Source: Desulfofarcimen acetoxidans DSM 771
GTDB lineage: Bacteria; Bacillota; Desulfotomaculia; Desulfotomaculales; Desulfofarciminaceae
DNA length: 64,000 nucleotides
Reading direction: 5' to 3'
NCBI RefSeq assembly: GCF_000024205.1
Contig: NC_013216.1
Span: forward strand, 1,550,001-1,614,000
The notes beneath the pieces were generated by a model. The model made no database searches, was not told the origin of the DNA, and saw only the letters and a list, made by a program, of their open reading frames with translations. Of this stretch, positions 1-64,000 are shown piece by piece. Both the position numbers and the translations under genes were made by a program. Positions within the stretch are counted from its first letter, which is position 1, and the number at the start of each line of letters is the position of its first letter.

Positions 1-24
1 GGGGCATGTGAGCAACATTTTTCA

Positions 25-59
25 GGAGCTTGTGTAAAAGCAAGCTCCCTCTTTTTTTA
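25..59 (+). terminator. Intrinsic terminator upstream of the virB6-like gene
   Basis: An 8-bp stem GGAGCTTG/CAAGCTCC (25-32 and 41-48) with an 8-nt loop is followed by a T-rich tract to about 59. It ends whatever is transcribed from the left and lies just before the SD (AAAGGAGGTG, 64-73) of the next gene. It could also act as an attenuator within the conjugation operon. Confidence 0.7.
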
Positions 60-80
60 TTCGAAAGGAGGTGACAGCCC

Positions 81-977
81 GTGTTTATATGGGATTTTGT
101 CGCCGACACCGTGCTGGGGCAGATTGTTGACTGGTTCTATGGTCAGGTGATCGGCTTCCTCGGCAATTTTTTCACTGAGATGAACAACATGGGAGCCGAC
201 CTGTTCGATATGACCTGGGTACAGTCCATCGTCCTGTTTTTTGTTTATCTGGCTTGGGCGCTCTACGGCACAGGACTGGTAGTCTCGGCCTTCGAGTGCG
301 GCATCGAGTACCAGAACGGCAGAGGCAGCATCAAGGACGCGGCCATGAATGCCATTAAAGGTTTTATGGCTGTCAGCCTGTTCTCCGTCGTGCCCGTGGA
401 GCTGTATAAGCTGTCAATATCTCTGCAGAGCAGTCTCACGGCTGGAATCACTGGCTTCGGAAGCGGCATCGACACCATCGCAAGCAATATCATCAGTGAA
501 CTGAGCGCGGCCGGAAATCTTGAAAGCGCGGGAAGCGTTTTCGGCTTTGGCTCCGTCACCAGCCCCATTATGATGCTTTTTATCGTCATCCTCATGGGCT
601 ATGCCGTGATCAAGGTGTTCTTCGCCAACCTGAAAAGAGGCGGCATCCTGCTCATCCAGATCGCGGTCGGCAGCCTGTATATGTTCTCCGTCCCCCGCGG
701 CTATCTTGACGGCTTTGCCAGCTGGAGCAAGCAGATTATCGGACTGTGTCTTACAGCCTTCCTGCAGTCCACCATCCTCATCGCGGGGCTAATGGTGGTC
801 AAGGAACATGCCCTGCTTGGACTTGGGCTGATGCTGGCCGCCGGAGAGGTGCCGAGAATTGCCGGAGCCTTCGGGCTGGACACCAGCACCAAAGGCAATC
901 TGATGAGCGCGGTTTATACGGCACAGACCGCCGTCAACATGACGAGAACTGTGGTGAAGGCGGTGGCCGCAAAATGA
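81..977 (+). CDS. VirB6/TrbL-like conjugal transfer membrane protein
   Basis: A 298-residue polytopic membrane protein with several long hydrophobic stretches (about residues 50-75, 90-115, 160-200, 215-265). It matches the VirB6/TrbL-like channel component of clostridial ICE type IV secretion systems, which forms the inner-membrane part of the DNA transfer pore. The start is GTG at 81, chosen because AAAGGAGGTG lies 7 nt upstream. Its stop overlaps the next start (ATGA at 974-977), so the two are translationally coupled. The order VirB6-like, methyltransferase, PrgI, VirB4 downstream fits a Tn1549-like conjugation module. The assignment rests on topology and context more than on a catalytic motif. 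Confidence 0.78.
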   Translation: MFIWDFVADTVLGQIVDWFYGQVIGFLGNFFTEMNNMGADLFDMTWVQSIVLFFVYLAWALYGTGLVVSAFECGIEYQNGRGSIKDAAMNAIKGFMAVSLFSVVPVELYKLSISLQSSLTAGITGFGSGIDTIASNIISELSAAGNLESAGSVFGFGSVTSPIMMLFIVILMGYAVIKVFFANLKRGGILLIQIAVGSLYMFSVPRGYLDGFASWSKQIIGLCLTAFLQSTILIAGLMVVKEHALLGLGLMLAAGEVPRIAGAFGLDTSTKGNLMSAVYTAQTAVNMTRTVVKAVAAK

Positions 978-1378
978 AGCTGGTATATATCTGTTCGCCA
1001 TACGCCGGGGATATCGAAAGCAACACCCGGTTCGCCAAAGCTGCCTGCCGATATGCCGCGGAGCAGGACTGCGCGCCTGTTGCCGTCCACCTGCTATACC
1101 CGCAAATACTGAATGATGCCGTACCCGCCCAGCGGGAGATCGGCATCTGGATGGGGCTACGGGTGCTGGCTTCCAGCGATGAGCTGTGGATATGCGGCTC
1201 GCGTATCAGCCACGGCATGAGCTGTGAAATCGCGGAAGCCGAGCGGCTCGGCATACCGATCAGACGCATAACAGAAGAACAAATACAAGGAAGCTGCCGC
1301 ATAAAACACAACGATCCCGAAGAAAGAACGGTCATGCCGGAGGATACGCCTTCCCCCTGCATGAAGCTCAATTTGTGA
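974..1378 (+). CDS. DUF4406 / nucleoside 2-deoxyribosyltransferase-like protein
   Basis: A 134-residue protein starting at the ATG that overlaps the stop of the previous gene. The N-terminal VYICSPYAGD and the later SSDELWICG and ISHGMSCEIAEAE are hallmarks of the DUF4406 group, which shares the nucleoside 2-deoxyribosyltransferase fold and occurs in phages and ICEs. The substrate is unknown. The C-terminus ends CMKLNL, one of several short methionine/leucine-rich tails on ICE proteins here. Its stop overlaps the GTG start of the methyltransferase, so the genes form a tight operon. An open frame extends upstream to 746 but lies inside the virB6-like gene and is not needed. Confidence 0.72.
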   Translation: MKLVYICSPYAGDIESNTRFAKAACRYAAEQDCAPVAVHLLYPQILNDAVPAQREIGIWMGLRVLASSDELWICGSRISHGMSCEIAEAERLGIPIRRITEEQIQGSCRIKHNDPEERTVMPEDTPSPCMKLNL

Positions 1379-3486
1379 CCATATCGCTGTCCCTCGGAAG
1401 CCTGTTTGACGGGATTGGCGGATTTCCGCTGGCAGGCGTCCGGCAGGGCTTCGCCTCTGTATGGGCCAGCGAAATCGAGCCGTTCCCGATTGAAGTCACA
1501 AAAATACGGTTTCCGGAAATGCTCCATGTCGGCGACATTACAAAACTGAAAGGAGCTGAGCTTGCTCCCGTGGACGTGGTCTGTGGGGGTTCGCCATGTC
1601 AGGATTTATCGGTCGCGGGAAAACGCGCCGGACTTCAGGGCGAGCGTTCCGGCCTGTTCATGGAGCAGATTCGCGTCATAAAGGAGCTGAGAGAGCATGA
1701 CGCAAGAAGAAAACGGACAGCTGACCCTGTTCGACTTAGACCCAGATATATGGCCTGGGAAAATGTCCAAGGAGCTTTCAGTTCAGCGGACGGAGAGGAC
1801 TTCCGCGCGGTGCTTGAGGAAACCTGCCGAATTGCTGACAGTACCGTTTCTGTACCTCGACCTCCGGGAGGGGTATGGAAGTCTGCTGGGGCCATATTGG
1901 GAAATCAATTCTCACTTGCTTGGCGGGTATATGACGCTCAATACTGGTCCGTCCCACAAAGGCGCAAAAGAATCTACCTTGTCGCGGATTTTGGAGGCCA
2001 CACCGCACCACAAATACTATTTAAGCAAGACCGCCTGTTTGGGGATTCTGCGCCGTGCGAAGAAGCGCGGCAAGGAGCTTCCGACTGTTCTGAAGCAAGC
2101 GCTGGAGATCCAGGCGGGAATCCGGCCGATGGAATGACGGATAGCAGATCCGTTGCTTTTGCCTGTAACCAGCGGGATGAGGTGCGGAACCTAAACAACG
2201 TGGCTGGTGCGATACAGGCCCAGCCGGGTATGAAGCAGCAGACCTTCATCGCCCAGCCGCCAAACGAAGCGGAGGCTGACAACTGCCTGACCCCATGGGA
2301 TACCCAGCAGGAGCGGATATTTTCAGAAGAAAGCGTCGCTCCGACGCTGGCCGGCGCGGACGGCGGAGGCGGCAGAGATCCTGTCGGGCTGCTGTTTGCG
2401 GCAGGCGTCGTAACAAAAGGTAACGGAGATTGCTTCGTCACACCTGAACAGCACACCTCACTGACATCAGGCGGAGGGCAGGCCGGGCAGGGTTATCCTT
2501 GCGTAATGACGGCGGGATTCTGTGCCGGAGCCGCTCCGACAGCGGGTGGCATCGGATATCAGCGGGAGGTCGCGCCCACGCTTAAGGCAGGTGAAAGCGG
2601 AACAAATATGGTGCCGTCCATCCTGTGCTTGAATGATCAGGGTGGCAACCGCATGGACGTGACGGAGAATATATCGGCAACGCTCCGCGCTCAGATGGAC
2701 GGCCATCCGCCAATCGTACTGGGCAGCCAGCAAGGCGGCGCTGAAATCTGTGAGGATTTATGTCCGACCATTACGTCAGCGGCGGGAACCAGCGGAAACA
2801 ACCAGCCGGTTCTGTTTGAAAACCACGGCATTGACTCCAGGTATACCGGTCCCCACGCAGTGGCACCGACAATGTCCGCCCGTTATGGAACGGGAGGCAA
2901 CAATGTGCCGCTCATTTCACAAGAAACGGAAACCTATTGCATCGCCGGAAACATCGTAGACCGGCAAGACCACAACGGCGGCAACGGCATGGGTTTCCAG
3001 CCGGACATCAGCTACACGCTGAATACCGCCGACCGGCATTGCGTTTTCTCCCAGCAACGAAGCGACGAATACGTTTCAAACAATGTGGTCAGTACGCAGA
3101 GTGCCCGGCAGTTTAAGGACTCGACCGACCTCGTATGTGAGATGGATATCGCCGGCCTTGACTGCCGGAACGGTATTGAAAACGGCGATTTAAGCGGAAC
3201 ACTCCAGTCCAAGACAGACGGAGGATACTCTCTGAATAACGTGCATCCAGTCCGCATCGGAAAGCTGATCCGCAGGCTGACACCGCTGGAATGTGAAAGG
3301 CTCCAGGGATTTCCCGACTACTGGACGGACATCCCCGGCGCCTCGGACAGCGCGAGGTATAAAGCCCTCGGCAACAGTGTGGCGATTCCCTGTGTGGAGA
3401 ATGTTCTCCGGGGAGTCGCTTTTTTTATGCGAAAATTCTATGAGGAACAGGAGGAATCCGAATGTACATCTACCCCGACAACTTGA
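1375..3486 (+). CDS. DNA (cytosine-5) methyltransferase of the ICE, with repeat-rich target region
   Basis: A 703-residue C5-MTase that transfers methyl from S-adenosylmethionine to cytosine. Visible motifs: SAM-binding motif I (SLFDGIGGF, residues 7-15), catalytic PCQ (Cys75 in GGSPCQDL), ENV motif VI (WENVQGAF), QRRKRIYLV motif VIII, and C-terminal motifs IX-X (RRLTPLECERLQGFPDYW and ALGNSVA). The segment between motif VIII and motif IX is unusually long, about 400 residues, and is made of degenerate repeats of the type APTL..G..GGN..P. That is where target recognition normally sits. The GTG start overlaps the previous stop. A second gene is embedded at 1697-2137 in another frame. The likely role is protecting the transferred DNA from host restriction; the target sequence cannot be read from the protein. 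Confidence 0.88.
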   Translation: MTISLSLGSLFDGIGGFPLAGVRQGFASVWASEIEPFPIEVTKIRFPEMLHVGDITKLKGAELAPVDVVCGGSPCQDLSVAGKRAGLQGERSGLFMEQIRVIKELREHDARRKRTADPVRLRPRYMAWENVQGAFSSADGEDFRAVLEETCRIADSTVSVPRPPGGVWKSAGAILGNQFSLAWRVYDAQYWSVPQRRKRIYLVADFGGHTAPQILFKQDRLFGDSAPCEEARQGASDCSEASAGDPGGNPADGMTDSRSVAFACNQRDEVRNLNNVAGAIQAQPGMKQQTFIAQPPNEAEADNCLTPWDTQQERIFSEESVAPTLAGADGGGGRDPVGLLFAAGVVTKGNGDCFVTPEQHTSLTSGGGQAGQGYPCVMTAGFCAGAAPTAGGIGYQREVAPTLKAGESGTNMVPSILCLNDQGGNRMDVTENISATLRAQMDGHPPIVLGSQQGGAEICEDLCPTITSAAGTSGNNQPVLFENHGIDSRYTGPHAVAPTMSARYGTGGNNVPLISQETETYCIAGNIVDRQDHNGGNGMGFQPDISYTLNTADRHCVFSQQRSDEYVSNNVVSTQSARQFKDSTDLVCEMDIAGLDCRNGIENGDLSGTLQSKTDGGYSLNNVHPVRIGKLIRRLTPLECERLQGFPDYWTDIPGASDSARYKALGNSVAIPCVENVLRGVAFFMRKFYEEQEESECTSTPTT
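1697..2137 (+). CDS. Embedded out-of-frame gene inside the C5 methyltransferase
   Basis: A 146-residue frame lying wholly inside the methyltransferase gene, shifted by one base. It has its own SD (AAGGAG, 1681-1686) 10 nt before the ATG. The protein begins with a polar stretch containing QLTLFDLD, has the middle stretch LLGGYMTLNTG, and ends with the compact basic motif KYYLSKTACLGILRRAKKRG. That C-terminal motif resembles stand-alone proteins I recall from clostridial phages and ICEs, so the frame looks like a genuine second gene. The methyltransferase frame across the same bases keeps its ENV and QRRKRIYLV motifs, so both frames appear to be under selection. The function is unknown. Confidence 0.7.
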   Translation: MTQEENGQLTLFDLDPDIWPGKMSKELSVQRTERTSARCLRKPAELLTVPFLYLDLREGYGSLLGPYWEINSHLLGGYMTLNTGPSHKGAKESTLSRILEATPHHKYYLSKTACLGILRRAKKRGKELPTVLKQALEIQAGIRPME

Positions 3487-3728
3487 AATCCAAGGCAGTG
3501 CTGTGGCTGTGGCAGCTCAGAGATATCGGCGTAATCGGCGTTGGTCTTTTGCTTTCTGTGTTTGCGCTGGCGCAGCTTAAGTTCCTGCCGCCCGTCGTCA
3601 TCACGGCTTTATATGCCTTCCTGACTATCCGCTTTGAGGATACAAGCATTCTGGACTTTATTAAATACGCCTGCGCTTTCTTTATAACGAAGCAGCAGAC
3701 CTACGAATGGGGGTACGAAAAGCAATGA
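3462..3728 (+). CDS. PrgI-family conjugation membrane protein (VirB3-like position)
   Basis: An 88-residue protein with two hydrophobic segments (about residues 23-40 and 44-60) and a C-terminal tail with YEWGYEKQ. It matches the PrgI family of small proteins encoded just before VirB4 in clostridial ICEs, the position of VirB3 in Gram-negative systems. It probably anchors the VirB4 ATPase at the membrane. The SD is AGGAGG (3449-3454), 7 nt before ATG. It overlaps the methyltransferase end by 25 nt and the next gene by ATGA. Confidence 0.78.
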   Translation: MYIYPDNLKSKAVLWLWQLRDIGVIGVGLLLSVFALAQLKFLPPVVITALYAFLTIRFEDTSILDFIKYACAFFITKQQTYEWGYEKQ

Positions 3729-4315
3729 GCAGAAAAGAAAAAGGGGCGGCAAAGCAGAAGCAGTACACCCGCCAGCTCATCAACACCAGGAGCGTCACAG
3801 ATTACAGCCTCCTGACATACAGAGGCGACGAGCTTGTATATTTTCTCATCAAGCCGACCAACATCTCCGTCCTGTCCGAGGAAAGCGTATCGGCAAGGAT
3901 TTACTCATTGATGACCGTCCTCAAGGGGATGGCGGAGCTGGAATTCCTGTGCCTGGACAGCCGCGAAAACTTCGAGGACAACAAGCAGTTTTTGAAAAAG
4001 CGCATGGAGCAGGAGAACAATCCCGCCGTCAGGAGGCTTTTGGAGCATGACCTCCATCACCTCGACCAGATACAGGTACAGATGGCGACGGCCAGAGAAT
4101 TCCTCGTGATCATCCGGCTGAAGGGCGAAAAGGAGTCCGAGGTGTTTCCGTATCTGAACAGGATCGAAAAGACACTGCGGGAGCAAGGCTTCTCCTCTAA
4201 GCGGGCGGAGCGGGAGGATGTCAAGCGCGTGCTGGCGATCTACTTCGAGCAAAACGTCACGACGGAGCGCTTTGAGGACTCAGATGGAGAACGCTGGATC
4301 GTTCTGAACGAATGA
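3725..4315 (+). CDS. VirB4-like N-terminal-domain protein
   Basis: A 196-residue protein resembling the N-terminal, non-ATPase part of VirB4/TraE-type conjugation ATPases, without a Walker motif. It has an ILxxL-rich first half and a long charged helix (about residues 70-115). The start chosen is the ATG overlapping the PrgI stop (3725); another in-frame ATG lies at 3707. It is encoded immediately before the full VirB4 ATPase and probably works in the same complex at the cytoplasmic face of the channel. This may be a split VirB4 or a separate accessory subunit; the sequence alone does not decide. Confidence 0.65.
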   Translation: MSRKEKGAAKQKQYTRQLINTRSVTDYSLLTYRGDELVYFLIKPTNISVLSEESVSARIYSLMTVLKGMAELEFLCLDSRENFEDNKQFLKKRMEQENNPAVRRLLEHDLHHLDQIQVQMATAREFLVIIRLKGEKESEVFPYLNRIEKTLREQGFSSKRAEREDVKRVLAIYFEQNVTTERFEDSDGERWIVLNE

Positions 4316-4340
4316 AATATATGAAAAGGAAGTGAACCCC

Positions 4341-6170
4341 ATGGCACATCAAGGCAAGACACGAGCACCACATATAGATGATGTTCGTATACAGGAATTC
4401 CTCGATATGATCGCTCCGTCCGTGATTAAATTTTTCACGGACTATTTTATTTGCGGCAACACCTACCGCTCGGTATGGGCATTGCGGGAGTACCCGACCG
4501 CCACCGAGGAACAGGCCATCCTGCGTCACCTCGGAGAAAAGGATGGCGTAACCTTGCACATCTACACCCGGCATGTGTCCCCCGTGGAGGAACGGAAAAT
4601 CATCAGCAACGCCGCAAATAAGAACCGGATGCAGCGGAGCAGCACCCAGGATTTACAGCAGACCGTCACGGCGGAAAGCAATTTGCAGGACGTGGCAACC
4701 ATCGTCGCGCAGATGCACCGGAGCAAAGAACCGCTCCTACACGCGGCTGTTTACATTGAGCTGTCCGCTCACGATCCCGACCAGCTGAAGCTCTTGCAAA
4801 CCGAGTTGCTGACCGAGCTGGTGCGAAGCAAGCTCAATGTGGACAGGCTCCTCCTCCGCCAGCAGCAGGGCTTTGTCTCGGTCATGCCCTCCGGCTGGAA
4901 CGTGTTCGGTGACCAGTTTGAACGGGTGCTGCCCGCGAGCTCGGTCGCCAACCTTTATCCGTTTAATTACTCTGGCAAGACGGACCCCAACGGCTTTTGC
5001 CTCGGCAGGGACAAATTTGGCAGCAATATCCTTGTGGATTTCAACAGGAGGGCTGACGACAAAACCAACGCCAACATCCTCATTCTCGGCAACAGCGGCC
5101 AGGGCAAGAGCTTTTTGTTGAAGATCATCCTCTGCAATCTAAGAGAATCGGGCATGAGAATAATCTGTCTTGACCCCGAAATGGAATTTGAGGATCTCAC
5201 CAACAACCTGGGCGGCTGTTTCATTGACTTGATGACCGGCGAGTATATCATCAATGTTCTGGAGCCAAAGACCTGGGACGAAACCGGCGATCCAAAGGAC
5301 GCCGAAGCACCCCAGGCGTTCCGCCAGACTAGCAAGCTCAGTCAGCATATTAGCTTTCTCAAGGACTTTTTCAGGACTTACAAGGATTTTGATGACCGCC
5401 AGATCGACACCATCGAGATCATGCTTTGCAAGCTCTACGACAAATGGGGCATCACCGACCACAGCAATTTTGACCAGCTGAAGCCAGATGATTACCCCAT
5501 CCTCTCCGACTTGTACGAGCTGATTGAGGAAGAATACAAATCCTTTGATGAAAGCCGCCGCCAGCTCTATACAGCGGACACCCTGCGGGAAATCTGCCTC
5601 GGACTCCACTCCTTGTGCAAGGGTGCGGAGTCAAAATTCTTTAACGGGCACACCAATATTAAAAACAGCGAGTTCGTGACCTTCGGAGTCAAAGGGCTTC
5701 TGCAGGCCAGCAAGAACCTGAGAAATGCCCTGTTGTTCAACGTGCTTTCATACATGAGCAACGAGCTTCTCACCACCGGAAATACCGTCGCCAGCATCGA
5801 CGAGTTTTATCTGTTCCTCTCCAACCTGACCGCCGTGGAGTATGTCCGCAACTTCACGAAACGTGTTAGGAAAAAGGACAGCGCCGTGATCCTCTCTTCG
5901 CAGAATCTGGAGGACTTCAATCTGGAGGGCATCAGGGAGTATACCAAGCCGCTGTTCTCAATACCTGCTCACGCATTTTTGTTCAACGCCGGCAACATCG
6001 ACAAGCATTTTTACATGGATTCCCTGCAGCTGGAGGAATCGGAATACAATTTGATCCGCTATCCCCAGCGGGGCGTGTGCCTGTATAAGTGCGGAAATGA
6101 GCGGTACAACCTCGTTGTTCAGGTTCCCGAACATAAGGCGGCGCTCTTCGGAAAGGCAGGCGGACGATAA
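4341..6170 (+). CDS. virB4: VirB4-type conjugation ATPase
   Basis: A 609-residue ATPase. The Walker A motif GNSGQGKS is at residues 250-257, followed by a conserved LDPEMEFEDL segment and a Walker B-like VASIDEFYLFL region, the usual order in VirB4/TraE. It powers assembly and substrate passage of the type IV secretion system. ATG 4341 is preferred over GTG 4332 because AAAAGGAAG (4324-4332) sits at proper spacing before the ATG. A 16-nt gap follows the preceding VirB4-like partner. The gene is followed by a hairpin at 6172-6205. Confidence 0.88.
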   Translation: MAHQGKTRAPHIDDVRIQEFLDMIAPSVIKFFTDYFICGNTYRSVWALREYPTATEEQAILRHLGEKDGVTLHIYTRHVSPVEERKIISNAANKNRMQRSSTQDLQQTVTAESNLQDVATIVAQMHRSKEPLLHAAVYIELSAHDPDQLKLLQTELLTELVRSKLNVDRLLLRQQQGFVSVMPSGWNVFGDQFERVLPASSVANLYPFNYSGKTDPNGFCLGRDKFGSNILVDFNRRADDKTNANILILGNSGQGKSFLLKIILCNLRESGMRIICLDPEMEFEDLTNNLGGCFIDLMTGEYIINVLEPKTWDETGDPKDAEAPQAFRQTSKLSQHISFLKDFFRTYKDFDDRQIDTIEIMLCKLYDKWGITDHSNFDQLKPDDYPILSDLYELIEEEYKSFDESRRQLYTADTLREICLGLHSLCKGAESKFFNGHTNIKNSEFVTFGVKGLLQASKNLRNALLFNVLSYMSNELLTTGNTVASIDEFYLFLSNLTAVEYVRNFTKRVRKKDSAVILSSQNLEDFNLEGIREYTKPLFSIPAHAFLFNAGNIDKHFYMDSLQLEESEYNLIRYPQRGVCLYKCGNERYNLVVQVPEHKAALFGKAGGR

Positions 6171-6171
6171 A

Positions 6172-6205
6172 AAAGCCTTGCTGTAATATCAAACAGCAAG
6201 GCTTT
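6172..6205. terminator. Bidirectional hairpin terminator at the end of virB4
   Basis: A 13-bp perfect stem AAAGCCTTGCTGT/ACAGCAAGGCTTT (6172-6184 and 6193-6205). On the minus strand it is followed by a T-run (complement of 6168-6176) and is a strong intrinsic terminator for the small minus-strand gene. On the plus strand the T-run is weak, so termination of the conjugation operon here would be partial. Confidence 0.75.
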
Positions 6206-6314
6206 CACTATTATTCACTTTGGCAAGACCCCCAGCAAAGTTAAGCCCAATAAATCCAATGTTCAGTGTTATGCCTGTAAATCCCATTTTTTTAATCAGA
6301 CGTTTTATGCTCAT
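6189..6314 (-). CDS. 41-residue basic-hydrophobic peptide, antisense to the operon
   Basis: A short minus-strand gene starting MSIKRLIKKMGFTG and containing GFIGLNFAGGLAKV. An AAGGAGGG SD (complement of 6321-6328) lies 6 nt before the ATG. The stop codon lies inside the loop of a strong intrinsic terminator (6172-6205), and promoter-like boxes are found upstream. The basic N-terminus followed by a glycine-rich hydrophobic stretch looks like a membrane-active or secreted peptide. There is no cysteine, so an AgrD-like lactone peptide is unlikely. A type I toxin-like or regulatory peptide is possible. The family is not recognised. Confidence 0.55.
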   Translation of the reverse strand: MSIKRLIKKMGFTGITLNIGFIGLNFAGGLAKVNNSESLAV

Positions 6315-6394
6315 AACGCATCCCTCCTTAATCCCTTTAGCTGGGTTTGGCTGGTGGTCGTACCAAGGACCAAGAGGTCGGTCTTTCCAAAACG

Positions 6395-6425
6395 AATATA
6401 GCACAGATACCATATCACAGTGCAA
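6395..6425 (-). promoter_or_regulatory. Candidate promoter of the minus-strand peptide gene
   Basis: On the minus strand, TTGCAC (6420-6425) and CTATAT/TATATT (6395-6401) are spaced 18-19 nt apart, about 80 nt before the peptide start. The spacing is slightly long, so this is only a moderate prediction. Confidence 0.4.
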
Positions 6426-6470
6426 CAAATCTTTCAAGAAAAAACAGGAGGGTGGTGATTAATCACGAAC

Positions 6471-7517
6471 ATGAAAGAGCAGCGCTTCGGAGTGGAAATT
6501 GAAATGACAGGCATAACAAGGCAAAAAGCGTCCGAAATAGCGGCTTCTCACTTCGGTACGGCTTCCTATTATGACGGCAGCTTTTACAAAACATATTCCG
6601 CGCTGGACGGACAAAACCGCAAGTGGAGCTTTACCTACGACAGCAGCATCACTCCCCAGCAGAAGGTCGGAAGAACCATAACGGAAGCCTCTGATGAATA
6701 TAAAACCGAGATGGTCACTCCCATCTGCCGCTACGAAGATATTGAAACCATACAGGAGCTGGTGAGAAAGCTCCGCGGCGCCGGAGCGATTGTGAATAAC
6801 AAGTGCGGCATCCATGTTCATGTAGACGCTTCTCCCTTTGATGCCAATACCCTGCGAAACATCACCAACATCATGGCCTCCAAGGAGGATCTGATCTACA
6901 AGGCCATGCAGGTGGAGGTGGCGAGAGAGCGGCAGTATTGCAAGAAGGTTGAGCAGAGCTTTCTCGAAGAACTGAATCGCAAAAAGCCACGGACGCTGGA
7001 CGCGGTCAGCCGCATCTGGTACAACGGCAGCGACGGCCGCTATGAGCATTATCATGACAGCCGCTATCACTGCCTGAACCTTCACAGCGTGTTCCAGAAA
7101 GGGACTATCGAATTCCGGCTATTTAACTCTACCACTCACGCCGGAAAAATAAAGGCGTACATCCAACTCTGCCTCGCCATTTCCGCGCAGGCTCTGAATC
7201 AGCGGTGCGCCAGCCGCCAGAAAACCAGAAGCACCAACGAGAAATATACCTTCCGCACCTGGCTCCTGCGGCTGGGGCTTATCGGGGACGAATTCAAGAC
7301 CGCCCGGCTTCATCTGCTGGAGCATCTGGATGGCTGTATCGCGTGGAAAGACCCGGCACAGGCCCTCCAGCAAAAGGAACGGTTACGGCAGAAAAAAGAA
7401 AAAGAGCTGGCGGAAGCAGCTCAAGCGACAGCGGAACAGCGGGAGCAGACAATCGAAAATGAACAGGGACAGACCGGGGCTGATGAACAAAGCCCCGGTT
7501 TTTCTATGTCAATGTAG
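6471..7517 (+). CDS. Amidoligase-family protein of the ICE
   Basis: A 348-residue protein. FGVEIEMTG near the N-terminus and CGIHVHVDA in the middle are typical of the amidoligase (glutamine-synthetase/COOH-NH2 ligase-like) family often carried by clostridial ICEs. FRLFNSTTHAGK follows in the family-typical position. The reaction is presumed to be ATP-dependent amide bond formation; the substrate is unknown. The C-terminal 60 residues are a Gln/Glu-rich coiled-coil-like linker ending GFSMSM, similar to other ICE proteins here. A purine-rich GGAGGGTGG (6447-6455) lies 15 nt before ATG 6471, farther than usual; no closer in-frame start exists. Confidence 0.75.
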   Translation: MKEQRFGVEIEMTGITRQKASEIAASHFGTASYYDGSFYKTYSALDGQNRKWSFTYDSSITPQQKVGRTITEASDEYKTEMVTPICRYEDIETIQELVRKLRGAGAIVNNKCGIHVHVDASPFDANTLRNITNIMASKEDLIYKAMQVEVARERQYCKKVEQSFLEELNRKKPRTLDAVSRIWYNGSDGRYEHYHDSRYHCLNLHSVFQKGTIEFRLFNSTTHAGKIKAYIQLCLAISAQALNQRCASRQKTRSTNEKYTFRTWLLRLGLIGDEFKTARLHLLEHLDGCIAWKDPAQALQQKERLRQKKEKELAEAAQATAEQREQTIENEQGQTGADEQSPGFSMSM

Positions 7518-7536
7518 CAAGGAGGAATGATACAAA

Positions 7537-8040
7537 ATGAAAAACAAGATGCTCTACATCGCCTATGGCAGCAATCTTAACCTGCCTCAGATGGCGATGC
7601 GCTGCCCCACCGCACAGGTGGTGGGCGCCAGCGAGATCATGGATTACGAGCTGCGGTTCCGAGGCGGACGGACAAGCGCCGTCGCAACCGTGGAACCGCT
7701 CAAAGGCTCCAACGTCCCTGTTCTTTTATGGACGCTGAAGGATCGGGACCTGCAGGCCCTTGACCGTTATGAGGGGTATCCCCATCTTTACCGCAAGGAA
7801 ATCCTCGAATTGGAGCTGAAAGGCAAGCCGGTTCTCGGCATGCTCTACATCATGGATGACAGGCATCCCTTCGGTTCTCCTTCGGATTACTACCTGAACG
7901 TCATCGCGGAGGGATATAAAACCGCAGGCTTCGACACCGAGATACTGGACCGTGCAGTAGAAAGATCCATCAGTCTGGCGCGGGAGCAGGAGGAACAGGA
8001 GCCGGAACAGGGCACGCTGTTCAGCCCGAAATGGCGGTGA
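7537..8040 (+). CDS. Gamma-glutamylcyclotransferase-fold protein (AIG2-like)
   Basis: A 167-residue protein with the YGSNLN substrate-loop motif at residues 9-14 and DRYEGYPHLYRK containing the presumed catalytic Glu. Both are diagnostic of the GGCT/AIG2-like fold, which releases 5-oxoproline from gamma-glutamyl amines. With the amidoligase immediately upstream (20-nt gap), the pair could make and break gamma-glutamyl or related isopeptide bonds; that link is inference. The SD is AAGGAGGA (7520-7527). Confidence 0.8.
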   Translation: MKNKMLYIAYGSNLNLPQMAMRCPTAQVVGASEIMDYELRFRGGRTSAVATVEPLKGSNVPVLLWTLKDRDLQALDRYEGYPHLYRKEILELELKGKPVLGMLYIMDDRHPFGSPSDYYLNVIAEGYKTAGFDTEILDRAVERSISLAREQEEQEPEQGTLFSPKWR

Positions 8041-8046
8041 TTCCCT

Positions 8047-9228
8047 ATGGCAGATCCCGCAACCATTGCTATGGCAGTCAAATCCGCCGTCGCGCTCGCC
8101 ACCGACAAACGAATGTGGAAAGCAATCGGCGTGGTCATCGCCGCCATCCTGACTCCCATCATTCTCGTTGTCGTGATGATCGCAAGCATTCTCTCGGCAG
8201 GCTCCGACCACAACAAAGCCGCCATCGACCTAGCCTTTAACGGTGGCGGCATTCCTGCGGCAATGCCTGCCGAATACGCCTCGCACATCAGCAACATGAC
8301 TGATTGCTTTACTGTTCTGGATGGAGCTATATCGGATGTGGAAGCCCAGATGGAAGGCGGTCCGCTGGACAACATCCGCGTCAAGTCCCTTTTTTATTCT
8401 CTGAATTTCGGCGCTGAAAATCTGACCCTGGCATCGACCGAGGCTCGCGCCTTTGTGGATTGCTTCATCTCCTATGAGGAAAGAAAGCGGACGGTCGATG
8501 GCGCGGAGGTGACGTATACAGTCGCTGTTCCGGTTAGCTTGAATACCGCCTATACCAAGCTCTCCCGGCAGGGCTTGGCGGTGACCGCCGAGGTCAAGGC
8601 CAACGCTCAGAAAATCTATGAGCGGATCGCGTTCGGCGGCGCGGGGCTGTTCACCGGCGAGATTGAGCGCGGCGGTACCGGAAATACCGTGCTGGATATC
8701 TCCGCGTTTATAGATCCGTCGACCAAGAACAACCTGGATCTGGTCACCTATGCCGAGCAAGCCTTTGAAGCCGGATGGGGTTATGTATGGGGTACATACG
8801 GCGACATCCTCACGGATTCGCTGTTCAGCTATAAGCTGGAGCAATACCCTGACGGTGTCGGCAGCTACGAGGATTTTATCCGAAATAACTGGCTTGGCGG
8901 CAGGACAACGGACTGTGTCGGTTTGATAAAAGGTTACGGCTGGCTCGATCCTGAAAGCTTGAAAATCGAGTATGGAACCAACGGCATGCCCGATATCGGA
9001 GCCGATACCATGCATAACAACGCGTCGGTTTCCGGCTCCATGGATACCATGCCCGACACCCCCGGTCTGGCTGTCTGGAAGTCGGGACACATTGGGATCT
9101 ACGTCGGAAATGGGAAGGTCATCGAAGCCATGGGAACAAAATATGGCGTCGTTAAAACGAATCTCGCCGACCGCTCATGGTCGGCGTGGCTCGAAATTCC
9201 CTATATCAACTACAACACAGGAGAGTGA
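8047..9228 (+). CDS. Membrane-anchored NlpC/P60 cell-wall hydrolase of the conjugation system
   Basis: A 393-residue protein. One transmembrane segment lies at about residues 25-50, followed by an extracellular region. The C-terminal NlpC/P60 peptidase domain has its catalytic Cys290 in TTDCVGL and His348 in SGHIGIYVGNG. In Gram-positive conjugation this VirB1/CwlT-like enzyme cuts peptidoglycan peptides so the channel can cross the wall. ATG 8047 lies 6 nt after the previous stop. The middle region (about residues 80-250) is an accessory domain and not a lysozyme domain I recognise. Confidence 0.85.
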   Translation: MADPATIAMAVKSAVALATDKRMWKAIGVVIAAILTPIILVVVMIASILSAGSDHNKAAIDLAFNGGGIPAAMPAEYASHISNMTDCFTVLDGAISDVEAQMEGGPLDNIRVKSLFYSLNFGAENLTLASTEARAFVDCFISYEERKRTVDGAEVTYTVAVPVSLNTAYTKLSRQGLAVTAEVKANAQKIYERIAFGGAGLFTGEIERGGTGNTVLDISAFIDPSTKNNLDLVTYAEQAFEAGWGYVWGTYGDILTDSLFSYKLEQYPDGVGSYEDFIRNNWLGGRTTDCVGLIKGYGWLDPESLKIEYGTNGMPDIGADTMHNNASVSGSMDTMPDTPGLAVWKSGHIGIYVGNGKVIEAMGTKYGVVKTNLADRSWSAWLEIPYINYNTGE

Positions 9229-9233
9229 ATATC

Positions 9234-9839
9234 ATGCTTAATCTGCAAGCAATTTTTGAACGGAAGGCAACAGATTATCCCGTATGGGACTGCGTAATCG
9301 AAAAAATCGTCGAGCTTCCCGAAGCCGAGTATAAGTATTTCAAGTCAGCTCCCCTCCGGGATATGTCCTTCATTGCCGAAAATACCGAGGTCATGCGCAA
9401 GGACGAAAACGGCATGGCTCACTGCCTGTTGGTGCTGGGAGAAGGCTGTTAGGACGGCGTTCTGATTGAAGCGGAGGGATACAGCTACGCCAGATACTCC
9501 AGCTTCATGCCGGGGGCGCGTGAATTTGTGAGCGTGCGCCTGAACCAGCTGGCCGATCAGATCATCCGCGAAAGTACGCAAAGCACCTCCAATGGGACGC
9601 GGTCGGTTTACTTTGACGAGATACAGGAGCGGTATCATGTTCCTGTTTCACCCGACAACGGCATCGGCTCCATGCTCCTGAATATCCTTGAAACGAGGCA
9701 GGAGATGGCGGAGATCGAGCCGATGGAGGACGGCTTCGACATGGTGTTTTACCTGGACTACTGCCCCAATCTCGACAAAAGCCAGATGCCGGAGCAGAAA
9801 AATGAGCAGGAGCCGCCTGCCATGCAAATGAATTTATAA
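9234..9839 (+). pseudogene. DUF6329-like ICE protein interrupted by an in-frame amber codon
   Basis: One continuous reading frame from ATG 9234 to 9839, interrupted only by TAG at 9450-9452. Residues 1-72 end in LLVLGEGC; after the TAG the frame continues DGVLIEAEGYSYARYSSFMPGA. Related ICE proteins, as I recall them, read GEGR-[E/D]-DGVLV at this point, so the stop replaces a charged residue. The flanking codon CGT to TGT is probably also changed. The most likely explanation is a nonsense mutation that inactivates the gene. Amber readthrough or suppression is a less likely alternative. The distal part ends AMQMNL, matching the tail seen on other proteins of this module. Its function in the ICE is unknown. 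Confidence 0.7.
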
Positions 9840-9853
9840 GGAGGAAAACGCAA

Positions 9854-10237
9854 ATGAGTACAACCGAATTAAAGGTCCCTTTCCCCTCGGAGCGGCTGGA
9901 TGCCCTCCGTTTTTTCATGGACAAGAAGCAGCAGACCGTGGAAAAGGAACTGCAGGATTACCTCGACAAAACCTACGAAAGGTTTGTGCCTCAGAACGTC
10001 CGTGAGTATGTTGAGAGCCGAATTGAGCCGGAACAGAATCAGGAGCAGACGGTAGAATCACAGCAGGCTTCCGCTTCGGGAGAGGGTCAGACACCCGCTC
10101 TAAGAGAGCGCCCGCCTCGTCCTTCCCGCCGTCAGCGAGAACAGACTGTGCCTGAAACGCCCTCCGCTCCAGAGGCTCAGAACGGGGCTGAAGATCCCGT
10201 CGAGGAAGAAAACCAGGGCATGACCATGAGTATGTAA
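9854..10237 (+). CDS. DUF6103-like small ICE protein (copy 1)
   Basis: A 127-residue protein. Residues 1-55 form a helical module (LDALRFFMDKKQQTVEKEL, then a YERFVPQNVREYV segment) shared with the next gene. The rest is a disordered Gln/Pro/Glu-rich tail ending GMTMSM. The SD AAGGAGGA (9839-9846) is 7 nt before ATG. The function is unknown; the family is confined, as far as I recall, to ICEs of this type. The position before mobC suggests a role in DNA processing, but that is inference. Confidence 0.65.
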   Translation: MSTTELKVPFPSERLDALRFFMDKKQQTVEKELQDYLDKTYERFVPQNVREYVESRIEPEQNQEQTVESQQASASGEGQTPALRERPPRPSRRQREQTVPETPSAPEAQNGAEDPVEEENQGMTMSM

Positions 10238-10271
10238 GTTCTAATATTTTACTGTAAAGGAGAGATTTTCT

Positions 10272-10529
10272 ATGAAGAAAGCAACCGTTCAGATCAGCTA
10301 TGACGCCGAAAAGCTCGGCGCCCTCCGCCAGTATATGGGCAAAAAGGAAGCGGAGCTTCAGACCGAGCTGGAGGATTTCATGCAGAAGCTCTACGAAAAG
10401 CACGTTCCCGCTCCCGTCAGGGATTACATTGAAAACCGTGAGCAGGACGAGCCGGAAGCGCCCAGACGCCCCTCCAGACCGGCGTCTTTCGCAAGGCCGC
10501 AGAGCCATTCCGCGGGCGGCGGTGAATAA
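10272..10529 (+). CDS. DUF6103-like small ICE protein (copy 2)
   Basis: An 85-residue paralogue of the preceding protein: LGALRQYMGKKEAELQTEL and YEKHVPAPVRDYIENR align directly with its first 55 residues. The tail is shorter and rich in Pro, Arg and Ser and lacks the methionine-rich end. The SD is AAAGGAGAG (10257-10265). The tandem arrangement points to duplication. Confidence 0.62.
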   Translation: MKKATVQISYDAEKLGALRQYMGKKEAELQTELEDFMQKLYEKHVPAPVRDYIENREQDEPEAPRRPSRPASFARPQSHSAGGGE

Positions 10530-10948
10530 CCGAACCGTGGGCGCGAATGTCGACGCCTGTGCGCCCCTGTGTCGGCTTTTGGCGGCGGGGGTGGCATCGA
10601 CCCCCGTGGACAGGATAACGCTCCGTGTCGGGGCTTTGTGACGGAGCATGGAGAGGATAAAGACCAATCTCCGGATAGAGCCTCATAAACCGTCGATTTG
10701 GGGATGAACCGTGGGGTCGAAAACCATGCGGGTTAAAGGAACGGGGTTGCGCTGCTACCCCGCTCCGGCAAACATCGCCCCGCAATGCGGGTCGAAGGAC
10801 GTTTTTCACCGGGGTCAGAAAATGCCCCTTGGAGTCGGCTTCGGGGTCATAGAGCAAAAGCACAACCGAAAACGCCACAAATAAAGGATTTTTCATAGGG
10901 GCTGCGACCGGGGTTGCGGCTCCTTTTATCACGATTGGAGGTAGCAGC
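10530..10948 (+). other. Structured intergenic region before mobC, candidate oriT
   Basis: About 420 nt with no convincing gene but many inverted repeats: GCTCCGT/ACGGAGC (10620-10626/10641-10647), CGGGGT/ACCCCG (10742-10747/10757-10762), CCCGC/GCGGG (10779-10783/10787-10791) and a 12-bp hairpin at 10898-10923. Origins of transfer of mobilizable elements usually lie directly upstream of mobC/relaxase genes and consist of such repeats, so this is the best oriT candidate. No nic site can be assigned by eye. A structured RNA is an alternative. Confidence 0.45.
10898..10927 (+). terminator. Hairpin before mobC, terminator or attenuator
   Basis: GGGGCTGCGACC (10898-10909) pairs with GGTTGCGGCTCC (10912-10923), including three G-U pairs, and is followed by TTTTAT. 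It ends 8 nt before the mobC SD region, so it may limit readthrough into the mobilization genes or be part of oriT. Confidence 0.45.
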
Positions 10949-11368
10949 ATGCCAAAAGAAAATACGCTCAAAAGCAAATTCGCCCTGTGGCTTTACCCGG
11001 AAACCCGAAAGCTGGTCACGGACTGGTACAAAAAGGACAACTGCCAGAGCCAGAGCGAATTCATCGAAAAAGCCATCAAGTTTTACACCGGATATATTTC
11101 GGCGGAGGAAGGCATGCGCTTCCTGCCGGCCGCCATCACCTCGGCAATGACCGGAATGATGGACAGTCTCGAAAACCGCATGGCGCGCCTCATCTTCAAG
11201 CTGGCGGTGGAGATGTCCATGATGATGAATATCGTGGCGTTCAACGCGGATTACAATCCCGCATCCCTTCATACGCTGCGCGGCAGATGCGTCGAGGATG
11301 TAAAAAGATCCGTGGGCGCCGTAACCTTTGAGGATGTGGCGAAAGCGAAACAGGACAAGAGTAACTAG
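10949..11368 (+). CDS. mobC: MobC-like relaxosome accessory protein
   Basis: A 139-residue protein with an N-terminal ribbon-helix-helix-like segment (KFALWLYPETRKLVTDWYKKDNC, given here in part; SQSEFIEKAI follows) and a methionine-rich helical C-terminal half. Small proteins of this kind precede MobP-type relaxases in clostridial ICEs and help open oriT. The SD is TTGGAGG (10935-10941), 7 nt before ATG. The relaxase gene starts 3 nt after its stop. Confidence 0.72.
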   Translation: MPKENTLKSKFALWLYPETRKLVTDWYKKDNCQSQSEFIEKAIKFYTGYISAEEGMRFLPAAITSAMTGMMDSLENRMARLIFKLAVEMSMMMNIVAFNADYNPASLHTLRGRCVEDVKRSVGAVTFEDVAKAKQDKSN

Positions 11369-11370
11369 CC

Positions 11371-14043
11371 ATGCCGAGAATCATATTCAAATGCAGGTAC
11401 ATCAAAAACGCCTCGGTGCATGCTGAGAATCTGGTAGAGTATGTAGCGACACGGGATGGCGTGGAGATAATCTCTTCCGCCTCCCGCGAACGCCCCGCCA
11501 CAGAAAAACAGGAGCAGCTCATCGCGGATATCCTCAATCAGTTTCCGGATACCACAGATCTATTTGAATACGAGGACTATATCAATCAGCCCAACGTAGA
11601 AAATGCTTCGGAATTCATCAGCGCGGCGTTGGATCAAAACATGGATCAGCTGTCGCACCAAGAGGTCTATGCGAAATATATCGCCACCCGTCCCCGCGCC
11701 GAGAAGCTTGGAACGCACGGCCTGTTTTCCGATGAGAACACTCCGCTGGTATTGTCACAGGTGATGTCGGAGGTCGGTGCGCACACCGGAAATGTGTGGA
11801 CGCCCATCATATCTCTGCAGAGAGAGGACGCCGCCCGGCTGGGTTATAATAACGCCGCGGTGTGGATGGCGCTCATCCGCAAGCAGCGGAATATCTTCGC
11901 CGAACAGATGAAGATCGCTCCCGAAAACCTGCACTGGTACGCCGCCTTTCATAACGAGGGGCATCATCCGCACTGTCATATGCTCGTGTATTCAACCGAT
12001 CCCCGCGAGGGGTATGTCACCAAGCCCGCCATCGAAAAAATGCGGAGCAGTCTGGCGAGGGAGATTTTTCAGCAGGATCTCATTCAGCTCTATACAGAGC
12101 AGACCTCACAGCGAGACATGCTGGCCGAAAAAAGCCGTGAGGCCCTGAAGGAAATCACAGGCAGGATGAACGGCGGCGTCTATGAGAGCAAAACTATTGA
12201 GTCTCTGTTCTCGCATCTGGCAGAGCGCCTAAAGCATACCTCCGGTAAAAAGCAGTACGGCTATCTCAAAGCGCCTCTGAAAACTATCGTGGATCAGATC
12301 GTGGATGAGCTGGCGAAGGAGACTCGGGTGGCGGAAGCCTATGCGAAATGGCAGGAACTTCGTAATGAAGTGCTACGGACCTATCTGGATAAGCTCCCCG
12401 ATCCCGTTCCGCTCTCACGACAAAAGGAATTCAAGCACATAAAAAATATGGTGATCACGGAAGCCGTGAATATTGGCAGTCACCATTTCACCTTCGAGGG
12501 CGATGAACCGGCGGAGGATTTACATGAAGCTTCCGATACCCTGCTCATGGAGGACGAATACCAACCGGCCGGGGATGAAGCTCCAGATGGCGATGAAGAT
12601 ATATCTTCATCCGCTTCGGATACTTCATCCCGTCAGGGTAATTCCGATGAGGCCGAATCCGGCATACCGCATATCAAGTGGAGCGACCGCTACAAGCAAG
12701 CCCGCGTTTTTCTCTATGGCAGCGATGAGCTGGAGCCTGACTTCACGGAGGCCCTCCGTTTATTTCTGGAGGAAGCCGAAAGCGGCAACGCTCTCGCCAT
12801 GCACGACCTTGGCAGGATGTACGCCGATGGGCTCGGTGTCGACATGGACGCGGGGGTTTCATTCGCATGGTACGAAAAAGCGCTCTCCGCGTTTATGGAT
12901 ATCGAAGCAAATAGGAACAGTCGGTATGTGGAATACCGTATCGGTAAAATGCACGCGGCAGGGCTTGGCACAGAGCAGGACTATGAGGAAGCGGCCGGAT
13001 GGTTTGAAATGGCGGCTTCCCGAAATCACAAATACGCCCAATATTCTCTCGCCGGTCTGTACTACCGAGGGCAGGGTGTGCAGCAGAGCTACGAAACGGC
13101 GTTCCGGCTCTACGGTAAATCCGCTACCCAGCATGTTCCCTACGCCAATTATGAGCTGGCGAAGATGTACAGGGACGCCATCGGCACGGAGAAGGACGCC
13201 GAGGAAGCGGAGCTGAATTTTGAAGAAGCCTTTTATGTCTTTAAACAGCTTGAGGAAAAAAGCCATGACGATAAGCTCCAATACCGTCTCGGCCAGATGC
13301 TCTATACCGGGACCGGAACGGAAAAGGACGTGAAAGCGGCTATTGAATATTTTGAAAAGTCCGCCCGGCTCGGTAACGTCTACGCTCAGTATATGCTGGG
13401 CAAGGTTTATCTCGACGAGGACGGCGGACACAGAAATCCGGAAAAGGCTGTTCTGTGGCTGACCAGAGCTGCGGATAATGGCAACAACCTTGCTCAGTTA
13501 GCCCTGGGCAAGCTCTACCGCGACGGAGAGCATGTGGAGAAGGACGTCGCAAAAGCAGTAGAGTTGTTCACGAAAGCAGCAGAACAGAACAATTCATTCG
13601 CTATGTATCAGCTCGGAAAGCTCTATCTGCTGGGAGAGGATATACCAAAGGACGTGGAAGCCGCCCTCAGATGGCTGATCATGTCCGCGGAGCAGAATAA
13701 CCAGTACGCGCAGTATACCCTCGGCAAGCTGTATCTCATGGGCAGGGATGTTCCCCGCGACCGGGAAGCCGCCATGCGCTGGTTCACCCTGTCCGCCGAA
13801 CAGGGCAATATTTACGCACAGTTTTTCCTCGACCATCCCGACGTTTATCGTGATCCGCCTCTCTTCCTGGCGGCGACAAGGCTTCTGCATCACTTAAGCC
13901 GGATCTTCCGCGACGAACAGACAAGACTCTCCGGCGGCCCAGGTATGCAGACCGACAGCAAGCTCCGGCGCAGGATACGGGAAAAGAAGATCGCCCAGGG
14001 TCACGCGACCGACGATCACGAGCTCAGACAAACAACCTATTAG
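11371..14043 (+). CDS. MobP-type relaxase with C-terminal Sel1 repeats
   Basis: An 890-residue protein. The N-terminal relaxase domain has the metal-binding histidine cluster HNEGHHPHCH (residues 194-203) after HWYAAF, typical of MOBP (MobP3-like) relaxases. These nick oriT with a tyrosine and lead the strand into the channel. From about residue 430 to 830 the protein contains at least nine Sel1-like repeats of about 36 residues (for example LGRMYADGLGV, LGKLYLLGEDI, LGKLYLMGRDV). The Sel1 half is a helical-repeat scaffold for protein binding. The last residues are basic and end RQTTY. An acidic Ser/Asp-rich linker lies around residues 390-435. Confidence 0.85.
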   Translation: MPRIIFKCRYIKNASVHAENLVEYVATRDGVEIISSASRERPATEKQEQLIADILNQFPDTTDLFEYEDYINQPNVENASEFISAALDQNMDQLSHQEVYAKYIATRPRAEKLGTHGLFSDENTPLVLSQVMSEVGAHTGNVWTPIISLQREDAARLGYNNAAVWMALIRKQRNIFAEQMKIAPENLHWYAAFHNEGHHPHCHMLVYSTDPREGYVTKPAIEKMRSSLAREIFQQDLIQLYTEQTSQRDMLAEKSREALKEITGRMNGGVYESKTIESLFSHLAERLKHTSGKKQYGYLKAPLKTIVDQIVDELAKETRVAEAYAKWQELRNEVLRTYLDKLPDPVPLSRQKEFKHIKNMVITEAVNIGSHHFTFEGDEPAEDLHEASDTLLMEDEYQPAGDEAPDGDEDISSSASDTSSRQGNSDEAESGIPHIKWSDRYKQARVFLYGSDELEPDFTEALRLFLEEAESGNALAMHDLGRMYADGLGVDMDAGVSFAWYEKALSAFMDIEANRNSRYVEYRIGKMHAAGLGTEQDYEEAAGWFEMAASRNHKYAQYSLAGLYYRGQGVQQSYETAFRLYGKSATQHVPYANYELAKMYRDAIGTEKDAEEAELNFEEAFYVFKQLEEKSHDDKLQYRLGQMLYTGTGTEKDVKAAIEYFEKSARLGNVYAQYMLGKVYLDEDGGHRNPEKAVLWLTRAADNGNNLAQLALGKLYRDGEHVEKDVAKAVELFTKAAEQNNSFAMYQLGKLYLLGEDIPKDVEAALRWLIMSAEQNNQYAQYTLGKLYLMGRDVPRDREAAMRWFTLSAEQGNIYAQFFLDHPDVYRDPPLFLAATRLLHHLSRIFRDEQTRLSGGPGMQTDSKLRRRIREKKIAQGHATDDHELRQTTY

Positions 14044-14058
14044 CAAAGGAGGATTTTC

Positions 14059-14190
14059 ATGCAAAAGCCTCAAACGAAACATATACAGACAAAAGAACCG
14101 CTCCCCGAAAAACTCAATCCGTCATCACGCAGGCCATCCGCTCACAAGCGGGTGGCTTTTTTTCGCCGGTGCGGTAAGCGAAAGCGCTGA
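14059..14190 (+). CDS. 43-residue basic ORF overlapping a terminator
   Basis: The frame starts MQKPQTKHIQTKEPLPEK and ends FFRRCGKRKR. It has a strong SD (AAAGGAGGA, 14046-14054) 4 nt before ATG. A clear intrinsic terminator (14133-14163) lies inside its coding sequence, so full-length mRNA would need readthrough. It may be a leader ORF whose translation prevents the terminator from forming, and so couple expression of the primase and virD4 genes downstream. A chance ORF is also possible. Confidence 0.4.
   Translation: MQKPQTKHIQTKEPLPEKLNPSSRRPSAHKRVAFFRRCGKRKR
14133..14163 (+). terminator. Intrinsic terminator between relaxase and primase-like genes
   Basis: GCCATCCGC/GCGGGTGGC (14133-14141 and 14148-14156) forms a 9-bp stem with one G-T pair and a 6-nt loop, followed directly by seven T residues. 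It is a strong terminator after the relaxase gene. Confidence 0.8.
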
Positions 14191-14207
14191 CAAAGGAGGG
14201 TTATGGT

Positions 14208-15641
14208 ATGGCATACATTCATTTTACAGACGAGCAGAAGCAGCAGGCAAACTCCGTCGACCTGGTGGACTTCCTCCAGCGCCAGGGAGAGCAGCTCATC
14301 CGCTCCGGCCGTGAGTGGCGATGGAAGCGTCATGACAGCGTAACCGTGCGCGGCAATCAGTGGTTCCGTCATTCCCGCAAGGAAGGCGGTCATGCCGTCG
14401 ATTTCGTCCAGCAGTTCTTTGACATGAGTTTTCCCAAAGCGATGAATTTCCTGCTCGGAGAGGACTGCGGCGTGGAATGGAATCAGACCGCCAAGAGCGC
14501 GCCGACGCCCCGTAAGGAATTCGCCCTTCCGGAGGCCAACCAAGATATGCGCCGGGTATTCGCATACCTGATCAAGCAGCGGTTCATTGACCGTGAGGTG
14601 CTGTCTCACTTCGCGCGCTACAAGCTGATCTATGAGGACAAGGAATACCATAACGCGGTGTTTGTCGGACTGGATGAAAAAGGCGCCGCCCGCCACGCTC
14701 ACAAGCGCGGCACCTACACTCAGGGCGCACCCTACAAAGGAAACGTGGAGGGCAGCGATCCGAAATACAGCTTCCATTGGATCGGAGAGAGCGGAGTCCT
14801 CTATGTGTTCGAGGCGCCGGTGGATATGCTGTCCTTTATCACGCTGAACCGGAAGGATTGGCAGCAGCACAGCTACGTCACACTGGACGGCGTGTCGGAA
14901 CACGCCATGCTCCGCCAACTGGAGCTGAACCCTCACCTGAAAAGCGTCGTGGTATGCCTGGACCATGACGAGGCTGGCATCGAAGCCACAGGACGGCTGA
15001 AGGATATCCTGACAGAAAAGGGTTATGTGGATAATTCAATAAGGCAATCTCAGTACAAGGACTGGAACGAGGATCTGAAAGCCGGAAACGGCGTTAATCC
15101 GATTCCGGCACAGGAGCATCCGAAGCTCACGCTTCTGCCGAAGGTTGTCGGAGAGCTGCACGATTTGTGCAAAGCCCTGGAAACGAATAGGGACATCGAC
15201 TTCTTTCTCAGAGAGTGCGCCGAGGCAGTGGAGCCGTTTCTGGCATCCGGCAAGTCGGCGGCGGAGAACGCGGAGGCTGTTCGGGAATGCCTGCAGTGTC
15301 TTGCCTCCGGTTCGCTTATTGCAATGCAGAGGCAGCTCCGTCAGATGGAGCTGCCTCTGACAACAGAGCGGCTCCTTCAAAAGCTGCAGGACAGCTACCG
15401 TCCCCATGAAGATAGGGGCTGGCTCCGGACCAAGGCGGAACAGATATGCCAGGATGTATCGGACATTGGCCGACAGCTCCAGACACCGGGCATCCGCACA
15501 CAGGCAGATAAGGAAAAGCTCCTGTCCTCCTATCAGCGCCTTGCGCTGGACTGCGTCAAAGCCATGATGTTTGTTGAACAGGAGCTGCCGTCCATGCTTC
15601 CAGCACAGGAGCAGGCCGTAAATTTTTCTATGACCATGTAA
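14208..15641 (+). CDS. DUF3991 and Toprim-domain protein (primase-like)
   Basis: A 477-residue protein. The N-terminal DUF3991-type segment (VDLVDFLQRQGEQL, then KEGGHAVDFVQQFF) resembles the zinc-finger-proximal part of DnaG-like primases. The Toprim domain shows FEAPVDMLSF and VVCLDHDEAG (about residues 205-255). ICEs commonly encode such proteins for replication or conversion of the transferred strand. The helical C-terminal third ends NFSMTM, again the shared short tail. The SD AAAGGAGGG (14192-14200) is 7 nt before ATG. Confidence 0.8.
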   Translation: MAYIHFTDEQKQQANSVDLVDFLQRQGEQLIRSGREWRWKRHDSVTVRGNQWFRHSRKEGGHAVDFVQQFFDMSFPKAMNFLLGEDCGVEWNQTAKSAPTPRKEFALPEANQDMRRVFAYLIKQRFIDREVLSHFARYKLIYEDKEYHNAVFVGLDEKGAARHAHKRGTYTQGAPYKGNVEGSDPKYSFHWIGESGVLYVFEAPVDMLSFITLNRKDWQQHSYVTLDGVSEHAMLRQLELNPHLKSVVVCLDHDEAGIEATGRLKDILTEKGYVDNSIRQSQYKDWNEDLKAGNGVNPIPAQEHPKLTLLPKVVGELHDLCKALETNRDIDFFLRECAEAVEPFLASGKSAAENAEAVRECLQCLASGSLIAMQRQLRQMELPLTTERLLQKLQDSYRPHEDRGWLRTKAEQICQDVSDIGRQLQTPGIRTQADKEKLLSSYQRLALDCVKAMMFVEQELPSMLPAQEQAVNFSMTM

Positions 15642-15654
15642 AGGAGGGATCTGA

Positions 15655-17475
15655 TTGCAGACATCCCAAATCATAATATTAACTGCCGCGGGGGCGACCA
15701 TGTTCGGCGTGATCGGTTTATTATCCCTTATAGCGCACTACTACACCCTGAATGGCATCAAATCCAAAACGGTCGGCGACGGCCAGCATGGTACAGCTCG
15801 CTGGGCTACCAAGAGGGAGATAAAAAAGACATATTCCGAGGTTGCATATGAGCCTGAAAAATGGCGCAAGGGAGAAAGCCTCCCGAAAGCGCAGGGTTTC
15901 ATTGTCGGCTGGAGGAAAGCCTCGCTATTTGACAATACTGCTCCCCACGGATATGCACTGGTGGACGATGACGATATCCACTGCCTGATGATCGGCGCGG
16001 CCGGCGTCGGCAAGACCGCCAACTTCCTTTATCCGAACCTGGAGTACGCCTGCGCATGCGGCATGAGTTTTGTCACCACCGACACCAAGGGCGATCTCTA
16101 CCGCAACTACGCGGGGATCGCCAAGGACAGCTACGGCTACGACGTGGCGGTCATCGACCTGAGAAATCCCACCCGTTCGGACGGAAACAATCTGCTCCAT
16201 CTGGTCAACAGGTACATGGACGCATATCTAAAGAATTCTCAGAACCTGGCATACAAGGCCAGAGCGGAGAAATATGCCAAGATCACTGCAAAGACCATTA
16301 TCTCCTCCGGCGGCTTCGACACGGCGATGGCAGGACAAAACGCTTTCTTCTACGATGCCGCCGAGGGTCTGCTGACCTCCGTGATTCTGCTCATCGCCGA
16401 ATACTGTGAGCCGAAGCAGCGGCACATCGTGTCAGTGTTCAAGCTCATACAGGATCTGCTGGCGCCCAGCGGCGTCAAGGGCAGGACTTTGTTTCAGCTG
16501 CTCCTCGCTCATCTGCCGGACGAGCACAAGACCAAGTGGTTTGCGGGGGCAGCGCTCAACTCAGCGGAGCAGGCCATGCAGAGCGTCCTCTCAACCGCGC
16601 TCTCCCGACTCAACGCTTTTCTGGATTCCGAGCTGGAGCAGATCCTGTGCTTTGACACAGCAATCGACGCTGAAAGGTTCTGCACCAAAAAAAACGCCAT
16701 CTTTCTCGTCATGCCGGAGGAAGATAACACAAAGTATTTCATTATCAGCCTGATCGTCCAGCAGCTCTACCGTGAAATATTGTCGGTAGCTGACGAGCAT
16801 GGCGGCAAGCTCCCCAACCGTGTGATGATGTTCCTCGACGAGATCGGGACCATACCCAAAATAGAGTCGGCCGAGATGATATTTTCCGCATCACGCTCCC
16901 GCCGTGTGTCCATCGTGGCTATCATCCAGAGCTTTGCGCAGTTGGAGAAAAGCTATGGCAGAGAAGGCTCCGCCATCATCATCGACAACTGCCAGGACAC
17001 GGTGTTCGGCGGCTTTGCTCCCAACAGCGAGTCGGCGCAGCTTTTATCGAAAGCCATGGGAACAAAGACCGTCATGAGTGGTTCGGTGAGCCGGAACAAA
17101 AATGATCCTTCGCAGAGCCTGCAGATGATCGAACGGCCGCTGATGACACCCGACGAACTCAAATCCATGCCCAAAGGCCGCTTTATCGTTACCAAGACCG
17201 GCGCCTATCCCATGCGTACCCGGCTTAAACTGTTCAAGGAATGGGGCATTACCTTTGGCAAGCCCTATGAGGTTGCTGAGCAATCGGCCAGACAGGTGGA
17301 GTATGCCGACAGGCGCCAGGTAGAGGAAGAAATAATCCGTCGCCATGCAGCCTGTGAGGATGTGCCGGAGGAAGCTGAAACAGAAGCGGCTGCGTCGGGC
17401 GGTCCGGTGCATACGCCAACGCAAGCGATAACCTTTGAAGAATTCATACAACCGAAGGGACCTGAAAGGAAGTGA
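15655..17475 (+). CDS. virD4: VirD4/TraG-type coupling ATPase
   Basis: A 606-residue protein. An N-terminal membrane segment (about residues 5-28) is followed by the conserved GTARWATKREIKK region, Walker A GAAGVGKT (residues 114-121) and Walker B VMMFLDEIGTIPKI. The conserved RRVSIVAIIQSFAQL and ITKT/VTKTGAYP-like segments are also present. It brings the relaxase-DNA complex to the type IV channel. The start is TTG 15655, with AAAGGAGGG 7 nt upstream. The C-terminus ends FIQPKGPERK and lies 4 nt before the next GTG. Confidence 0.9.
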   Translation: MQTSQIIILTAAGATMFGVIGLLSLIAHYYTLNGIKSKTVGDGQHGTARWATKREIKKTYSEVAYEPEKWRKGESLPKAQGFIVGWRKASLFDNTAPHGYALVDDDDIHCLMIGAAGVGKTANFLYPNLEYACACGMSFVTTDTKGDLYRNYAGIAKDSYGYDVAVIDLRNPTRSDGNNLLHLVNRYMDAYLKNSQNLAYKARAEKYAKITAKTIISSGGFDTAMAGQNAFFYDAAEGLLTSVILLIAEYCEPKQRHIVSVFKLIQDLLAPSGVKGRTLFQLLLAHLPDEHKTKWFAGAALNSAEQAMQSVLSTALSRLNAFLDSELEQILCFDTAIDAERFCTKKNAIFLVMPEEDNTKYFIISLIVQQLYREILSVADEHGGKLPNRVMMFLDEIGTIPKIESAEMIFSASRSRRVSIVAIIQSFAQLEKSYGREGSAIIIDNCQDTVFGGFAPNSESAQLLSKAMGTKTVMSGSVSRNKNDPSQSLQMIERPLMTPDELKSMPKGRFIVTKTGAYPMRTRLKLFKEWGITFGKPYEVAEQSARQVEYADRRQVEEEIIRRHAACEDVPEEAETEAAASGGPVHTPTQAITFEEFIQPKGPERK

Positions 17476-17479
17476 AGCC

Positions 17480-17749
17480 GTGGGTTATTTTACACCCGTT
17501 TATACCTCGGAGTTGCCGCACCGGGCGAGATCTGTCTATATGTACCTGCGCGACCATGCCGGTAAGGGCGGCAAATGCTTCCCTGCGATTGGTACCATTG
17601 CCAGAGAGCTGAATCTCTCTCGTAGCACAGTCAAGCGCGCCATAGTCGACCTTGAGCAAAGCGGCCATCTGCGCAAGGAGCAGCGGTGGCGTGAGAACGG
17701 CGGCAAGAGCAGCAATCTCTATTGCATTAAGCAGCTGGATTCCAGCTAA
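17480..17749 (+). CDS. Small helix-turn-helix protein
   Basis: An 89-residue protein beginning at GTG 17480, chosen because AAAGGAAG (17465-17472) lies 7 nt upstream; the longer frame to 17435 runs inside virD4. It contains a winged-helix-type HTH: IGTIARELNLSRSTVKRAI, then LEQSGHLRKEQRW. It is likely a transcription or replication-type DNA-binding protein at the end of the virD4 operon. Its target is unknown. Confidence 0.7.
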   Translation: MGYFTPVYTSELPHRARSVYMYLRDHAGKGGKCFPAIGTIARELNLSRSTVKRAIVDLEQSGHLRKEQRWRENGGKSSNLYCIKQLDSS

Positions 17750-17761
17750 TCGTATTAAAAT

Positions 17762-17786
17762 GACCTTCTCCGCCAAGGGGAAGGTC
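17762..17786 (+). terminator. Hairpin after the HTH gene
   Basis: GACCTTCTCC/GGGGAAGGTC (17762-17771 and 17777-17786), a 10-bp stem with a 5-nt loop but no T-run. It probably marks the 3' end of the virD4-HTH transcript. From here to 18055 (about 270 nt, strikingly AT-rich) I see no gene; composition changes abruptly, suggesting the edge of the cargo insertion. Confidence 0.5.
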
Positions 17787-18055
17787 TGTCCTTCAATGGA
17801 CCATGGAAGGGTTCATGGTGAACCGTCAAGGCGAACCTCTCACTCTAAGAATACTAAAATCAGAAAAAGAATAATTGTCTAATTATTTTATTTTGTCATA
17901 TGGTTGCTTTGCGATGTGGATTGCATAAAGACTCCAAAGTTATTGTAGAATTATCGAAAGAATGATGGTTTACAATTAATATACTTGATGGATAAAGTTT
18001 AAGTAAATAACAGTCCGAGGAGCCTCCCTTTCAGCAAAACAAAGTATTATATTCG

Positions 18056-18082
18056 GAAGCTGTAGGCTAAACCTACAGCTTC
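18056..18082. terminator. Hairpin at the 3' end of the MerR gene
   Basis: A perfect 11-bp stem GAAGCTGTAGG/CCTACAGCTTC (18056-18066 and 18072-18082) overlapping the last base of the MerR stop codon. The plus-strand side is followed by TAATTTTT, so it may stop transcription arriving from the left as well. Confidence 0.6.
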
Positions 18083-18828
18083 TAATTTTTATTAAAGGAG
18101 TTATAGAAAAAATTTGTTTCTACCTGAACACATAAATTATATAGGGCAGCGATTCCTCGAATTTGCAATCTGTTCATCTTGTCAAGATTTTGCATAATAT
18201 TGTTTGCGATTTCTTTGATTTTATTTTTATCATTATAATTAAACTCTTTTATTTCGTTCCTGACCTGGTCAATAAAATATTTGCGACGATTTGTAATTGC
18301 GGATAATTTTAAAGCATACACCGCTAATGCTTGTTGTACATGCTCAGGTGTAAAAATCCTATAATTGTTCTCTTCACTACGTTGTGCAGCTATAAGTCCG
18401 ATCTTGTCCCAATAGCGAATCGTTGTTGCAGGAATGCCTGTCTCTTGGCTGATGTCGCTAATAGACAATATGGTTTGCTTATAATTTTTCTGTAAACCTT
18501 CCTTATGATAAAGATGCTTAATAATTTTTTCGGATATAGCTTTATCTTGCCGTAAATCCGCTTGAGCTTTATTAAGAACCCAATATGCAGAATCTATTCT
18601 ATTGGCCATTACATACTTTAAAACCTCGGATATAATGGTCAAATTGAATCCGGGAAGCATGTCTCGAACACAAATAAAATAGGCAATATGTTCCACTGTG
18701 TAATTTCTATAACCTGACTCAGAGCGTAATACAGGAGGAACCAAACCCATTTCTTCATACTTTCTCAAAGTTGTAGTGCTTATACCTAACTTTCTAGCAA
18801 TATCAATTGGTCTTATAGACATAGACAT
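18082..18828 (-). CDS. Regulator with two MerR-type helix-turn-helix domains
   Basis: A 248-residue protein. The first HTH (RPIDIARKLGISTTTLRKYEEMG) lies at residues 5-27; the second (SISDISQETGIPATTIRYWDKIG) at about 121-143. Each is followed by a MerR-like wing with YRNYT or YRIFT. There is no C-terminal ligand domain of the usual type, so the tandem architecture is unusual. It is divergent from the MFS and UvrA-like genes and probably controls them in response to a drug. It has a well-formed promoter at 18858-18886. The gene is AT-rich relative to the ICE backbone. Confidence 0.8.
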   Translation of the reverse strand: MSMSIRPIDIARKLGISTTTLRKYEEMGLVPPVLRSESGYRNYTVEHIAYFICVRDMLPGFNLTIISEVLKYVMANRIDSAYWVLNKAQADLRQDKAISEKIIKHLYHKEGLQKNYKQTILSISDISQETGIPATTIRYWDKIGLIAAQRSEENNYRIFTPEHVQQALAVYALKLSAITNRRKYFIDQVRNEIKEFNYNDKNKIKEIANNIMQNLDKMNRLQIRGIAALYNLCVQVETNFFYNSFNKN

Positions 18829-18857
18829 TCTCTCACCTCTCTACATATATAGAAAAC

Positions 18858-18886
18858 ATTATACAATAGGTGTAAGGTTTATTCAA
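18858..18886 (-). promoter_or_regulatory. Promoter of the MerR gene
   Basis: On the minus strand, TTGAAT (18881-18886) and TATAAT (18858-18863) with exactly 17 nt between. On the plus strand, TTGAAG (18919-18924) and TATAAT (18947-18952) are 22 nt apart. A long spacer is typical of MerR-activated promoters and would drive the MFS gene. Confidence 0.65.
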
Positions 18887-18993
18887 ATATCATTCTATAA
18901 ATATTAAGGTTAAAGCCCTTGAAGTTTAGCAGTTGCATCAATGTTATATAATTAATATGCAGAATAAAAAATAATAAATAGCAAGAGGGTAAT

Positions 18994-20232
18994 ATGGATA
19001 ATAAGAATAATAATCAATTAAGCAACAAGGATTGGAAAAAAGGATTCCTTACTATTATAAGCGGGCAAACAATATCCATTATTGGTAGCAGTGCGGTGCA
19101 ATTCTCGTTAATTTGGTGGTTGGCCACTGAAACTTCTTCGCCGCTCATGATGTCATTCGCAGGCTTGTTTGCATTTTTGCCGCAACTCATATTGGGGCCA
19201 TTTGCAGGTGTTTGGGTTGACCGTCTGAAGAGAAAAACTATCATCATTTGCGCTGATTTGTTTATCGGTCTTGTTGCTGCATTTTTTGCAATTTCATTCA
19301 TTATATGGAACCCACCATTCTGGATGGCCTGTATGGTACTAGGTATTCGTGCGGTTGGAAGTGTTTTTCACACACCAGCAATTCAAGCTGTTGTGCCTAT
19401 GCTCGTTCCTAGGGAAGAACTTATCCGAGCAAACGGGTGGAACCAATTTATGCAATCGGGAGCATACATGCTCGGCCCTGTCGTGGGCGCCGCCATGTAT
19501 GCATCATTACCATTACCTATTATCCTGATTTCTGATCTTGTTGGCGCAATAGTTGCAAGTGTATCAACTGCCATAGTAAAAATCCCCGAAATCGAACATG
19601 AAAAGCAAATCCGCCCGAATTATTTAGGCGAAATCAAGGAAGGGTTTCAAGTATATGTGAGCGACAAAAGGCTTTTCAACGTTACAATTACTATGATGGT
19701 CAGCATGATCTTCTTTATGCCCCTAGCATCATTGTATCCTCTTATGATAAGTGATTATTTTAAGGCTACTGCTTGGCATGCTAGCATTAATCAAATTTCG
19801 TATGCTGTCGGTATGATGATTGGAGCTGCTATTATAAGTAGTATCGGAGTAATAAAAAACAAGCTAGGAATAGTACGCATTGGAATTGTTGCTTTAGGTG
19901 TAACATCGATTCTCAGCGGAATTCTACCGCATAACTTAACAGGATTTTGGTTTTTCACAGCAGTGTGTTTGGTTATGGGAGCTGTTGGGAATGCCTATAG
20001 CATTCCATATGCAGCTTATTTACAGGAAACCATACCAAAAGAGGCACATGGCCGGGCATTTTCGCTCATGGGCAGCTTAATGTCGGTAGCAATGCCTATC
20101 GGATTGTTGATCGCGGGGCCGACTGCTGAACGTTATGGTGTGCCTGTTTGGTTTGTTATTGCGGGAATAGCCATAATAATTATTACTGGTATAAGCATAG
20201 CTTTATCAGTTTCAATTAATGTCTCAACATAA
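18994..20232 (+). CDS. MFS drug-efflux transporter
   Basis: A 412-residue membrane protein with about 12 hydrophobic helices and the MFS loop-2 motif region (GPFAGVWVDRLKRKTI, residues 69-84). It resembles the MefA-like macrolide-efflux branch (MFS_3). It would expel a drug using the proton gradient. Its start ATG has AAGAGGG (18983-18989) upstream. It is followed 20 nt later by the UvrA-like ATPase, suggesting a two-protein resistance operon under the divergent MerR regulator. The substrate is unknown. Confidence 0.82.
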   Translation: MDNKNNNQLSNKDWKKGFLTIISGQTISIIGSSAVQFSLIWWLATETSSPLMMSFAGLFAFLPQLILGPFAGVWVDRLKRKTIIICADLFIGLVAAFFAISFIIWNPPFWMACMVLGIRAVGSVFHTPAIQAVVPMLVPREELIRANGWNQFMQSGAYMLGPVVGAAMYASLPLPIILISDLVGAIVASVSTAIVKIPEIEHEKQIRPNYLGEIKEGFQVYVSDKRLFNVTITMMVSMIFFMPLASLYPLMISDYFKATAWHASINQISYAVGMMIGAAIISSIGVIKNKLGIVRIGIVALGVTSILSGILPHNLTGFWFFTAVCLVMGAVGNAYSIPYAAYLQETIPKEAHGRAFSLMGSLMSVAMPIGLLIAGPTAERYGVPVWFVIAGIAIIIITGISIALSVSINVST

Positions 20233-20252
20233 GAAAGGAAGGAGGAATATGA

Positions 20253-22724
20253 ATGTCAAATATTATAGTAAGAGGTGCAAGAGAGGGAAATTTAAAAGAT
20301 ATCTCACTTGAGATACCCCGTGAAAAGCTAATTGTTTTTACTGGACTGTCAGGTTCAGGAAAAACAACTTTGGCGATTGATGTAATTTTTCAAGAATGCC
20401 AGAGACAGTATTTAGAAGCAATGGGGCTTCAGGGTATTAATAAGCCCAAAATTGATTTTATCCACAATGTGTCACCGGCAGTCATTATTACACAGAATGA
20501 ATCCAATAAGAACCCCCGGTCGACCGTCGGAACACTTACTGATATTTATACAGACCTGCGGATGGTCTATGAAAAGCTGGGAGTACGAGTCTGCCCCAAA
20601 TGCAATAAAGTAATTTCGGCTGCAGAATGCAAAGAGGAAGTTGAAAAAACGGATGAAGATTTTAAAGTTTTTATGTATTGCAGCCAATGCGGTTACAGGA
20701 TGGAAAAACTGACAAGAACTTACTTTTCGTGTAACACCAGGGAAGGGGCTTGCACAACCTGTGAGGGATTAGGAAAGGTTCTTGACATAAACAAAGAAAA
20801 TGTTGCTAACGAATCTTTGTCACTGGAAGACGGCGCGATTGACTTTTGGGAGCAGAAATATAAGGAATATCAAATTTCATCTTTATACAACGCTTTCCGG
20901 CATTATGGCATTCCTTTCAATGATAATACTCCGGTAGCGGATTTTAGCAATATTCAAAAAGCCATTCTTTATCAAGGGGTGGAGAGTGAGGAGGTTAAAA
21001 AAGCGTTTTCAGGAATACTCCCGCCAAAGACCGTTGCAGGAGGCAGATTCGAAGGTGTTTTTCCAACACTCTGGAGGCGGATGTCCGATAAGGGCGGCGA
21101 AGCTAAACAATTGAATGATTATTTTAATTATGACATTTGCCCGGATTGCAGGGGTGAAAGGCTGGGGGCATTAAGCCGCAGCGTTACGGTTGAAAGCACG
21201 CGTCTTCCGGAGTTGTCTTTGCTGTCCTTGGAAGAATTATATACGTGGATACAAAAGCTGGAAGATTCTTTAACGGATCAAAATTATAAGCTCGTTGAAC
21301 CCTATTTAATGGATTTAAAAACAAAAATTCAGAGAATCTTAAATGTCGGTCTGGGGTACCTTTCTCTTGACCGGCAAACTATTACCCTGTCTGGCGGAGA
21401 GTTGCAAAGGGTAAAACTCGCTGCAACTTTGGATTCAGATTTAACTGGTATTATCTATATTATGGATGAACCAACGATTGGTCTTCATCCGAAGGACACT
21501 GAAGGAATGATAACGATACTGAAAAAGCTGCGGGATTTAGGTAATACAGTTATCGTCATTGAGCATGATCCTGATATCATGCAGGCTGCAGATTATATCG
21601 TGGATATCGGCCCTGGTTCGGGAAAGCACGGCGGTGAAATTATTGGAACAGGAACTTTGGATGAACTTAAAGAACAAGAAGCCTCTGTAACAGGGACATA
21701 TTTAAGAAAAGAAAAGCAGGATCGGAAAGAGTTCAGAAAAGGAACCGGTAATGCAATCAAAGTAGAAAATGCTAATTTATATAACCTGAAAAACATTGGC
21801 GTAAGCTTCCCGATTGGATGTCTAAATACCGTCACAGGTGTTTCAGGGTCAGGAAAATCGACATTGGTATTTGAAGTGCTCGCGGAAGCAAGGAATAAAA
21901 AGCAGACTTCCCGAAACGTTATATCCGGAATGGAGCAATTTGATCAGATTGTTACTATAGAGCAGTCTGCGATAACTAAAATGAAACGTTCCAATATTGC
22001 CACCTATTCCGAGGTATATACAGAGGTTAGGAAAATCTTTGGCAGTTTAAAAGAAGCCAAGGACAGAGGGTTATCTGCTAAACATTTTTCCTTTAATACA
22101 CCGGGAGGCCGCTGTGAAAATTGTGAGGGGCTGGGATATGTCACCAGTAACATGCTGTTCTTCAAAGACATTGAGGTAACATGCCCGGTCTGCGGTGGAA
22201 AGCAGTTTAGCGATGACGTCTTATCTGTAAAGTACAAGGATTGCTCCATAAAGGACATTCTGCAAATGTCTGTTGAAGAGGCTTTCTCCATGTTCCACAA
22301 CCATCCCAAAATTGAACGGATACTGAAACTGCTTGAGGATGTGGGACTAGGCTATTTAGAACTCGGTCAGTCTTTGACAACCCTGTCTGGTGGCGAAGGA
22401 CAGCGTTTAAAATTAGCAAAGGAACTGATTAACAATAACGGTAAGCACAGTCTGTATTTGATGGACGAGCCAACAACCGGACTGCACCCAATAGATGTTG
22501 AGAATTTTCTTACCCTTTTAAACCGTATGGTTGATTCAGGAAATACGGTAATTGTTGTAGAGCATAATCAGCAAGTAATCAAAGCCTCTGACTGGATTAC
22601 AGACCTTGGTCCGGAGGGAGGCATAAATGGTGGTAAATTAGTATTTGCGGGAACGCCATCAGAAATGTTAATAAATGGAGAAACAATCACTGCAGAATTT
22701 TTGCGGAAATCATATAGCACTTAA
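20253..22724 (+). CDS. Short UvrA-like ABC ATPase (drug-resistance type)
   Basis: An 823-residue protein with two ABC modules: Walker A GLSGSGKTTL (about residue 31) and GVSGSGKSTL (about 530), LSGGE signatures in each half, and zinc-binding CPKC...CSQCG and CENC...CPVC pairs. It is shorter than canonical UvrA (about 940 residues). Relatives of this size act in drug resistance (for example DrrC, daunorubicin), probably by removing drug from DNA. Pairing with an efflux pump supports that role rather than general excision repair. The SD is AGGAGG (20239-20244). Confidence 0.82.
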   Translation: MSNIIVRGAREGNLKDISLEIPREKLIVFTGLSGSGKTTLAIDVIFQECQRQYLEAMGLQGINKPKIDFIHNVSPAVIITQNESNKNPRSTVGTLTDIYTDLRMVYEKLGVRVCPKCNKVISAAECKEEVEKTDEDFKVFMYCSQCGYRMEKLTRTYFSCNTREGACTTCEGLGKVLDINKENVANESLSLEDGAIDFWEQKYKEYQISSLYNAFRHYGIPFNDNTPVADFSNIQKAILYQGVESEEVKKAFSGILPPKTVAGGRFEGVFPTLWRRMSDKGGEAKQLNDYFNYDICPDCRGERLGALSRSVTVESTRLPELSLLSLEELYTWIQKLEDSLTDQNYKLVEPYLMDLKTKIQRILNVGLGYLSLDRQTITLSGGELQRVKLAATLDSDLTGIIYIMDEPTIGLHPKDTEGMITILKKLRDLGNTVIVIEHDPDIMQAADYIVDIGPGSGKHGGEIIGTGTLDELKEQEASVTGTYLRKEKQDRKEFRKGTGNAIKVENANLYNLKNIGVSFPIGCLNTVTGVSGSGKSTLVFEVLAEARNKKQTSRNVISGMEQFDQIVTIEQSAITKMKRSNIATYSEVYTEVRKIFGSLKEAKDRGLSAKHFSFNTPGGRCENCEGLGYVTSNMLFFKDIEVTCPVCGGKQFSDDVLSVKYKDCSIKDILQMSVEEAFSMFHNHPKIERILKLLEDVGLGYLELGQSLTTLSGGEGQRLKLAKELINNNGKHSLYLMDEPTTGLHPIDVENFLTLLNRMVDSGNTVIVVEHNQQVIKASDWITDLGPEGGINGGKLVFAGTPSEMLINGETITAEFLRKSYST

Positions 22725-22819
22725 TAAAGACCGGCGGTAAATAAGAAAAAATAAATCGGGCAATTTTGATTGAAGGAAAACCACATTCTCAAGTATGTAT
22801 TTAAAAACTCAATAGGATA

Positions 22820-22950
22820 TTAGTAAGGGCAAACCTATTTAAAAATAGGGACGCAAAGCCTAGGGTCTAAGGTGCTGAATAAGCGCTATGATAGCCTGGT
22901 TGCCGCAGTAGCTGTGTCAAAACCTGCCCATTTTTTGCGGCAGGTTTTTT
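22820..22950 (+). ncRNA. c-di-GMP-I (GEMM-I) riboswitch with terminator
   Basis: The conserved GEMM-I blocks appear in order: GGGCAAACC, GGGACGCAAAGCC, GGGTCTAA, GATAGC and GGTTGCC (about 22827-22906). A terminator AACCTGCC/GGCAGGTT (22921-22928 and 22939-22946) with a T-run follows. TGCCGCA at the 3' edge of the aptamer (22901-22907) is exactly complementary to TGCGGCA in the terminator (22936-22942). The aptamer and an antiterminator are therefore mutually exclusive, and ligand binding should favour termination. No plus-strand gene lies directly downstream: it faces the 3' end of the XRE gene. Confidence 0.88.
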
Positions 22951-22992
22951 CATTTGATTAATATAATTCGTGAAGGGGATGGTTGATTTTAG

Positions 22993-23322
22993 TTATTGTT
23001 TGTTGTCTACCAATGCTTGAATTGTTGCAGTTGCAATCTTTAGCTCCCGCTCATTGCAAAGATATAATAATCGCACAAGATGTTCAACCTCGGTATCAAT
23101 ATTTTGATTTTCGGGATAAAAGATTGTATCCGCTGGTATGCCTAGCTCCCTGATAAGCCGGAACAAGACGTCGTAGCTCGGTTTCTTGCTCTCGTTCTCA
23201 ATGGACATTAGATAGCGAGGTGTTATGTTTATGATTTCAGCTAACTGCTCTCGTGTAAGGCCTTTGGTTTTTCGGGCAGTTTTAAGGATACTGCCGAGTC
23301 TATCAGAATTATTTAGTTCCAT
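22993..23322 (-). CDS. XRE-family regulator of the ICE
   Basis: A 109-residue protein with an N-terminal HTH_XRE domain (LGSILKTARKTKGLTREQLAEI, shown in part; PRYLMSIENESKKPS) and a C-terminal helical segment. It resembles the regulator that clostridial ICEs encode opposite a sigma-like gene and next to the recombinases. It probably represses excision and transfer genes. A GGAGGTGAAC stretch (complement of 23326-23335) gives the SD. Inverted repeats upstream (23393-23425) could be its operator. Confidence 0.75.
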   Translation of the reverse strand: MELNNSDRLGSILKTARKTKGLTREQLAEIINITPRYLMSIENESKKPSYDVLFRLIRELGIPADTIFYPENQNIDTEVEHLVRLLYLCNERELKIATATIQALVDNKQ

Positions 23323-23880
23323 TAGTTCACCTCCGATAACAGTTTATAGTTCCTGTTTAGAAGGTGAAACGATATAAAGGAACGCATAAATAGGAATTAT
23401 TGGAGCGTATCAATGCAATAATTCCCTATTAAAAAAGTTTACATAGAAGTATGAGGCAAAACCCGCCCAACAAAAAAAACTTGAGTTTGGCGGGGCATTC
23501 TTCATGCTAAAATATTCTTTCCCTCCAGACTCGCAAGTTTGGAGGGTATTTTAATGCTTATTCAGGACGCAACAAAAATTCAGAGGCTGCTTTTGAATAG
23601 CAGCCGGGCGTAATAAAGCTGACATCATTTTATATAACGCATTTAGTGGTAAACGGTTAAAAAAATCCTATTCTGTTTAAGGGTAAAGTGCGGCCAGCAA
23701 GTAGAACTGTCAGGACTTGGAAATAGGATATATAAATTCCATAAATTAGTAAAAGCTCAATTGGGTTGCATCCAAGCGAGCTTTTTTTGTCGCATAAAGG
23801 AGAATTGCGTCGGCTGTCGTTCTCCCCCGCTTGTTCTTCATTTCCGATTTCAAAAAATCATGAAATGGAGGACAAGCCAT
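23323..23880 (+). promoter_or_regulatory. Regulatory region with several hairpins between XRE and sigma-like genes
   Basis: No gene is seen in these 560 nt. Structure seen: GGAATTATTG/CAATAATTCC (23393-23402/23416-23425); CCCGCC...GGCGGG (about 23470-23496); CCCTCCA...TGGAGGG (about 23521-23548) followed by TATTTT; GGCTGCT/AGCAGCC (about 23584-23605); ATCCTATT/AATAGGAT (about 23668/23722). The terminator at 23751-23788 follows. The arrangement suggests an operator plus a structured leader or small RNA that controls the sigma-like gene. Confidence 0.5.
23751..23788 (+). terminator. Intrinsic terminator in the leader of the sigma-like gene
   Basis: AAAAGCTC...GAGCTTTTTTT (23751-23758 and 23778-23788) with an inner TTGG/CCAA stem and a long T-run. 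It would end a leader RNA about 90 nt before the sigma-like gene start, consistent with attenuation. Confidence 0.7.
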
Positions 23881-23949
23881 ATGGCTGACAATAACAAGAA
23901 ATACACCCTGTTGGTTAGGGGCATGCGCGTTTCTGTCACCAAGTGCTAG
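23881..23949 (+). pseudogene. 5' fragment of a sigma-like ICE regulator
   Basis: ATG 23881 has a TGGAGG SD upstream. The fragment reads MADNNKKYTLLVRGMRVSVT and then runs into a stop within foreign sequence (TAG 23947-23949). The rest of the protein (EEVYKAYYRCRDREKYL onward) is found at 26310-26660. Intact ICE relatives read ...RVEVTEEVYKAYY, so the gene is split at 23940/26310. Confidence 0.75.
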
Positions 23950-24267
23950 GGTAATATGTCAAGAGGGAATTTAAAAACATATTTTTCCTTGTTTTTGGGT
24001 ATAAAAAATTAACCACCACAGAAACACCCAAAAATTCCTGTTGCGGCTATAAAATTATTCCCTGATATTAAGGCATAATCTTAAAATATGGTTATTGTTT
24101 GCACCAATAAAGCTCAGGGAAAAACATATATTGGTGCACAAATAATATTTCAGTGCATCACCACTCTTTTACCTGTGGATAACTATGATAATTAATATTC
24201 CTAGCCAGTTGGCAGCAGACAACCGCAGGAATATTAATCAGCACCGTTACCGCAGTTATTTAAACAG

Positions 24268-25494
24268 CTATCCCCTGTCCGACCTGTAAAGCTGGTTCTT
24301 TGAAAGTAAGGAAAAAACCAGCCTTACAAACTTCCTAGCTGTAAGAACCTGAGCTCGTTTATGGGCATGTTTTTTTGATTCTTGAAATTTTTTTTGATAG
24401 TAAGCTCGGTACTCGTCATTATGTCTCCTCAAACTGTCCGCAGCTTCTATCAGATAATACCTGAGATACCGGTTTCCAGCCCTATTCAGGGGTTTATCTT
24501 CACCGTCAAATTCGCCGGATTGATTGCTATTCCAGGTGATACCTGAAAATTTAGCTAACTGGGACTGATCTTCGAACTTGTTAATATCCCCAATTTCAGA
24601 GATAATGCCGGCGGAAAACACTGGCCCAATTCCCTTGATTGACATCAATGGATTCGAGAGCTTGGCCATATCCCTGGCAATCACACTGTCCAATTTGCGG
24701 ATGGTTTGCTCAAAAAAGCGGATATTATTCATACTGGTTTCAAGAATCAGATTAACCGAATCCGTGAGCTTCGGACTCATCCGGTAGGATTCACGGCAAA
24801 TTCGTTTTAGCTCAGTAGCCAATGTTTCAGGGTTAGAAAATTGCTTATTTCCTTTATCCACAAGCAATTGAACCAAGTCTTCAAGTGGTGTATTAATAAT
24901 TTCTTCCGGGCCAAAAAAATCGGTAATAATAGACATGCTGGTGGCTCCAAAGATATCACTGAATACATCACCATAATTACTAAATTTCATAAACAACATA
25001 GTTAAAAAATAACTTTTTTCTCGCACAAGTGAACCCACCAGGTGAAACCTGTAACGGGTCAGTCGCTGTAGCGGAAGATACATCTCATCAACCTCGTAAG
25101 GTTTAGGTAATCTGCCGTGTCTTAGTTTTTCAGCTATGATATAAGCGTCATATGCATCGTTCTTGCCCTTTGGAGGATAAGACTTCTTGAAGTTCTTGAT
25201 ACTTCTGGCATTGAGTTGGTAAACTGTAGGCCTGTATGGCTTTAATTCTTCGGTGATTAGTAAATAATTCATCAAGTGAAAGTGGTATAAAGAAGTAGCT
25301 TCCATTCCAAAAACAACATGATCAAAGCTATCTTTAATCGATAACTCTTTAGTTTTAGATGCCAAACTCTCGGCACCTGAAATGGAGTTATCGAAAACTA
25401 ACTTTTTCAACAAAATCGTTCCGTCTAATTTCATAAAGCAAGCCACATTCTTATTCTTACCAATATCAATGCCAACATGCAAGGATATTGTCAT
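24268..25494 (-). CDS. IS110-family transposase (DEDD type)
   Basis: A 408-residue protein. The N-terminal RuvC-like domain shows GIDIGKNKN (Asp10), FGMEATSLYH (Glu) and KNDAYDAYIIA (two Asp), which together give the DEDD tetrad. The C-terminal Tnp_20 domain shows SIKGIGPVFSAGIISEIGD and AKFSGITW, ending in the NRAGNRYLRYYL segment. IS110 enzymes recombine DNA guided by a bridge RNA from the noncoding end of the element. The length is typical and the gene looks intact. Confidence 0.9.
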   Translation of the reverse strand: MTISLHVGIDIGKNKNVACFMKLDGTILLKKLVFDNSISGAESLASKTKELSIKDSFDHVVFGMEATSLYHFHLMNYLLITEELKPYRPTVYQLNARSIKNFKKSYPPKGKNDAYDAYIIAEKLRHGRLPKPYEVDEMYLPLQRLTRYRFHLVGSLVREKSYFLTMLFMKFSNYGDVFSDIFGATSMSIITDFFGPEEIINTPLEDLVQLLVDKGNKQFSNPETLATELKRICRESYRMSPKLTDSVNLILETSMNNIRFFEQTIRKLDSVIARDMAKLSNPLMSIKGIGPVFSAGIISEIGDINKFEDQSQLAKFSGITWNSNQSGEFDGEDKPLNRAGNRYLRYYLIEAADSLRRHNDEYRAYYQKKFQESKKHAHKRAQVLTARKFVRLVFSLLSKNQLYRSDRG

Positions 25495-25520
25495 AAAAAC
25501 ACCTCTGGTAAGTGGATTAA

Positions 25521-25657
25521 CTTTTCCGTTTTCTACGCGAGAACATCCTCGTAATCAGAACTGACATGGAGCGGGAGACTACCTGGATCTGCTGCCATCC
25601 AGGTCAACTATCATGCTGAACAGGCTAGGTGTTAGAACTAAAACGTAGAAGGAAAAG
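25521..25657 (-). ncRNA. Candidate IS110 bridge RNA
   Basis: Directly upstream of the transposase, a 14-bp long-range stem (25521-25537 with a 3-nt bulge, pairing with 25644-25657) encloses ACCTGGAT/ATCCAGGT (25581-25588/25597-25604) and a small CGAG/CTCG-type stem near 25537-25551. A multi-branched fold in the noncoding end upstream of the enzyme is where IS110 bridge RNAs are encoded. Which loops would bind target and donor cannot be assigned here. Confidence 0.55.
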
Positions 25658-25862
25658 AAACATACTTTATTAAGCAGTCTATGCTGCTCGGGGTATTGAG
25701 AATTTACCATCTTACCGGGATCATTCTAACTAAATGATTATTTAAATTGCTTATTTCATCAAACATTGACAGACAGGCACCTAAAAAGTACTATCTAAAC
25801 CATTGTAAATTATAGCACTCTTTAAAGAAAGTTGACAACACCACTCCCCCGGGTTTAAACAG

Positions 25863-26010
25863 CCTCACGTAAATCAGAATTGCTAAGCAAACATTCTAAG
25901 TGTCAGAATCAAACCCTGACGGGGAAAGAGAAACAGACTTAAAAAGCATTGTGGATATCACCACATGCGAGGAGGACTGATGAATTCATCTTACTAATTT
26001 TTCAGTGTGG
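25863..26010 (-). repeat. Diverged second copy of the IS110 noncoding module
   Basis: Blocks matching 25547-25720 occur in the same order: CCTC...TAAATCAGAA, CTAAGTGTCAGAATCAAAC, GGGGAAAGAGAAACAGACTT, AAGCA, and GATGAATTCATCTTAC. The copy lacks about 45 nt of the internal part, including the ACCTGGAT hairpin. It is probably the remnant of another IS110 element without its transposase. From 26010 to 26309 I see only short palindromes such as GGGAACCGGTTCCC (26226-26239). Confidence 0.5.
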
Positions 26011-26309
26011 GCTGTCTCTTTGAAAATGATTTGCCTGTGGATATTTTTCTGTCAATAAAATTTTCGGTTCGTATAGACATCACCATCCTATCATTGATTG
26101 GGTACCTTGGCGCAACTACTTCCAATAAGTAACCCACATGCAGTAATTCACGTGATTAATAGGTACCTTTACTGCATTGTTGTGGTATTGTTATTGACTT
26201 CATCAAACCCAGGTACCCTTGATATGGGAACCGGTTCCCTGAACATCCGGACCACAACATTCTACTATTTTAGAACATGTCGTATTCGGTTGTTCTGACT
26301 CTATTATAC

Positions 26310-26660
26310 GAGGAGGTCTATAAGGCCTATTACCGCTGCCGGGACAGAGAGAAATATCTGGACAAGCTCGCGGAGGATAACAATATCTCACTTGAAGGCT
26401 GTTATGAGAAAGGCATCTCTGTGGAGTACATAATTTCTGCGGCAGAGGATTCCATGGAGGATACGATTATAACCGGTATGTTACTCGTTAAGCTTCGCCA
26501 ATGCCTTAAAATGCTTAACGAACCTGAGAAAAGGCTGATCATAGAACTGTATCTTCGAGGTAAAAGCGAACGCCAGCTGTCCAAGGAAATCGGTATTCCG
26601 CCTATGACGATACATGACCGCAAGAGAAAAATACTTAATAAGCTCAAAAATATGATGTAA
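26310..26660 (+). pseudogene. 3' fragment of the sigma-like ICE regulator (region 4)
   Basis: Continues the split gene with EEVYKAYYRCRDREKYLDKL and ends with a sigma region-4 HTH: RLIIELYLRGKSERQLSKEI followed by GIPPMTIHDRKRKILNKL. A fortuitous ATG at 26277 inside the inserted DNA could allow translation of a 127-residue protein (MSYSVVLTLLY plus the fragment). The DNA-binding half might therefore still be made, although no SD is seen at that ATG. Confidence 0.7.
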
Positions 26661-26682
26661 AAGTAAAAATTTTTCCGTGCAG

Positions 26683-26722
26683 CCCCTCACTTTTTTCCCT
26701 AAAGAAGTGAGGGGATTTTTTT
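26683..26722 (+). terminator. Intrinsic terminator after the sigma-like gene
   Basis: CCCCTCACTT/AAGTGAGGGG (26683-26692 and 26705-26714), a 10-bp stem followed by ATTTTTTT. Confidence 0.85.
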
Positions 26723-27224
26723 ATCCCTGCTGTTCTTTGAAAAATTCATATCCGGCAGCTTAAATACATGAGCTGTCCAGCCGTCTAAAAAGCGGCAGCG
26801 ACGTTGACGGGAGCGCCAAGACTGCCTCGGATGAGTGACAGGCATCCGCAAAACGATGGCATCGAAGGTGACGAGCGACAAGTCCCGGTTATAAAACAGT
26901 CTGTGGTGGACTGTTTCGCAATGAAATGGACAGTGATAATGCTACTTCCGTCCAGCCACAGACGCACGCAATGGGGGCGGCTCGCAGAGATCCTGGGAGA
27001 GGTGAAATCCCTATGAGGCTTATTAACCACAAGCCGTTTGTGCTGCCGCCCTGAGAGCCGTAAGGCTTTTCCGCTTCGGGAAGTAGTGTCGAATAGAAGC
27101 GGCAATTTGTTATGAAGAACAAGCAAATCGTTTTTTGATCTTGGAAACTATGCGGCAGAGCGGATTTTTCCGCCCTGCCGTATCCTTCTGAGATTAAATT
27201 CAAAATATTAAGGAGGAAATCGAT
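26723..27224 (+). other. 500-nt region without a convincing gene, before the recombinase module
   Basis: Contains AACAGTC/GACTGTT (about 26897-26917) and a strong hairpin GCGGCAGAGCGGA/TCCGCCCTGCCGT (27152-27164/27169-27181), then the SD AAGGAGGA of the next gene. A 70-residue open frame at 26804-27016 has no SD and no recognised motif. The stretch may hold a structured RNA or the recombination site region of the ICE; nothing more can be supported. Confidence 0.4.
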
Positions 27225-27929
27225 ATGCAAAAGGAAGCATTAGCAGAACTGCTAAAGAAGGATCTCATTATCGGATATGTGTACGGATCTGACGGAGAGC
27301 ATCAGGAATTCTATTTTGAGAAGTCCCCGTCTGGCATTGCGAGCTTTATCATGCTAAAAAAGGAGCATGCGGACAAGATGATTCTGACAGATACGCTGGA
27401 CAGACTGGTGTTGGACACCTACGGTGAATTTATTAACCGTTGCCCAGATCAGAAACTCCTGCAGGAAATCACAAAGGTGCTGGTACCCATGCAGATGGGT
27501 GATAAGGAGCCGGCTGAAATACCGATTGTGAGTGTGGAGGAAGCTCAAGCCTTCTGGAGCCAGGAAAATCAGCAACGCGCCTGGCTTTACTGTCGGATCG
27601 ATGCGCCGGAGGATACCCATGGCGCCTTGAAGGGTCAGAAAAAGGAGCTTATGGATTACGCGGAGCAGATGAGCTTTGAGGTCGTCGGTGAATCTGAGGA
27701 TCTCGGAAACGGACAGGATTTTGACCGCACTGGTCTAACGGAGGTCTTGAAGGCAGCCGGAGAAGGCAAGATGGATGTGCTGCTGGTTAAGAAGCTTGAT
27801 CGTCTGGGGCGGGATACCGCCAAGACATTGGAATTTATCCGAGGCTTGGAACAGCTGGGCATCGAGCTTTATTCACCGCTGGAGGGCATAATCAAGCTGG
27901 AGCAAAGCCCTCACCTTTCCCTGCAGTAA
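27225..27929 (+). CDS. Resolvase-like protein lacking the catalytic serine
   Basis: A 234-residue protein. The first 115 residues are an ICE-specific N-terminal domain. From about residue 120 a serine-recombinase catalytic-domain fold is visible: RAWLYCRIDAPED aligns with RVAxYCRVSxxxx, and VLLVKKLDRLGRDTAKTLEFI aligns with the LDRLGRxT helix. The nucleophile position is Asp (YCRID instead of YCRVS), so it should be unable to cut DNA. It probably regulates or assists the active recombinases downstream. The SD AAGGAGGAAA lies before ATG. Confidence 0.75.
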   Translation: MQKEALAELLKKDLIIGYVYGSDGEHQEFYFEKSPSGIASFIMLKKEHADKMILTDTLDRLVLDTYGEFINRCPDQKLLQEITKVLVPMQMGDKEPAEIPIVSVEEAQAFWSQENQQRAWLYCRIDAPEDTHGALKGQKKELMDYAEQMSFEVVGESEDLGNGQDFDRTGLTEVLKAAGEGKMDVLLVKKLDRLGRDTAKTLEFIRGLEQLGIELYSPLEGIIKLEQSPHLSLQ

Positions 27930-27944
27930 AGGAGGGCGAGCTAT

Positions 27945-28106
27945 ATGTCAAAAAATCAGGCGGCCAACGAGGTGAAATACAAGGTAGCCTTAAAACTACT
28001 GGATATCATGCTTCGCAATGGCCTAATCTCCCCTGCTGAATACAAAAAAATCGACGAATTGAACCGACAGACCTTCACGCCTGAACTTTCTAAGGTATAT
28101 GCGTAA
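27945..28106 (+). CDS. SHOCT-like small protein of the recombinase operon
   Basis: A 53-residue protein: LLDIMLRNGLISPAEYKKID is the SHOCT-type helix pair, followed by NRQTFTPELSKVYA. Similar small proteins sit between the resolvase-like and recombinase genes of many clostridial ICEs. The SD is AAAGGAGGG (27928-27936). Confidence 0.72.
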   Translation: MSKNQAANEVKYKVALKLLDIMLRNGLISPAEYKKIDELNRQTFTPELSKVYA

Positions 28107-28187
28107 AAACACCTGGATATATCAATACTTGTGTGGTATTGTGTGTTGCTAACAGGAGATCAAATACGAGAGAAAGGAGAGAAAAAC

Positions 28188-29819
28188 ATGGCAAAGAAAA
28201 TAGTAAAAATCGATCCTGTTAAGCAACAGATCACAAAGCAGTTACAGCCCCAGAAACGGGTTTGCGCCTACTGCCGGGTAAGTACCGACTCCCGTGAGCA
28301 GCACAATTCTTTCTCTGTACAGTTGGAATATTATAAAAGCTTTATTGAAAATCATGAGGACTGGCAGTTTGCTGGTATCTATGCTGACGAAGCCCGAAGC
28401 GGGACGAAGCTGCAAAAAAGAGATGACTTTTTAAGGATGATGAAGGACTGCGAAGATGGCAAGGTCGATATGATTATCACGAAATCCGTGACCCGCTTCG
28501 CAAGAAACACAGTGGACAGCATCCAGGCAATCCGGAGACTGAAGGAGCTTGGCGTTGCTGTCTTTTTTGAAAAGGAAAATATCAACAGCCTTTCGGAGAA
28601 AAGCGAACAAATGCTGACCATCTTAAGCTCTCTGGCACAGGGAGAAGCGGAAAGCGTTTCCACCAACAACAAGTGGGCGGCGATAAAACGCTTTCAGGAC
28701 GGTACCTTCATCCTCGGAACTCCCGCATACGGCTATACCAAGGATGAAAACGGCGAGCTGGTCATACAGGAGGAAGCAGCCGCGGTGGTCCGCCGTATCT
28801 TCCACGAATACTTAAATGGCAAGGGTACATATGCCATCGCTAAGGATTTATCGGAGGAAGGACTCCCCACGATACGCTCGGCTGAGAAATGGAATGACGG
28901 CGTGATAAAGGAAATGCTCCTAAATCCCATTTATACCGGCAAGCTGCTTCATCAGAAAACCATGACCACAGAGGTGCTACCCTTTAGGCGGCAGAGAAAC
29001 AAAGGCCAGCTTCCTCAGTACCTGATTGAGGATAACCATGCAGCCATTATCTCGCAGGATCAGGCGGAGGAAGTCAAAGAAATTTTTGAATACCGCAGAA
29101 AGCAGATGGGGGTGGATGATTTGGAGAAATACCAAAGCCGGTATGCCTTCAGCAGTAAAATCCTCTGCGGAGAATGCGGCAGCCTGTTCCGGAGGCAGAA
29201 AATCTACATCGGCAAGCCATATGAAAAAATCCAATGGTGCTGCCGCCAGCACATATTCGATAGCACAAAATGCGGTCAAAAGGCAGTCCGGGAGGATGAT
29301 GTTCAATGGGCTTTCACCACAATTTGGAACAAGCTCGTAAGCAATTATACCGAAATCCTCACTCCCCTTCTGGAGGTGCTTAAAAAGCTCCGGATAGACG
29401 AACAGCAGGAGCAGGAAATCGGAGAATGCGGTAACCGGATCATGGAACTGACAGAGCAGGGTCATATACTCAGCAGACTGGTATCGAAGGGGTATATCGA
29501 CCACGCGGTTTTTATAGAGCGTCAAAACGCTCTGACTATAGAGCTTGCCGCAGCTAAAAAGAAACGGAGCCAGCTGCTGGATAATAACGGCTTCGACCGA
29601 GAGATAGACGGAACAGAACAGCTAATAGAGCTAATCAGAAACAATCCTCACGTTATTGAAGAATACCGTGAGGATTTATTTTTACAGGCTATTGACAAAG
29701 TCATCGTACAGAAAAACGGACAAATCACCTTCTGGCTCATCAACCGGCTGGAATTGTCCGAGTCAATCAGGAAGGAGGCGGCAGAGGATGGTGCAAAGGC
29801 ATATGCCCATAGGATATAG
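28188..29819 (+). CDS. Large serine recombinase 1
   Basis: A 543-residue protein. The catalytic domain has YCRVSTDSREQ with Ser32 and the FARNTVDS segment. The Recombinase domain follows (YGYTKDENGELV), then the zinc beta-ribbon (ILCGECGSLFRR ... WCCRQH) and a coiled coil. It integrates and excises DNA through 2-bp staggered cuts. ATG 28188 is chosen for the AAAGGAG SD (28173-28179) rather than the longer frame at 28131. Confidence 0.88.
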   Translation: MAKKIVKIDPVKQQITKQLQPQKRVCAYCRVSTDSREQHNSFSVQLEYYKSFIENHEDWQFAGIYADEARSGTKLQKRDDFLRMMKDCEDGKVDMIITKSVTRFARNTVDSIQAIRRLKELGVAVFFEKENINSLSEKSEQMLTILSSLAQGEAESVSTNNKWAAIKRFQDGTFILGTPAYGYTKDENGELVIQEEAAAVVRRIFHEYLNGKGTYAIAKDLSEEGLPTIRSAEKWNDGVIKEMLLNPIYTGKLLHQKTMTTEVLPFRRQRNKGQLPQYLIEDNHAAIISQDQAEEVKEIFEYRRKQMGVDDLEKYQSRYAFSSKILCGECGSLFRRQKIYIGKPYEKIQWCCRQHIFDSTKCGQKAVREDDVQWAFTTIWNKLVSNYTEILTPLLEVLKKLRIDEQQEQEIGECGNRIMELTEQGHILSRLVSKGYIDHAVFIERQNALTIELAAAKKKRSQLLDNNGFDREIDGTEQLIELIRNNPHVIEEYREDLFLQAIDKVIVQKNGQITFWLINRLELSESIRKEAAEDGAKAYAHRI

Positions 29820-30687
29820 GCTGGTGGACGGCAAAATACAGCTTGACGAACACAAGGCGGCTGTTGTGAAAAGGATATTTTCAGACTATCTGTCCGGTGC
29901 CTCCACCTCCGCCCTCGCGAAGCAACTCACTGAACTGGGCTTCCCCAACGCCAACAACAAAGCCTCCTGGAACCATGGCTCCATCGGCAAGATACTGGAA
30001 AATGTCAAATATCTTGGGGATGAGTTCTATCCGCAAATGATTGAAGCCGAGCTGTTCGGGCGGGTGCAACAGCGCCGGCAAGAACGCTGTGACCAGCTGG
30101 GGCGAAGCCTCCAGCCTAACAGTGTGAACCGGCAATACCCATTCACGGGAAGGCTCCGCTGCGGAGAATGCGGCGAGGTTTACCGCAAATACGTTGAGCA
30201 TAGCGGCAAGGCATCCGAGAAGTCCCTCTGGAAATGTAAGAAATATATTTACAAGAACCGTGTACACTGCCGGTGTGGATTTCTATCAGATGAGCAGATA
30301 AAGGAAGCCTTCCTTGATGTGATAAACCGGCTTCTGGCAAGACCTCAAGTGCTCGACCGGGCACCATGGAAAGAGCCAATTGCAAATAATAGAGAGTTTA
30401 ATAACCTGGATCAACAAATCAAAGAGCTGGAAGCGGAAGGACGGTATTCGTCCAAAGAGCTTCCGGCTCTTATTTTTAACAGGGCAAAAGCCCTATATAA
30501 AACAGCGCGAATCAATGATGCCGAATACAACACCGAGAAGATGAAGCAAATGTTTTCAGGCAAACAGCTTCTTGTGGAGTTTGATGAGGAACTGTTTGAT
30601 ACCGTGGTAAAGCAAATCACGGTCCACGCCGACCATCAGCTGGTGTTTGAATTTATAAACGGCCTGGCCATGGAAACCGGATACTAA
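29788..30687 (+). CDS. Recombinase-like protein without a catalytic domain
   Basis: A 299-residue protein beginning directly in the Recombinase DNA-binding domain (MPIGYRLVDGKIQLDEHKAA) and continuing with the zinc ribbon (LRCGECGEVYRK ... WKCKKY) and a helical tail. The resolvase catalytic domain is absent although the start looks genuine (GGAGG at 29774-29778, overlapping the previous gene by 32 nt). It may be a directionality or specificity subunit for the flanking recombinases. A truncation product is the alternative. Confidence 0.75.
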   Translation: MVQRHMPIGYRLVDGKIQLDEHKAAVVKRIFSDYLSGASTSALAKQLTELGFPNANNKASWNHGSIGKILENVKYLGDEFYPQMIEAELFGRVQQRRQERCDQLGRSLQPNSVNRQYPFTGRLRCGECGEVYRKYVEHSGKASEKSLWKCKKYIYKNRVHCRCGFLSDEQIKEAFLDVINRLLARPQVLDRAPWKEPIANNREFNNLDQQIKELEAEGRYSSKELPALIFNRAKALYKTARINDAEYNTEKMKQMFSGKQLLVEFDEELFDTVVKQITVHADHQLVFEFINGLAMETGY

Positions 30688-30709
30688 GCCAAGGAAGGAG
30701 AAAAGCACA

Positions 30710-32368
30710 ATGCAGGCAGCGACAGCCAAAAAGAAAAGCATATCCATGATACCCTCCAAGCCGGAATACGACAGGAGTATAAAGCCTCAGTTTAAAGCCC
30801 TGCGGGTAGCGGCATACTGCCGAGTCAGCACCACGCTGGAGCAGCAGGAAACCAGCTATGAAGCCCAAGTTTCCTATTATACGGAAAAAATAAAGAGCAA
30901 TCCCAACTGGAAGCTCGCCGGGATCTACGCCGATGACGGTAAAAGTGCCACCAACACCAAAAAGCGCGAGGACTTCAATGCCATGATCGAGGACTGCATG
31001 GCTGGGAAAATCGACATGGTCATCACCAAGTCTGTCAGCCGCTTTGCTAGGAACACAGTGGATAGTCTTCAGAACATCCGCAAGCTCAAGGAAAAGAACA
31101 TCGCCGTGTTCTTCGAGAAAGAGGGCGTGAATACGCTGGAGGGTACCGGCGAGCTTTTAATAACCATCTTAAGCAGCCAGGCACAGGAGGAAAGCCGTAA
31201 CCTCAGTGAGAATACCCGGTGGGGTCTGGTAAGGCGGTTTGAGAACGGCGTCGTCTCAGTCAACCACAACAAGTTTTTAGGCTACACCAAAGATAAGAAC
31301 GGTGAGCTGGTCATCGTGCCGGAAGAAGCCGAGTTGGTCAGACGGATTTTCCGGCTTTATCTTGAAGGCAGCAGTTCAATACAGATAGCCAAGATATTAG
31401 AATCAGAAGGTGTCCTTACCGTTACCGGCAAAAGTAAATGGTGCTCCACTGTCATAGATAAAATGCTACTTAACGAAAAATATATGGGCGACGTCCTTCA
31501 GCAAAAGACCTATACCATCGATTTCCTCACCAAAAAACGTGTGAAAAACAAAGGTATTGTCCCGCAGTATTACATAGAGGACGACCACGAGGCCATCATC
31601 CCAAAGGAATTATATTATCAGGTGCAGGAGGAAAAGGCGAGGCGGGCAAGCCTCTGTAAACAGGCGATGTCTCGAAAAGCAAAGCGGGATGAAAAAGAAA
31701 AAAGCAGGTACAGCTCCAAATTCGCCCTGTCCGACATTATGGTCTGCAGGGAATGCGGACAGCCCTACCGCAGGCAGGTCTGGTCGAAATATGGCCAGAA
31801 AAACGCCGTGTGGCGGTGTGAGAACCGCCTGAAGAACGGGACCAAGAACTGCAAGCACTCCCCCACCTACAAAGAGGTCATGCTGTATGAAGCCATAATG
31901 GCCGCTATCAACAGTGTCGTGGAAAATCGCGGTGAGTTTGTCGGCGCCTTCCGGGAAAATGTCATCAGGGTCATCGGCAGTTACTCTACCAAGAATTTAT
32001 CTACCGAATATGACATGCAGATAGAAAAGCTCCAAACCGAGATGCTGGCTCTGATAGAGGAAAACGCCAAGCAAGGCGTTGTAACGGAGGATTTTGACGA
32101 ACGGTATAAAGGGATCTCCGAGCGGATAAACGACATGAAGCAAAAGAAGCTGGATCAGGTTCGGGAGCTGAAAATGGCTGAGAATTATCAGCAACGGCTC
32201 AACGATATGGACGCCTGCCTGAAGAAAACCACCTGCGATGTCAGGGACTTTGACCATGACCTTGTTCGAAGGCTCCTGCAGAGCGTCAAGGCCATCAGGG
32301 ATGACGAGATAGAAATCCAGTTTAAATCCGGCATTGTAATGAAGCAGAGGGTTTCATACTTTGATTAA
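30710..32368 (+). CDS. Large serine recombinase 2
   Basis: A 552-residue protein with catalytic Ser40 in AAYCRVSTT, SRFARNTVDSLQN, the Recombinase domain (GYTKDKNGELV), the zinc ribbon (VCRECGQPYRR ... WRCENR) and a C-terminal coiled coil. The SD AAGGAAGGAG (30690-30699) is 10 nt before ATG. All expected parts are present, so it should be active. Its close similarity to recombinase 3 suggests duplication. Confidence 0.88.
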   Translation: MQAATAKKKSISMIPSKPEYDRSIKPQFKALRVAAYCRVSTTLEQQETSYEAQVSYYTEKIKSNPNWKLAGIYADDGKSATNTKKREDFNAMIEDCMAGKIDMVITKSVSRFARNTVDSLQNIRKLKEKNIAVFFEKEGVNTLEGTGELLITILSSQAQEESRNLSENTRWGLVRRFENGVVSVNHNKFLGYTKDKNGELVIVPEEAELVRRIFRLYLEGSSSIQIAKILESEGVLTVTGKSKWCSTVIDKMLLNEKYMGDVLQQKTYTIDFLTKKRVKNKGIVPQYYIEDDHEAIIPKELYYQVQEEKARRASLCKQAMSRKAKRDEKEKSRYSSKFALSDIMVCRECGQPYRRQVWSKYGQKNAVWRCENRLKNGTKNCKHSPTYKEVMLYEAIMAAINSVVENRGEFVGAFRENVIRVIGSYSTKNLSTEYDMQIEKLQTEMLALIEENAKQGVVTEDFDERYKGISERINDMKQKKLDQVRELKMAENYQQRLNDMDACLKKTTCDVRDFDHDLVRRLLQSVKAIRDDEIEIQFKSGIVMKQRVSYFD

Positions 32369-32441
32369 GCGGCATTGGCAGGAGTGGCCGCAAGAGGTTG
32401 TTCCTGTTTTTCAAGACTGAGGGAGTTGAGAATAGATTATT

Positions 32442-33737
32442 TTGAAAAAGAAACTGACCATTATTCCAACACAAGAGCGGCATGATCAAAGTATTCAAGC
32501 AAAAACGGTCTGTTTGCGGGTAGCCGCTTATTGCCGTGTTAGCACGGTTTACGAGCGGCAGGAAAACAGCTATGACGCGCAGGTCGCTTGTTACATGGAC
32601 AAGATAGCGAATAATCCCGACTGGGTTCTGGCCGGCATATATTCCGATAATGGGAGAAGTGCCACCAATACCAAAAAGCGCGATGATTTCAACGCCTTAA
32701 TTGATGACTGCGCGGCCGGGAAAATTGATTTGGTGATCACCAAATCTGTCAGCCGCTTTGCCCGGAACACGGTGGATTCTTTACTGTTCATCCGAAAGCT
32801 CAAAGAGATGAATATCGGAGTCATATTCGAAAAGGAAGGTATCAACACACTGGAAAGTACAGGTGAATTGCTGATCACGGTTTTAAGCGGCCAGGCGCAG
32901 GAAGAAAGCCGGAATATAAGTGAGAACACCCGATGGGGTATCGTCCGACAGTTTGAGAAAGGCGTCTTTCATGTAAACTATAAAAAGTTTATGGGCTATA
33001 CCATGGACGAAAACGGGCAGTTGATTATTGTGCCGGAAGAAGCCGAAATCGTCAGAATGATTTTTCAGCTGTATATGGAAGGGCGAAGCTATATTCAAAT
33101 ATGTCAGGCTCTGGAAAACTCAGGCATAAAAACAGTTACGGGGAATTCCAAGTGGCGGGACAGTACCCTCATCAAAATGCTGAGTAATGAAAAATATATG
33201 GGAGATGCCCTGCTCCAGAAAACCTATACCATCAATTTTCTGACAAAAAAGAGGGTAGTCAACAAAGGCATCGTACCTCAATACTACGTTAAGAACAATC
33301 ATGAAGCCATTATTCCCGCGGATTTATTCCAAAGCGTTCAGGATGAAAAGCTCAGGCGAATCAATATGTCATGTGGGGAAAGCGCGCTGAAACAAAAATA
33401 CAGCGCCCTGTACGCGATATCAAACATCATGATATGCGGCGAATGCGGATATCCCTATCGCAGGGTGACACGCGCGAGGAGAGGTAAATCCAAAGTCGTA
33501 TGGCGCTGCAAAAACAGACTCATGAATGGGAACCGGTTTTGTACCAATTCTCCGACACTTGATGAGGGCACTCTCCACAAAATGATTGCCGCCGCGATAA
33601 ACAGAAATGCCAAAGCAAAAGCGATAAAAGACTACTTCCTCCCTGCTAATCAATATGACGATAGGCTATCGCGGGTTTTGATAGAACGCATCAAGGTTAA
33701 ACAGGATGGAAAGCTGCGTATTACATTTAAGAAATGA
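32442..33737 (+). CDS. Large serine recombinase 3 (shorter C-terminus)
   Basis: A 431-residue protein starting at TTG 32442, with catalytic Ser34 in AAYCRVSTV and the same SRFARNTVDS, GYTMDENGQLI and CGECGYPYRR blocks as recombinase 2. It is about 120 residues shorter: most of the coiled coil after the zinc ribbon is missing, and the protein ends LRITFKK. It may still be functional because the final beta segment is kept. From 33738 to 33889 no gene is seen; an ICE end could lie in this interval but no att repeat is recognisable. Confidence 0.83.
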   Translation: MKKKLTIIPTQERHDQSIQAKTVCLRVAAYCRVSTVYERQENSYDAQVACYMDKIANNPDWVLAGIYSDNGRSATNTKKRDDFNALIDDCAAGKIDLVITKSVSRFARNTVDSLLFIRKLKEMNIGVIFEKEGINTLESTGELLITVLSGQAQEESRNISENTRWGIVRQFEKGVFHVNYKKFMGYTMDENGQLIIVPEEAEIVRMIFQLYMEGRSYIQICQALENSGIKTVTGNSKWRDSTLIKMLSNEKYMGDALLQKTYTINFLTKKRVVNKGIVPQYYVKNNHEAIIPADLFQSVQDEKLRRINMSCGESALKQKYSALYAISNIMICGECGYPYRRVTRARRGKSKVVWRCKNRLMNGNRFCTNSPTLDEGTLHKMIAAAINRNAKAKAIKDYFLPANQYDDRLSRVLIERIKVKQDGKLRITFKK

Positions 33738-33889
33738 TAACCGCTTTTGTCATTTATGCCCCGATAAATCATATAAGAAGCAAAATTGTCCAAATGGTTC
33801 TGCCTTTTCTGTTCGTATTGATTACAAAACACGCAAGCCAAAAACGCCTGAACTCGTGAACTTTTAATTCACATCCGCGAATTTTTAGA

Positions 33890-33918
33890 TTGAAAAATAT
33901 CCCTCCGAGTGATATACT
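33890..33918 (+). promoter_or_regulatory. Promoter of the defence island
   Basis: TTGAAA (33890-33895) and TATACT (33913-33918) separated by exactly 17 nt, about 30 nt before the XRE gene. Confidence 0.75.
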
Positions 33919-33947
33919 AGAACAAATGAATTTTACGGGGTGAAAGC

Positions 33948-34151
33948 ATGGCGCTCAGCTACAAAAAGCTGTGGAAGCTCCTTATTGATAGAAATATGAA
34001 AAAGAAGGATCTGCGGGAGTTATCCGGTATAAGCCCGGCTTCGATGGCTAAGCTGGGGAAGAACGAAAACGTCACCACCGACGTGCTCCTGAAGGTTTGC
34101 ACTGCCCTAAAATGCGATATTTCAGATATCATGGAAATTGAAGAGGATTAA
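33948..34151 (+). CDS. Small XRE-type controller of the restriction-modification genes
   Basis: A 67-residue Cro/CI-like protein: KKKDLRELSGISPASMAKLG is the HTH, followed by the dimer segment DVLLKVCTALKCDISDIME. Proteins of this size often act as controller (C) proteins upstream of type II R-M genes. It is preceded by a strong promoter and followed after 34 nt by the methyltransferase. Confidence 0.75.
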   Translation: MALSYKKLWKLLIDRNMKKKDLRELSGISPASMAKLGKNENVTTDVLLKVCTALKCDISDIMEIEED

Positions 34152-34185
34152 TACGGTCAGCCGTTAATATACAGATACTCAGAAA

Positions 34186-35409
34186 GTGAAGGTGCTCGTA
34201 TTGTACAGCTCAATTGAATTGTTCAGTGGGACCGGAGGTCTCGCGTTAGGATTACAAAAGTCAGGGTTTGACCATCGGGCTTTACTCGAATGGGATAAGG
34301 ACTCGTGCGACAATATCAAGGCTAACATTGAACGGGGCTTTCCCCTTGTCCAGAACTGGAATGTCATCCAGACCGACGTGAAATTGGTACATTACGACGA
34401 TTTTGGTGAAGGCATTAAATTAGTGGCCGGAGGGCCTCCCTGCCAGCCATTTTCTTTAGGCGGTAAGCATCAGGCATATAACGATAAAAGGGATATGTTC
34501 CCCGAAGCCGTTAGAGCTGTAAGGGAGCTGAAGCCACAAGCGTTTATTTTTGAAAATGTGAAGGGGTTGCTGAGAAAGTCCTTCAGTACATACTTTAACT
34601 ATATCATCCTGCAGCTGTCACATCCCGAAGTGACAATCAAGGATGGAATGACTTGGCTCGAACACCTGAAAGCACTGGAAGAATACCATACATCCGTTGG
34701 TGACCACGGACTTTCATATAACGTAGTCTTCCGGCTGGTTAATGCCGCCGATTATGGCGTCCCGCAGTCCAGGCACCGTGTGATTATCGTCGGATTCCGA
34801 AACGACCTGAACGCCAACTGGTCATTCCCGGACGCCACGCATTCGCAGGACGCTCTGCGATACTCCAAATGGATCAGCGGAGAGTATTGGGAAGAACACA
34901 AAATAGCAAAGGCGAAACGCCCGACGATATCAGAAACGGAGCGGCTCAGGATTCGGAAGGCAACGGAACGCGGAGAGCTTCTTGGCCGGTGGCAAACCGT
35001 GCGCGATGCTTTTCTCGGATTGTCTGACCCCCGAAAGAGCCAAAGAAACAGCAAATTTGAAAATCACGAATTCAGAGCTGGAGCCAAGCCGTATCCAGGG
35101 CACTCCGGAAGTGTCATGGACGAACCGTCGAAGACCCTGAAAGCCGGAGATCACGGTGTTCCAGGGGGCGAGAATATGATCGTGTTGGATGACGGTTCGC
35201 TCAGATATTATACAGTGAGAGAAAGCGCAAGGCTGCAGACCTTCCCTGACGAATATGTCTTCCACGGCTCGTGGACAGAGAGTATGCGGCAAATCGGAAA
35301 CGCTGTACCCGTACAGCTGGCTAATATTATTGGCAGCTCGGTTTATCACCAACTTGAAAGGTTGAATGAATATGAAAAACAACGACATTCCGGTTATAAA
35401 GCCGTTTAA
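34186..35409 (+). CDS. Type II DNA (cytosine-5) methyltransferase
   Basis: A 407-residue C5-MTase with motif I ELFSGTGGLALGL, catalytic GGPPCQPF (Cys86), FENVKGLL motif VI, QSRHRVIIVGF motif VIII and the late motifs RESARLQTFPDEY and QIGNAVPVQLA. The start is uncertain: GTG 34186, GTG 34192 or TTG 34201. The TTG has GAAGGTG 5 nt upstream and gives a protein beginning at the usual place. It overlaps the endonuclease gene by 44 nt. It modifies the sites the partner enzyme would cut. Confidence 0.88.
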   Translation: MKVLVLYSSIELFSGTGGLALGLQKSGFDHRALLEWDKDSCDNIKANIERGFPLVQNWNVIQTDVKLVHYDDFGEGIKLVAGGPPCQPFSLGGKHQAYNDKRDMFPEAVRAVRELKPQAFIFENVKGLLRKSFSTYFNYIILQLSHPEVTIKDGMTWLEHLKALEEYHTSVGDHGLSYNVVFRLVNAADYGVPQSRHRVIIVGFRNDLNANWSFPDATHSQDALRYSKWISGEYWEEHKIAKAKRPTISETERLRIRKATERGELLGRWQTVRDAFLGLSDPRKSQRNSKFENHEFRAGAKPYPGHSGSVMDEPSKTLKAGDHGVPGGENMIVLDDGSLRYYTVRESARLQTFPDEYVFHGSWTESMRQIGNAVPVQLANIIGSSVYHQLERLNEYEKQRHSGYKAV

Positions 35410-36001
35410 TCCACTGGATAAAAAACATCTCGGCGAAAGCGCCGCAGAAGCATTACTCGCGACAGACGTTCATCCCATACCACCCGAACCTTTTATAGGG
35501 GCGGGTGTATATGCTTTGTATTATACCGGCCCTTTTTCAGGTTATAAGGAACTTGCCGCAGTCAATCGGGATAATCAGTTCCGCTGCCCTATTTATGTTG
35601 GTAAGGCGGTTCCGGCCGGAGCGCGTAAAGGTGGGTTAGGTCTGGAGGTTGACCATGGACAAGCTCTTCAAAAAAGGCTTGCGGAGCATGGGGAATCAAT
35701 AACCGCCGCCACAAATCTGGATATCAACGACTTTTACTGCCGTTTTCTCGTTGTGGACGATATCTGGATTCCACTTACGGAGTCTTTGCTAATTGAGAGA
35801 TTTCAGCCGGTATGGAACCGTGTGCTTGACGGCTTCGGAAATCATGATCCCGGCAGTGGCAGGTATAATGGCATGATGCCGCAATGGGACTGTTTGCATC
35901 CAGGTCGTGCCTGGGCGACACGTTTAAAACCGTGCCAATACACAGCTGAGCAGGTAGAGCAGCGCGTGGCTGAATACTTACATAATTTCTTTAATAGCTA
36001 A
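35366..36001 (+). CDS. Eco29kI-like GIY-YIG restriction endonuclease
   Basis: A 211-residue protein. GVYALYYTG and PIYVGKAVPAG are the two strands of the GIY-YIG nuclease core; the later LLIERFQPVWNRVLDGFGNH matches the Eco29kI family with the metal-binding Glu and the Asn. Eco29kI itself cuts CCGCGG; the specificity here is not proven. Its gene overlaps its methyltransferase, as is common for R-M pairs. A terminator follows at once. Confidence 0.85.
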   Translation: MNMKNNDIPVIKPFNPLDKKHLGESAAEALLATDVHPIPPEPFIGAGVYALYYTGPFSGYKELAAVNRDNQFRCPIYVGKAVPAGARKGGLGLEVDHGQALQKRLAEHGESITAATNLDINDFYCRFLVVDDIWIPLTESLLIERFQPVWNRVLDGFGNHDPGSGRYNGMMPQWDCLHPGRAWATRLKPCQYTAEQVEQRVAEYLHNFFNS

Positions 36002-36004
36002 AAC

Positions 36005-36028
36005 TGCGCCTTTTGGCGCATCTTTTTT
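36005..36028 (+). terminator. Intrinsic terminator after the endonuclease gene
   Basis: TGCGCC/GGCGCA (36005-36010 and 36015-36020) with a TTTT loop and a following TTTTTT. The short stem is probably leaky, allowing some transcription into the rest of the island. Confidence 0.7.
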
Positions 36029-36042
36029 AGGGGGACATAGAA

Positions 36043-36561
36043 ATGCTTCATGGAAGTAGTGAAAAATCGAAAATACAAATAAATGACGCAACCGTATCAT
36101 TTGAAGATGTTTATAAAGCCCCTAATCTGTCTTCAGAATTGTTGGAGAAGATTAAGACGGCAGACATTTTACTTTTGCCTTATACGGATTTCAAAGGGTA
36201 TCAAAATTGCCTGTTTCCTGAACAAACATATCAATTTTATACGCATCTTATGAATGAAGCGGAAAAGCAGAGCTTATCGGTTGATCTTGCTGTTTCGGAT
36301 GAAGATTACAAGGAAATTGAACTTCATGCCGATGTTGTTAATATCGCTGATATCCTAATACAATGGGTGCTGTTTCCCATAGTAACCGGCATGATTTCAG
36401 CTTATTTATACGATTTGGTCCGGCAACGAAAGAAAAAGATGAACGCTAATGTAAAAATAACCGTTGAAAAAAACGGGAAAGCAAAAACCGTAAGTTTTGA
36501 AGGAGATATTGAAAGCTTTGAAAGGGCCATGAAGAGTCTTGATGAAACCATATTTAAATAG
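36043..36561 (+). CDS. One-TM protein resembling EACC1 effector-associated components
   Basis: A 172-residue protein. The N-terminal half is soluble; a transmembrane segment lies at about residues 107-127 (LIQWVLFPIVTGMISAYLYDL), followed by a basic RQRKKK stop-transfer and a C-terminal beta-alpha segment (VKITVEKNGKAKTVSFEGD). The layout resembles the EACC1 family described in biological-conflict loci, which pairs with variable effectors including caspases. This similarity is from memory and weak. A caspase-like effector is encoded in the same island. Confidence 0.5.
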   Translation: MLHGSSEKSKIQINDATVSFEDVYKAPNLSSELLEKIKTADILLLPYTDFKGYQNCLFPEQTYQFYTHLMNEAEKQSLSVDLAVSDEDYKEIELHADVVNIADILIQWVLFPIVTGMISAYLYDLVRQRKKKMNANVKITVEKNGKAKTVSFEGDIESFERAMKSLDETIFK

Positions 36562-36569
36562 GAGTTGTT

Positions 36570-37409
36570 ATGGACTTAGATCAAATTAAGCAGTACCTGA
36601 GCCAACATAATATGTCGGACTTCGATGCCAACATCAAGGCATATTTAAAGGAATTAAAAGCTGAAGCTGTCGCTCAAAATAATGAGGCTCTTGCTAATGA
36701 GATATGGTGTTTGGAGACGATCAGTGAAATACAGCGGGCATATATTAGTGCTTTCAATTCCATCAAAGATGGGAAGCATTTTGATGCATGGAACTCATAT
36801 GATTCTGTTGATATAAAGCTGAGCTTCTTGCGAAAGCACTTTGATTACAGCGGTAATTTATATGACTTAGAGTTTATCGAAGAATATACGAGGAAATACC
36901 AGAAACTATTCCCGTATCAGTTTTTTATGAGCCGTGAAGCGGTAATTAAGAAAGAGTCATGCTCGATATGCGGTAGAATAAACACTATCAGGAGCAGATG
37001 TGAGCATGAAGTCGGAGGACTCTACATGGGCGAAATGTGTTGCCGGGTGGTCGAAGATGTGGAGTTTCTCGCTGAATCCATTGTGACAAACCCGTTTGAT
37101 AAATGTACCGTTTTGTTCCCAGAGGGGATGGAGTATAACTATGAGGCATTAGACATTCTATTCAAAGGTCTGGATACTCCATATGACAGATGGATGTTGG
37201 AGATAGAGAAAAGGCTGAAACCAGAATTTGTGGGTGCTCAGAGAAACGCTCCTTGTCCTTGCGGAAGTGCCAAGAAGTATAAGAAATGCTGTTACGGAAC
37301 GGATTCTGAATTAATGGATCACAACAAGATTACGTTATTGGACAGGTCGGATTTTACTCCCGTGCCTTATAAGACCATGGGTACATGGAAGGAGAAGGAG
37401 CAGAAATAG
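36570..37409 (+). CDS. Zinc-binding protein with C-terminal SEC-C motif
   Basis: A 279-residue protein. A CSIC...C...C zinc-binding cluster lies at about residues 130-160 (SCSICGRINTIRSRCEHE). A SEC-C motif, APCPCGSAKKYKKCC, lies at about 227-241. SEC-C is a small zinc fold known from SecA and often attached to enzymes of unknown function. The 8-nt gap to the previous gene shows co-transcription. Its role in defence is unknown. Confidence 0.65.
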   Translation: MDLDQIKQYLSQHNMSDFDANIKAYLKELKAEAVAQNNEALANEIWCLETISEIQRAYISAFNSIKDGKHFDAWNSYDSVDIKLSFLRKHFDYSGNLYDLEFIEEYTRKYQKLFPYQFFMSREAVIKKESCSICGRINTIRSRCEHEVGGLYMGEMCCRVVEDVEFLAESIVTNPFDKCTVLFPEGMEYNYEALDILFKGLDTPYDRWMLEIEKRLKPEFVGAQRNAPCPCGSAKKYKKCCYGTDSELMDHNKITLLDRSDFTPVPYKTMGTWKEKEQK

Positions 37410-37428
37410 TCAGAGAGGGGGTTATGTC

Positions 37429-38577
37429 GTGTCATTCTTCGATATATTTAAGGGAAAACAGAAGCCAGACAAAATTAGTAAGCCATCTGAAGCGCCGAGA
37501 GCTGCTGAAAGGCAACCCAAGGATAACATATCGTCATTTATTAAGATGACAACGGAGATATTACCCTCTGCGCCAGATGATGTTATTCCTGTTGAGAAAA
37601 GAATCAAAGGCGCCATTGCAAGCAAGCATGGGCTGTATCCGCACGAAGTGTTGGTTCTTGATTATGCTGGTTCTTTTTATACGGATAGTAACTCGTTTCA
37701 AGGTTTTTGGTGGTATCGGTATGGTGTAAGGGATGTCGGAAAATGTCTGCATTCCCTGATGAATCGAGCATTCTTGCAAATGGGGGATTTACATAGTGCT
37801 ATTGCACTGGAAAATGCGACAGTTCTCAAAGAAGAATTGAAAAAGCACGGGCTTAAGGTTAGTGGCAAAAAAGATGAACTGGTACAACGCCTAATGTCTG
37901 AAGTAAAACAGGAAGAACTTAATTCCCGTTTCGCAAAAAGAACATACCAGCTAACCGACCTCGGAAAGCTGGCACTTGAAGAAGAAGGTTATGTGCCATA
38001 TATACATCGACATACTCTTGAAGATCTGGATATATGGTCACTCAACAGAATAATACATGACCCGCCCTACATGCCCTATCGGGATAAAATCTGGGGCTAC
38101 CTCAACAAACGCGGCATGGAGCATTTCGCGGGCCATAACTTTGGCCTATACAGAAACTGCAGACACAGCATGTCAACTTTTTTAATGGAAGAAAACAAGA
38201 TTAGGGACGCATTGGGTATGTTGTCGGAAGTTGTGTTCTACGACTTGAGCGGACTAAGCAATAACTATGATCCCCAGTTTCTTGATATATACGCTCAGAG
38301 CTTTTTCCCGTATAAGGACTCCATTGTTACAATGGCACCGGGTATAACCAGCGCGGTTATTCATTGTCAGAAAGAACTTAATATGTCGGACGAAGAACTT
38401 AAAACAGCAATGCTTGAGCGGATGAATCGCTTAAGCGCTCCGTTACATCTTTTTACGCCTGAAGAATGTGTGGACGTTGTTTTAATGGAAAGCCGCGAAG
38501 ATACTGAAGCTCTGACCAAAATATATGCCAAAGCAAAACGGCGCTTCAAGCAAAAATACCCGAACATTAAGTGTTGA
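37429..38577 (+). CDS. SAP-domain protein of unknown function
   Basis: A 382-residue protein starting at GTG 37429 (GAGAGGGGG upstream). Residues about 124-160 form a SAP helix-extension-helix (LKEELKKHGLKVSGKKDELVQ), a nucleic-acid-binding fold, followed by YQLTDLGKLALEEEGYVPYI. The C-terminal half is helical and not recognised. The SAP fold suggests DNA or RNA contact within the defence system. Confidence 0.6.
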   Translation: MSFFDIFKGKQKPDKISKPSEAPRAAERQPKDNISSFIKMTTEILPSAPDDVIPVEKRIKGAIASKHGLYPHEVLVLDYAGSFYTDSNSFQGFWWYRYGVRDVGKCLHSLMNRAFLQMGDLHSAIALENATVLKEELKKHGLKVSGKKDELVQRLMSEVKQEELNSRFAKRTYQLTDLGKLALEEEGYVPYIHRHTLEDLDIWSLNRIIHDPPYMPYRDKIWGYLNKRGMEHFAGHNFGLYRNCRHSMSTFLMEENKIRDALGMLSEVVFYDLSGLSNNYDPQFLDIYAQSFFPYKDSIVTMAPGITSAVIHCQKELNMSDEELKTAMLERMNRLSAPLHLFTPEECVDVVLMESREDTEALTKIYAKAKRRFKQKYPNIKC

Positions 38578-38594
38578 TTCAAGGAGATTCTCAA

Positions 38595-39176
38595 ATGGGA
38601 AGAGTGACCACCCCACGAGTTATTACACAGCAGATTAGGCAGCTATGCCAATCCATATCTGAATATGAACCTGCATATGTCGAGGTTAAAGCTGATCCAA
38701 GAAGTCTCATTAACGAGTGTTTCCCGAACGTTGCCGCACATGTTAAAGAGTATGGTGGTCAAAGCGTTTTCGGTAGGTGCATTTGGCAAAGAGCGAATGT
38801 CTTAATTGAAGCCGAGGCTCATGCCGTATGGCGGTCTCCAAGCGGTGACATGGTTGATATTACCCCGCACAACAATGGAGAAGATTCCATCTTGTTTTTA
38901 GTCGATCCCCAAATGGCATATGACGGCAATTGCATACCTAATATTCGAAAGGCATTGACTTCATCCCCATTGGTGGCGGAGTTCATTACTCTTTTTAATG
39001 AGCGTGACCAAATAGCGGCAAAGTCAAAAGGAAATACATTTTCATTACCGGCTGATATGGTCAGGCGGATGTTTGAAATTGAGCAAATCCTAAACCAGCG
39101 GGTTAGCCGCAATGATCCGTGCCCATGCCAATCTGGCATTAAATATAAGAAATGCTGCGGCAGTTACGAAACATAA
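38595..39176 (+). CDS. Second SEC-C protein
   Basis: A 193-residue protein ending in a SEC-C motif (RNDPCPCQSGIKYKKCCG). The preceding part (FGRCIWQRANVLIEAEAHAVWRS, in part) is a conserved-looking alpha/beta domain I cannot name. ATG 38595 is chosen for AAGGAG (38581-38586). It is tightly linked to its neighbours. Having two SEC-C proteins in one island is notable. Confidence 0.62.
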   Translation: MGRVTTPRVITQQIRQLCQSISEYEPAYVEVKADPRSLINECFPNVAAHVKEYGGQSVFGRCIWQRANVLIEAEAHAVWRSPSGDMVDITPHNNGEDSILFLVDPQMAYDGNCIPNIRKALTSSPLVAEFITLFNERDQIAAKSKGNTFSLPADMVRRMFEIEQILNQRVSRNDPCPCQSGIKYKKCCGSYET

Positions 39177-39204
39177 ACAAAATAACTCAGCTAACAATAA
39201 GAAG

Positions 39205-40776
39205 GTGTTTATAATCAATTCAAAAGAATATAGCGAAATAATTAAACTGATTGATAAAAAAATTGAGGGCGATTATTGGGATTATAAGCAAGAATGGCAT
39301 AGTGATAATGAGCGCCTTCTTCTTGATATATTATGTTTTGCCAATACCGTCCATAATAAAGATTGCTATCTAATAATTGGAGTTGCGGATAATGGTGAGA
39401 TTATAGGATTAACGGAAAATAGCCCAAATAGAAAGAATCAAGCGGCCGTAATAGATCTGTTATCAAATTCAATGTTCGCGGGCGATTTTGTACCAGAGGT
39501 TTCTGTTGAAACAATATTAGTAAACAAAAAGGAAATAGATGTACTTACCGTTTTTAACTCGTACAATGTACCCTTTTACCTTCGATCCAAGTCAAAAAAG
39601 TACCATTCAATTGTAGAAGGATATATTTACTCCAGAAAGAATGATAGAAATACTCCTATCTCTGAAAATAGCTCTATGCAGCAGATTGAATTGCTCTGGA
39701 AGAAAAGGCTGGGCTTACTTAGTCCGCCGTTGGAGCAGATTGTTTCAAGGATGAGGAACAAATCAGAATGGCAAGAAATTGGTGATACATACTACAATGT
39801 ATTTAACCCAGACTTTAAAATGAAGGAAGAGTGGGATCAGGAAGAGTATAGGGACTACAAGCGCGAATATTATTCGTATAATCAATATAATGAAAGCACT
39901 AATTATATCAATTTGCATGTTTTATGCAGGGAAACGGTTTTAAAAGAATTCCAAGTAGTGTTACTAGATAGTGGTAGATATAAGACTCCTGCCCCCACAT
40001 GGGGATTTATTCACGATCCAACCAGATATTCGGAGTCATTATATGTTTACAAATATATTCTAAAAGATAGTATAGATTACGCTTTACAGCAGTTTATATA
40101 TGATGAAGAAAGTGATGAGGCAAGAATCGCAAAGGGCAGATTTGATGAGGTTGTTCTGTATTTCGAAAATAAACAAGAACACGAGGAGTTCCATCAATCA
40201 ATAGAAGCTTATCCAACATGTGTTGAGAATTATATTAATGACGCAAAACTGAAGGAATATCATATTTCTTCTAACAACAAACTTGAAATTAAAGACTGCA
40301 CAGAAAAATTGATTACAGCTTTTGCTTTCAAAAGATTTTTATCTGATTATCGCAGGAAAAAAGCAGGTGTTGATGTTAAAAGAATAAAGTCTATTAGTAT
40401 AAGGCATAAGTCGTTAGATTTGTTATGCCCTTCCGATATAGCTGAACATAGAGTTGATATCAATGGAACTGGGAAAGTGACGCATTTCCTTTATAATAGA
40501 GAAAATAGGAAAGCGGTAAATTCATATTGTTATAGCGCGGATAAATATTGGACAAGGGATTTCCTTAATTTTATCGAGCCGATAACAACAGATTGGGAAA
40601 TCGACTACTCTATCGATATATGTAATGGTTATGAATGGAGATGCACTTTAAAATATGATGATGGTACATCTAAACTAATTAGCGGAAATGTTGTACCTCC
40701 TCCATTCTCCGATGATGTTGAACGTCGGATAAGAAACCTGGCTACTTTTGATGAGAATCCATGGTTGTTCACTTAA
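39205..40776 (+). CDS. AlbA_2 (Schlafen-like) domain protein
   Basis: About 523 residues. The AlbA_2 DNA-binding/ATPase-like domain is near the N-terminus: YWDYKQEWHSDNERLLLDIL, CFANTVHNKDCYLIIGVADNG and EIIGL. The remainder is long, charged and not recognised. The start is unclear: GTG 39205 is in frame but AAGAAGG abuts it. A non-canonical ATA or ATT codon just after could be used, or translation could begin at 39112 inside the previous gene. Confidence 0.65.
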   Translation: MFIINSKEYSEIIKLIDKKIEGDYWDYKQEWHSDNERLLLDILCFANTVHNKDCYLIIGVADNGEIIGLTENSPNRKNQAAVIDLLSNSMFAGDFVPEVSVETILVNKKEIDVLTVFNSYNVPFYLRSKSKKYHSIVEGYIYSRKNDRNTPISENSSMQQIELLWKKRLGLLSPPLEQIVSRMRNKSEWQEIGDTYYNVFNPDFKMKEEWDQEEYRDYKREYYSYNQYNESTNYINLHVLCRETVLKEFQVVLLDSGRYKTPAPTWGFIHDPTRYSESLYVYKYILKDSIDYALQQFIYDEESDEARIAKGRFDEVVLYFENKQEHEEFHQSIEAYPTCVENYINDAKLKEYHISSNNKLEIKDCTEKLITAFAFKRFLSDYRRKKAGVDVKRIKSISIRHKSLDLLCPSDIAEHRVDINGTGKVTHFLYNRENRKAVNSYCYSADKYWTRDFLNFIEPITTDWEIDYSIDICNGYEWRCTLKYDDGTSKLISGNVVPPPFSDDVERRIRNLATFDENPWLFT

Positions 40777-40798
40777 TTCTGGTGAATGGAGACTATAT

Positions 40799-41251
40799 AT
40801 GGCGCGTGATCCACAAATAACACATAAGATAATGTCATCCGTAAAATCAAAGGATACGCGGCCTGAAATCGCTCTTCGTAAAGCTTTATGGGGCATGGGG
40901 CTACGCTATAGGATAAATTATAAGCAAATACCCGGAAAACCAGACGTTGTTTTCACAAAAGCCAGAATCGCGGTATTTTGCGACGGAGATTATTGGCATG
41001 GCCACAATTGGGCTATCAGAGGATTAAAGAGCCTGGATGAGGAACTGTCCCATTACTCTGAGTTTTGGTCGAATAAAATTAGAGGGAATATCAACCGGGA
41101 TGAAACTGTAAATAACGAGTTAACGAATATGGGATGGCATGTTATTAGAGTTTGGGAAAGCGACATAAAAGCTGATGTAATGAGATGCGCATCAGATATT
41201 AAACAAATATATAAATCACATAGCAAAAGTGCGAACAGGAGATTAAAATGA
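40799..41251 (+). CDS. vsr: Vsr-type very short patch repair endonuclease
   Basis: A 150-residue protein: MSSVKSKDTRPEIALRKALW and the core PGKPDVVFTKARIAVFCDGDYWHGHNW (shown in shorter pieces here: PGKPDVVF, FCDGDYWHG) are diagnostic of Vsr. It nicks at T:G mismatches left when 5-methylcytosine deaminates, so it protects genomes carrying a C5-MTase such as that at 34186. ATG 40799 has GGAG 7 nt upstream. It overlaps the next gene by 4 nt. Confidence 0.85.
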   Translation: MARDPQITHKIMSSVKSKDTRPEIALRKALWGMGLRYRINYKQIPGKPDVVFTKARIAVFCDGDYWHGHNWAIRGLKSLDEELSHYSEFWSNKIRGNINRDETVNNELTNMGWHVIRVWESDIKADVMRCASDIKQIYKSHSKSANRRLK

Positions 41252-44200
41252 GTTTAAAAGCAGACATTGAAAGAATTTTTCTGGATAATACCAGCTATGC
41301 AAATCCTAGTCAAGCAGTAAACCAAGCAAGTTCGCTTAACGCATTATCAGCTGATTTATATACAGATTCAAAGCGATTTATTTATGAGCTTCTACAAAAT
41401 GCAGATGATTCTTCTCAAAACAATGACACTGTGAAAGTATGGATAAAAATTTTTAATAACAACTTAGTCATTGCTCATTCAGGGAGCCCATTTACTGTTC
41501 GTGATCTTCAAGGAATTTGCAATGTAAATAATGGCACAAAAAAGTCGGATCTGACAAAAACAGGCTATAAGGGTATTGGTTTTAAATCAGTTTTTGGACA
41601 ATCTGATAAAGTAACGATATATACAAAAAATGAATATTTTAGATTCGATGCCTCCTATTCGTTTGAATGGAAGTGGGCGGAATCAAAGACAATATGGGAG
41701 AATAATAACGACCGAAAATTCCAATTTCCCTGGCAGATAATCCCTATATATACAGAAGCAAAAGAAGTTTCGGAGCCAATTAATCAGTTCCTTAACCAAA
41801 ACAATGCAAACGTTGCGACAATAATTCAAATGAAGAATGTTAATGAGACGAGTCTGGCTGCTCAAAATCTATCGCAGAACTTAAATATGTTCTTATTTCT
41901 TAAGAATATTAGTGAGATTAATTTTGATATAGCAGAATCAGTTACTGTTAAAATTGATCGCACAAAAAAGGATAGAATCACTTTACAGAAAGGTAACAGT
42001 TCAAAAGTAGACTGGTTAATAAATACAGTTAGTCTTGCAGTGCCTAATGACGTAAAGGCTGTCTTACAAGATGAAAGAAATATTCCTGAAAAATTACTCA
42101 ATACTGATTCTATAGAGTTGTCTTTGGCCGCAAAAGTTGGGAGCGATGGCATTACTAAGCTTTCTAATCAAGAAAAACTTCTATATTCATATTTGCCGAC
42201 TGATGAGACGAAGTATTCTTTGCCAGTACTTGTTAATACAAGTTTTCTAACCGCTGCGAATCGCGAATCACTTCATGCTGATTCAAAATGGAACCAATGG
42301 CTATTTAAAACAATTGCCGTTGAAATTTTTAAGTGGATTTCAAGATTGGTTAATACTGAGTTCCATTTTCAAGCATATCAATTAATACCTAGGGAAACTA
42401 TTGCTGATGAACTGGGTAAGAAATTTAATGATGGAATTAAAGATGCGCTAAAAAGCATTCCGTTTGTTGTTTCTAGAAAAGAGCAACTAATTAAAATAGA
42501 AGAAACAATAGTTGATTTTACATACTTGTCTGAGAAGTATTTTATAGGCGAAGAACCAATTAAAAAGTTTATTATTGAGGCAAATGAGACGGGTAGTTCT
42601 AAACAATTTGCTAAGAACTCTAGTTTTTTCTCTGAGTTCAAAAGGCTTGGTGCTTCTTGTTTTGAATGGATACATCTCCAACGATTTCTAGCCTCGACAT
42701 ATTTTAAAGATGCTCACACAATAGCATATAATATTGAATTTATAAAACATTTAAAGAAACTCTGCGAATCAGATAAGGTTATAGAAATTTCAAAAGAAGT
42801 ATTAATGAAATTACCATTTATTTGGGATCATAAAAATCACATTAATTATCCATATCAAGTATGTTTTCCTACAGCAGACGATCAAAACTGGGATAATCCA
42901 AATAGTGAATTATCGTTCTTACATAAGCAATTGCAGATATGGCTGCTCAAAGATTCAGAAATTAGGCACTGGCTGGAGAGTTTGGGAGTTCAAGAAAAGA
43001 CGGATGTCACCTATATTACTCAGACTATTATACCGAAAATCGAAAGTTACATAACGCCCGAGAATGCATTGCAAACTATTCGTGATTTATTTAGTTTGTA
43101 TAAAAAAGGAAATCTTAGGGAAGATTTGATTGGACAATTATCGAGAATTAAACTTATAACGCAAAGCGATTCTTTATGTCCTGCCAGAGACTGTTTTCTT
43201 TCGGATTATTACAAACCGAGGATAGAAATTGAAAAAATAATAGAAAATGATATTTTCGTCTCTGAAACCTATTGTCTTGATATCCTTGAGAAGGATGAAT
43301 GGAAACGTTTTTTTAAATTGCTTGGGGTTCATGAGGGAATTACAGCCTTACAATTCACAAATAGACTTTATCGCTCTGAATTAACTAATGCTGAGTTTAA
43401 TGATGAATATTTTGGAACTAAGGATAAAAGGTTTACCCCTTTTCAATCTACGTTTATAGCGGATTGTTTCAGCGATTTAGCAACTATGACCTATATTCAA
43501 CTTACAGAAAATAACCCCAAGTTTGCTTTCAAATTCTGGTCTGATTATATTGAAAATTATCTGCCAAGTATTATCAAGACTCCAGCAATCGCATATTGGG
43601 GGTATGAGGGTAGGCCTGGACGGACAAGCGGTGATCGAGTAGAGAACTTTGTTCCATGGTTTATCAAGAATATGCAATGTATCCCTACTGTATCAGAAAA
43701 ATGTGAAATTGCCTCTTCTATATTTCTTAATACAGAAGAGATAAAAGCTATTGCTGGTAAATATTTGCCAGTATTCAATGGACCTGAATTATCGCCAGAT
43801 TGGAAAGCTTTCTTTAATTTTCGAACAAGCTTTGAATTATCAGATTACTTAGAATTGCTTGGTACAATTTCGTCAGATATAGACGATAAAGGAAGAATAA
43901 AAAATGATAACTACAAAAGAATTCAATCTATCTACGCGGCATTGTTAGCCCAATGTGTTAATTGGAGCACTGATGATATTGAAAAAGTCGAAGTATGGGC
44001 TATTAAAGGACATTTACTAAATACAAAAAATCAATTCACAGAATGTAGCTCTCTCAAATATTTCTTAGATGGTAATGAAGGGATATTTCAAAATCAATAT
44101 GATTTTGTAATGATAAATGCTGAAAATAAGAAACATCCAAATTTGATAACGTTTCTAGAGTGTTTTAACATAAGTGTATTGAGACAAAGCGAATTTGAAC

Positions 44201-46266
44201 TTATTTCAGTTCGAGAAGAAGTGTGTTCAAGTTTGAAAGAAAAACTTGCGTTTATTTATAGATATTTCGAATCTTGGATTAAAAGTGAAAATCAAGATGT
44301 AGATACGCTGAAATGCCTGGTTAATCTTAAAAATAAAATTGAAAAGCTAGAAATATATCAAGCTGTGAGCCTTGCCATAACATATAATGTGATAGATTTT
44401 ACAAAAGGGGTAAATGTTCATTTTGATGAAGATGCACTCTATGTAACAACCCCCTGGAACTCAAATAGCGTGTTATTAAAGTTATCAGAGGTTCTGAGTA
44501 GATATTTTGATTTGACTGGTCATGACAAAAAACTGGATTTTTTACTTAGGTCTACGAGTGATGAAATACAAAGATATTTCGAACAAGAAAACATACAAGT
44601 TCCAACAGATGTGGATGATTTCAAGGATGCAGTGGAGAGCACGAATGCTTTGATAGAGATTAACCCCAATATTATATCTCAAGATTTCTTTGATACGACA
44701 ATACATGATTTTGGTCGGCAGCAGTACATAAAACAACTTATACCTAGAGCTGTAAAAAATGTACTCGCACACCTTAGTGTATTGCCAGAGTATGATTGCT
44801 CATCTTCTTATATAATTGCAGAGAGTATTATTAGTGGTATTACTAAAAATGGAAATGAAATAACAGTAGTAGCCAGACCATCAGACTATGATAAAATACG
44901 ACTTTATTACGACGCTGAATTTGATGTACTTGAATATGTAGATGCAGAATTATGGTATGAAGATGGCGTTACACCACCAAAACAATTTACATTTGGGCAG
45001 CTTCTAAAAATGACAGGAATAAATAAAATTCCTATTAAAAATATTGATATTAAAGATTATGAACTTGAAACATTATTAAACAATCCAAAATCTGATGTTT
45101 TTGATTTTAGTGCCGTACCCTATTCACCAGAAAAAACTGCAAGAATTATTTCATCATTTGCGAATACAGATGGAGGTACGTTAATTTTTGGAATAAAAGA
45201 AACTTCATCACTTGATAACGAGATTGTAGGACTCAGTTCGGAATTTAAAGTTGTTGAGATTACAAAAAAAGCAATTTCTATGCTTTCCCCAATACCTGCT
45301 GTTACTTTTGACTGGCTAAAAGTTGGAGAACAATCTATTTTTGTAATTAGAACAGAAAAATCAGATGGAGATATACTATTAAATGAACAAAAATATATCC
45401 GAGAAAGTGCTACAAGTAAATTAGAGGAAATTCATATAAGCAGCCAATGCATATTGAATAATCCAGACATCAAAAGAACAATTGCAATTATCATAGCGAT
45501 AGAAACCTATTATCCAAAGCAAAGAAACCAAATTCCACCAGTAAAATACGCGGATAGCGATGCTGAAAAATTCAAGGAAGTCTTATTAAGCAAATTAGAT
45601 ATAAGCGAAGATGATATTTATATATTAAGAAATGAACAAGCAATAAAAACTGAAGTTGAGGATGTAGTTAAGTATCAAATATTTTCTATGTCAGAAGAAG
45701 ACAGATTGATTTTTTATTATGTGGGGCATGGTTTTCATAACGGAGTTACTAATTATCTTTCAACATATGATATGAGCCAATACGATATAGCCAATACAGC
45801 AATTTCCTTACGTAAATTATTACTTGACCCTTTGAAACAATCTAAATGCAAAAATGCATTGATTTGTATTGATGCTTGTGCGCAAAGCTTCACAGATGAA
45901 AATGCAAGGAGCAGTTTGTCAAATATCAACGATGAAGAATTAATAATTTTTTCAAATGATTTCCCTTACTATGCATTGTTTTTGTCTTGTCAAACAGGAG
46001 AAAAGTCGTATTCCTGCGATGATTTGAAAAATGGAATATGGACACATTATCTAGTCGAAGCTATTAGCGGTAATGTACATGAAATTATAAAGGAGAATAG
46101 ATATATTACTGATAGAGCATTGGGGGATTATTTGTCACACAGCGTATCTCAATATGCTAAAAACAAACTAGGATTTGATCAAAATCCCAAAACAATAATA
46201 GATGCAAGTTATGAAAATGTTGTTGTAGATATGAGGTTAGGACCAGAAAAAAGCGGATCATTGTAA
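41248..46266 (+). CDS. Giant sacsin-like ATPase - AlbA_2 - caspase-like protease
   Basis: A 1672-residue protein. Residues about 1-200 are a sacsin/Hsp90-type GHKL ATPase: the N-box is ELLQNADDSS (about 46-55) and the glycine box is GYKGIGFKSVFG (about 109-120). A long middle region of about 1000 residues is not recognised. Residues about 1265-1410 form an AlbA_2 domain (SSFANTDGGTLIFGIKE). From about 1410 to 1660 lies a caspase-like (C14) domain: IAIIIAIETYY, His1494 in YYVGHGFHNG and Cys1544 in CIDACAQSF. The dyad is intact, so it should be an active protease. The gene overlaps vsr by ATGA. The layout suggests a sensor-ATPase controlling a death-type protease, working with the R-M genes. 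Confidence 0.82.
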   Translation: MSLKADIERIFLDNTSYANPSQAVNQASSLNALSADLYTDSKRFIYELLQNADDSSQNNDTVKVWIKIFNNNLVIAHSGSPFTVRDLQGICNVNNGTKKSDLTKTGYKGIGFKSVFGQSDKVTIYTKNEYFRFDASYSFEWKWAESKTIWENNNDRKFQFPWQIIPIYTEAKEVSEPINQFLNQNNANVATIIQMKNVNETSLAAQNLSQNLNMFLFLKNISEINFDIAESVTVKIDRTKKDRITLQKGNSSKVDWLINTVSLAVPNDVKAVLQDERNIPEKLLNTDSIELSLAAKVGSDGITKLSNQEKLLYSYLPTDETKYSLPVLVNTSFLTAANRESLHADSKWNQWLFKTIAVEIFKWISRLVNTEFHFQAYQLIPRETIADELGKKFNDGIKDALKSIPFVVSRKEQLIKIEETIVDFTYLSEKYFIGEEPIKKFIIEANETGSSKQFAKNSSFFSEFKRLGASCFEWIHLQRFLASTYFKDAHTIAYNIEFIKHLKKLCESDKVIEISKEVLMKLPFIWDHKNHINYPYQVCFPTADDQNWDNPNSELSFLHKQLQIWLLKDSEIRHWLESLGVQEKTDVTYITQTIIPKIESYITPENALQTIRDLFSLYKKGNLREDLIGQLSRIKLITQSDSLCPARDCFLSDYYKPRIEIEKIIENDIFVSETYCLDILEKDEWKRFFKLLGVHEGITALQFTNRLYRSELTNAEFNDEYFGTKDKRFTPFQSTFIADCFSDLATMTYIQLTENNPKFAFKFWSDYIENYLPSIIKTPAIAYWGYEGRPGRTSGDRVENFVPWFIKNMQCIPTVSEKCEIASSIFLNTEEIKAIAGKYLPVFNGPELSPDWKAFFNFRTSFELSDYLELLGTISSDIDDKGRIKNDNYKRIQSIYAALLAQCVNWSTDDIEKVEVWAIKGHLLNTKNQFTECSSLKYFLDGNEGIFQNQYDFVMINAENKKHPNLITFLECFNISVLRQSEFELISVREEVCSSLKEKLAFIYRYFESWIKSENQDVDTLKCLVNLKNKIEKLEIYQAVSLAITYNVIDFTKGVNVHFDEDALYVTTPWNSNSVLLKLSEVLSRYFDLTGHDKKLDFLLRSTSDEIQRYFEQENIQVPTDVDDFKDAVESTNALIEINPNIISQDFFDTTIHDFGRQQYIKQLIPRAVKNVLAHLSVLPEYDCSSSYIIAESIISGITKNGNEITVVARPSDYDKIRLYYDAEFDVLEYVDAELWYEDGVTPPKQFTFGQLLKMTGINKIPIKNIDIKDYELETLLNNPKSDVFDFSAVPYSPEKTARIISSFANTDGGTLIFGIKETSSLDNEIVGLSSEFKVVEITKKAISMLSPIPAVTFDWLKVGEQSIFVIRTEKSDGDILLNEQKYIRESATSKLEEIHISSQCILNNPDIKRTIAIIIAIETYYPKQRNQIPPVKYADSDAEKFKEVLLSKLDISEDDIYILRNEQAIKTEVEDVVKYQIFSMSEEDRLIFYYVGHGFHNGVTNYLSTYDMSQYDIANTAISLRKLLLDPLKQSKCKNALICIDACAQSFTDENARSSLSNINDEELIIFSNDFPYYALFLSCQTGEKSYSCDDLKNGIWTHYLVEAISGNVHEIIKENRYITDRALGDYLSHSVSQYAKNKLGFDQNPKTIIDASYENVVVDMRLGPEKSGSL

Positions 46267-46522
46267 TCCGTTTTAAAGGAAAATAATATCCCGCCAAGGG
46301 GATATAAGAGGAGTACGACATTTTTTCCACAGCCTCGAGGCACGTTGGGACAGTAGTTTGCCTCAGTAGAACACACAGATAAGAAACTATATCCTATCAG
46401 CGAATGCAATATGTCCAATGGACAAGGCGAGAAAACAAGTAAAGACGGAATATGCAATATGGGCTGTTGTTTATATATAAAAGAGCTAATTACAGTTAAT
46501 ATCTGTTTTCAAATATTACCTA
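46267..46522 (+). other. Spacer between the defence island and the rRNA operon
   Basis: About 250 nt with no gene. GGATAT repeats and CAATATG repeats are present, but no terminator with a T-run is evident after the giant gene. Confidence 0.4.
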
Positions 46523-46551
46523 TTGATTTATAGCGTATATTGCGGTAAAAT
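46523..46551 (+). promoter_or_regulatory. rRNA operon promoter P1
   Basis: TTGATT (46523-46528) and TAAAAT (46546-46551), 17-nt spacer, 222 nt before the 16S gene. Confidence 0.7.
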
Positions 46552-46593
46552 ACATATTGTCGCCGCTGTGGTGGCGATAACAAAAACTGGTTC

Positions 46594-46622
46594 TTGACCG
46601 AGAGGACAAGACCTGATAAAAT
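46594..46622 (+). promoter_or_regulatory. rRNA operon promoter P2
   Basis: TTGACC (46594-46599) and TAAAAT (46617-46622), 17-nt spacer. Tandem promoters are typical for rrn. A small hairpin GCCGG/CCGGC follows at about 46631-46647. Confidence 0.75.
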
Positions 46623-46664
46623 AAGTTCTTGCCGGCGGAAAACCGGCGAACAAACAGGTCTTTG

Positions 46665-48461
<1,797 letters not shown>

Positions 48462-48472
48462 GAGAGACTTTT

Positions 48473-48587
48473 TCCGGTGGCAATAGCGAAGAGGTCATAC
48501 CCGTTCCCATCCCGAACACGGAAGTCAAGCTCTTCAGCGCTGATGGTACTTGGGGTTACCCCCTGAGAGAGTAAGACGTTGCCGGAA
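48473..48587 (+). rRNA. rrf: 5S ribosomal RNA, located between 16S and 23S
   Basis: TTCCGGTGGC at the 5' end pairs with GTTGCCGGAA at the 3' end. The internal CCCGTTCCCATCCCGAACACGG... core and GGTACTTGGGG are classical 5S. It sits only about 130 nt after 16S and before 23S, unlike the usual 16S-23S-5S order. Confidence 0.93.
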
Positions 48588-48625
48588 ACTAAATTTACCC
48601 TGTAAAAAGGGTTTTTAAACAACAT

Positions 48626-48701
<76 letters not shown>

Positions 48702-48716
48702 AAAAAAAGTTCTTTG

Positions 48717-51743
<3,027 letters not shown>

Positions 51744-51768
51744 GATGGAACTGTAATTGTTCATTTAT

Positions 51769-51802
51769 TAAAACCCTTAAGGATTTTTTCCTAGGGTTTT
51801 TG
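51769..51802 (+). terminator. rRNA operon terminator
   Basis: AAAACCCT...AGGGTTTT with inner AAGGA/TCCT pairing (about 51770-51800) and a following T-rich tract. Confidence 0.7.
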
Positions 51803-51856
51803 GCTTTTATATCGGTTGATTTACATTTTCTCTACTATGCAATTACTTAAATGTTT

Positions 51857-53146
51857 TTATATTGTTTTATTTAAAATTTTTAATATATGCTCACCATATT
51901 TTTCAACCTTTTTCAGTCCAAACCCCTTTACCTTCAGTAATTCTTCTTTATTTGTTGGATAGGCTGAAATTAGATTTTCCATTTCTTCGTTACTATAAAT
52001 CATATAAGCAGCTATTTTCTCTTCCCTTGATTTTAATAATCTAAATTCTTTTAGTTCTTGAGCCAACTGCTCCCTACTATTTTTGTTTATTTCTTGATTT
52101 CTGTCTTTTGTACAGGCCACCTGCTTTATGGTTTCAGAATTAAAATCGGAAGGATCTTCATTTATAAAGAAAATAAATTCATTTTCGTTATATCTATCCT
52201 TCTTCAATGGGCTAACATTTGAATCAAAATATACTATATACTTTTGCCTAACAATCTCGGCATATTGGTAATCTCCTAAAATTTTTATGTACTTTTTGCC
52301 TTCTTTTGTTATATATTCTCTTGCGTCGGATTGATTATTACTTTGTTTACTCTCTTTCGCTTCATCAATTACTAAAAAGTCAGCATCTGTTAAATTATAC
52401 TTTGCGTAATAATCATAAGTTATTGGTTTGTTATTTTCTTTCAGCCAATAAGCTATTTTAAACAAATACTTTTCCAATTTATGATAAATGCTTTTTTGCT
52501 GATAATATTTTAAGCTATTTATCACTTGATCATGTCTAATTATCATCTCATTAATTTCAGTTGGGCATTTTTCTTTATGTATAATAGATTTCGGGTTAGC
52601 AATAACTACAAATGATAAATAGAACCATTCCTCACTCATCAATTGATTCTCAAGTAGTATTTTCTTTAAAATATTTATGTGTCTCTGGTTTTGCGTTATA
52701 GGGCTGTACATGCCCTCTCTTTTGATTTCTATCCCCTTTCGATCATGAATAACTCTTATAAAGGTACCATCTGAATTTATTAGAATATTGCCGTTTAATT
52801 GCTTTGTTTCAAGGACGCATAAAAATCTGTCAGATATAACAATAAAATCATATTGTGCAGTGTATCCTTCATATTCTAACCTTATATCATGAAGGCAGAG
52901 AATAGGAAGAAATGAGTTCTTTAATTCATAGTAAACATTATTTTCACCCTCAAGACCCTTCTTTAAGTAGGATATGTCACGTAAAATTAAATTTTTCTTT
53001 ACTCCGTTTTTTAGTTTTTTTGCTAATTCCTCTAAATCAGTTATCTGTTGGTTTTCTTTTGAGAACTCTTTTATGAATGTTGGGCTTTTAATTGTCCTCT
53101 TTTAATTAGCAATAAAATCAACAGTTTTATCAAGCCAAGTTACCAC
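51857..53146 (-). pseudogene. NERD-HRDC protein gene with an early in-frame stop
   Basis: On the minus strand, GTG 53146 follows a strong SD (GAGGAGGG). The frame reads VTWLDKTVDFIAN, then TAA (53102-53104), then continues KRTIKSPTFIKEF to the end at 51857 without further stops. The body contains a NERD nuclease-related domain (LEYEGYTAQYDFIVISDRFL, LETKQLNGN) and a C-terminal HRDC domain (LLKVKGFGLKKVEKYGEHIL). The stop probably replaced a lysine codon. The gene is therefore disrupted unless translation restarts at a non-canonical codon near AAGAGGACAATT. Related proteins are thought to act in DNA processing. Confidence 0.7.
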
Positions 53147-53167
53147 GCTTACCCTCCTCAATAGACA

Positions 53168-53413
53168 CTAATTAAAACTTTTCCTTACAATGCAACTCTT
53201 TCCGGTATCCACCTTAGTGGCTAAAGAGTAAGAAATTATTACTGTAGTTTTTTTAATCTTTATTTCACCGTTATTTGGTGTAGCATCAAACTTATAAAAA
53301 TCCTCCAGCAATTCAATTAGAGATACAAAGAAAGCCGGAAGGTATATTGCAGACATGTTTGATGATACGTTTGAGAGAAATGAATTTATGTTTTTTTTGT
53401 AGTAGTTCATCAT
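53168..53413 (-). CDS. Small hypothetical protein
   Basis: An 81-residue frame starting MMNYYKKNINSFLSNVSSN, with TTGGAGAG about 7 nt before the ATG. A hydrophobic stretch (IYLPAFFVSLIELL) is visible; the C-terminus SCIVRKSFN ends abruptly. I recognise no family; it may be a fragment. It sits just upstream of the NERD gene on the same strand. Confidence 0.35.
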   Translation of the reverse strand: MMNYYKKNINSFLSNVSSNMSAIYLPAFFVSLIELLEDFYKFDATPNNGEIKIKKTTVIISYSLATKVDTGKSCIVRKSFN

Positions 53414-53936
53414 CTGAACTCTCCAATTACAGTTTTAAACTATTTCTACAAAACGCTGTTTAATTCCTCCTGTATATCCCCCCTATTGCAGGAATATGTC
53501 GTGTTATAGAGAATATTTTAATACATGGAAAGTAATACCTGAAAAATGAGGTACTGCAGGACTACTCTGGATCACCAAACTATAAAGCTTTCACTTTGGT
53601 AAAAGCAGCATCCAAGACAAGCCGTTGGTCATAGCCGTGACGGTGGAATTGATGGGTTAACTCACCGCGGGGAATATGGATGGCAAACAAAATTCTATTA
53701 TGCTCCCAAAGGACAGAGGGTATGTCTGTTATACTATGTTTATGTTTCAAAATGGTTTTGTGATAATTTAGGTACTACTCAACTAAAGGAAAATTTATGT
53801 TGGATTGAATATAATCACCCCATTTCCAATAGTCTTGAAAGTATCCATGGAAAATAATGTATTAATTTAGGAAAAGTAAGAATTTAGCTAATATTATGGA
53901 TTTAATTTCTATTACGTATTAAGCATTCTATATATT
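53414..53936 (+). other. Gene-poor AT-rich stretch, probably gene remnants
   Basis: About 520 nt with stops in all frames. Short coding-looking pieces occur around 53540-53720, but none is long enough to identify. No promoter or RNA is evident apart from the AT-rich sequence directly before the next gene. Confidence 0.35.
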
Positions 53937-56900
53937 ATGTTAAGTAAAATTACTCGAGGTGATTTTGTGAATGATGCTCTAGATATCAATTCAAATAGTG
54001 TTGTATATGCAGAGCAGATTTATAAAAAGTGTAATACCATACGAAGTCGTGTTGGAATTCCTAAAGGTGTAATAGTTGATTTCTATTGTCCTGAATGTCG
54101 TTCTCCAGTTTTTTTAAAGACAAGGGCTGGAGCTTCACCATGGTTTGAACATGAGCATTTAGATAAGGAAAATAGAACGGCTATACATCTTGCTTGTTCA
54201 AGATATACAAATGCGGACAAAAGGGAATATAAACCTGTAGATACATATAGAATCTCAGGTGCTATTCCAATATATCTGTTAGGGAAAAGTGATCTTTTTA
54301 AATTAAGAGTCTACTTTCCACAATTATCTGATCAATCCATGAAAATGTTAGTAGAATCAAATGCAAAAGTATGTCTTTTTCAAAATAATTCTTTGCATTA
54401 TGTGTTTAGCTCTCAAAATGTAAATTACATTGATATTGCAACTTATACAAAACATGGCTTTGAAGTTCAAATAAAAGATTCCAATGGGGATGTATTAAGA
54501 GATGTGCCGGAAGAAGTAAAAAGAAAATGGGTTTGTGGTATATCTGCTATAGATGTGAGTCGGGATATTTTTCATTTTTGGAATGATGGTGGTATGAGAG
54601 TATCAACTGGTGGATTTATTTATGTTGGTACATCATACAGAATATTAAAAAGCAGAACAGATTGGAATTATGACAAGGAAAATAATGCTATAGAAATTAA
54701 AAAGGTTGGCGAAGTTAATTTTAAAAATCTTGCCTCAATAGATGTTTATGAATTAACACCCATAGAGGTAACAACTGAATCATTGCAATATTTTGCAAAA
54801 CGAGGATATCTTTTAAAACATAGAAATGATGAAATAATTCCACTTTGGCCGCCAGCAGTTTCTAAAGGTAGAGACTTGATTTATAAAGACAAAACATCTT
54901 TGTTTTTGCACAAAACTAGCAGAGGTAATATAAAGGATCAAAAGCTTTTTACGTTGGAGGGAAACAAAATCATTCAGATTCAATCACGTATATTGAAAAT
55001 AAATGATGTCTCCGAGATAGTTCAAATTAATGTTGGTTTCTCAAAGCCGATAATGCTTGGCGGAGAACTGACACCTATGTTATACGATATACATCAAGAT
55101 GAAAATGCAATGTGTTGCGAGGCAAGGGGCTTAGAGTTAAAAGTTGAAGATAAAAATGCATGTGCAGTAGCTACATCATATAAAGAATTGCCCATAGAGG
55201 GTAAGTTCTATATAAAATCAAATTTACCTTTTGTGACCTATTTTAAGAGGGGTAACTTTGTAATTTATTCAAGCTTTAATTCTGGTTATATTGAAGGAGT
55301 AAAATTTGATGTAGAGGTATTTGTTGATTGTGGTTCTTGGGGCAAATATTGTTATTCCATGCAAAAGAAAAATTATAAGCAGGGTACTATTAACTGGGAT
55401 TCTGTGTATAGGCGGTTGTTACTTTGTCATGGTCAAACAATAATGGCTAATAAGCAATTACAGCAAAATCTTGCCCGGCGCCATATCCTGCCGATAGATG
55501 GCATTCGATTTAACCCCCTGGAACGTCGTGTCTATGACCAACTTGAGGATTACTGTAAGGGTTTGGCCATGCAAATCCGTAAACATGGAGACAGGCAATC
55601 ACAACAGATGATGAGCTTTTTACTTAGCTTTCTGCGGTTACGATTCGCTTCCAGTCTTTATGCATTCCATAAGACATTAGAACGCCGTCTGCATAAAGTG
55701 GAAGCAACGTTGCGGCAGCAACTTGTAATGGAGGCAGAAGATTCTGGGTCCAATTCTTCGCTACAGGATGTTATTTTTGAGGGGGAAGATGAAGACGACT
55801 TGGTGGTTGTGGAATCATTGCTCCAAAACCGGACACAGGATGATTTGGAATGGGAACGCGAATGTCTCAAGAGCATGCTTAAAGACATGGCAGACCTCAC
55901 CGGCGACTCATCTAAAATGAAGCTGCTTTTACAAACGCTGGATCAACGTAAAGACCGGCAAACCGGGCGTATCCAGCAAACGGTTATCTTTACCCGTTTT
56001 TACGATACGCTCACTGATATCGTGAAGCGACTCTGCCAGGCAGACCCGCAGATGCTAGTAGGCACCTATTCGGGGCAGGGAGCACAGTGTTTTAATTCGG
56101 TTACAGGCCGTATGGTTAACCTAGATCGTGAAGAGGTAAAAGAAAGATTCTTGCGCAGCGAGGTTGACATCTTAGTGTGTACTGACGCAGCAGCGGAGGG
56201 TTTAAACCTGCAGACTGCTGATCTTTTGGTTAATTTCGATCTGGGTTGGAACCCAATGAAAGTTGAGCAGCGAATAGGGCGTATTGACCGTATTGGACAA
56301 AAACATGAGGATATTTACGTCCTCAACCTATGCTATGCCGGAAGTGCAGAAGAAGTGGTGTATGGCCGTTTACTAAACCGCTTAGCTAATGCCAATATGA
56401 TTGTTGGCACGCAGCAGGTATCGCTTCTGCCGGTGGAACAAGAAGAGTTCAGCCAGTTGGCTGAAGGAACACTGACACCCGAAGAATTGATGGCCCGTGC
56501 CCAAGAACGACTCGTGTTGCAACGCCAACATACAGAGAGTATGGAAATTAGCCCTAAAGAACTTTATGAAATTTACAAGCGTATGGCCCAGATTGATGAT
56601 CAGAGAACTACTCCGGTAAATCTGGAGGCAATATGGGAAACACTGAGCCAATCGCAGTACCTGCGCCATTTGGGTTGCACCGTTTCGGATGAACCAGCGA
56701 AGCCAGCGTTGACATTGTTCGGAATTGATGGCATACCCAGTGGAACAGTCCTTACTACTTCCCGCGCGCTTTACGAGGAAGGTTTGGCTGATGGCGGCGC
56801 ACGCGTGCATTTCGCCTCTTACGGTGATCCGTTCTTTGATGCTATTTTGGAGCACCTGAGCAGTTTCGAACTTCCTTCCTGTGTTCGGCGAATCGCCGTC

Positions 56901-57530
56901 CCTGTTCCCGGTTTGGAGGATGTTGAAGTGGTTATTTATGTAGCAATCTGCCGTGGCGACGGTGGTGTTTGCCAAATGCGGCTTATCCGAGCGTGGAGTG
57001 ACCTCAAGGATTTGGCTTTAGCAGAGGATGAGACCATAAATGACGAGGAAATAATGTCGCAACGAGAACAACTTTACCAGCTGGTTTTGAAAGAGTTTGA
57101 GCCCTACCTGGTAGCAGACCGCATTGAACGAGAAAACATACGGGCTGCTCTGGTGCATGAAATGCTCAATTTCCTGGTAATTCAAGATTTTCTTAAAGTC
57201 AGGGCAAGTTTTGCCGGAGAAAATGCACTCTTTTGGCCGGTTTTAAAGGAAGTTGCCTCTCTAATTGAGGAGCGCGAGCCCCTTCAGGCAACCGGTTTAC
57301 CGGCGGACATCCTGAGGAGATTCACCGGCGAATTACTTTTTGCTTGCCAGGTTCCTACTATTGGTGATAAAACCATCCTGCCGGTACCGCGCATAATGGG
57401 CCGGGCGGCAGTTGAAGCCGCAAGTCGTCTGGCGGACAGTATGAAGAAGAAAAGGGGTAGGCTCCTTGTTGATACAGTTTTGGCCCGACTGCAGCGTGAA
57501 GTAGAGGTAAGAAAAAGATTGATTAATTAG
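53937..57530 (+). CDS. Chimeric protein: AT-rich zinc-ribbon module fused to the C-terminal half of an SNF2-type helicase
   Basis: A 1197-residue frame. Residues about 1-505 (AT-rich DNA) start with a possible zinc ribbon (DFYCPECRSPVFLKTRAG, then WFEHEHLD, resembling CoiA-like proteins) and continue as a beta-rich region of unknown type. From about residue 508 (nt 55460), GC content rises sharply and the protein becomes an SNF2/RapA-like helicase lobe 2: TDAAAEGLNLQTADLLVNFD and RIGRIDRIGQKHEDIYVLN, plus a long C-terminal region. Lobe 1 (Walker A, DEAH) is absent, so helicase activity is unlikely. The composition step at a domain boundary suggests in-frame fusion by deletion. No SD is clear before ATG 53937; an alternative start is GTG 53967. 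Confidence 0.65.
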   Translation: MLSKITRGDFVNDALDINSNSVVYAEQIYKKCNTIRSRVGIPKGVIVDFYCPECRSPVFLKTRAGASPWFEHEHLDKENRTAIHLACSRYTNADKREYKPVDTYRISGAIPIYLLGKSDLFKLRVYFPQLSDQSMKMLVESNAKVCLFQNNSLHYVFSSQNVNYIDIATYTKHGFEVQIKDSNGDVLRDVPEEVKRKWVCGISAIDVSRDIFHFWNDGGMRVSTGGFIYVGTSYRILKSRTDWNYDKENNAIEIKKVGEVNFKNLASIDVYELTPIEVTTESLQYFAKRGYLLKHRNDEIIPLWPPAVSKGRDLIYKDKTSLFLHKTSRGNIKDQKLFTLEGNKIIQIQSRILKINDVSEIVQINVGFSKPIMLGGELTPMLYDIHQDENAMCCEARGLELKVEDKNACAVATSYKELPIEGKFYIKSNLPFVTYFKRGNFVIYSSFNSGYIEGVKFDVEVFVDCGSWGKYCYSMQKKNYKQGTINWDSVYRRLLLCHGQTIMANKQLQQNLARRHILPIDGIRFNPLERRVYDQLEDYCKGLAMQIRKHGDRQSQQMMSFLLSFLRLRFASSLYAFHKTLERRLHKVEATLRQQLVMEAEDSGSNSSLQDVIFEGEDEDDLVVVESLLQNRTQDDLEWERECLKSMLKDMADLTGDSSKMKLLLQTLDQRKDRQTGRIQQTVIFTRFYDTLTDIVKRLCQADPQMLVGTYSGQGAQCFNSVTGRMVNLDREEVKERFLRSEVDILVCTDAAAEGLNLQTADLLVNFDLGWNPMKVEQRIGRIDRIGQKHEDIYVLNLCYAGSAEEVVYGRLLNRLANANMIVGTQQVSLLPVEQEEFSQLAEGTLTPEELMARAQERLVLQRQHTESMEISPKELYEIYKRMAQIDDQRTTPVNLEAIWETLSQSQYLRHLGCTVSDEPAKPALTLFGIDGIPSGTVLTTSRALYEEGLADGGARVHFASYGDPFFDAILEHLSSFELPSCVRRIAVPVPGLEDVEVVIYVAICRGDGGVCQMRLIRAWSDLKDLALAEDETINDEEIMSQREQLYQLVLKEFEPYLVADRIERENIRAALVHEMLNFLVIQDFLKVRASFAGENALFWPVLKEVASLIEEREPLQATGLPADILRRFTGELLFACQVPTIGDKTILPVPRIMGRAAVEAASRLADSMKKKRGRLLVDTVLARLQREVEVRKRLIN

Positions 57531-57544
57531 TTTTCATTATAAAG

Positions 57545-57582
57545 GAAGCACTTGCCGCTTATTGGACCAGGTGCTTCTTTTA
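57545..57582 (+). terminator. Intrinsic terminator after the chimeric gene
   Basis: GAAGCAC/GTGCTTC (57545-57551 and 57571-57577) with further pairing inside and a following TTTTAT. Confidence 0.7.
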
Positions 57583-57688
57583 TAATAGGGTATATATTTA
57601 CCAGTCTGTAATAGTCAGCATGCATCATAAAATTATATAGATTTTATTAACCTTTTGTGTTAATATTTTTGTAATCGGGGAATATTAT

Positions 57689-58021
57689 ATGTTAATAAAA
57701 TTTAAAACTAGAAAACTTAAAAAAATCTGCGACTCGGGTCAAGAGATTATAAAAAAGTGGGGTCAAGGAAACGGCTTTAAAATCCAGCAAAGATTATCTG
57801 AATTGCGGGCGGCAAGCTGTTTATCGGATATAAGTCACTTACCTCCACCAAGATTACATGAATTAAGAGAAAATTGGGAGGATCATTTTTCAGTAGATAT
57901 TAGACATCCATACAGAATTATTTTTAAACCTACTGAGCCGATACCAAGAAAAGAAGATGGTGGAATCGATCTAAGTAGAGTCACAGAAATAATGGTTGTC
58001 AATATTATGGATTACCATTAA
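57689..58021 (+). CDS. higB: HigB/RelE-like toxin
   Basis: A 110-residue protein: IKFKTRKLKKICDS at the N-terminus, then LPPPRLHELRENWEDHFSVDIRHPYRIIFKP, quoted here for its RELE-fold core residues H, R and Y. This is the HigB/plasmid-maintenance killer family, which cleaves mRNA on ribosomes. Its antitoxin gene begins 20 nt later, the toxin-first order of higBA. No convincing SD is seen apart from GGGGAA (57678-57683). Confidence 0.78.
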   Translation: MLIKFKTRKLKKICDSGQEIIKKWGQGNGFKIQQRLSELRAASCLSDISHLPPPRLHELRENWEDHFSVDIRHPYRIIFKPTEPIPRKEDGGIDLSRVTEIMVVNIMDYH

Positions 58022-58041
58022 TTTTGAAGGAGGTGAGCACC

Positions 58042-59163
58042 GTGACTAGTAAAAAAGGGCTAAATGAAGGAAATTATGAATTCACTCCGGATTATGCAAT
58101 TCCACCCGGTGTAACTTTGCTGGAAACGCTCGAACATTTAGGAATGACACAAGCTGATCTAGCTAAACGCACTGGTAGACCAGTAAAGACCATAAACGAA
58201 ATTATAAAGGGTAAATCTGCAATTACTCCGGAAACTGCCTTGCAATTGGAGCGGGTGTTAGGTGTTCCGGCTACATTTTGGAATAACTTGGAACGTAATT
58301 ATCAGGAACAATTAGCAATGCAGAAAGAAAAGGAACGATTAGAAGCTCAAATAGAATGGCTAAAACAGATACCTGTAAAGAAAATGATTGAATATGGGTG
58401 GATTAAGGAATTTAAAGATAAAATCAGACAATTGCAAGAGTTGCTTAATTTCTATGGAGTTGCATCAATTGAGGTTTGGAAGGATACTTGGGATAATATT
58501 TTAAACACGTCAGGATTAGTTTTTCGTAAATCTAGTGTCTTTGACACTGAACCAGGAGCAGTATCTGCATGGCTTAGGCAAGGAGAAATTAAAGCACAAA
58601 AAATTGACTGTAAGCCATTCAGTGTATCAGAATTTCGAAAATCACTCATGCATATTAAAAGTCTTACAAAAGAAGTTCCTGAAGTATTCATTAAAGATAT
58701 GGTTAGAATTTGTGCTGATGCGGGTATTGCAGTTGTTTTTATTCCTGAGTTGCCAAAATGCCCTGTTAGTGGAGTGGCACGGTGGTTAACTCCACAGAAA
58801 GCCCTAATTCAATTAAGCTTACGATATAAAACCGATGACCATTTGTGGTTTAGCTTTTTTCATGAGGCGGGACATATAATTTTGCATGGCAAACGAGAGA
58901 TTTTTCTTGAATACAATGGGCGAGAAGGGGAATTAGAAGATGAAGCCAATCAATTTGCAGCAGATTTTTTAATTCCTTCTTCAAAATATAAACGTTTTAT
59001 TGATAAAGGGATAATTGATCATGATTCTACACGTAAATTTGCCGAGAAGTTAAATATTGCTCCCGGTATATTAGTTGGTCGACTCCAACATGATAATATA
59101 ATTTCTTGGTCTAGTCACTTAAATAAGCATAAACAGAGATTTAAATGGGTTGCAAAAAATTGA
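58042..59163 (+). CDS. HigA-like antitoxin with ImmA/IrrE metallopeptidase domain
   Basis: A 373-residue protein. The N-terminal HTH_XRE domain (LEHLGMTQADLAKRTGRPVK, about residues 25-45) is typical of HigA. The C-terminal ImmA/IrrE domain has the zinc motif FHEAGHIILHG and a downstream EDEANQFAADFL. GTG 58042 is chosen because AAGGAGGTG (58027-58035) lies 6 nt upstream. It probably neutralises HigB and represses the operon; the peptidase part may regulate antitoxin stability. Confidence 0.8.
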   Translation: MTSKKGLNEGNYEFTPDYAIPPGVTLLETLEHLGMTQADLAKRTGRPVKTINEIIKGKSAITPETALQLERVLGVPATFWNNLERNYQEQLAMQKEKERLEAQIEWLKQIPVKKMIEYGWIKEFKDKIRQLQELLNFYGVASIEVWKDTWDNILNTSGLVFRKSSVFDTEPGAVSAWLRQGEIKAQKIDCKPFSVSEFRKSLMHIKSLTKEVPEVFIKDMVRICADAGIAVVFIPELPKCPVSGVARWLTPQKALIQLSLRYKTDDHLWFSFFHEAGHIILHGKREIFLEYNGREGELEDEANQFAADFLIPSSKYKRFIDKGIIDHDSTRKFAEKLNIAPGILVGRLQHDNIISWSSHLNKHKQRFKWVAKN

Positions 59164-59193
59164 CAAGGAAAGACAAGCCTCATACTCTAAAGT

Positions 59194-59313
59194 ATGTACA
59201 TAAGTTATAGAAAACGTGATACATCCTGGCAGCAGTGGGATTATATGGACGGTTCAATAAAAAGATTGCAAACTTTTGCTAGATTTGGCTTACATATTTA
59301 CACCGCGGCTTAA
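59194..59313 (+). pseudogene. Possible integrase N-terminal remnant
   Basis: A 39-residue frame (MYISYRKRDTSWQQWDYMDG ...) resembles the first strand of Arm DNA-binding domains of tyrosine recombinases (SYRKRxxSWQ), then loses the pattern and stops. There is no SD. Intergenic sequence from 59314 to 59669 holds only the inverted repeat at 59371-59420. Confidence 0.3.
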
Positions 59314-59370
59314 AGATTGGCCGGTCAATTATTATCGACAGCAATTTGAGTATGATATTTGTTAAGATAC

Positions 59371-59420
59371 CTGGATAAAAAAATATCGCCCGAAAACTAG
59401 GGCGATATTTTTTTATCCAG
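59371..59420. terminator. Bidirectional terminator, 21-bp perfect inverted repeat
   Basis: Arms 59371-59391 and 59400-59420 are perfectly complementary (core ATATCGCCC/GGGCGATAT) with an 8-nt loop. Runs of seven A and seven T lie within the arms, so it can stop transcription in both directions. Confidence 0.75.
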
Positions 59421-59669
59421 GACAATAGATACTGACAAACTACAGTCATAACCGTCTGTTACAATCATAGATAATTCAGAAGGTATTGTGGCCATTATGT
59501 GAACTCTTAAAAACCGTGGCTTATTTTGTTAATAATATTTAACCTAACATTATAGTTTAAAAAGATAACTGATAAAAGTAATAAAAATAAACTTAAAGCA
59601 GGAAAATGTTGAATTGTCAGTGAATAAATCTACAACCAGTATTTATAACAAACGTTAGGGATTGGTGCT

Positions 59670-62096
59670 ATGATGGGAAATGAACCCAAATACTCATTGC
59701 TAATTTATACTTCAGAGATTAATGAATCCTTAGCTAGTCATATAACTAAGCAAATATCACGGGGGATAAAAATTTATCTTTTTACAAGTGATTCTTTGGA
59801 AAACTACGAAAAAAACCACTTTTTGATTAAAGCTAGACAATACGGTCTATTATACTGGGAACAAATAGAAAGTAGTTCTATACCTGATCATGAGTTAACT
59901 ATTGTAGATGGTGTAGTTTCAGAAGATTTTCTTTGCAAATGTATTTGTAAAACTACTAACTTTAATGCTGAGCAATTTTCTATAGAGCATGCCCGGACAG
60001 ATGTGCATCTGATGATTTCCGCCGGTGCTGGCACCGGAAAAACCACAGTTATGATTAATCGTCTGCTTTACCTTAAGCACATAGATCCGTCTCTTTCTTT
60101 TGCCGAAATAGTTATGATAACCTTTACCAACGAAGCCGCGGTTCAGATGAGGCAGAGGTTGGCGGAAAAGTTAATAAATTATTATCATGTAACCGGGCAG
60201 AGAAAATATTTAGAGTGGCTTGAGGATACCCAAAAAATGCAAATATCAACTGTACATGCCTTTGCCAAATACTTACTGGGAACGGTTGGCCAAGAGTTAG
60301 GATTTTCCCCATCAGTAGCTTTACGCGGGTATCATTTTCAGAAAAGAAGAATAATTGAAAAAGCTATAGATGAGTACGCACTGCAGTATCCTGCAGAATA
60401 TCAGATGTTTATGTATGTGCCACAGTTTCTACTCGTTAATATAGTCCTGTATGTAAATTCAGTATTAGAAAACAAGTCATTAAGCAGTGATAAAATTGCG
60501 CAGGAACTAGATTTGGGAGAGAATATTGATAATTTTGTTATTTTTTTGCGATTCATATTACAAAGACTCCATGTAGAATTAAAGGAATTTAAAAACATGG
60601 AAAATAAATGGGAGATATCAGATCTTATTCGTGAGCTAGAGCGCCTGCAAGAAGTACAAGATTTACAGAAAGGACTACCTATTCGCTTTTTATTCATAGA
60701 TGAGTTTCAGGATACCGATGTCATTCAAGTTAAGCTGTTGCTCTGGCTAAGGAAGCAGTTGGATTGCAGGCTGTTTGTGGTGGGAGATGAAAAACAGAGC
60801 ATTTACCGATTTCGGGGAGCCGATTATACTGCCTTTCGGCAGCTTGAGGAGGGTTTGGGTAGTGAGCAGGTTATGCAATACCCCCTTCAGAAAAATTATC
60901 GCAGCACTGCAAAATTATTAGTTCAGCTGAATCCTTTATTTGAACAATGGAACAGTAAGGTAATAAAATTCAGATACGGGCCAGACGACAAACTGCAGTC
61001 GTTAAGTAAAGATAAAGACGGGGTGGGTCTGGTACACTATGTTACCTGGGCCAAATTAGGTGAGATTTTAAAAAGTTTGGGTGGAAGATGGAAGGTTAAT
61101 GAAAGCACAGCCATACTAGTTCGTTCTAATCAAGATGTGCAGGATTTAACTGAATGGTGCCAGTCATTGGGGTTTTTCTGTGATGGGGAGGTAAGAGGGA
61201 ACTTTTATCGCACCGTGGCTGTTCGAGAATTTTATATTATGCTCAGGGTACTGATTAATCAGAATCTTCAGCGGGACTATTTTGCCCTCCACCATTCTTC
61301 CTATGGTGCAAATACCTTATCCAATTACATTGTTCTTAAAGAATTTAATGCCGAAAAAAGATTTTTAGCGGATTTATTTCAGGCACAGCCGGACTGGCAA
61401 CAGTGGCAGGCATACAGAGAAATGGCGAATGGTTATCCGGTATTGCAAGTGTTGAAAAGGATTATTGGGGAAATTGAGCCGGCCCGGGTTTATGCCCGTC
61501 GTTTTATTGATAAAATGAGAAAACTTCAACCGGACCAGGATCGGGATTTGCTGTTAAAAGAGGCCGAGACCTGTAAAATAGAGTATCAGCTGAATTTAGA
61601 TTACCTTTTATATATACTGCAGAAATATTTCTCGGATACAGTTATGACCTGGCACGGGATTGAACAATTTATACGCCTGAAGATGCAAACTGATACGGAT
61701 GTGCTGCCTATGACTGCATCCCCGGAGGAGAGAAGTCACCGTTTCCGGTGTATGACAGTTCATAAAGCTAAGGGCTTGGAGTTTGATCATGTGATTTTGC
61801 CTGTAACTGACCACCAGTTTTTGCGTGATGATCGCCAGCAGGTTCTTTTGCGGGAGGAAAGCGGCAGTTATATTATGGGGTATCAGCTAAATATGCAGGG
61901 AAATGTATTTCGCAACAGTTATTGGGAGCAGCTTAAGTCTTCGGAAAACACCGAGATTGTGGCTGAAGAGACGAGACTTTTGTATGTAGCCTTAACCAGG
62001 GCAAAAAAGAATCTGTATGTTCACGTCAAGGATAAATTAGCCCGGGCCAATACTGTTAACTGTTGGAGTGATTTGTTATACGGGAGTGAAATCTAG
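59670..62096 (+). CDS. UvrD/Rep-family helicase with an unusual N-terminal extension
   Basis: An 808-residue SF1A helicase. Motifs: Walker A SAGAGTGKTT (about residues 115-124), Ia ITFTNEAA, II FLFIDEFQDTD, III VVGDEKQSIYRFRGAD, IV KNYRST, V TVHKAKGLEFDHVILP and VI EETRLLYVALTRAKK. The first about 100 residues are AT-rich and resemble a phospholipase-D-like fragment (ITKQISRGIKIYLFTSD) without an HKD catalytic motif. It overlaps by one base the next gene, which looks like an AddB-type partner, so the two may form an AddAB-like nuclease-helicase in a defence context. Confidence 0.8.
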   Translation: MMGNEPKYSLLIYTSEINESLASHITKQISRGIKIYLFTSDSLENYEKNHFLIKARQYGLLYWEQIESSSIPDHELTIVDGVVSEDFLCKCICKTTNFNAEQFSIEHARTDVHLMISAGAGTGKTTVMINRLLYLKHIDPSLSFAEIVMITFTNEAAVQMRQRLAEKLINYYHVTGQRKYLEWLEDTQKMQISTVHAFAKYLLGTVGQELGFSPSVALRGYHFQKRRIIEKAIDEYALQYPAEYQMFMYVPQFLLVNIVLYVNSVLENKSLSSDKIAQELDLGENIDNFVIFLRFILQRLHVELKEFKNMENKWEISDLIRELERLQEVQDLQKGLPIRFLFIDEFQDTDVIQVKLLLWLRKQLDCRLFVVGDEKQSIYRFRGADYTAFRQLEEGLGSEQVMQYPLQKNYRSTAKLLVQLNPLFEQWNSKVIKFRYGPDDKLQSLSKDKDGVGLVHYVTWAKLGEILKSLGGRWKVNESTAILVRSNQDVQDLTEWCQSLGFFCDGEVRGNFYRTVAVREFYIMLRVLINQNLQRDYFALHHSSYGANTLSNYIVLKEFNAEKRFLADLFQAQPDWQQWQAYREMANGYPVLQVLKRIIGEIEPARVYARRFIDKMRKLQPDQDRDLLLKEAETCKIEYQLNLDYLLYILQKYFSDTVMTWHGIEQFIRLKMQTDTDVLPMTASPEERSHRFRCMTVHKAKGLEFDHVILPVTDHQFLRDDRQQVLLREESGSYIMGYQLNMQGNVFRNSYWEQLKSSENTEIVAEETRLLYVALTRAKKNLYVHVKDKLARANTVNCWSDLLYGSEI

Positions 62097-64000
62097 TGTT
62101 TAAGGTGGAAACATATCTTAACCCGATAGAGTTTTATGATAAGCTTACTTTTAACATGAATGAAATACATCTGACACCCGTTTCTGAACTTGCTGTGTAT
62201 TTGCAGGACAAGGTTCCTAACCCCGAAATTAAAAGAAGCATACTAACCTATGATAACTTGCAGTCTTTACTCTACCCTAATTGGAATTTCCCCTTTACCC
62301 AGATATTTTTAGCTACTAAGGTGCGAAATTGCTTAAATAATATGTTGGGCCAGTCGCCTGCAGTGATAAAAAGTATGGAAAATCAAGAGGCAGAAATTGT
62401 ACGAAGTTTTTGTTTTGCTGTAGAGTTGGGGATCAGGCAACTGCCGGTTTTAACTGGGGAGAGCGGGACAGAAGAAGTGTTCCGGGATATTTTTCACAGT
62501 TTAGTCAGTGACCGGCAGGTGCAGCAATTGTTGCGGGATAGGGAAGCTGTAAATGCCGGGCATTTAGCAGAAAGATTAGGGCATAGTCACATCAGGGTTA
62601 TTTATGCCTATCATTTCAATAAATTAGATGCCTGTGAAATGGCTTTCTTTCACCTGTGTCGGGGTTGGGGCATACCGGTAGTTTTTCGCATTCCTTATGA
62701 CCAACGATTTCCATCAGTCTTTCGAGGGTGGCAGGAACTCTATGAAACTGCTGCCAGAACATCCTGTGAACACTGGAACCATGGAGAGAAGATCGTTATA
62801 AAAAGAGGAACCCGTTTTCTAGAATTCTTAGAAGGAAGAAATTTAGGACCTGGTGAGGAGGTTTGTGGAAATACCGGGGTCCAGGCGGACGAGCTTGCAT
62901 TAAATATCTGTTCTTTTTCTTCTCCGGTGGAATTTAAACGGTATTTAACTATTCCAGGTAACCGTCCGGAGCGCGGGAAAATGCAGTATGTAGCTTTATC
63001 AGCGGAACCTTTAAATCAATCTCTGCGTGATGAACTTAACGGTAATAATGAAGAAGAGAAAGATAATATTATAGCTTATCCGGCAGGCAAATTTCTTTTT
63101 TATCTTTACGAGTGTAAGAAGGTAAAGGATATTATTTACCTGAGGTATGATACTTTTATAGAATGTATTACCTCTGGCTGGGTTAAAGATAAGGGGGTTT
63201 CTGGTGCACGGGCCGGTGCGCTGCTTAAAGATTTGGAGCCTTATATGGAGGGAGTAAGCTCACTTGCCGAGATAAATGAAAGGTTAAAAGTGCTAGGTGA
63301 TTTGGTTCATGTCAGTAGTATTTTTGATAATGAGGCAAAAGATATTACCCTTCGCAACAGAACAAAAAAATATTTAACCAACCCTTTTCGTGTTTTTCCT
63401 TATATATTGGAGGAGCGTTATGCTGTTACTCTAAAGCAACTTCTTGCCCTTAACCTGGAGTTGGAGCAAACCCTACTGCACCTGTTACCAGACGAGGGGG
63501 AGGAGATGAGTATTAACAGTCATCTAGAGATGCTTCGGCAAATATGGTATAAAGTAAAAACCTCGTTATCTTTATCAGCTATTATAACTGACAGACTAGA
63601 AAGTGCTTTAGAATACTCATTCCCGTCTGACTGGAAGGCAACCAGGCGAGAATTAAGAAGGTTTTTAGTTGTTCTATTAAATCTAAAATCTAAGGAAAAA
63701 TCGGAGGAAAGAACCAAGAAACAGGAGATACACAATATTGAGCAATTGGCCGGGTTAATATTAAACACTGAAAGCCTTCATATAACAGATTTGTCCATGA
63801 AAAGTTTGGTAAAATACATAAAAAGGATAAACAGTATGCCGGCTTATTTGACCCACACATGGTTAAAAGAAGCAGCCAGGCTCCAGTTTCCTGATACATA
63901 TAAAGTTATATGGCATTGTTTGCTAGTTGACTATACGTATAACAAAAACAGGGAATCTATTTTAAAATATTATTTGTTCAATAGCCTTTGCTTTTTTAAG
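62096..64000 (+). CDS. Partial gene, AddB-like partner of the UvrD helicase
   Basis: Open from GTG 62096 through the window end with no stop (at least 635 residues). It starts MFKVETYLNPIEFYDKL. The segment ACEMAFFHLCRGWGIPVVFRIP resembles the position in AddB/RexB-type proteins where a degenerate helicase core contacts AddA (compare the LTPLE-like pattern). No Walker motif is seen in the visible part. A PD-(D/E)XK nuclease would be expected beyond 64000 if this is AddB-like. The overlap with the helicase stop (TAGTG) indicates coupled translation. Identity is tentative. Confidence 0.6.
   Translation, partial: MFKVETYLNPIEFYDKLTFNMNEIHLTPVSELAVYLQDKVPNPEIKRSILTYDNLQSLLYPNWNFPFTQIFLATKVRNCLNNMLGQSPAVIKSMENQEAEIVRSFCFAVELGIRQLPVLTGESGTEEVFRDIFHSLVSDRQVQQLLRDREAVNAGHLAERLGHSHIRVIYAYHFNKLDACEMAFFHLCRGWGIPVVFRIPYDQRFPSVFRGWQELYETAARTSCEHWNHGEKIVIKRGTRFLEFLEGRNLGPGEEVCGNTGVQADELALNICSFSSPVEFKRYLTIPGNRPERGKMQYVALSAEPLNQSLRDELNGNNEEEKDNIIAYPAGKFLFYLYECKKVKDIIYLRYDTFIECITSGWVKDKGVSGARAGALLKDLEPYMEGVSSLAEINERLKVLGDLVHVSSIFDNEAKDITLRNRTKKYLTNPFRVFPYILEERYAVTLKQLLALNLELEQTLLHLLPDEGEEMSINSHLEMLRQIWYKVKTSLSLSAIITDRLESALEYSFPSDWKATRRELRRFLVVLLNLKSKEKSEERTKKQEIHNIEQLAGLILNTESLHITDLSMKSLVKYIKRINSMPAYLTHTWLKEAARLQFPDTYKVIWHCLLVDYTYNKNRESILKYYLFNSLCFFK

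Follow-up and report, generated by a model that had tools for sequence, protein, structure and literature searches.

A caspase-armed Tiamat-type protein of Desulfofarcimen acetoxidans DSM 771 as a candidate single-gene anti-phage system

One long reading frame of Desulfofarcimen acetoxidans DSM 771 appears to join a sacsin/Hsp90-like ATPase, an AlbA_2 segment and a caspase-like protease, and this raises the questions of whether such a fusion is real, to which family it belongs and what it may do in the cell. The window, that is, the whole 64,000-nucleotide stretch of DNA that was analysed, contains this gene at 41248..46266 on the + strand (ORF, Pfam, PADLOC and NCBIfam). The frame is uninterrupted from the ATG at 41248 to the stop at 46266 and encodes 1672 amino acids, and its start and the stop of the preceding vsr gene (40748-41251; Pfam, PADLOC) share four bases. 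Pfam detects SACS, SLFN_AlbA_2 and Peptidase_C14 in the protein, each above the curated cut-off, and the GHKL boxes, the segment FANTDGGTLIFGIKE, His1494 and Cys1544 are all present. Thus the sequence-only reading, which had placed a GHKL ATPase, AlbA_2 and a His1494/Cys1544 dyad in one frame, is confirmed by Pfam, NCBIfam and the intact frame.

When genome contigs were scanned, 17 loci related to the window protein were recovered. Chance, a frameshift, an assembly join and a gene-prediction artefact were considered as the origin of the caspase fusion and rejected, because the identical domain order is found in 12 of the 17 loci (intact in 10, with a broken frame in L013 and interrupted by an insertion sequence in L014). 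Among the remaining loci, L018 is decayed and four have different C-termini. In L014, an Aquimarina homologue, the apparent insertion sequence (L014:14560-16500) breaks the caspase domain after the Cys motif; since this caspase is interrupted and L018 is decayed, neither was counted as evidence of function. The gene at 41248-46266 is the sole C14 gene found in the D. acetoxidans DSM 771 genome.

A C14 caspase-type protease forms the C-terminal part of the protein (residues 1405-1672; 45460..46263, + strand) and is matched by Pfam Peptidase_C14 over residues 1411-1610 (E 2e-9). An AlphaFold2 model of residues 1131-1672 has modest confidence (mean pLDDT 68.3), and its top PDB match in Foldseek is the MALT1 paracaspase 3v4o (E 7e-8, target TM-score 0.76), with caspases and metacaspases ranking next; the C14 fold proposed earlier for this domain is therefore borne out by the model. 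The catalytic residues are His1494 (codon 45727..45729, + strand) and Cys1544 (codon 45877..45879, + strand), the latter with Asp1542 two residues earlier. The residues H1494, G1495, D1542 and C1544 do not vary across the tabulated set of 11 intact genes with a caspase, which includes the gene of the window, so the dyad first named from one sequence is retained by the homologues. The caspase is under purifying selection, with dN/dS values of 0.10, 0.15 and 0.14 in three pairs, in one of which synonymous divergence is near saturation. In a PDB sequence search the domain gave a weak match to metacaspase-9, with an Asp of which Asp1438 aligns; both Asp1438 and Asp1542 are conserved, and from these two aspartates only, by analogy with meta- and paracaspases, cleavage after Arg or Lys is predicted. 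An Agrobacterium plasmid (L030:2051-4473) also encodes a caspase protein with 38% identity to that of the window; it follows a predicted pPIWI-associating nuclease, and the two genes are a possible nuclease-protease pair.

The N-terminal part is a sacsin/Hsp90-type GHKL ATPase (residues 38-233; 41359..41946, + strand) with an N-box (E47/N51) and a glycine loop (106-113). Pfam SACS covers residues 38-233 (E 8e-12), the NCBIfam model P_loop_sacsin reaches 83.6 bits (cut-off 50), and an alignment of 16 homologues shows no variation at the GHKL residues E47, N51, G109, G111 and K113. When residues 1-1200 were modelled by AlphaFold2 (mean pLDDT 74.9), the best PDB matches were Hsp90s with low TM-scores, and we therefore limit the claim to an Hsp90-type ATPase region and do not extend it to the whole Hsp90 arrangement. 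A PDB sequence search gave a weak match to sacsin (5v47).

Most of the protein is accounted for by a known defence family. The PADLOC profile of TmtA (PDLC03972), which we take to be the protein of Tiamat, matches residues 1-1132 with 1049 bits over profile positions 1-1113 of 1302. About 1000 residues had been regarded as unassigned, and they fall in this recognised TmtA region. Because the first approximately 1130 residues belong to the TmtA family, the window protein is a variant of a described defence system, Tiamat, and not an undescribed one. The middle region (residues 381-1130; 42388..44637, + strand) is TmtA-specific by coverage of PDLC03972 and is presumed to be the sensing part; it includes the portions of the sensor with the lowest conservation. 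The NOV_C domain (DUF3883) of Pfam is missing from the window protein and is carried by the relatives L053, L054 and L031. Since L053 and L054 match PDLC03972 from end to end and terminate in NOV_C, the window protein diverges from this profile exactly at its C-terminus. Another TmtA relative from Bacteroidota (L055:663-5258) has an extended N-terminus and a C-terminus that matches neither NOV_C, AlbA_2 nor caspase.

In the branch of the window protein, the sensor ends in an adaptor of about 100 residues, after which come AlbA_2 and then an effector, which is a caspase in most members. The adaptor (residues 1160-1262; 44725..45033, + strand) was recognised in the alignment by the pattern RPSD...ELWxEDG...GxLLKxTxINxIP and is seen at other TmtA C-termini. 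The Schlafen-type AlbA_2 (residues about 1278-1390; 45079..45417, + strand) is detected by Pfam SLFN_AlbA_2 over residues 1288-1376 (E 1e-9), and the region gives a weak profile match to the structures of Schlafen-8 and Schlafen-5. The effector differs among relatives: L016 has a TOPRIM-containing end resembling that of RT-Toprim proteins, and in L017 and L019 the effector is a separate overlapping gene composed of AlbA_2 and a helical part with an RHLFSHRNG motif, which is read as HEPN-like on the sole support of a weak RiboL-PSP-HEPN match in the related gene of L064. In L008 a separate gene combines AlbA_2, with a match falling below the Pfam cut-off, and an LmuA-type part that shares 49% identity over 168 residues with the C-terminus of LmuA in L007. 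Since L008 nests within the caspase clade of the tree, the effector appears to have been exchanged recently while the sensor was retained. This swapping strengthens the reading of the fusion as a sensor joined to an effector, as had been proposed from the window sequence.

The same arrangement was found outside this branch by a genome search with the adaptor only, in which the adaptor was found at the end of four proteins from Bacteroidota that belong to a different TmtA subfamily (PDLC03967). Three of the four directly precede an AlbA_2 gene (L063, L064 and L065); this gene encodes AlbA_2-TIR in L065 (TIR_2 67 bits, AlbA_2 42 bits) and AlbA_2-HEPN-like proteins in L063 and L064. The adaptor is also present in L066 and in L029, a plasmid-borne TmtA of Calothrix, without an adjoining AlbA_2 gene. 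In the two-gene versions the split lies between adaptor and AlbA_2, and on this gene architecture the two are proposed to form a coupling joint. AlbA_2 itself looks like part of this joint rather than a separate activity, because it is constant while the domain following it varies among TIR, TOPRIM, HEPN-like and LmuA-type.

The same constancy bears on a different reading, in which AlbA_2 is a toxic Schlafen-like nuclease that is activated or released by self-cleavage of the caspase, as in Canu, so that one chain holds a protease-gated nuclease. AlbA_2 lies immediately upstream of the caspase, as this reading would have it, and activation of a nuclease by a caspase is a mechanism already established in bacterial defence (PMC12799240); however, it is the domain behind AlbA_2 that switches, and AlbA_2 of the caspase branch begins with a degraded form of the usual E(x4)EFK motif, in which D, E, I or V stands at position 1283 and the Lys is no longer present. 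The motif is intact or nearly so in the AlbA_2 of L017, L019 and L063. We consider a gated nuclease unlikely, and we lean, with some reserve, towards adaptor and AlbA_2 as a general plug-and-socket, by which two Tiamat subfamilies may recruit interchangeable effectors (caspase, TIR, HEPN-like, TOPRIM or LmuA-type) in cis or in trans. The greatest novelty of the finding lies in this plug-in joint, which, if true, would be a prokaryotic counterpart of the adaptor logic of death-fold or TRADD-N domains.

The caspase form spans five phyla, with members in Bacillota, Bacteroidota, Shewanella, a deltaproteobacterial MAG and Spirochaetota. Phyla are intermixed in the tree of relatives, which suggests horizontal spread; the tree has a small sample, and its deeper joins are limited by long branches. 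Presence is patchy: among 398 sampled genomes of its own phylum, the only full-length match is the window's own gene, with two weak matches elsewhere. Searches of phage and viral collections gave no full-length member, one 97-residue phage match and two distant relatives in viral contigs.

A neighbourhood survey shows the gene and its relatives among defence genes, in keeping with the defence role suggested earlier. The same-strand run that ends in the caspase-armed TmtA gene includes an Eco29kI-type restriction-modification pair, a C5 methyltransferase adjoining the restriction enzyme (34186-36001; Pfam, PADLOC), vsr is a further defence neighbour in the window, and the relatives have Lamassu (L004, L005 and L007), IetS (L020) and HamB of Hachiman (L014) as neighbours. 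Across the gene context of 18 loci no conserved partner gene or substrate gene was found, and some relatives encode the effector as a second gene. A separate AlbA_2 protein of 554 amino acids is encoded at 39112-40776 (PADLOC candidate PDC-S50, 417 bits) and is not conserved beside the relatives. Upstream of the defence genes, several genes for large serine recombinases form a row with a sigma-like gene (26277-33737); related recombinases are also upstream in L005 and L018, which suggests a mobile island. About 500 bases past the caspase gene begins a complete rRNA operon (46773-51722; 16S, 5S, tRNA-Met and 23S), within which the small ORFs listed are spurious, and downstream of it are a large DrmD/PLD-helicase-like gene, a gene with HTH plus M78 peptidase and a UvrD-like helicase (53937-62096). 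A c-di-GMP-I riboswitch (22818-22907) and a pemK RNA motif (26936-27016) were found above the Rfam gathering scores.

Distribution and neighbours also bear on whether the protein is directed against phages at all. It could instead serve stress response or quality control, with an Hsp90-like chaperone triggering caspase-mediated death upon proteotoxic stress. For eukaryotic sacsin, in which Hsp90-like modules are combined with other domains, a role in unfolded-protein responses, including suicidal ones, has been proposed (PMC3710099). A quality-control protein is nevertheless hard to reconcile with the patchy presence noted above, with the recurrent defence-gene neighbours and membership in a defence family, and with swaps to TIR, TOPRIM and LmuA-type modules, all of which are common in defence systems; we therefore regard it as improbable.

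We consider it likely that the gene is a single-gene anti-phage suicide system, a TmtA in which NOV_C is replaced by the adaptor, AlbA_2 and a paracaspase-like protease. In the mechanism that we infer, the long middle region, together with the ATPase clamp of Hsp90/sacsin type, would hold the protein inactive and recognise a product of infection, and an ATP-dependent rearrangement or oligomerisation would then be relayed via the adaptor/AlbA_2 joint. Caspase domains brought together in this way would be activated by proximity and would cut proteins of the host or the phage, the cleavage site probably lying after Arg or Lys, and growth would stop before phage release (abortive infection). Relatives carry TIR or HEPN-like modules in place of the caspase, and since modules of these kinds mostly deplete or damage components of the host, this exchange points to general toxicity. 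It thereby speaks against a non-abortive response, in which the infection would be cleared, without killing the cell, by cleavage of one specific protein of phage or host by the effector. Cell death is not required by anything in the sequence, and a specific endopeptidase activity is possible for bacterial caspases (PMC12799240), but in view of this exchange we judge a non-abortive response very unlikely and keep abortive infection as the preferred outcome.

Tiamat is widely annotated, and a 2026 review groups it with the systems of Millman et al. 2022 and lists its mechanism as unknown (PMC12926258). Natural versions ending in caspase, TIR, HEPN-like, TOPRIM or LmuA-type domains separate sensor from effector, and this makes the mechanism of Tiamat testable via simple catalytic mutants. 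We found no open-access literature naming Tiamat together with caspase, sacsin or AlbA_2, and an earlier description elsewhere is possible. The window protein resembles Tiamat in being encoded by a single large gene, with a sacsin/GHKL ATPase at the N-terminus and about 1100 homologous residues, but end-to-end members finish in NOV_C (DUF3883), whereas the window protein has the adaptor, AlbA_2 and caspase instead. With eukaryotic sacsin it has the Hsp90-like sacsin domain, the ATPase module alone, in common; no ubiquitin-like, DnaJ or HEPN region was found in the window protein, and sacsin is without a caspase. In Canu, too, a MALT1-like caspase is a bacterial immune effector (PMC12799240), but Canu is a multi-gene system with a co-encoded pro-nuclease, while the type found in the window is without a conserved partner gene; the Canu paper mentions no Hsp90, Schlafen or AlbA (PMC12799240). 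The bacterial caspase defences covered in that 2025 paper are type III CRISPR, gasdermin/CARD, NLR-like, Thoeris and Canu systems, and a sacsin-type sensor is absent from them (PMC12799240). Common to these and to the window protein is a caspase-family protease that executes the response; the sensors differ, and none of the others is sacsin/Hsp90-like. The range of sensors by which bacterial caspases may be driven is extended by a sacsin/Hsp90-like protein, and this bears on the origin of caspase-based immunity.
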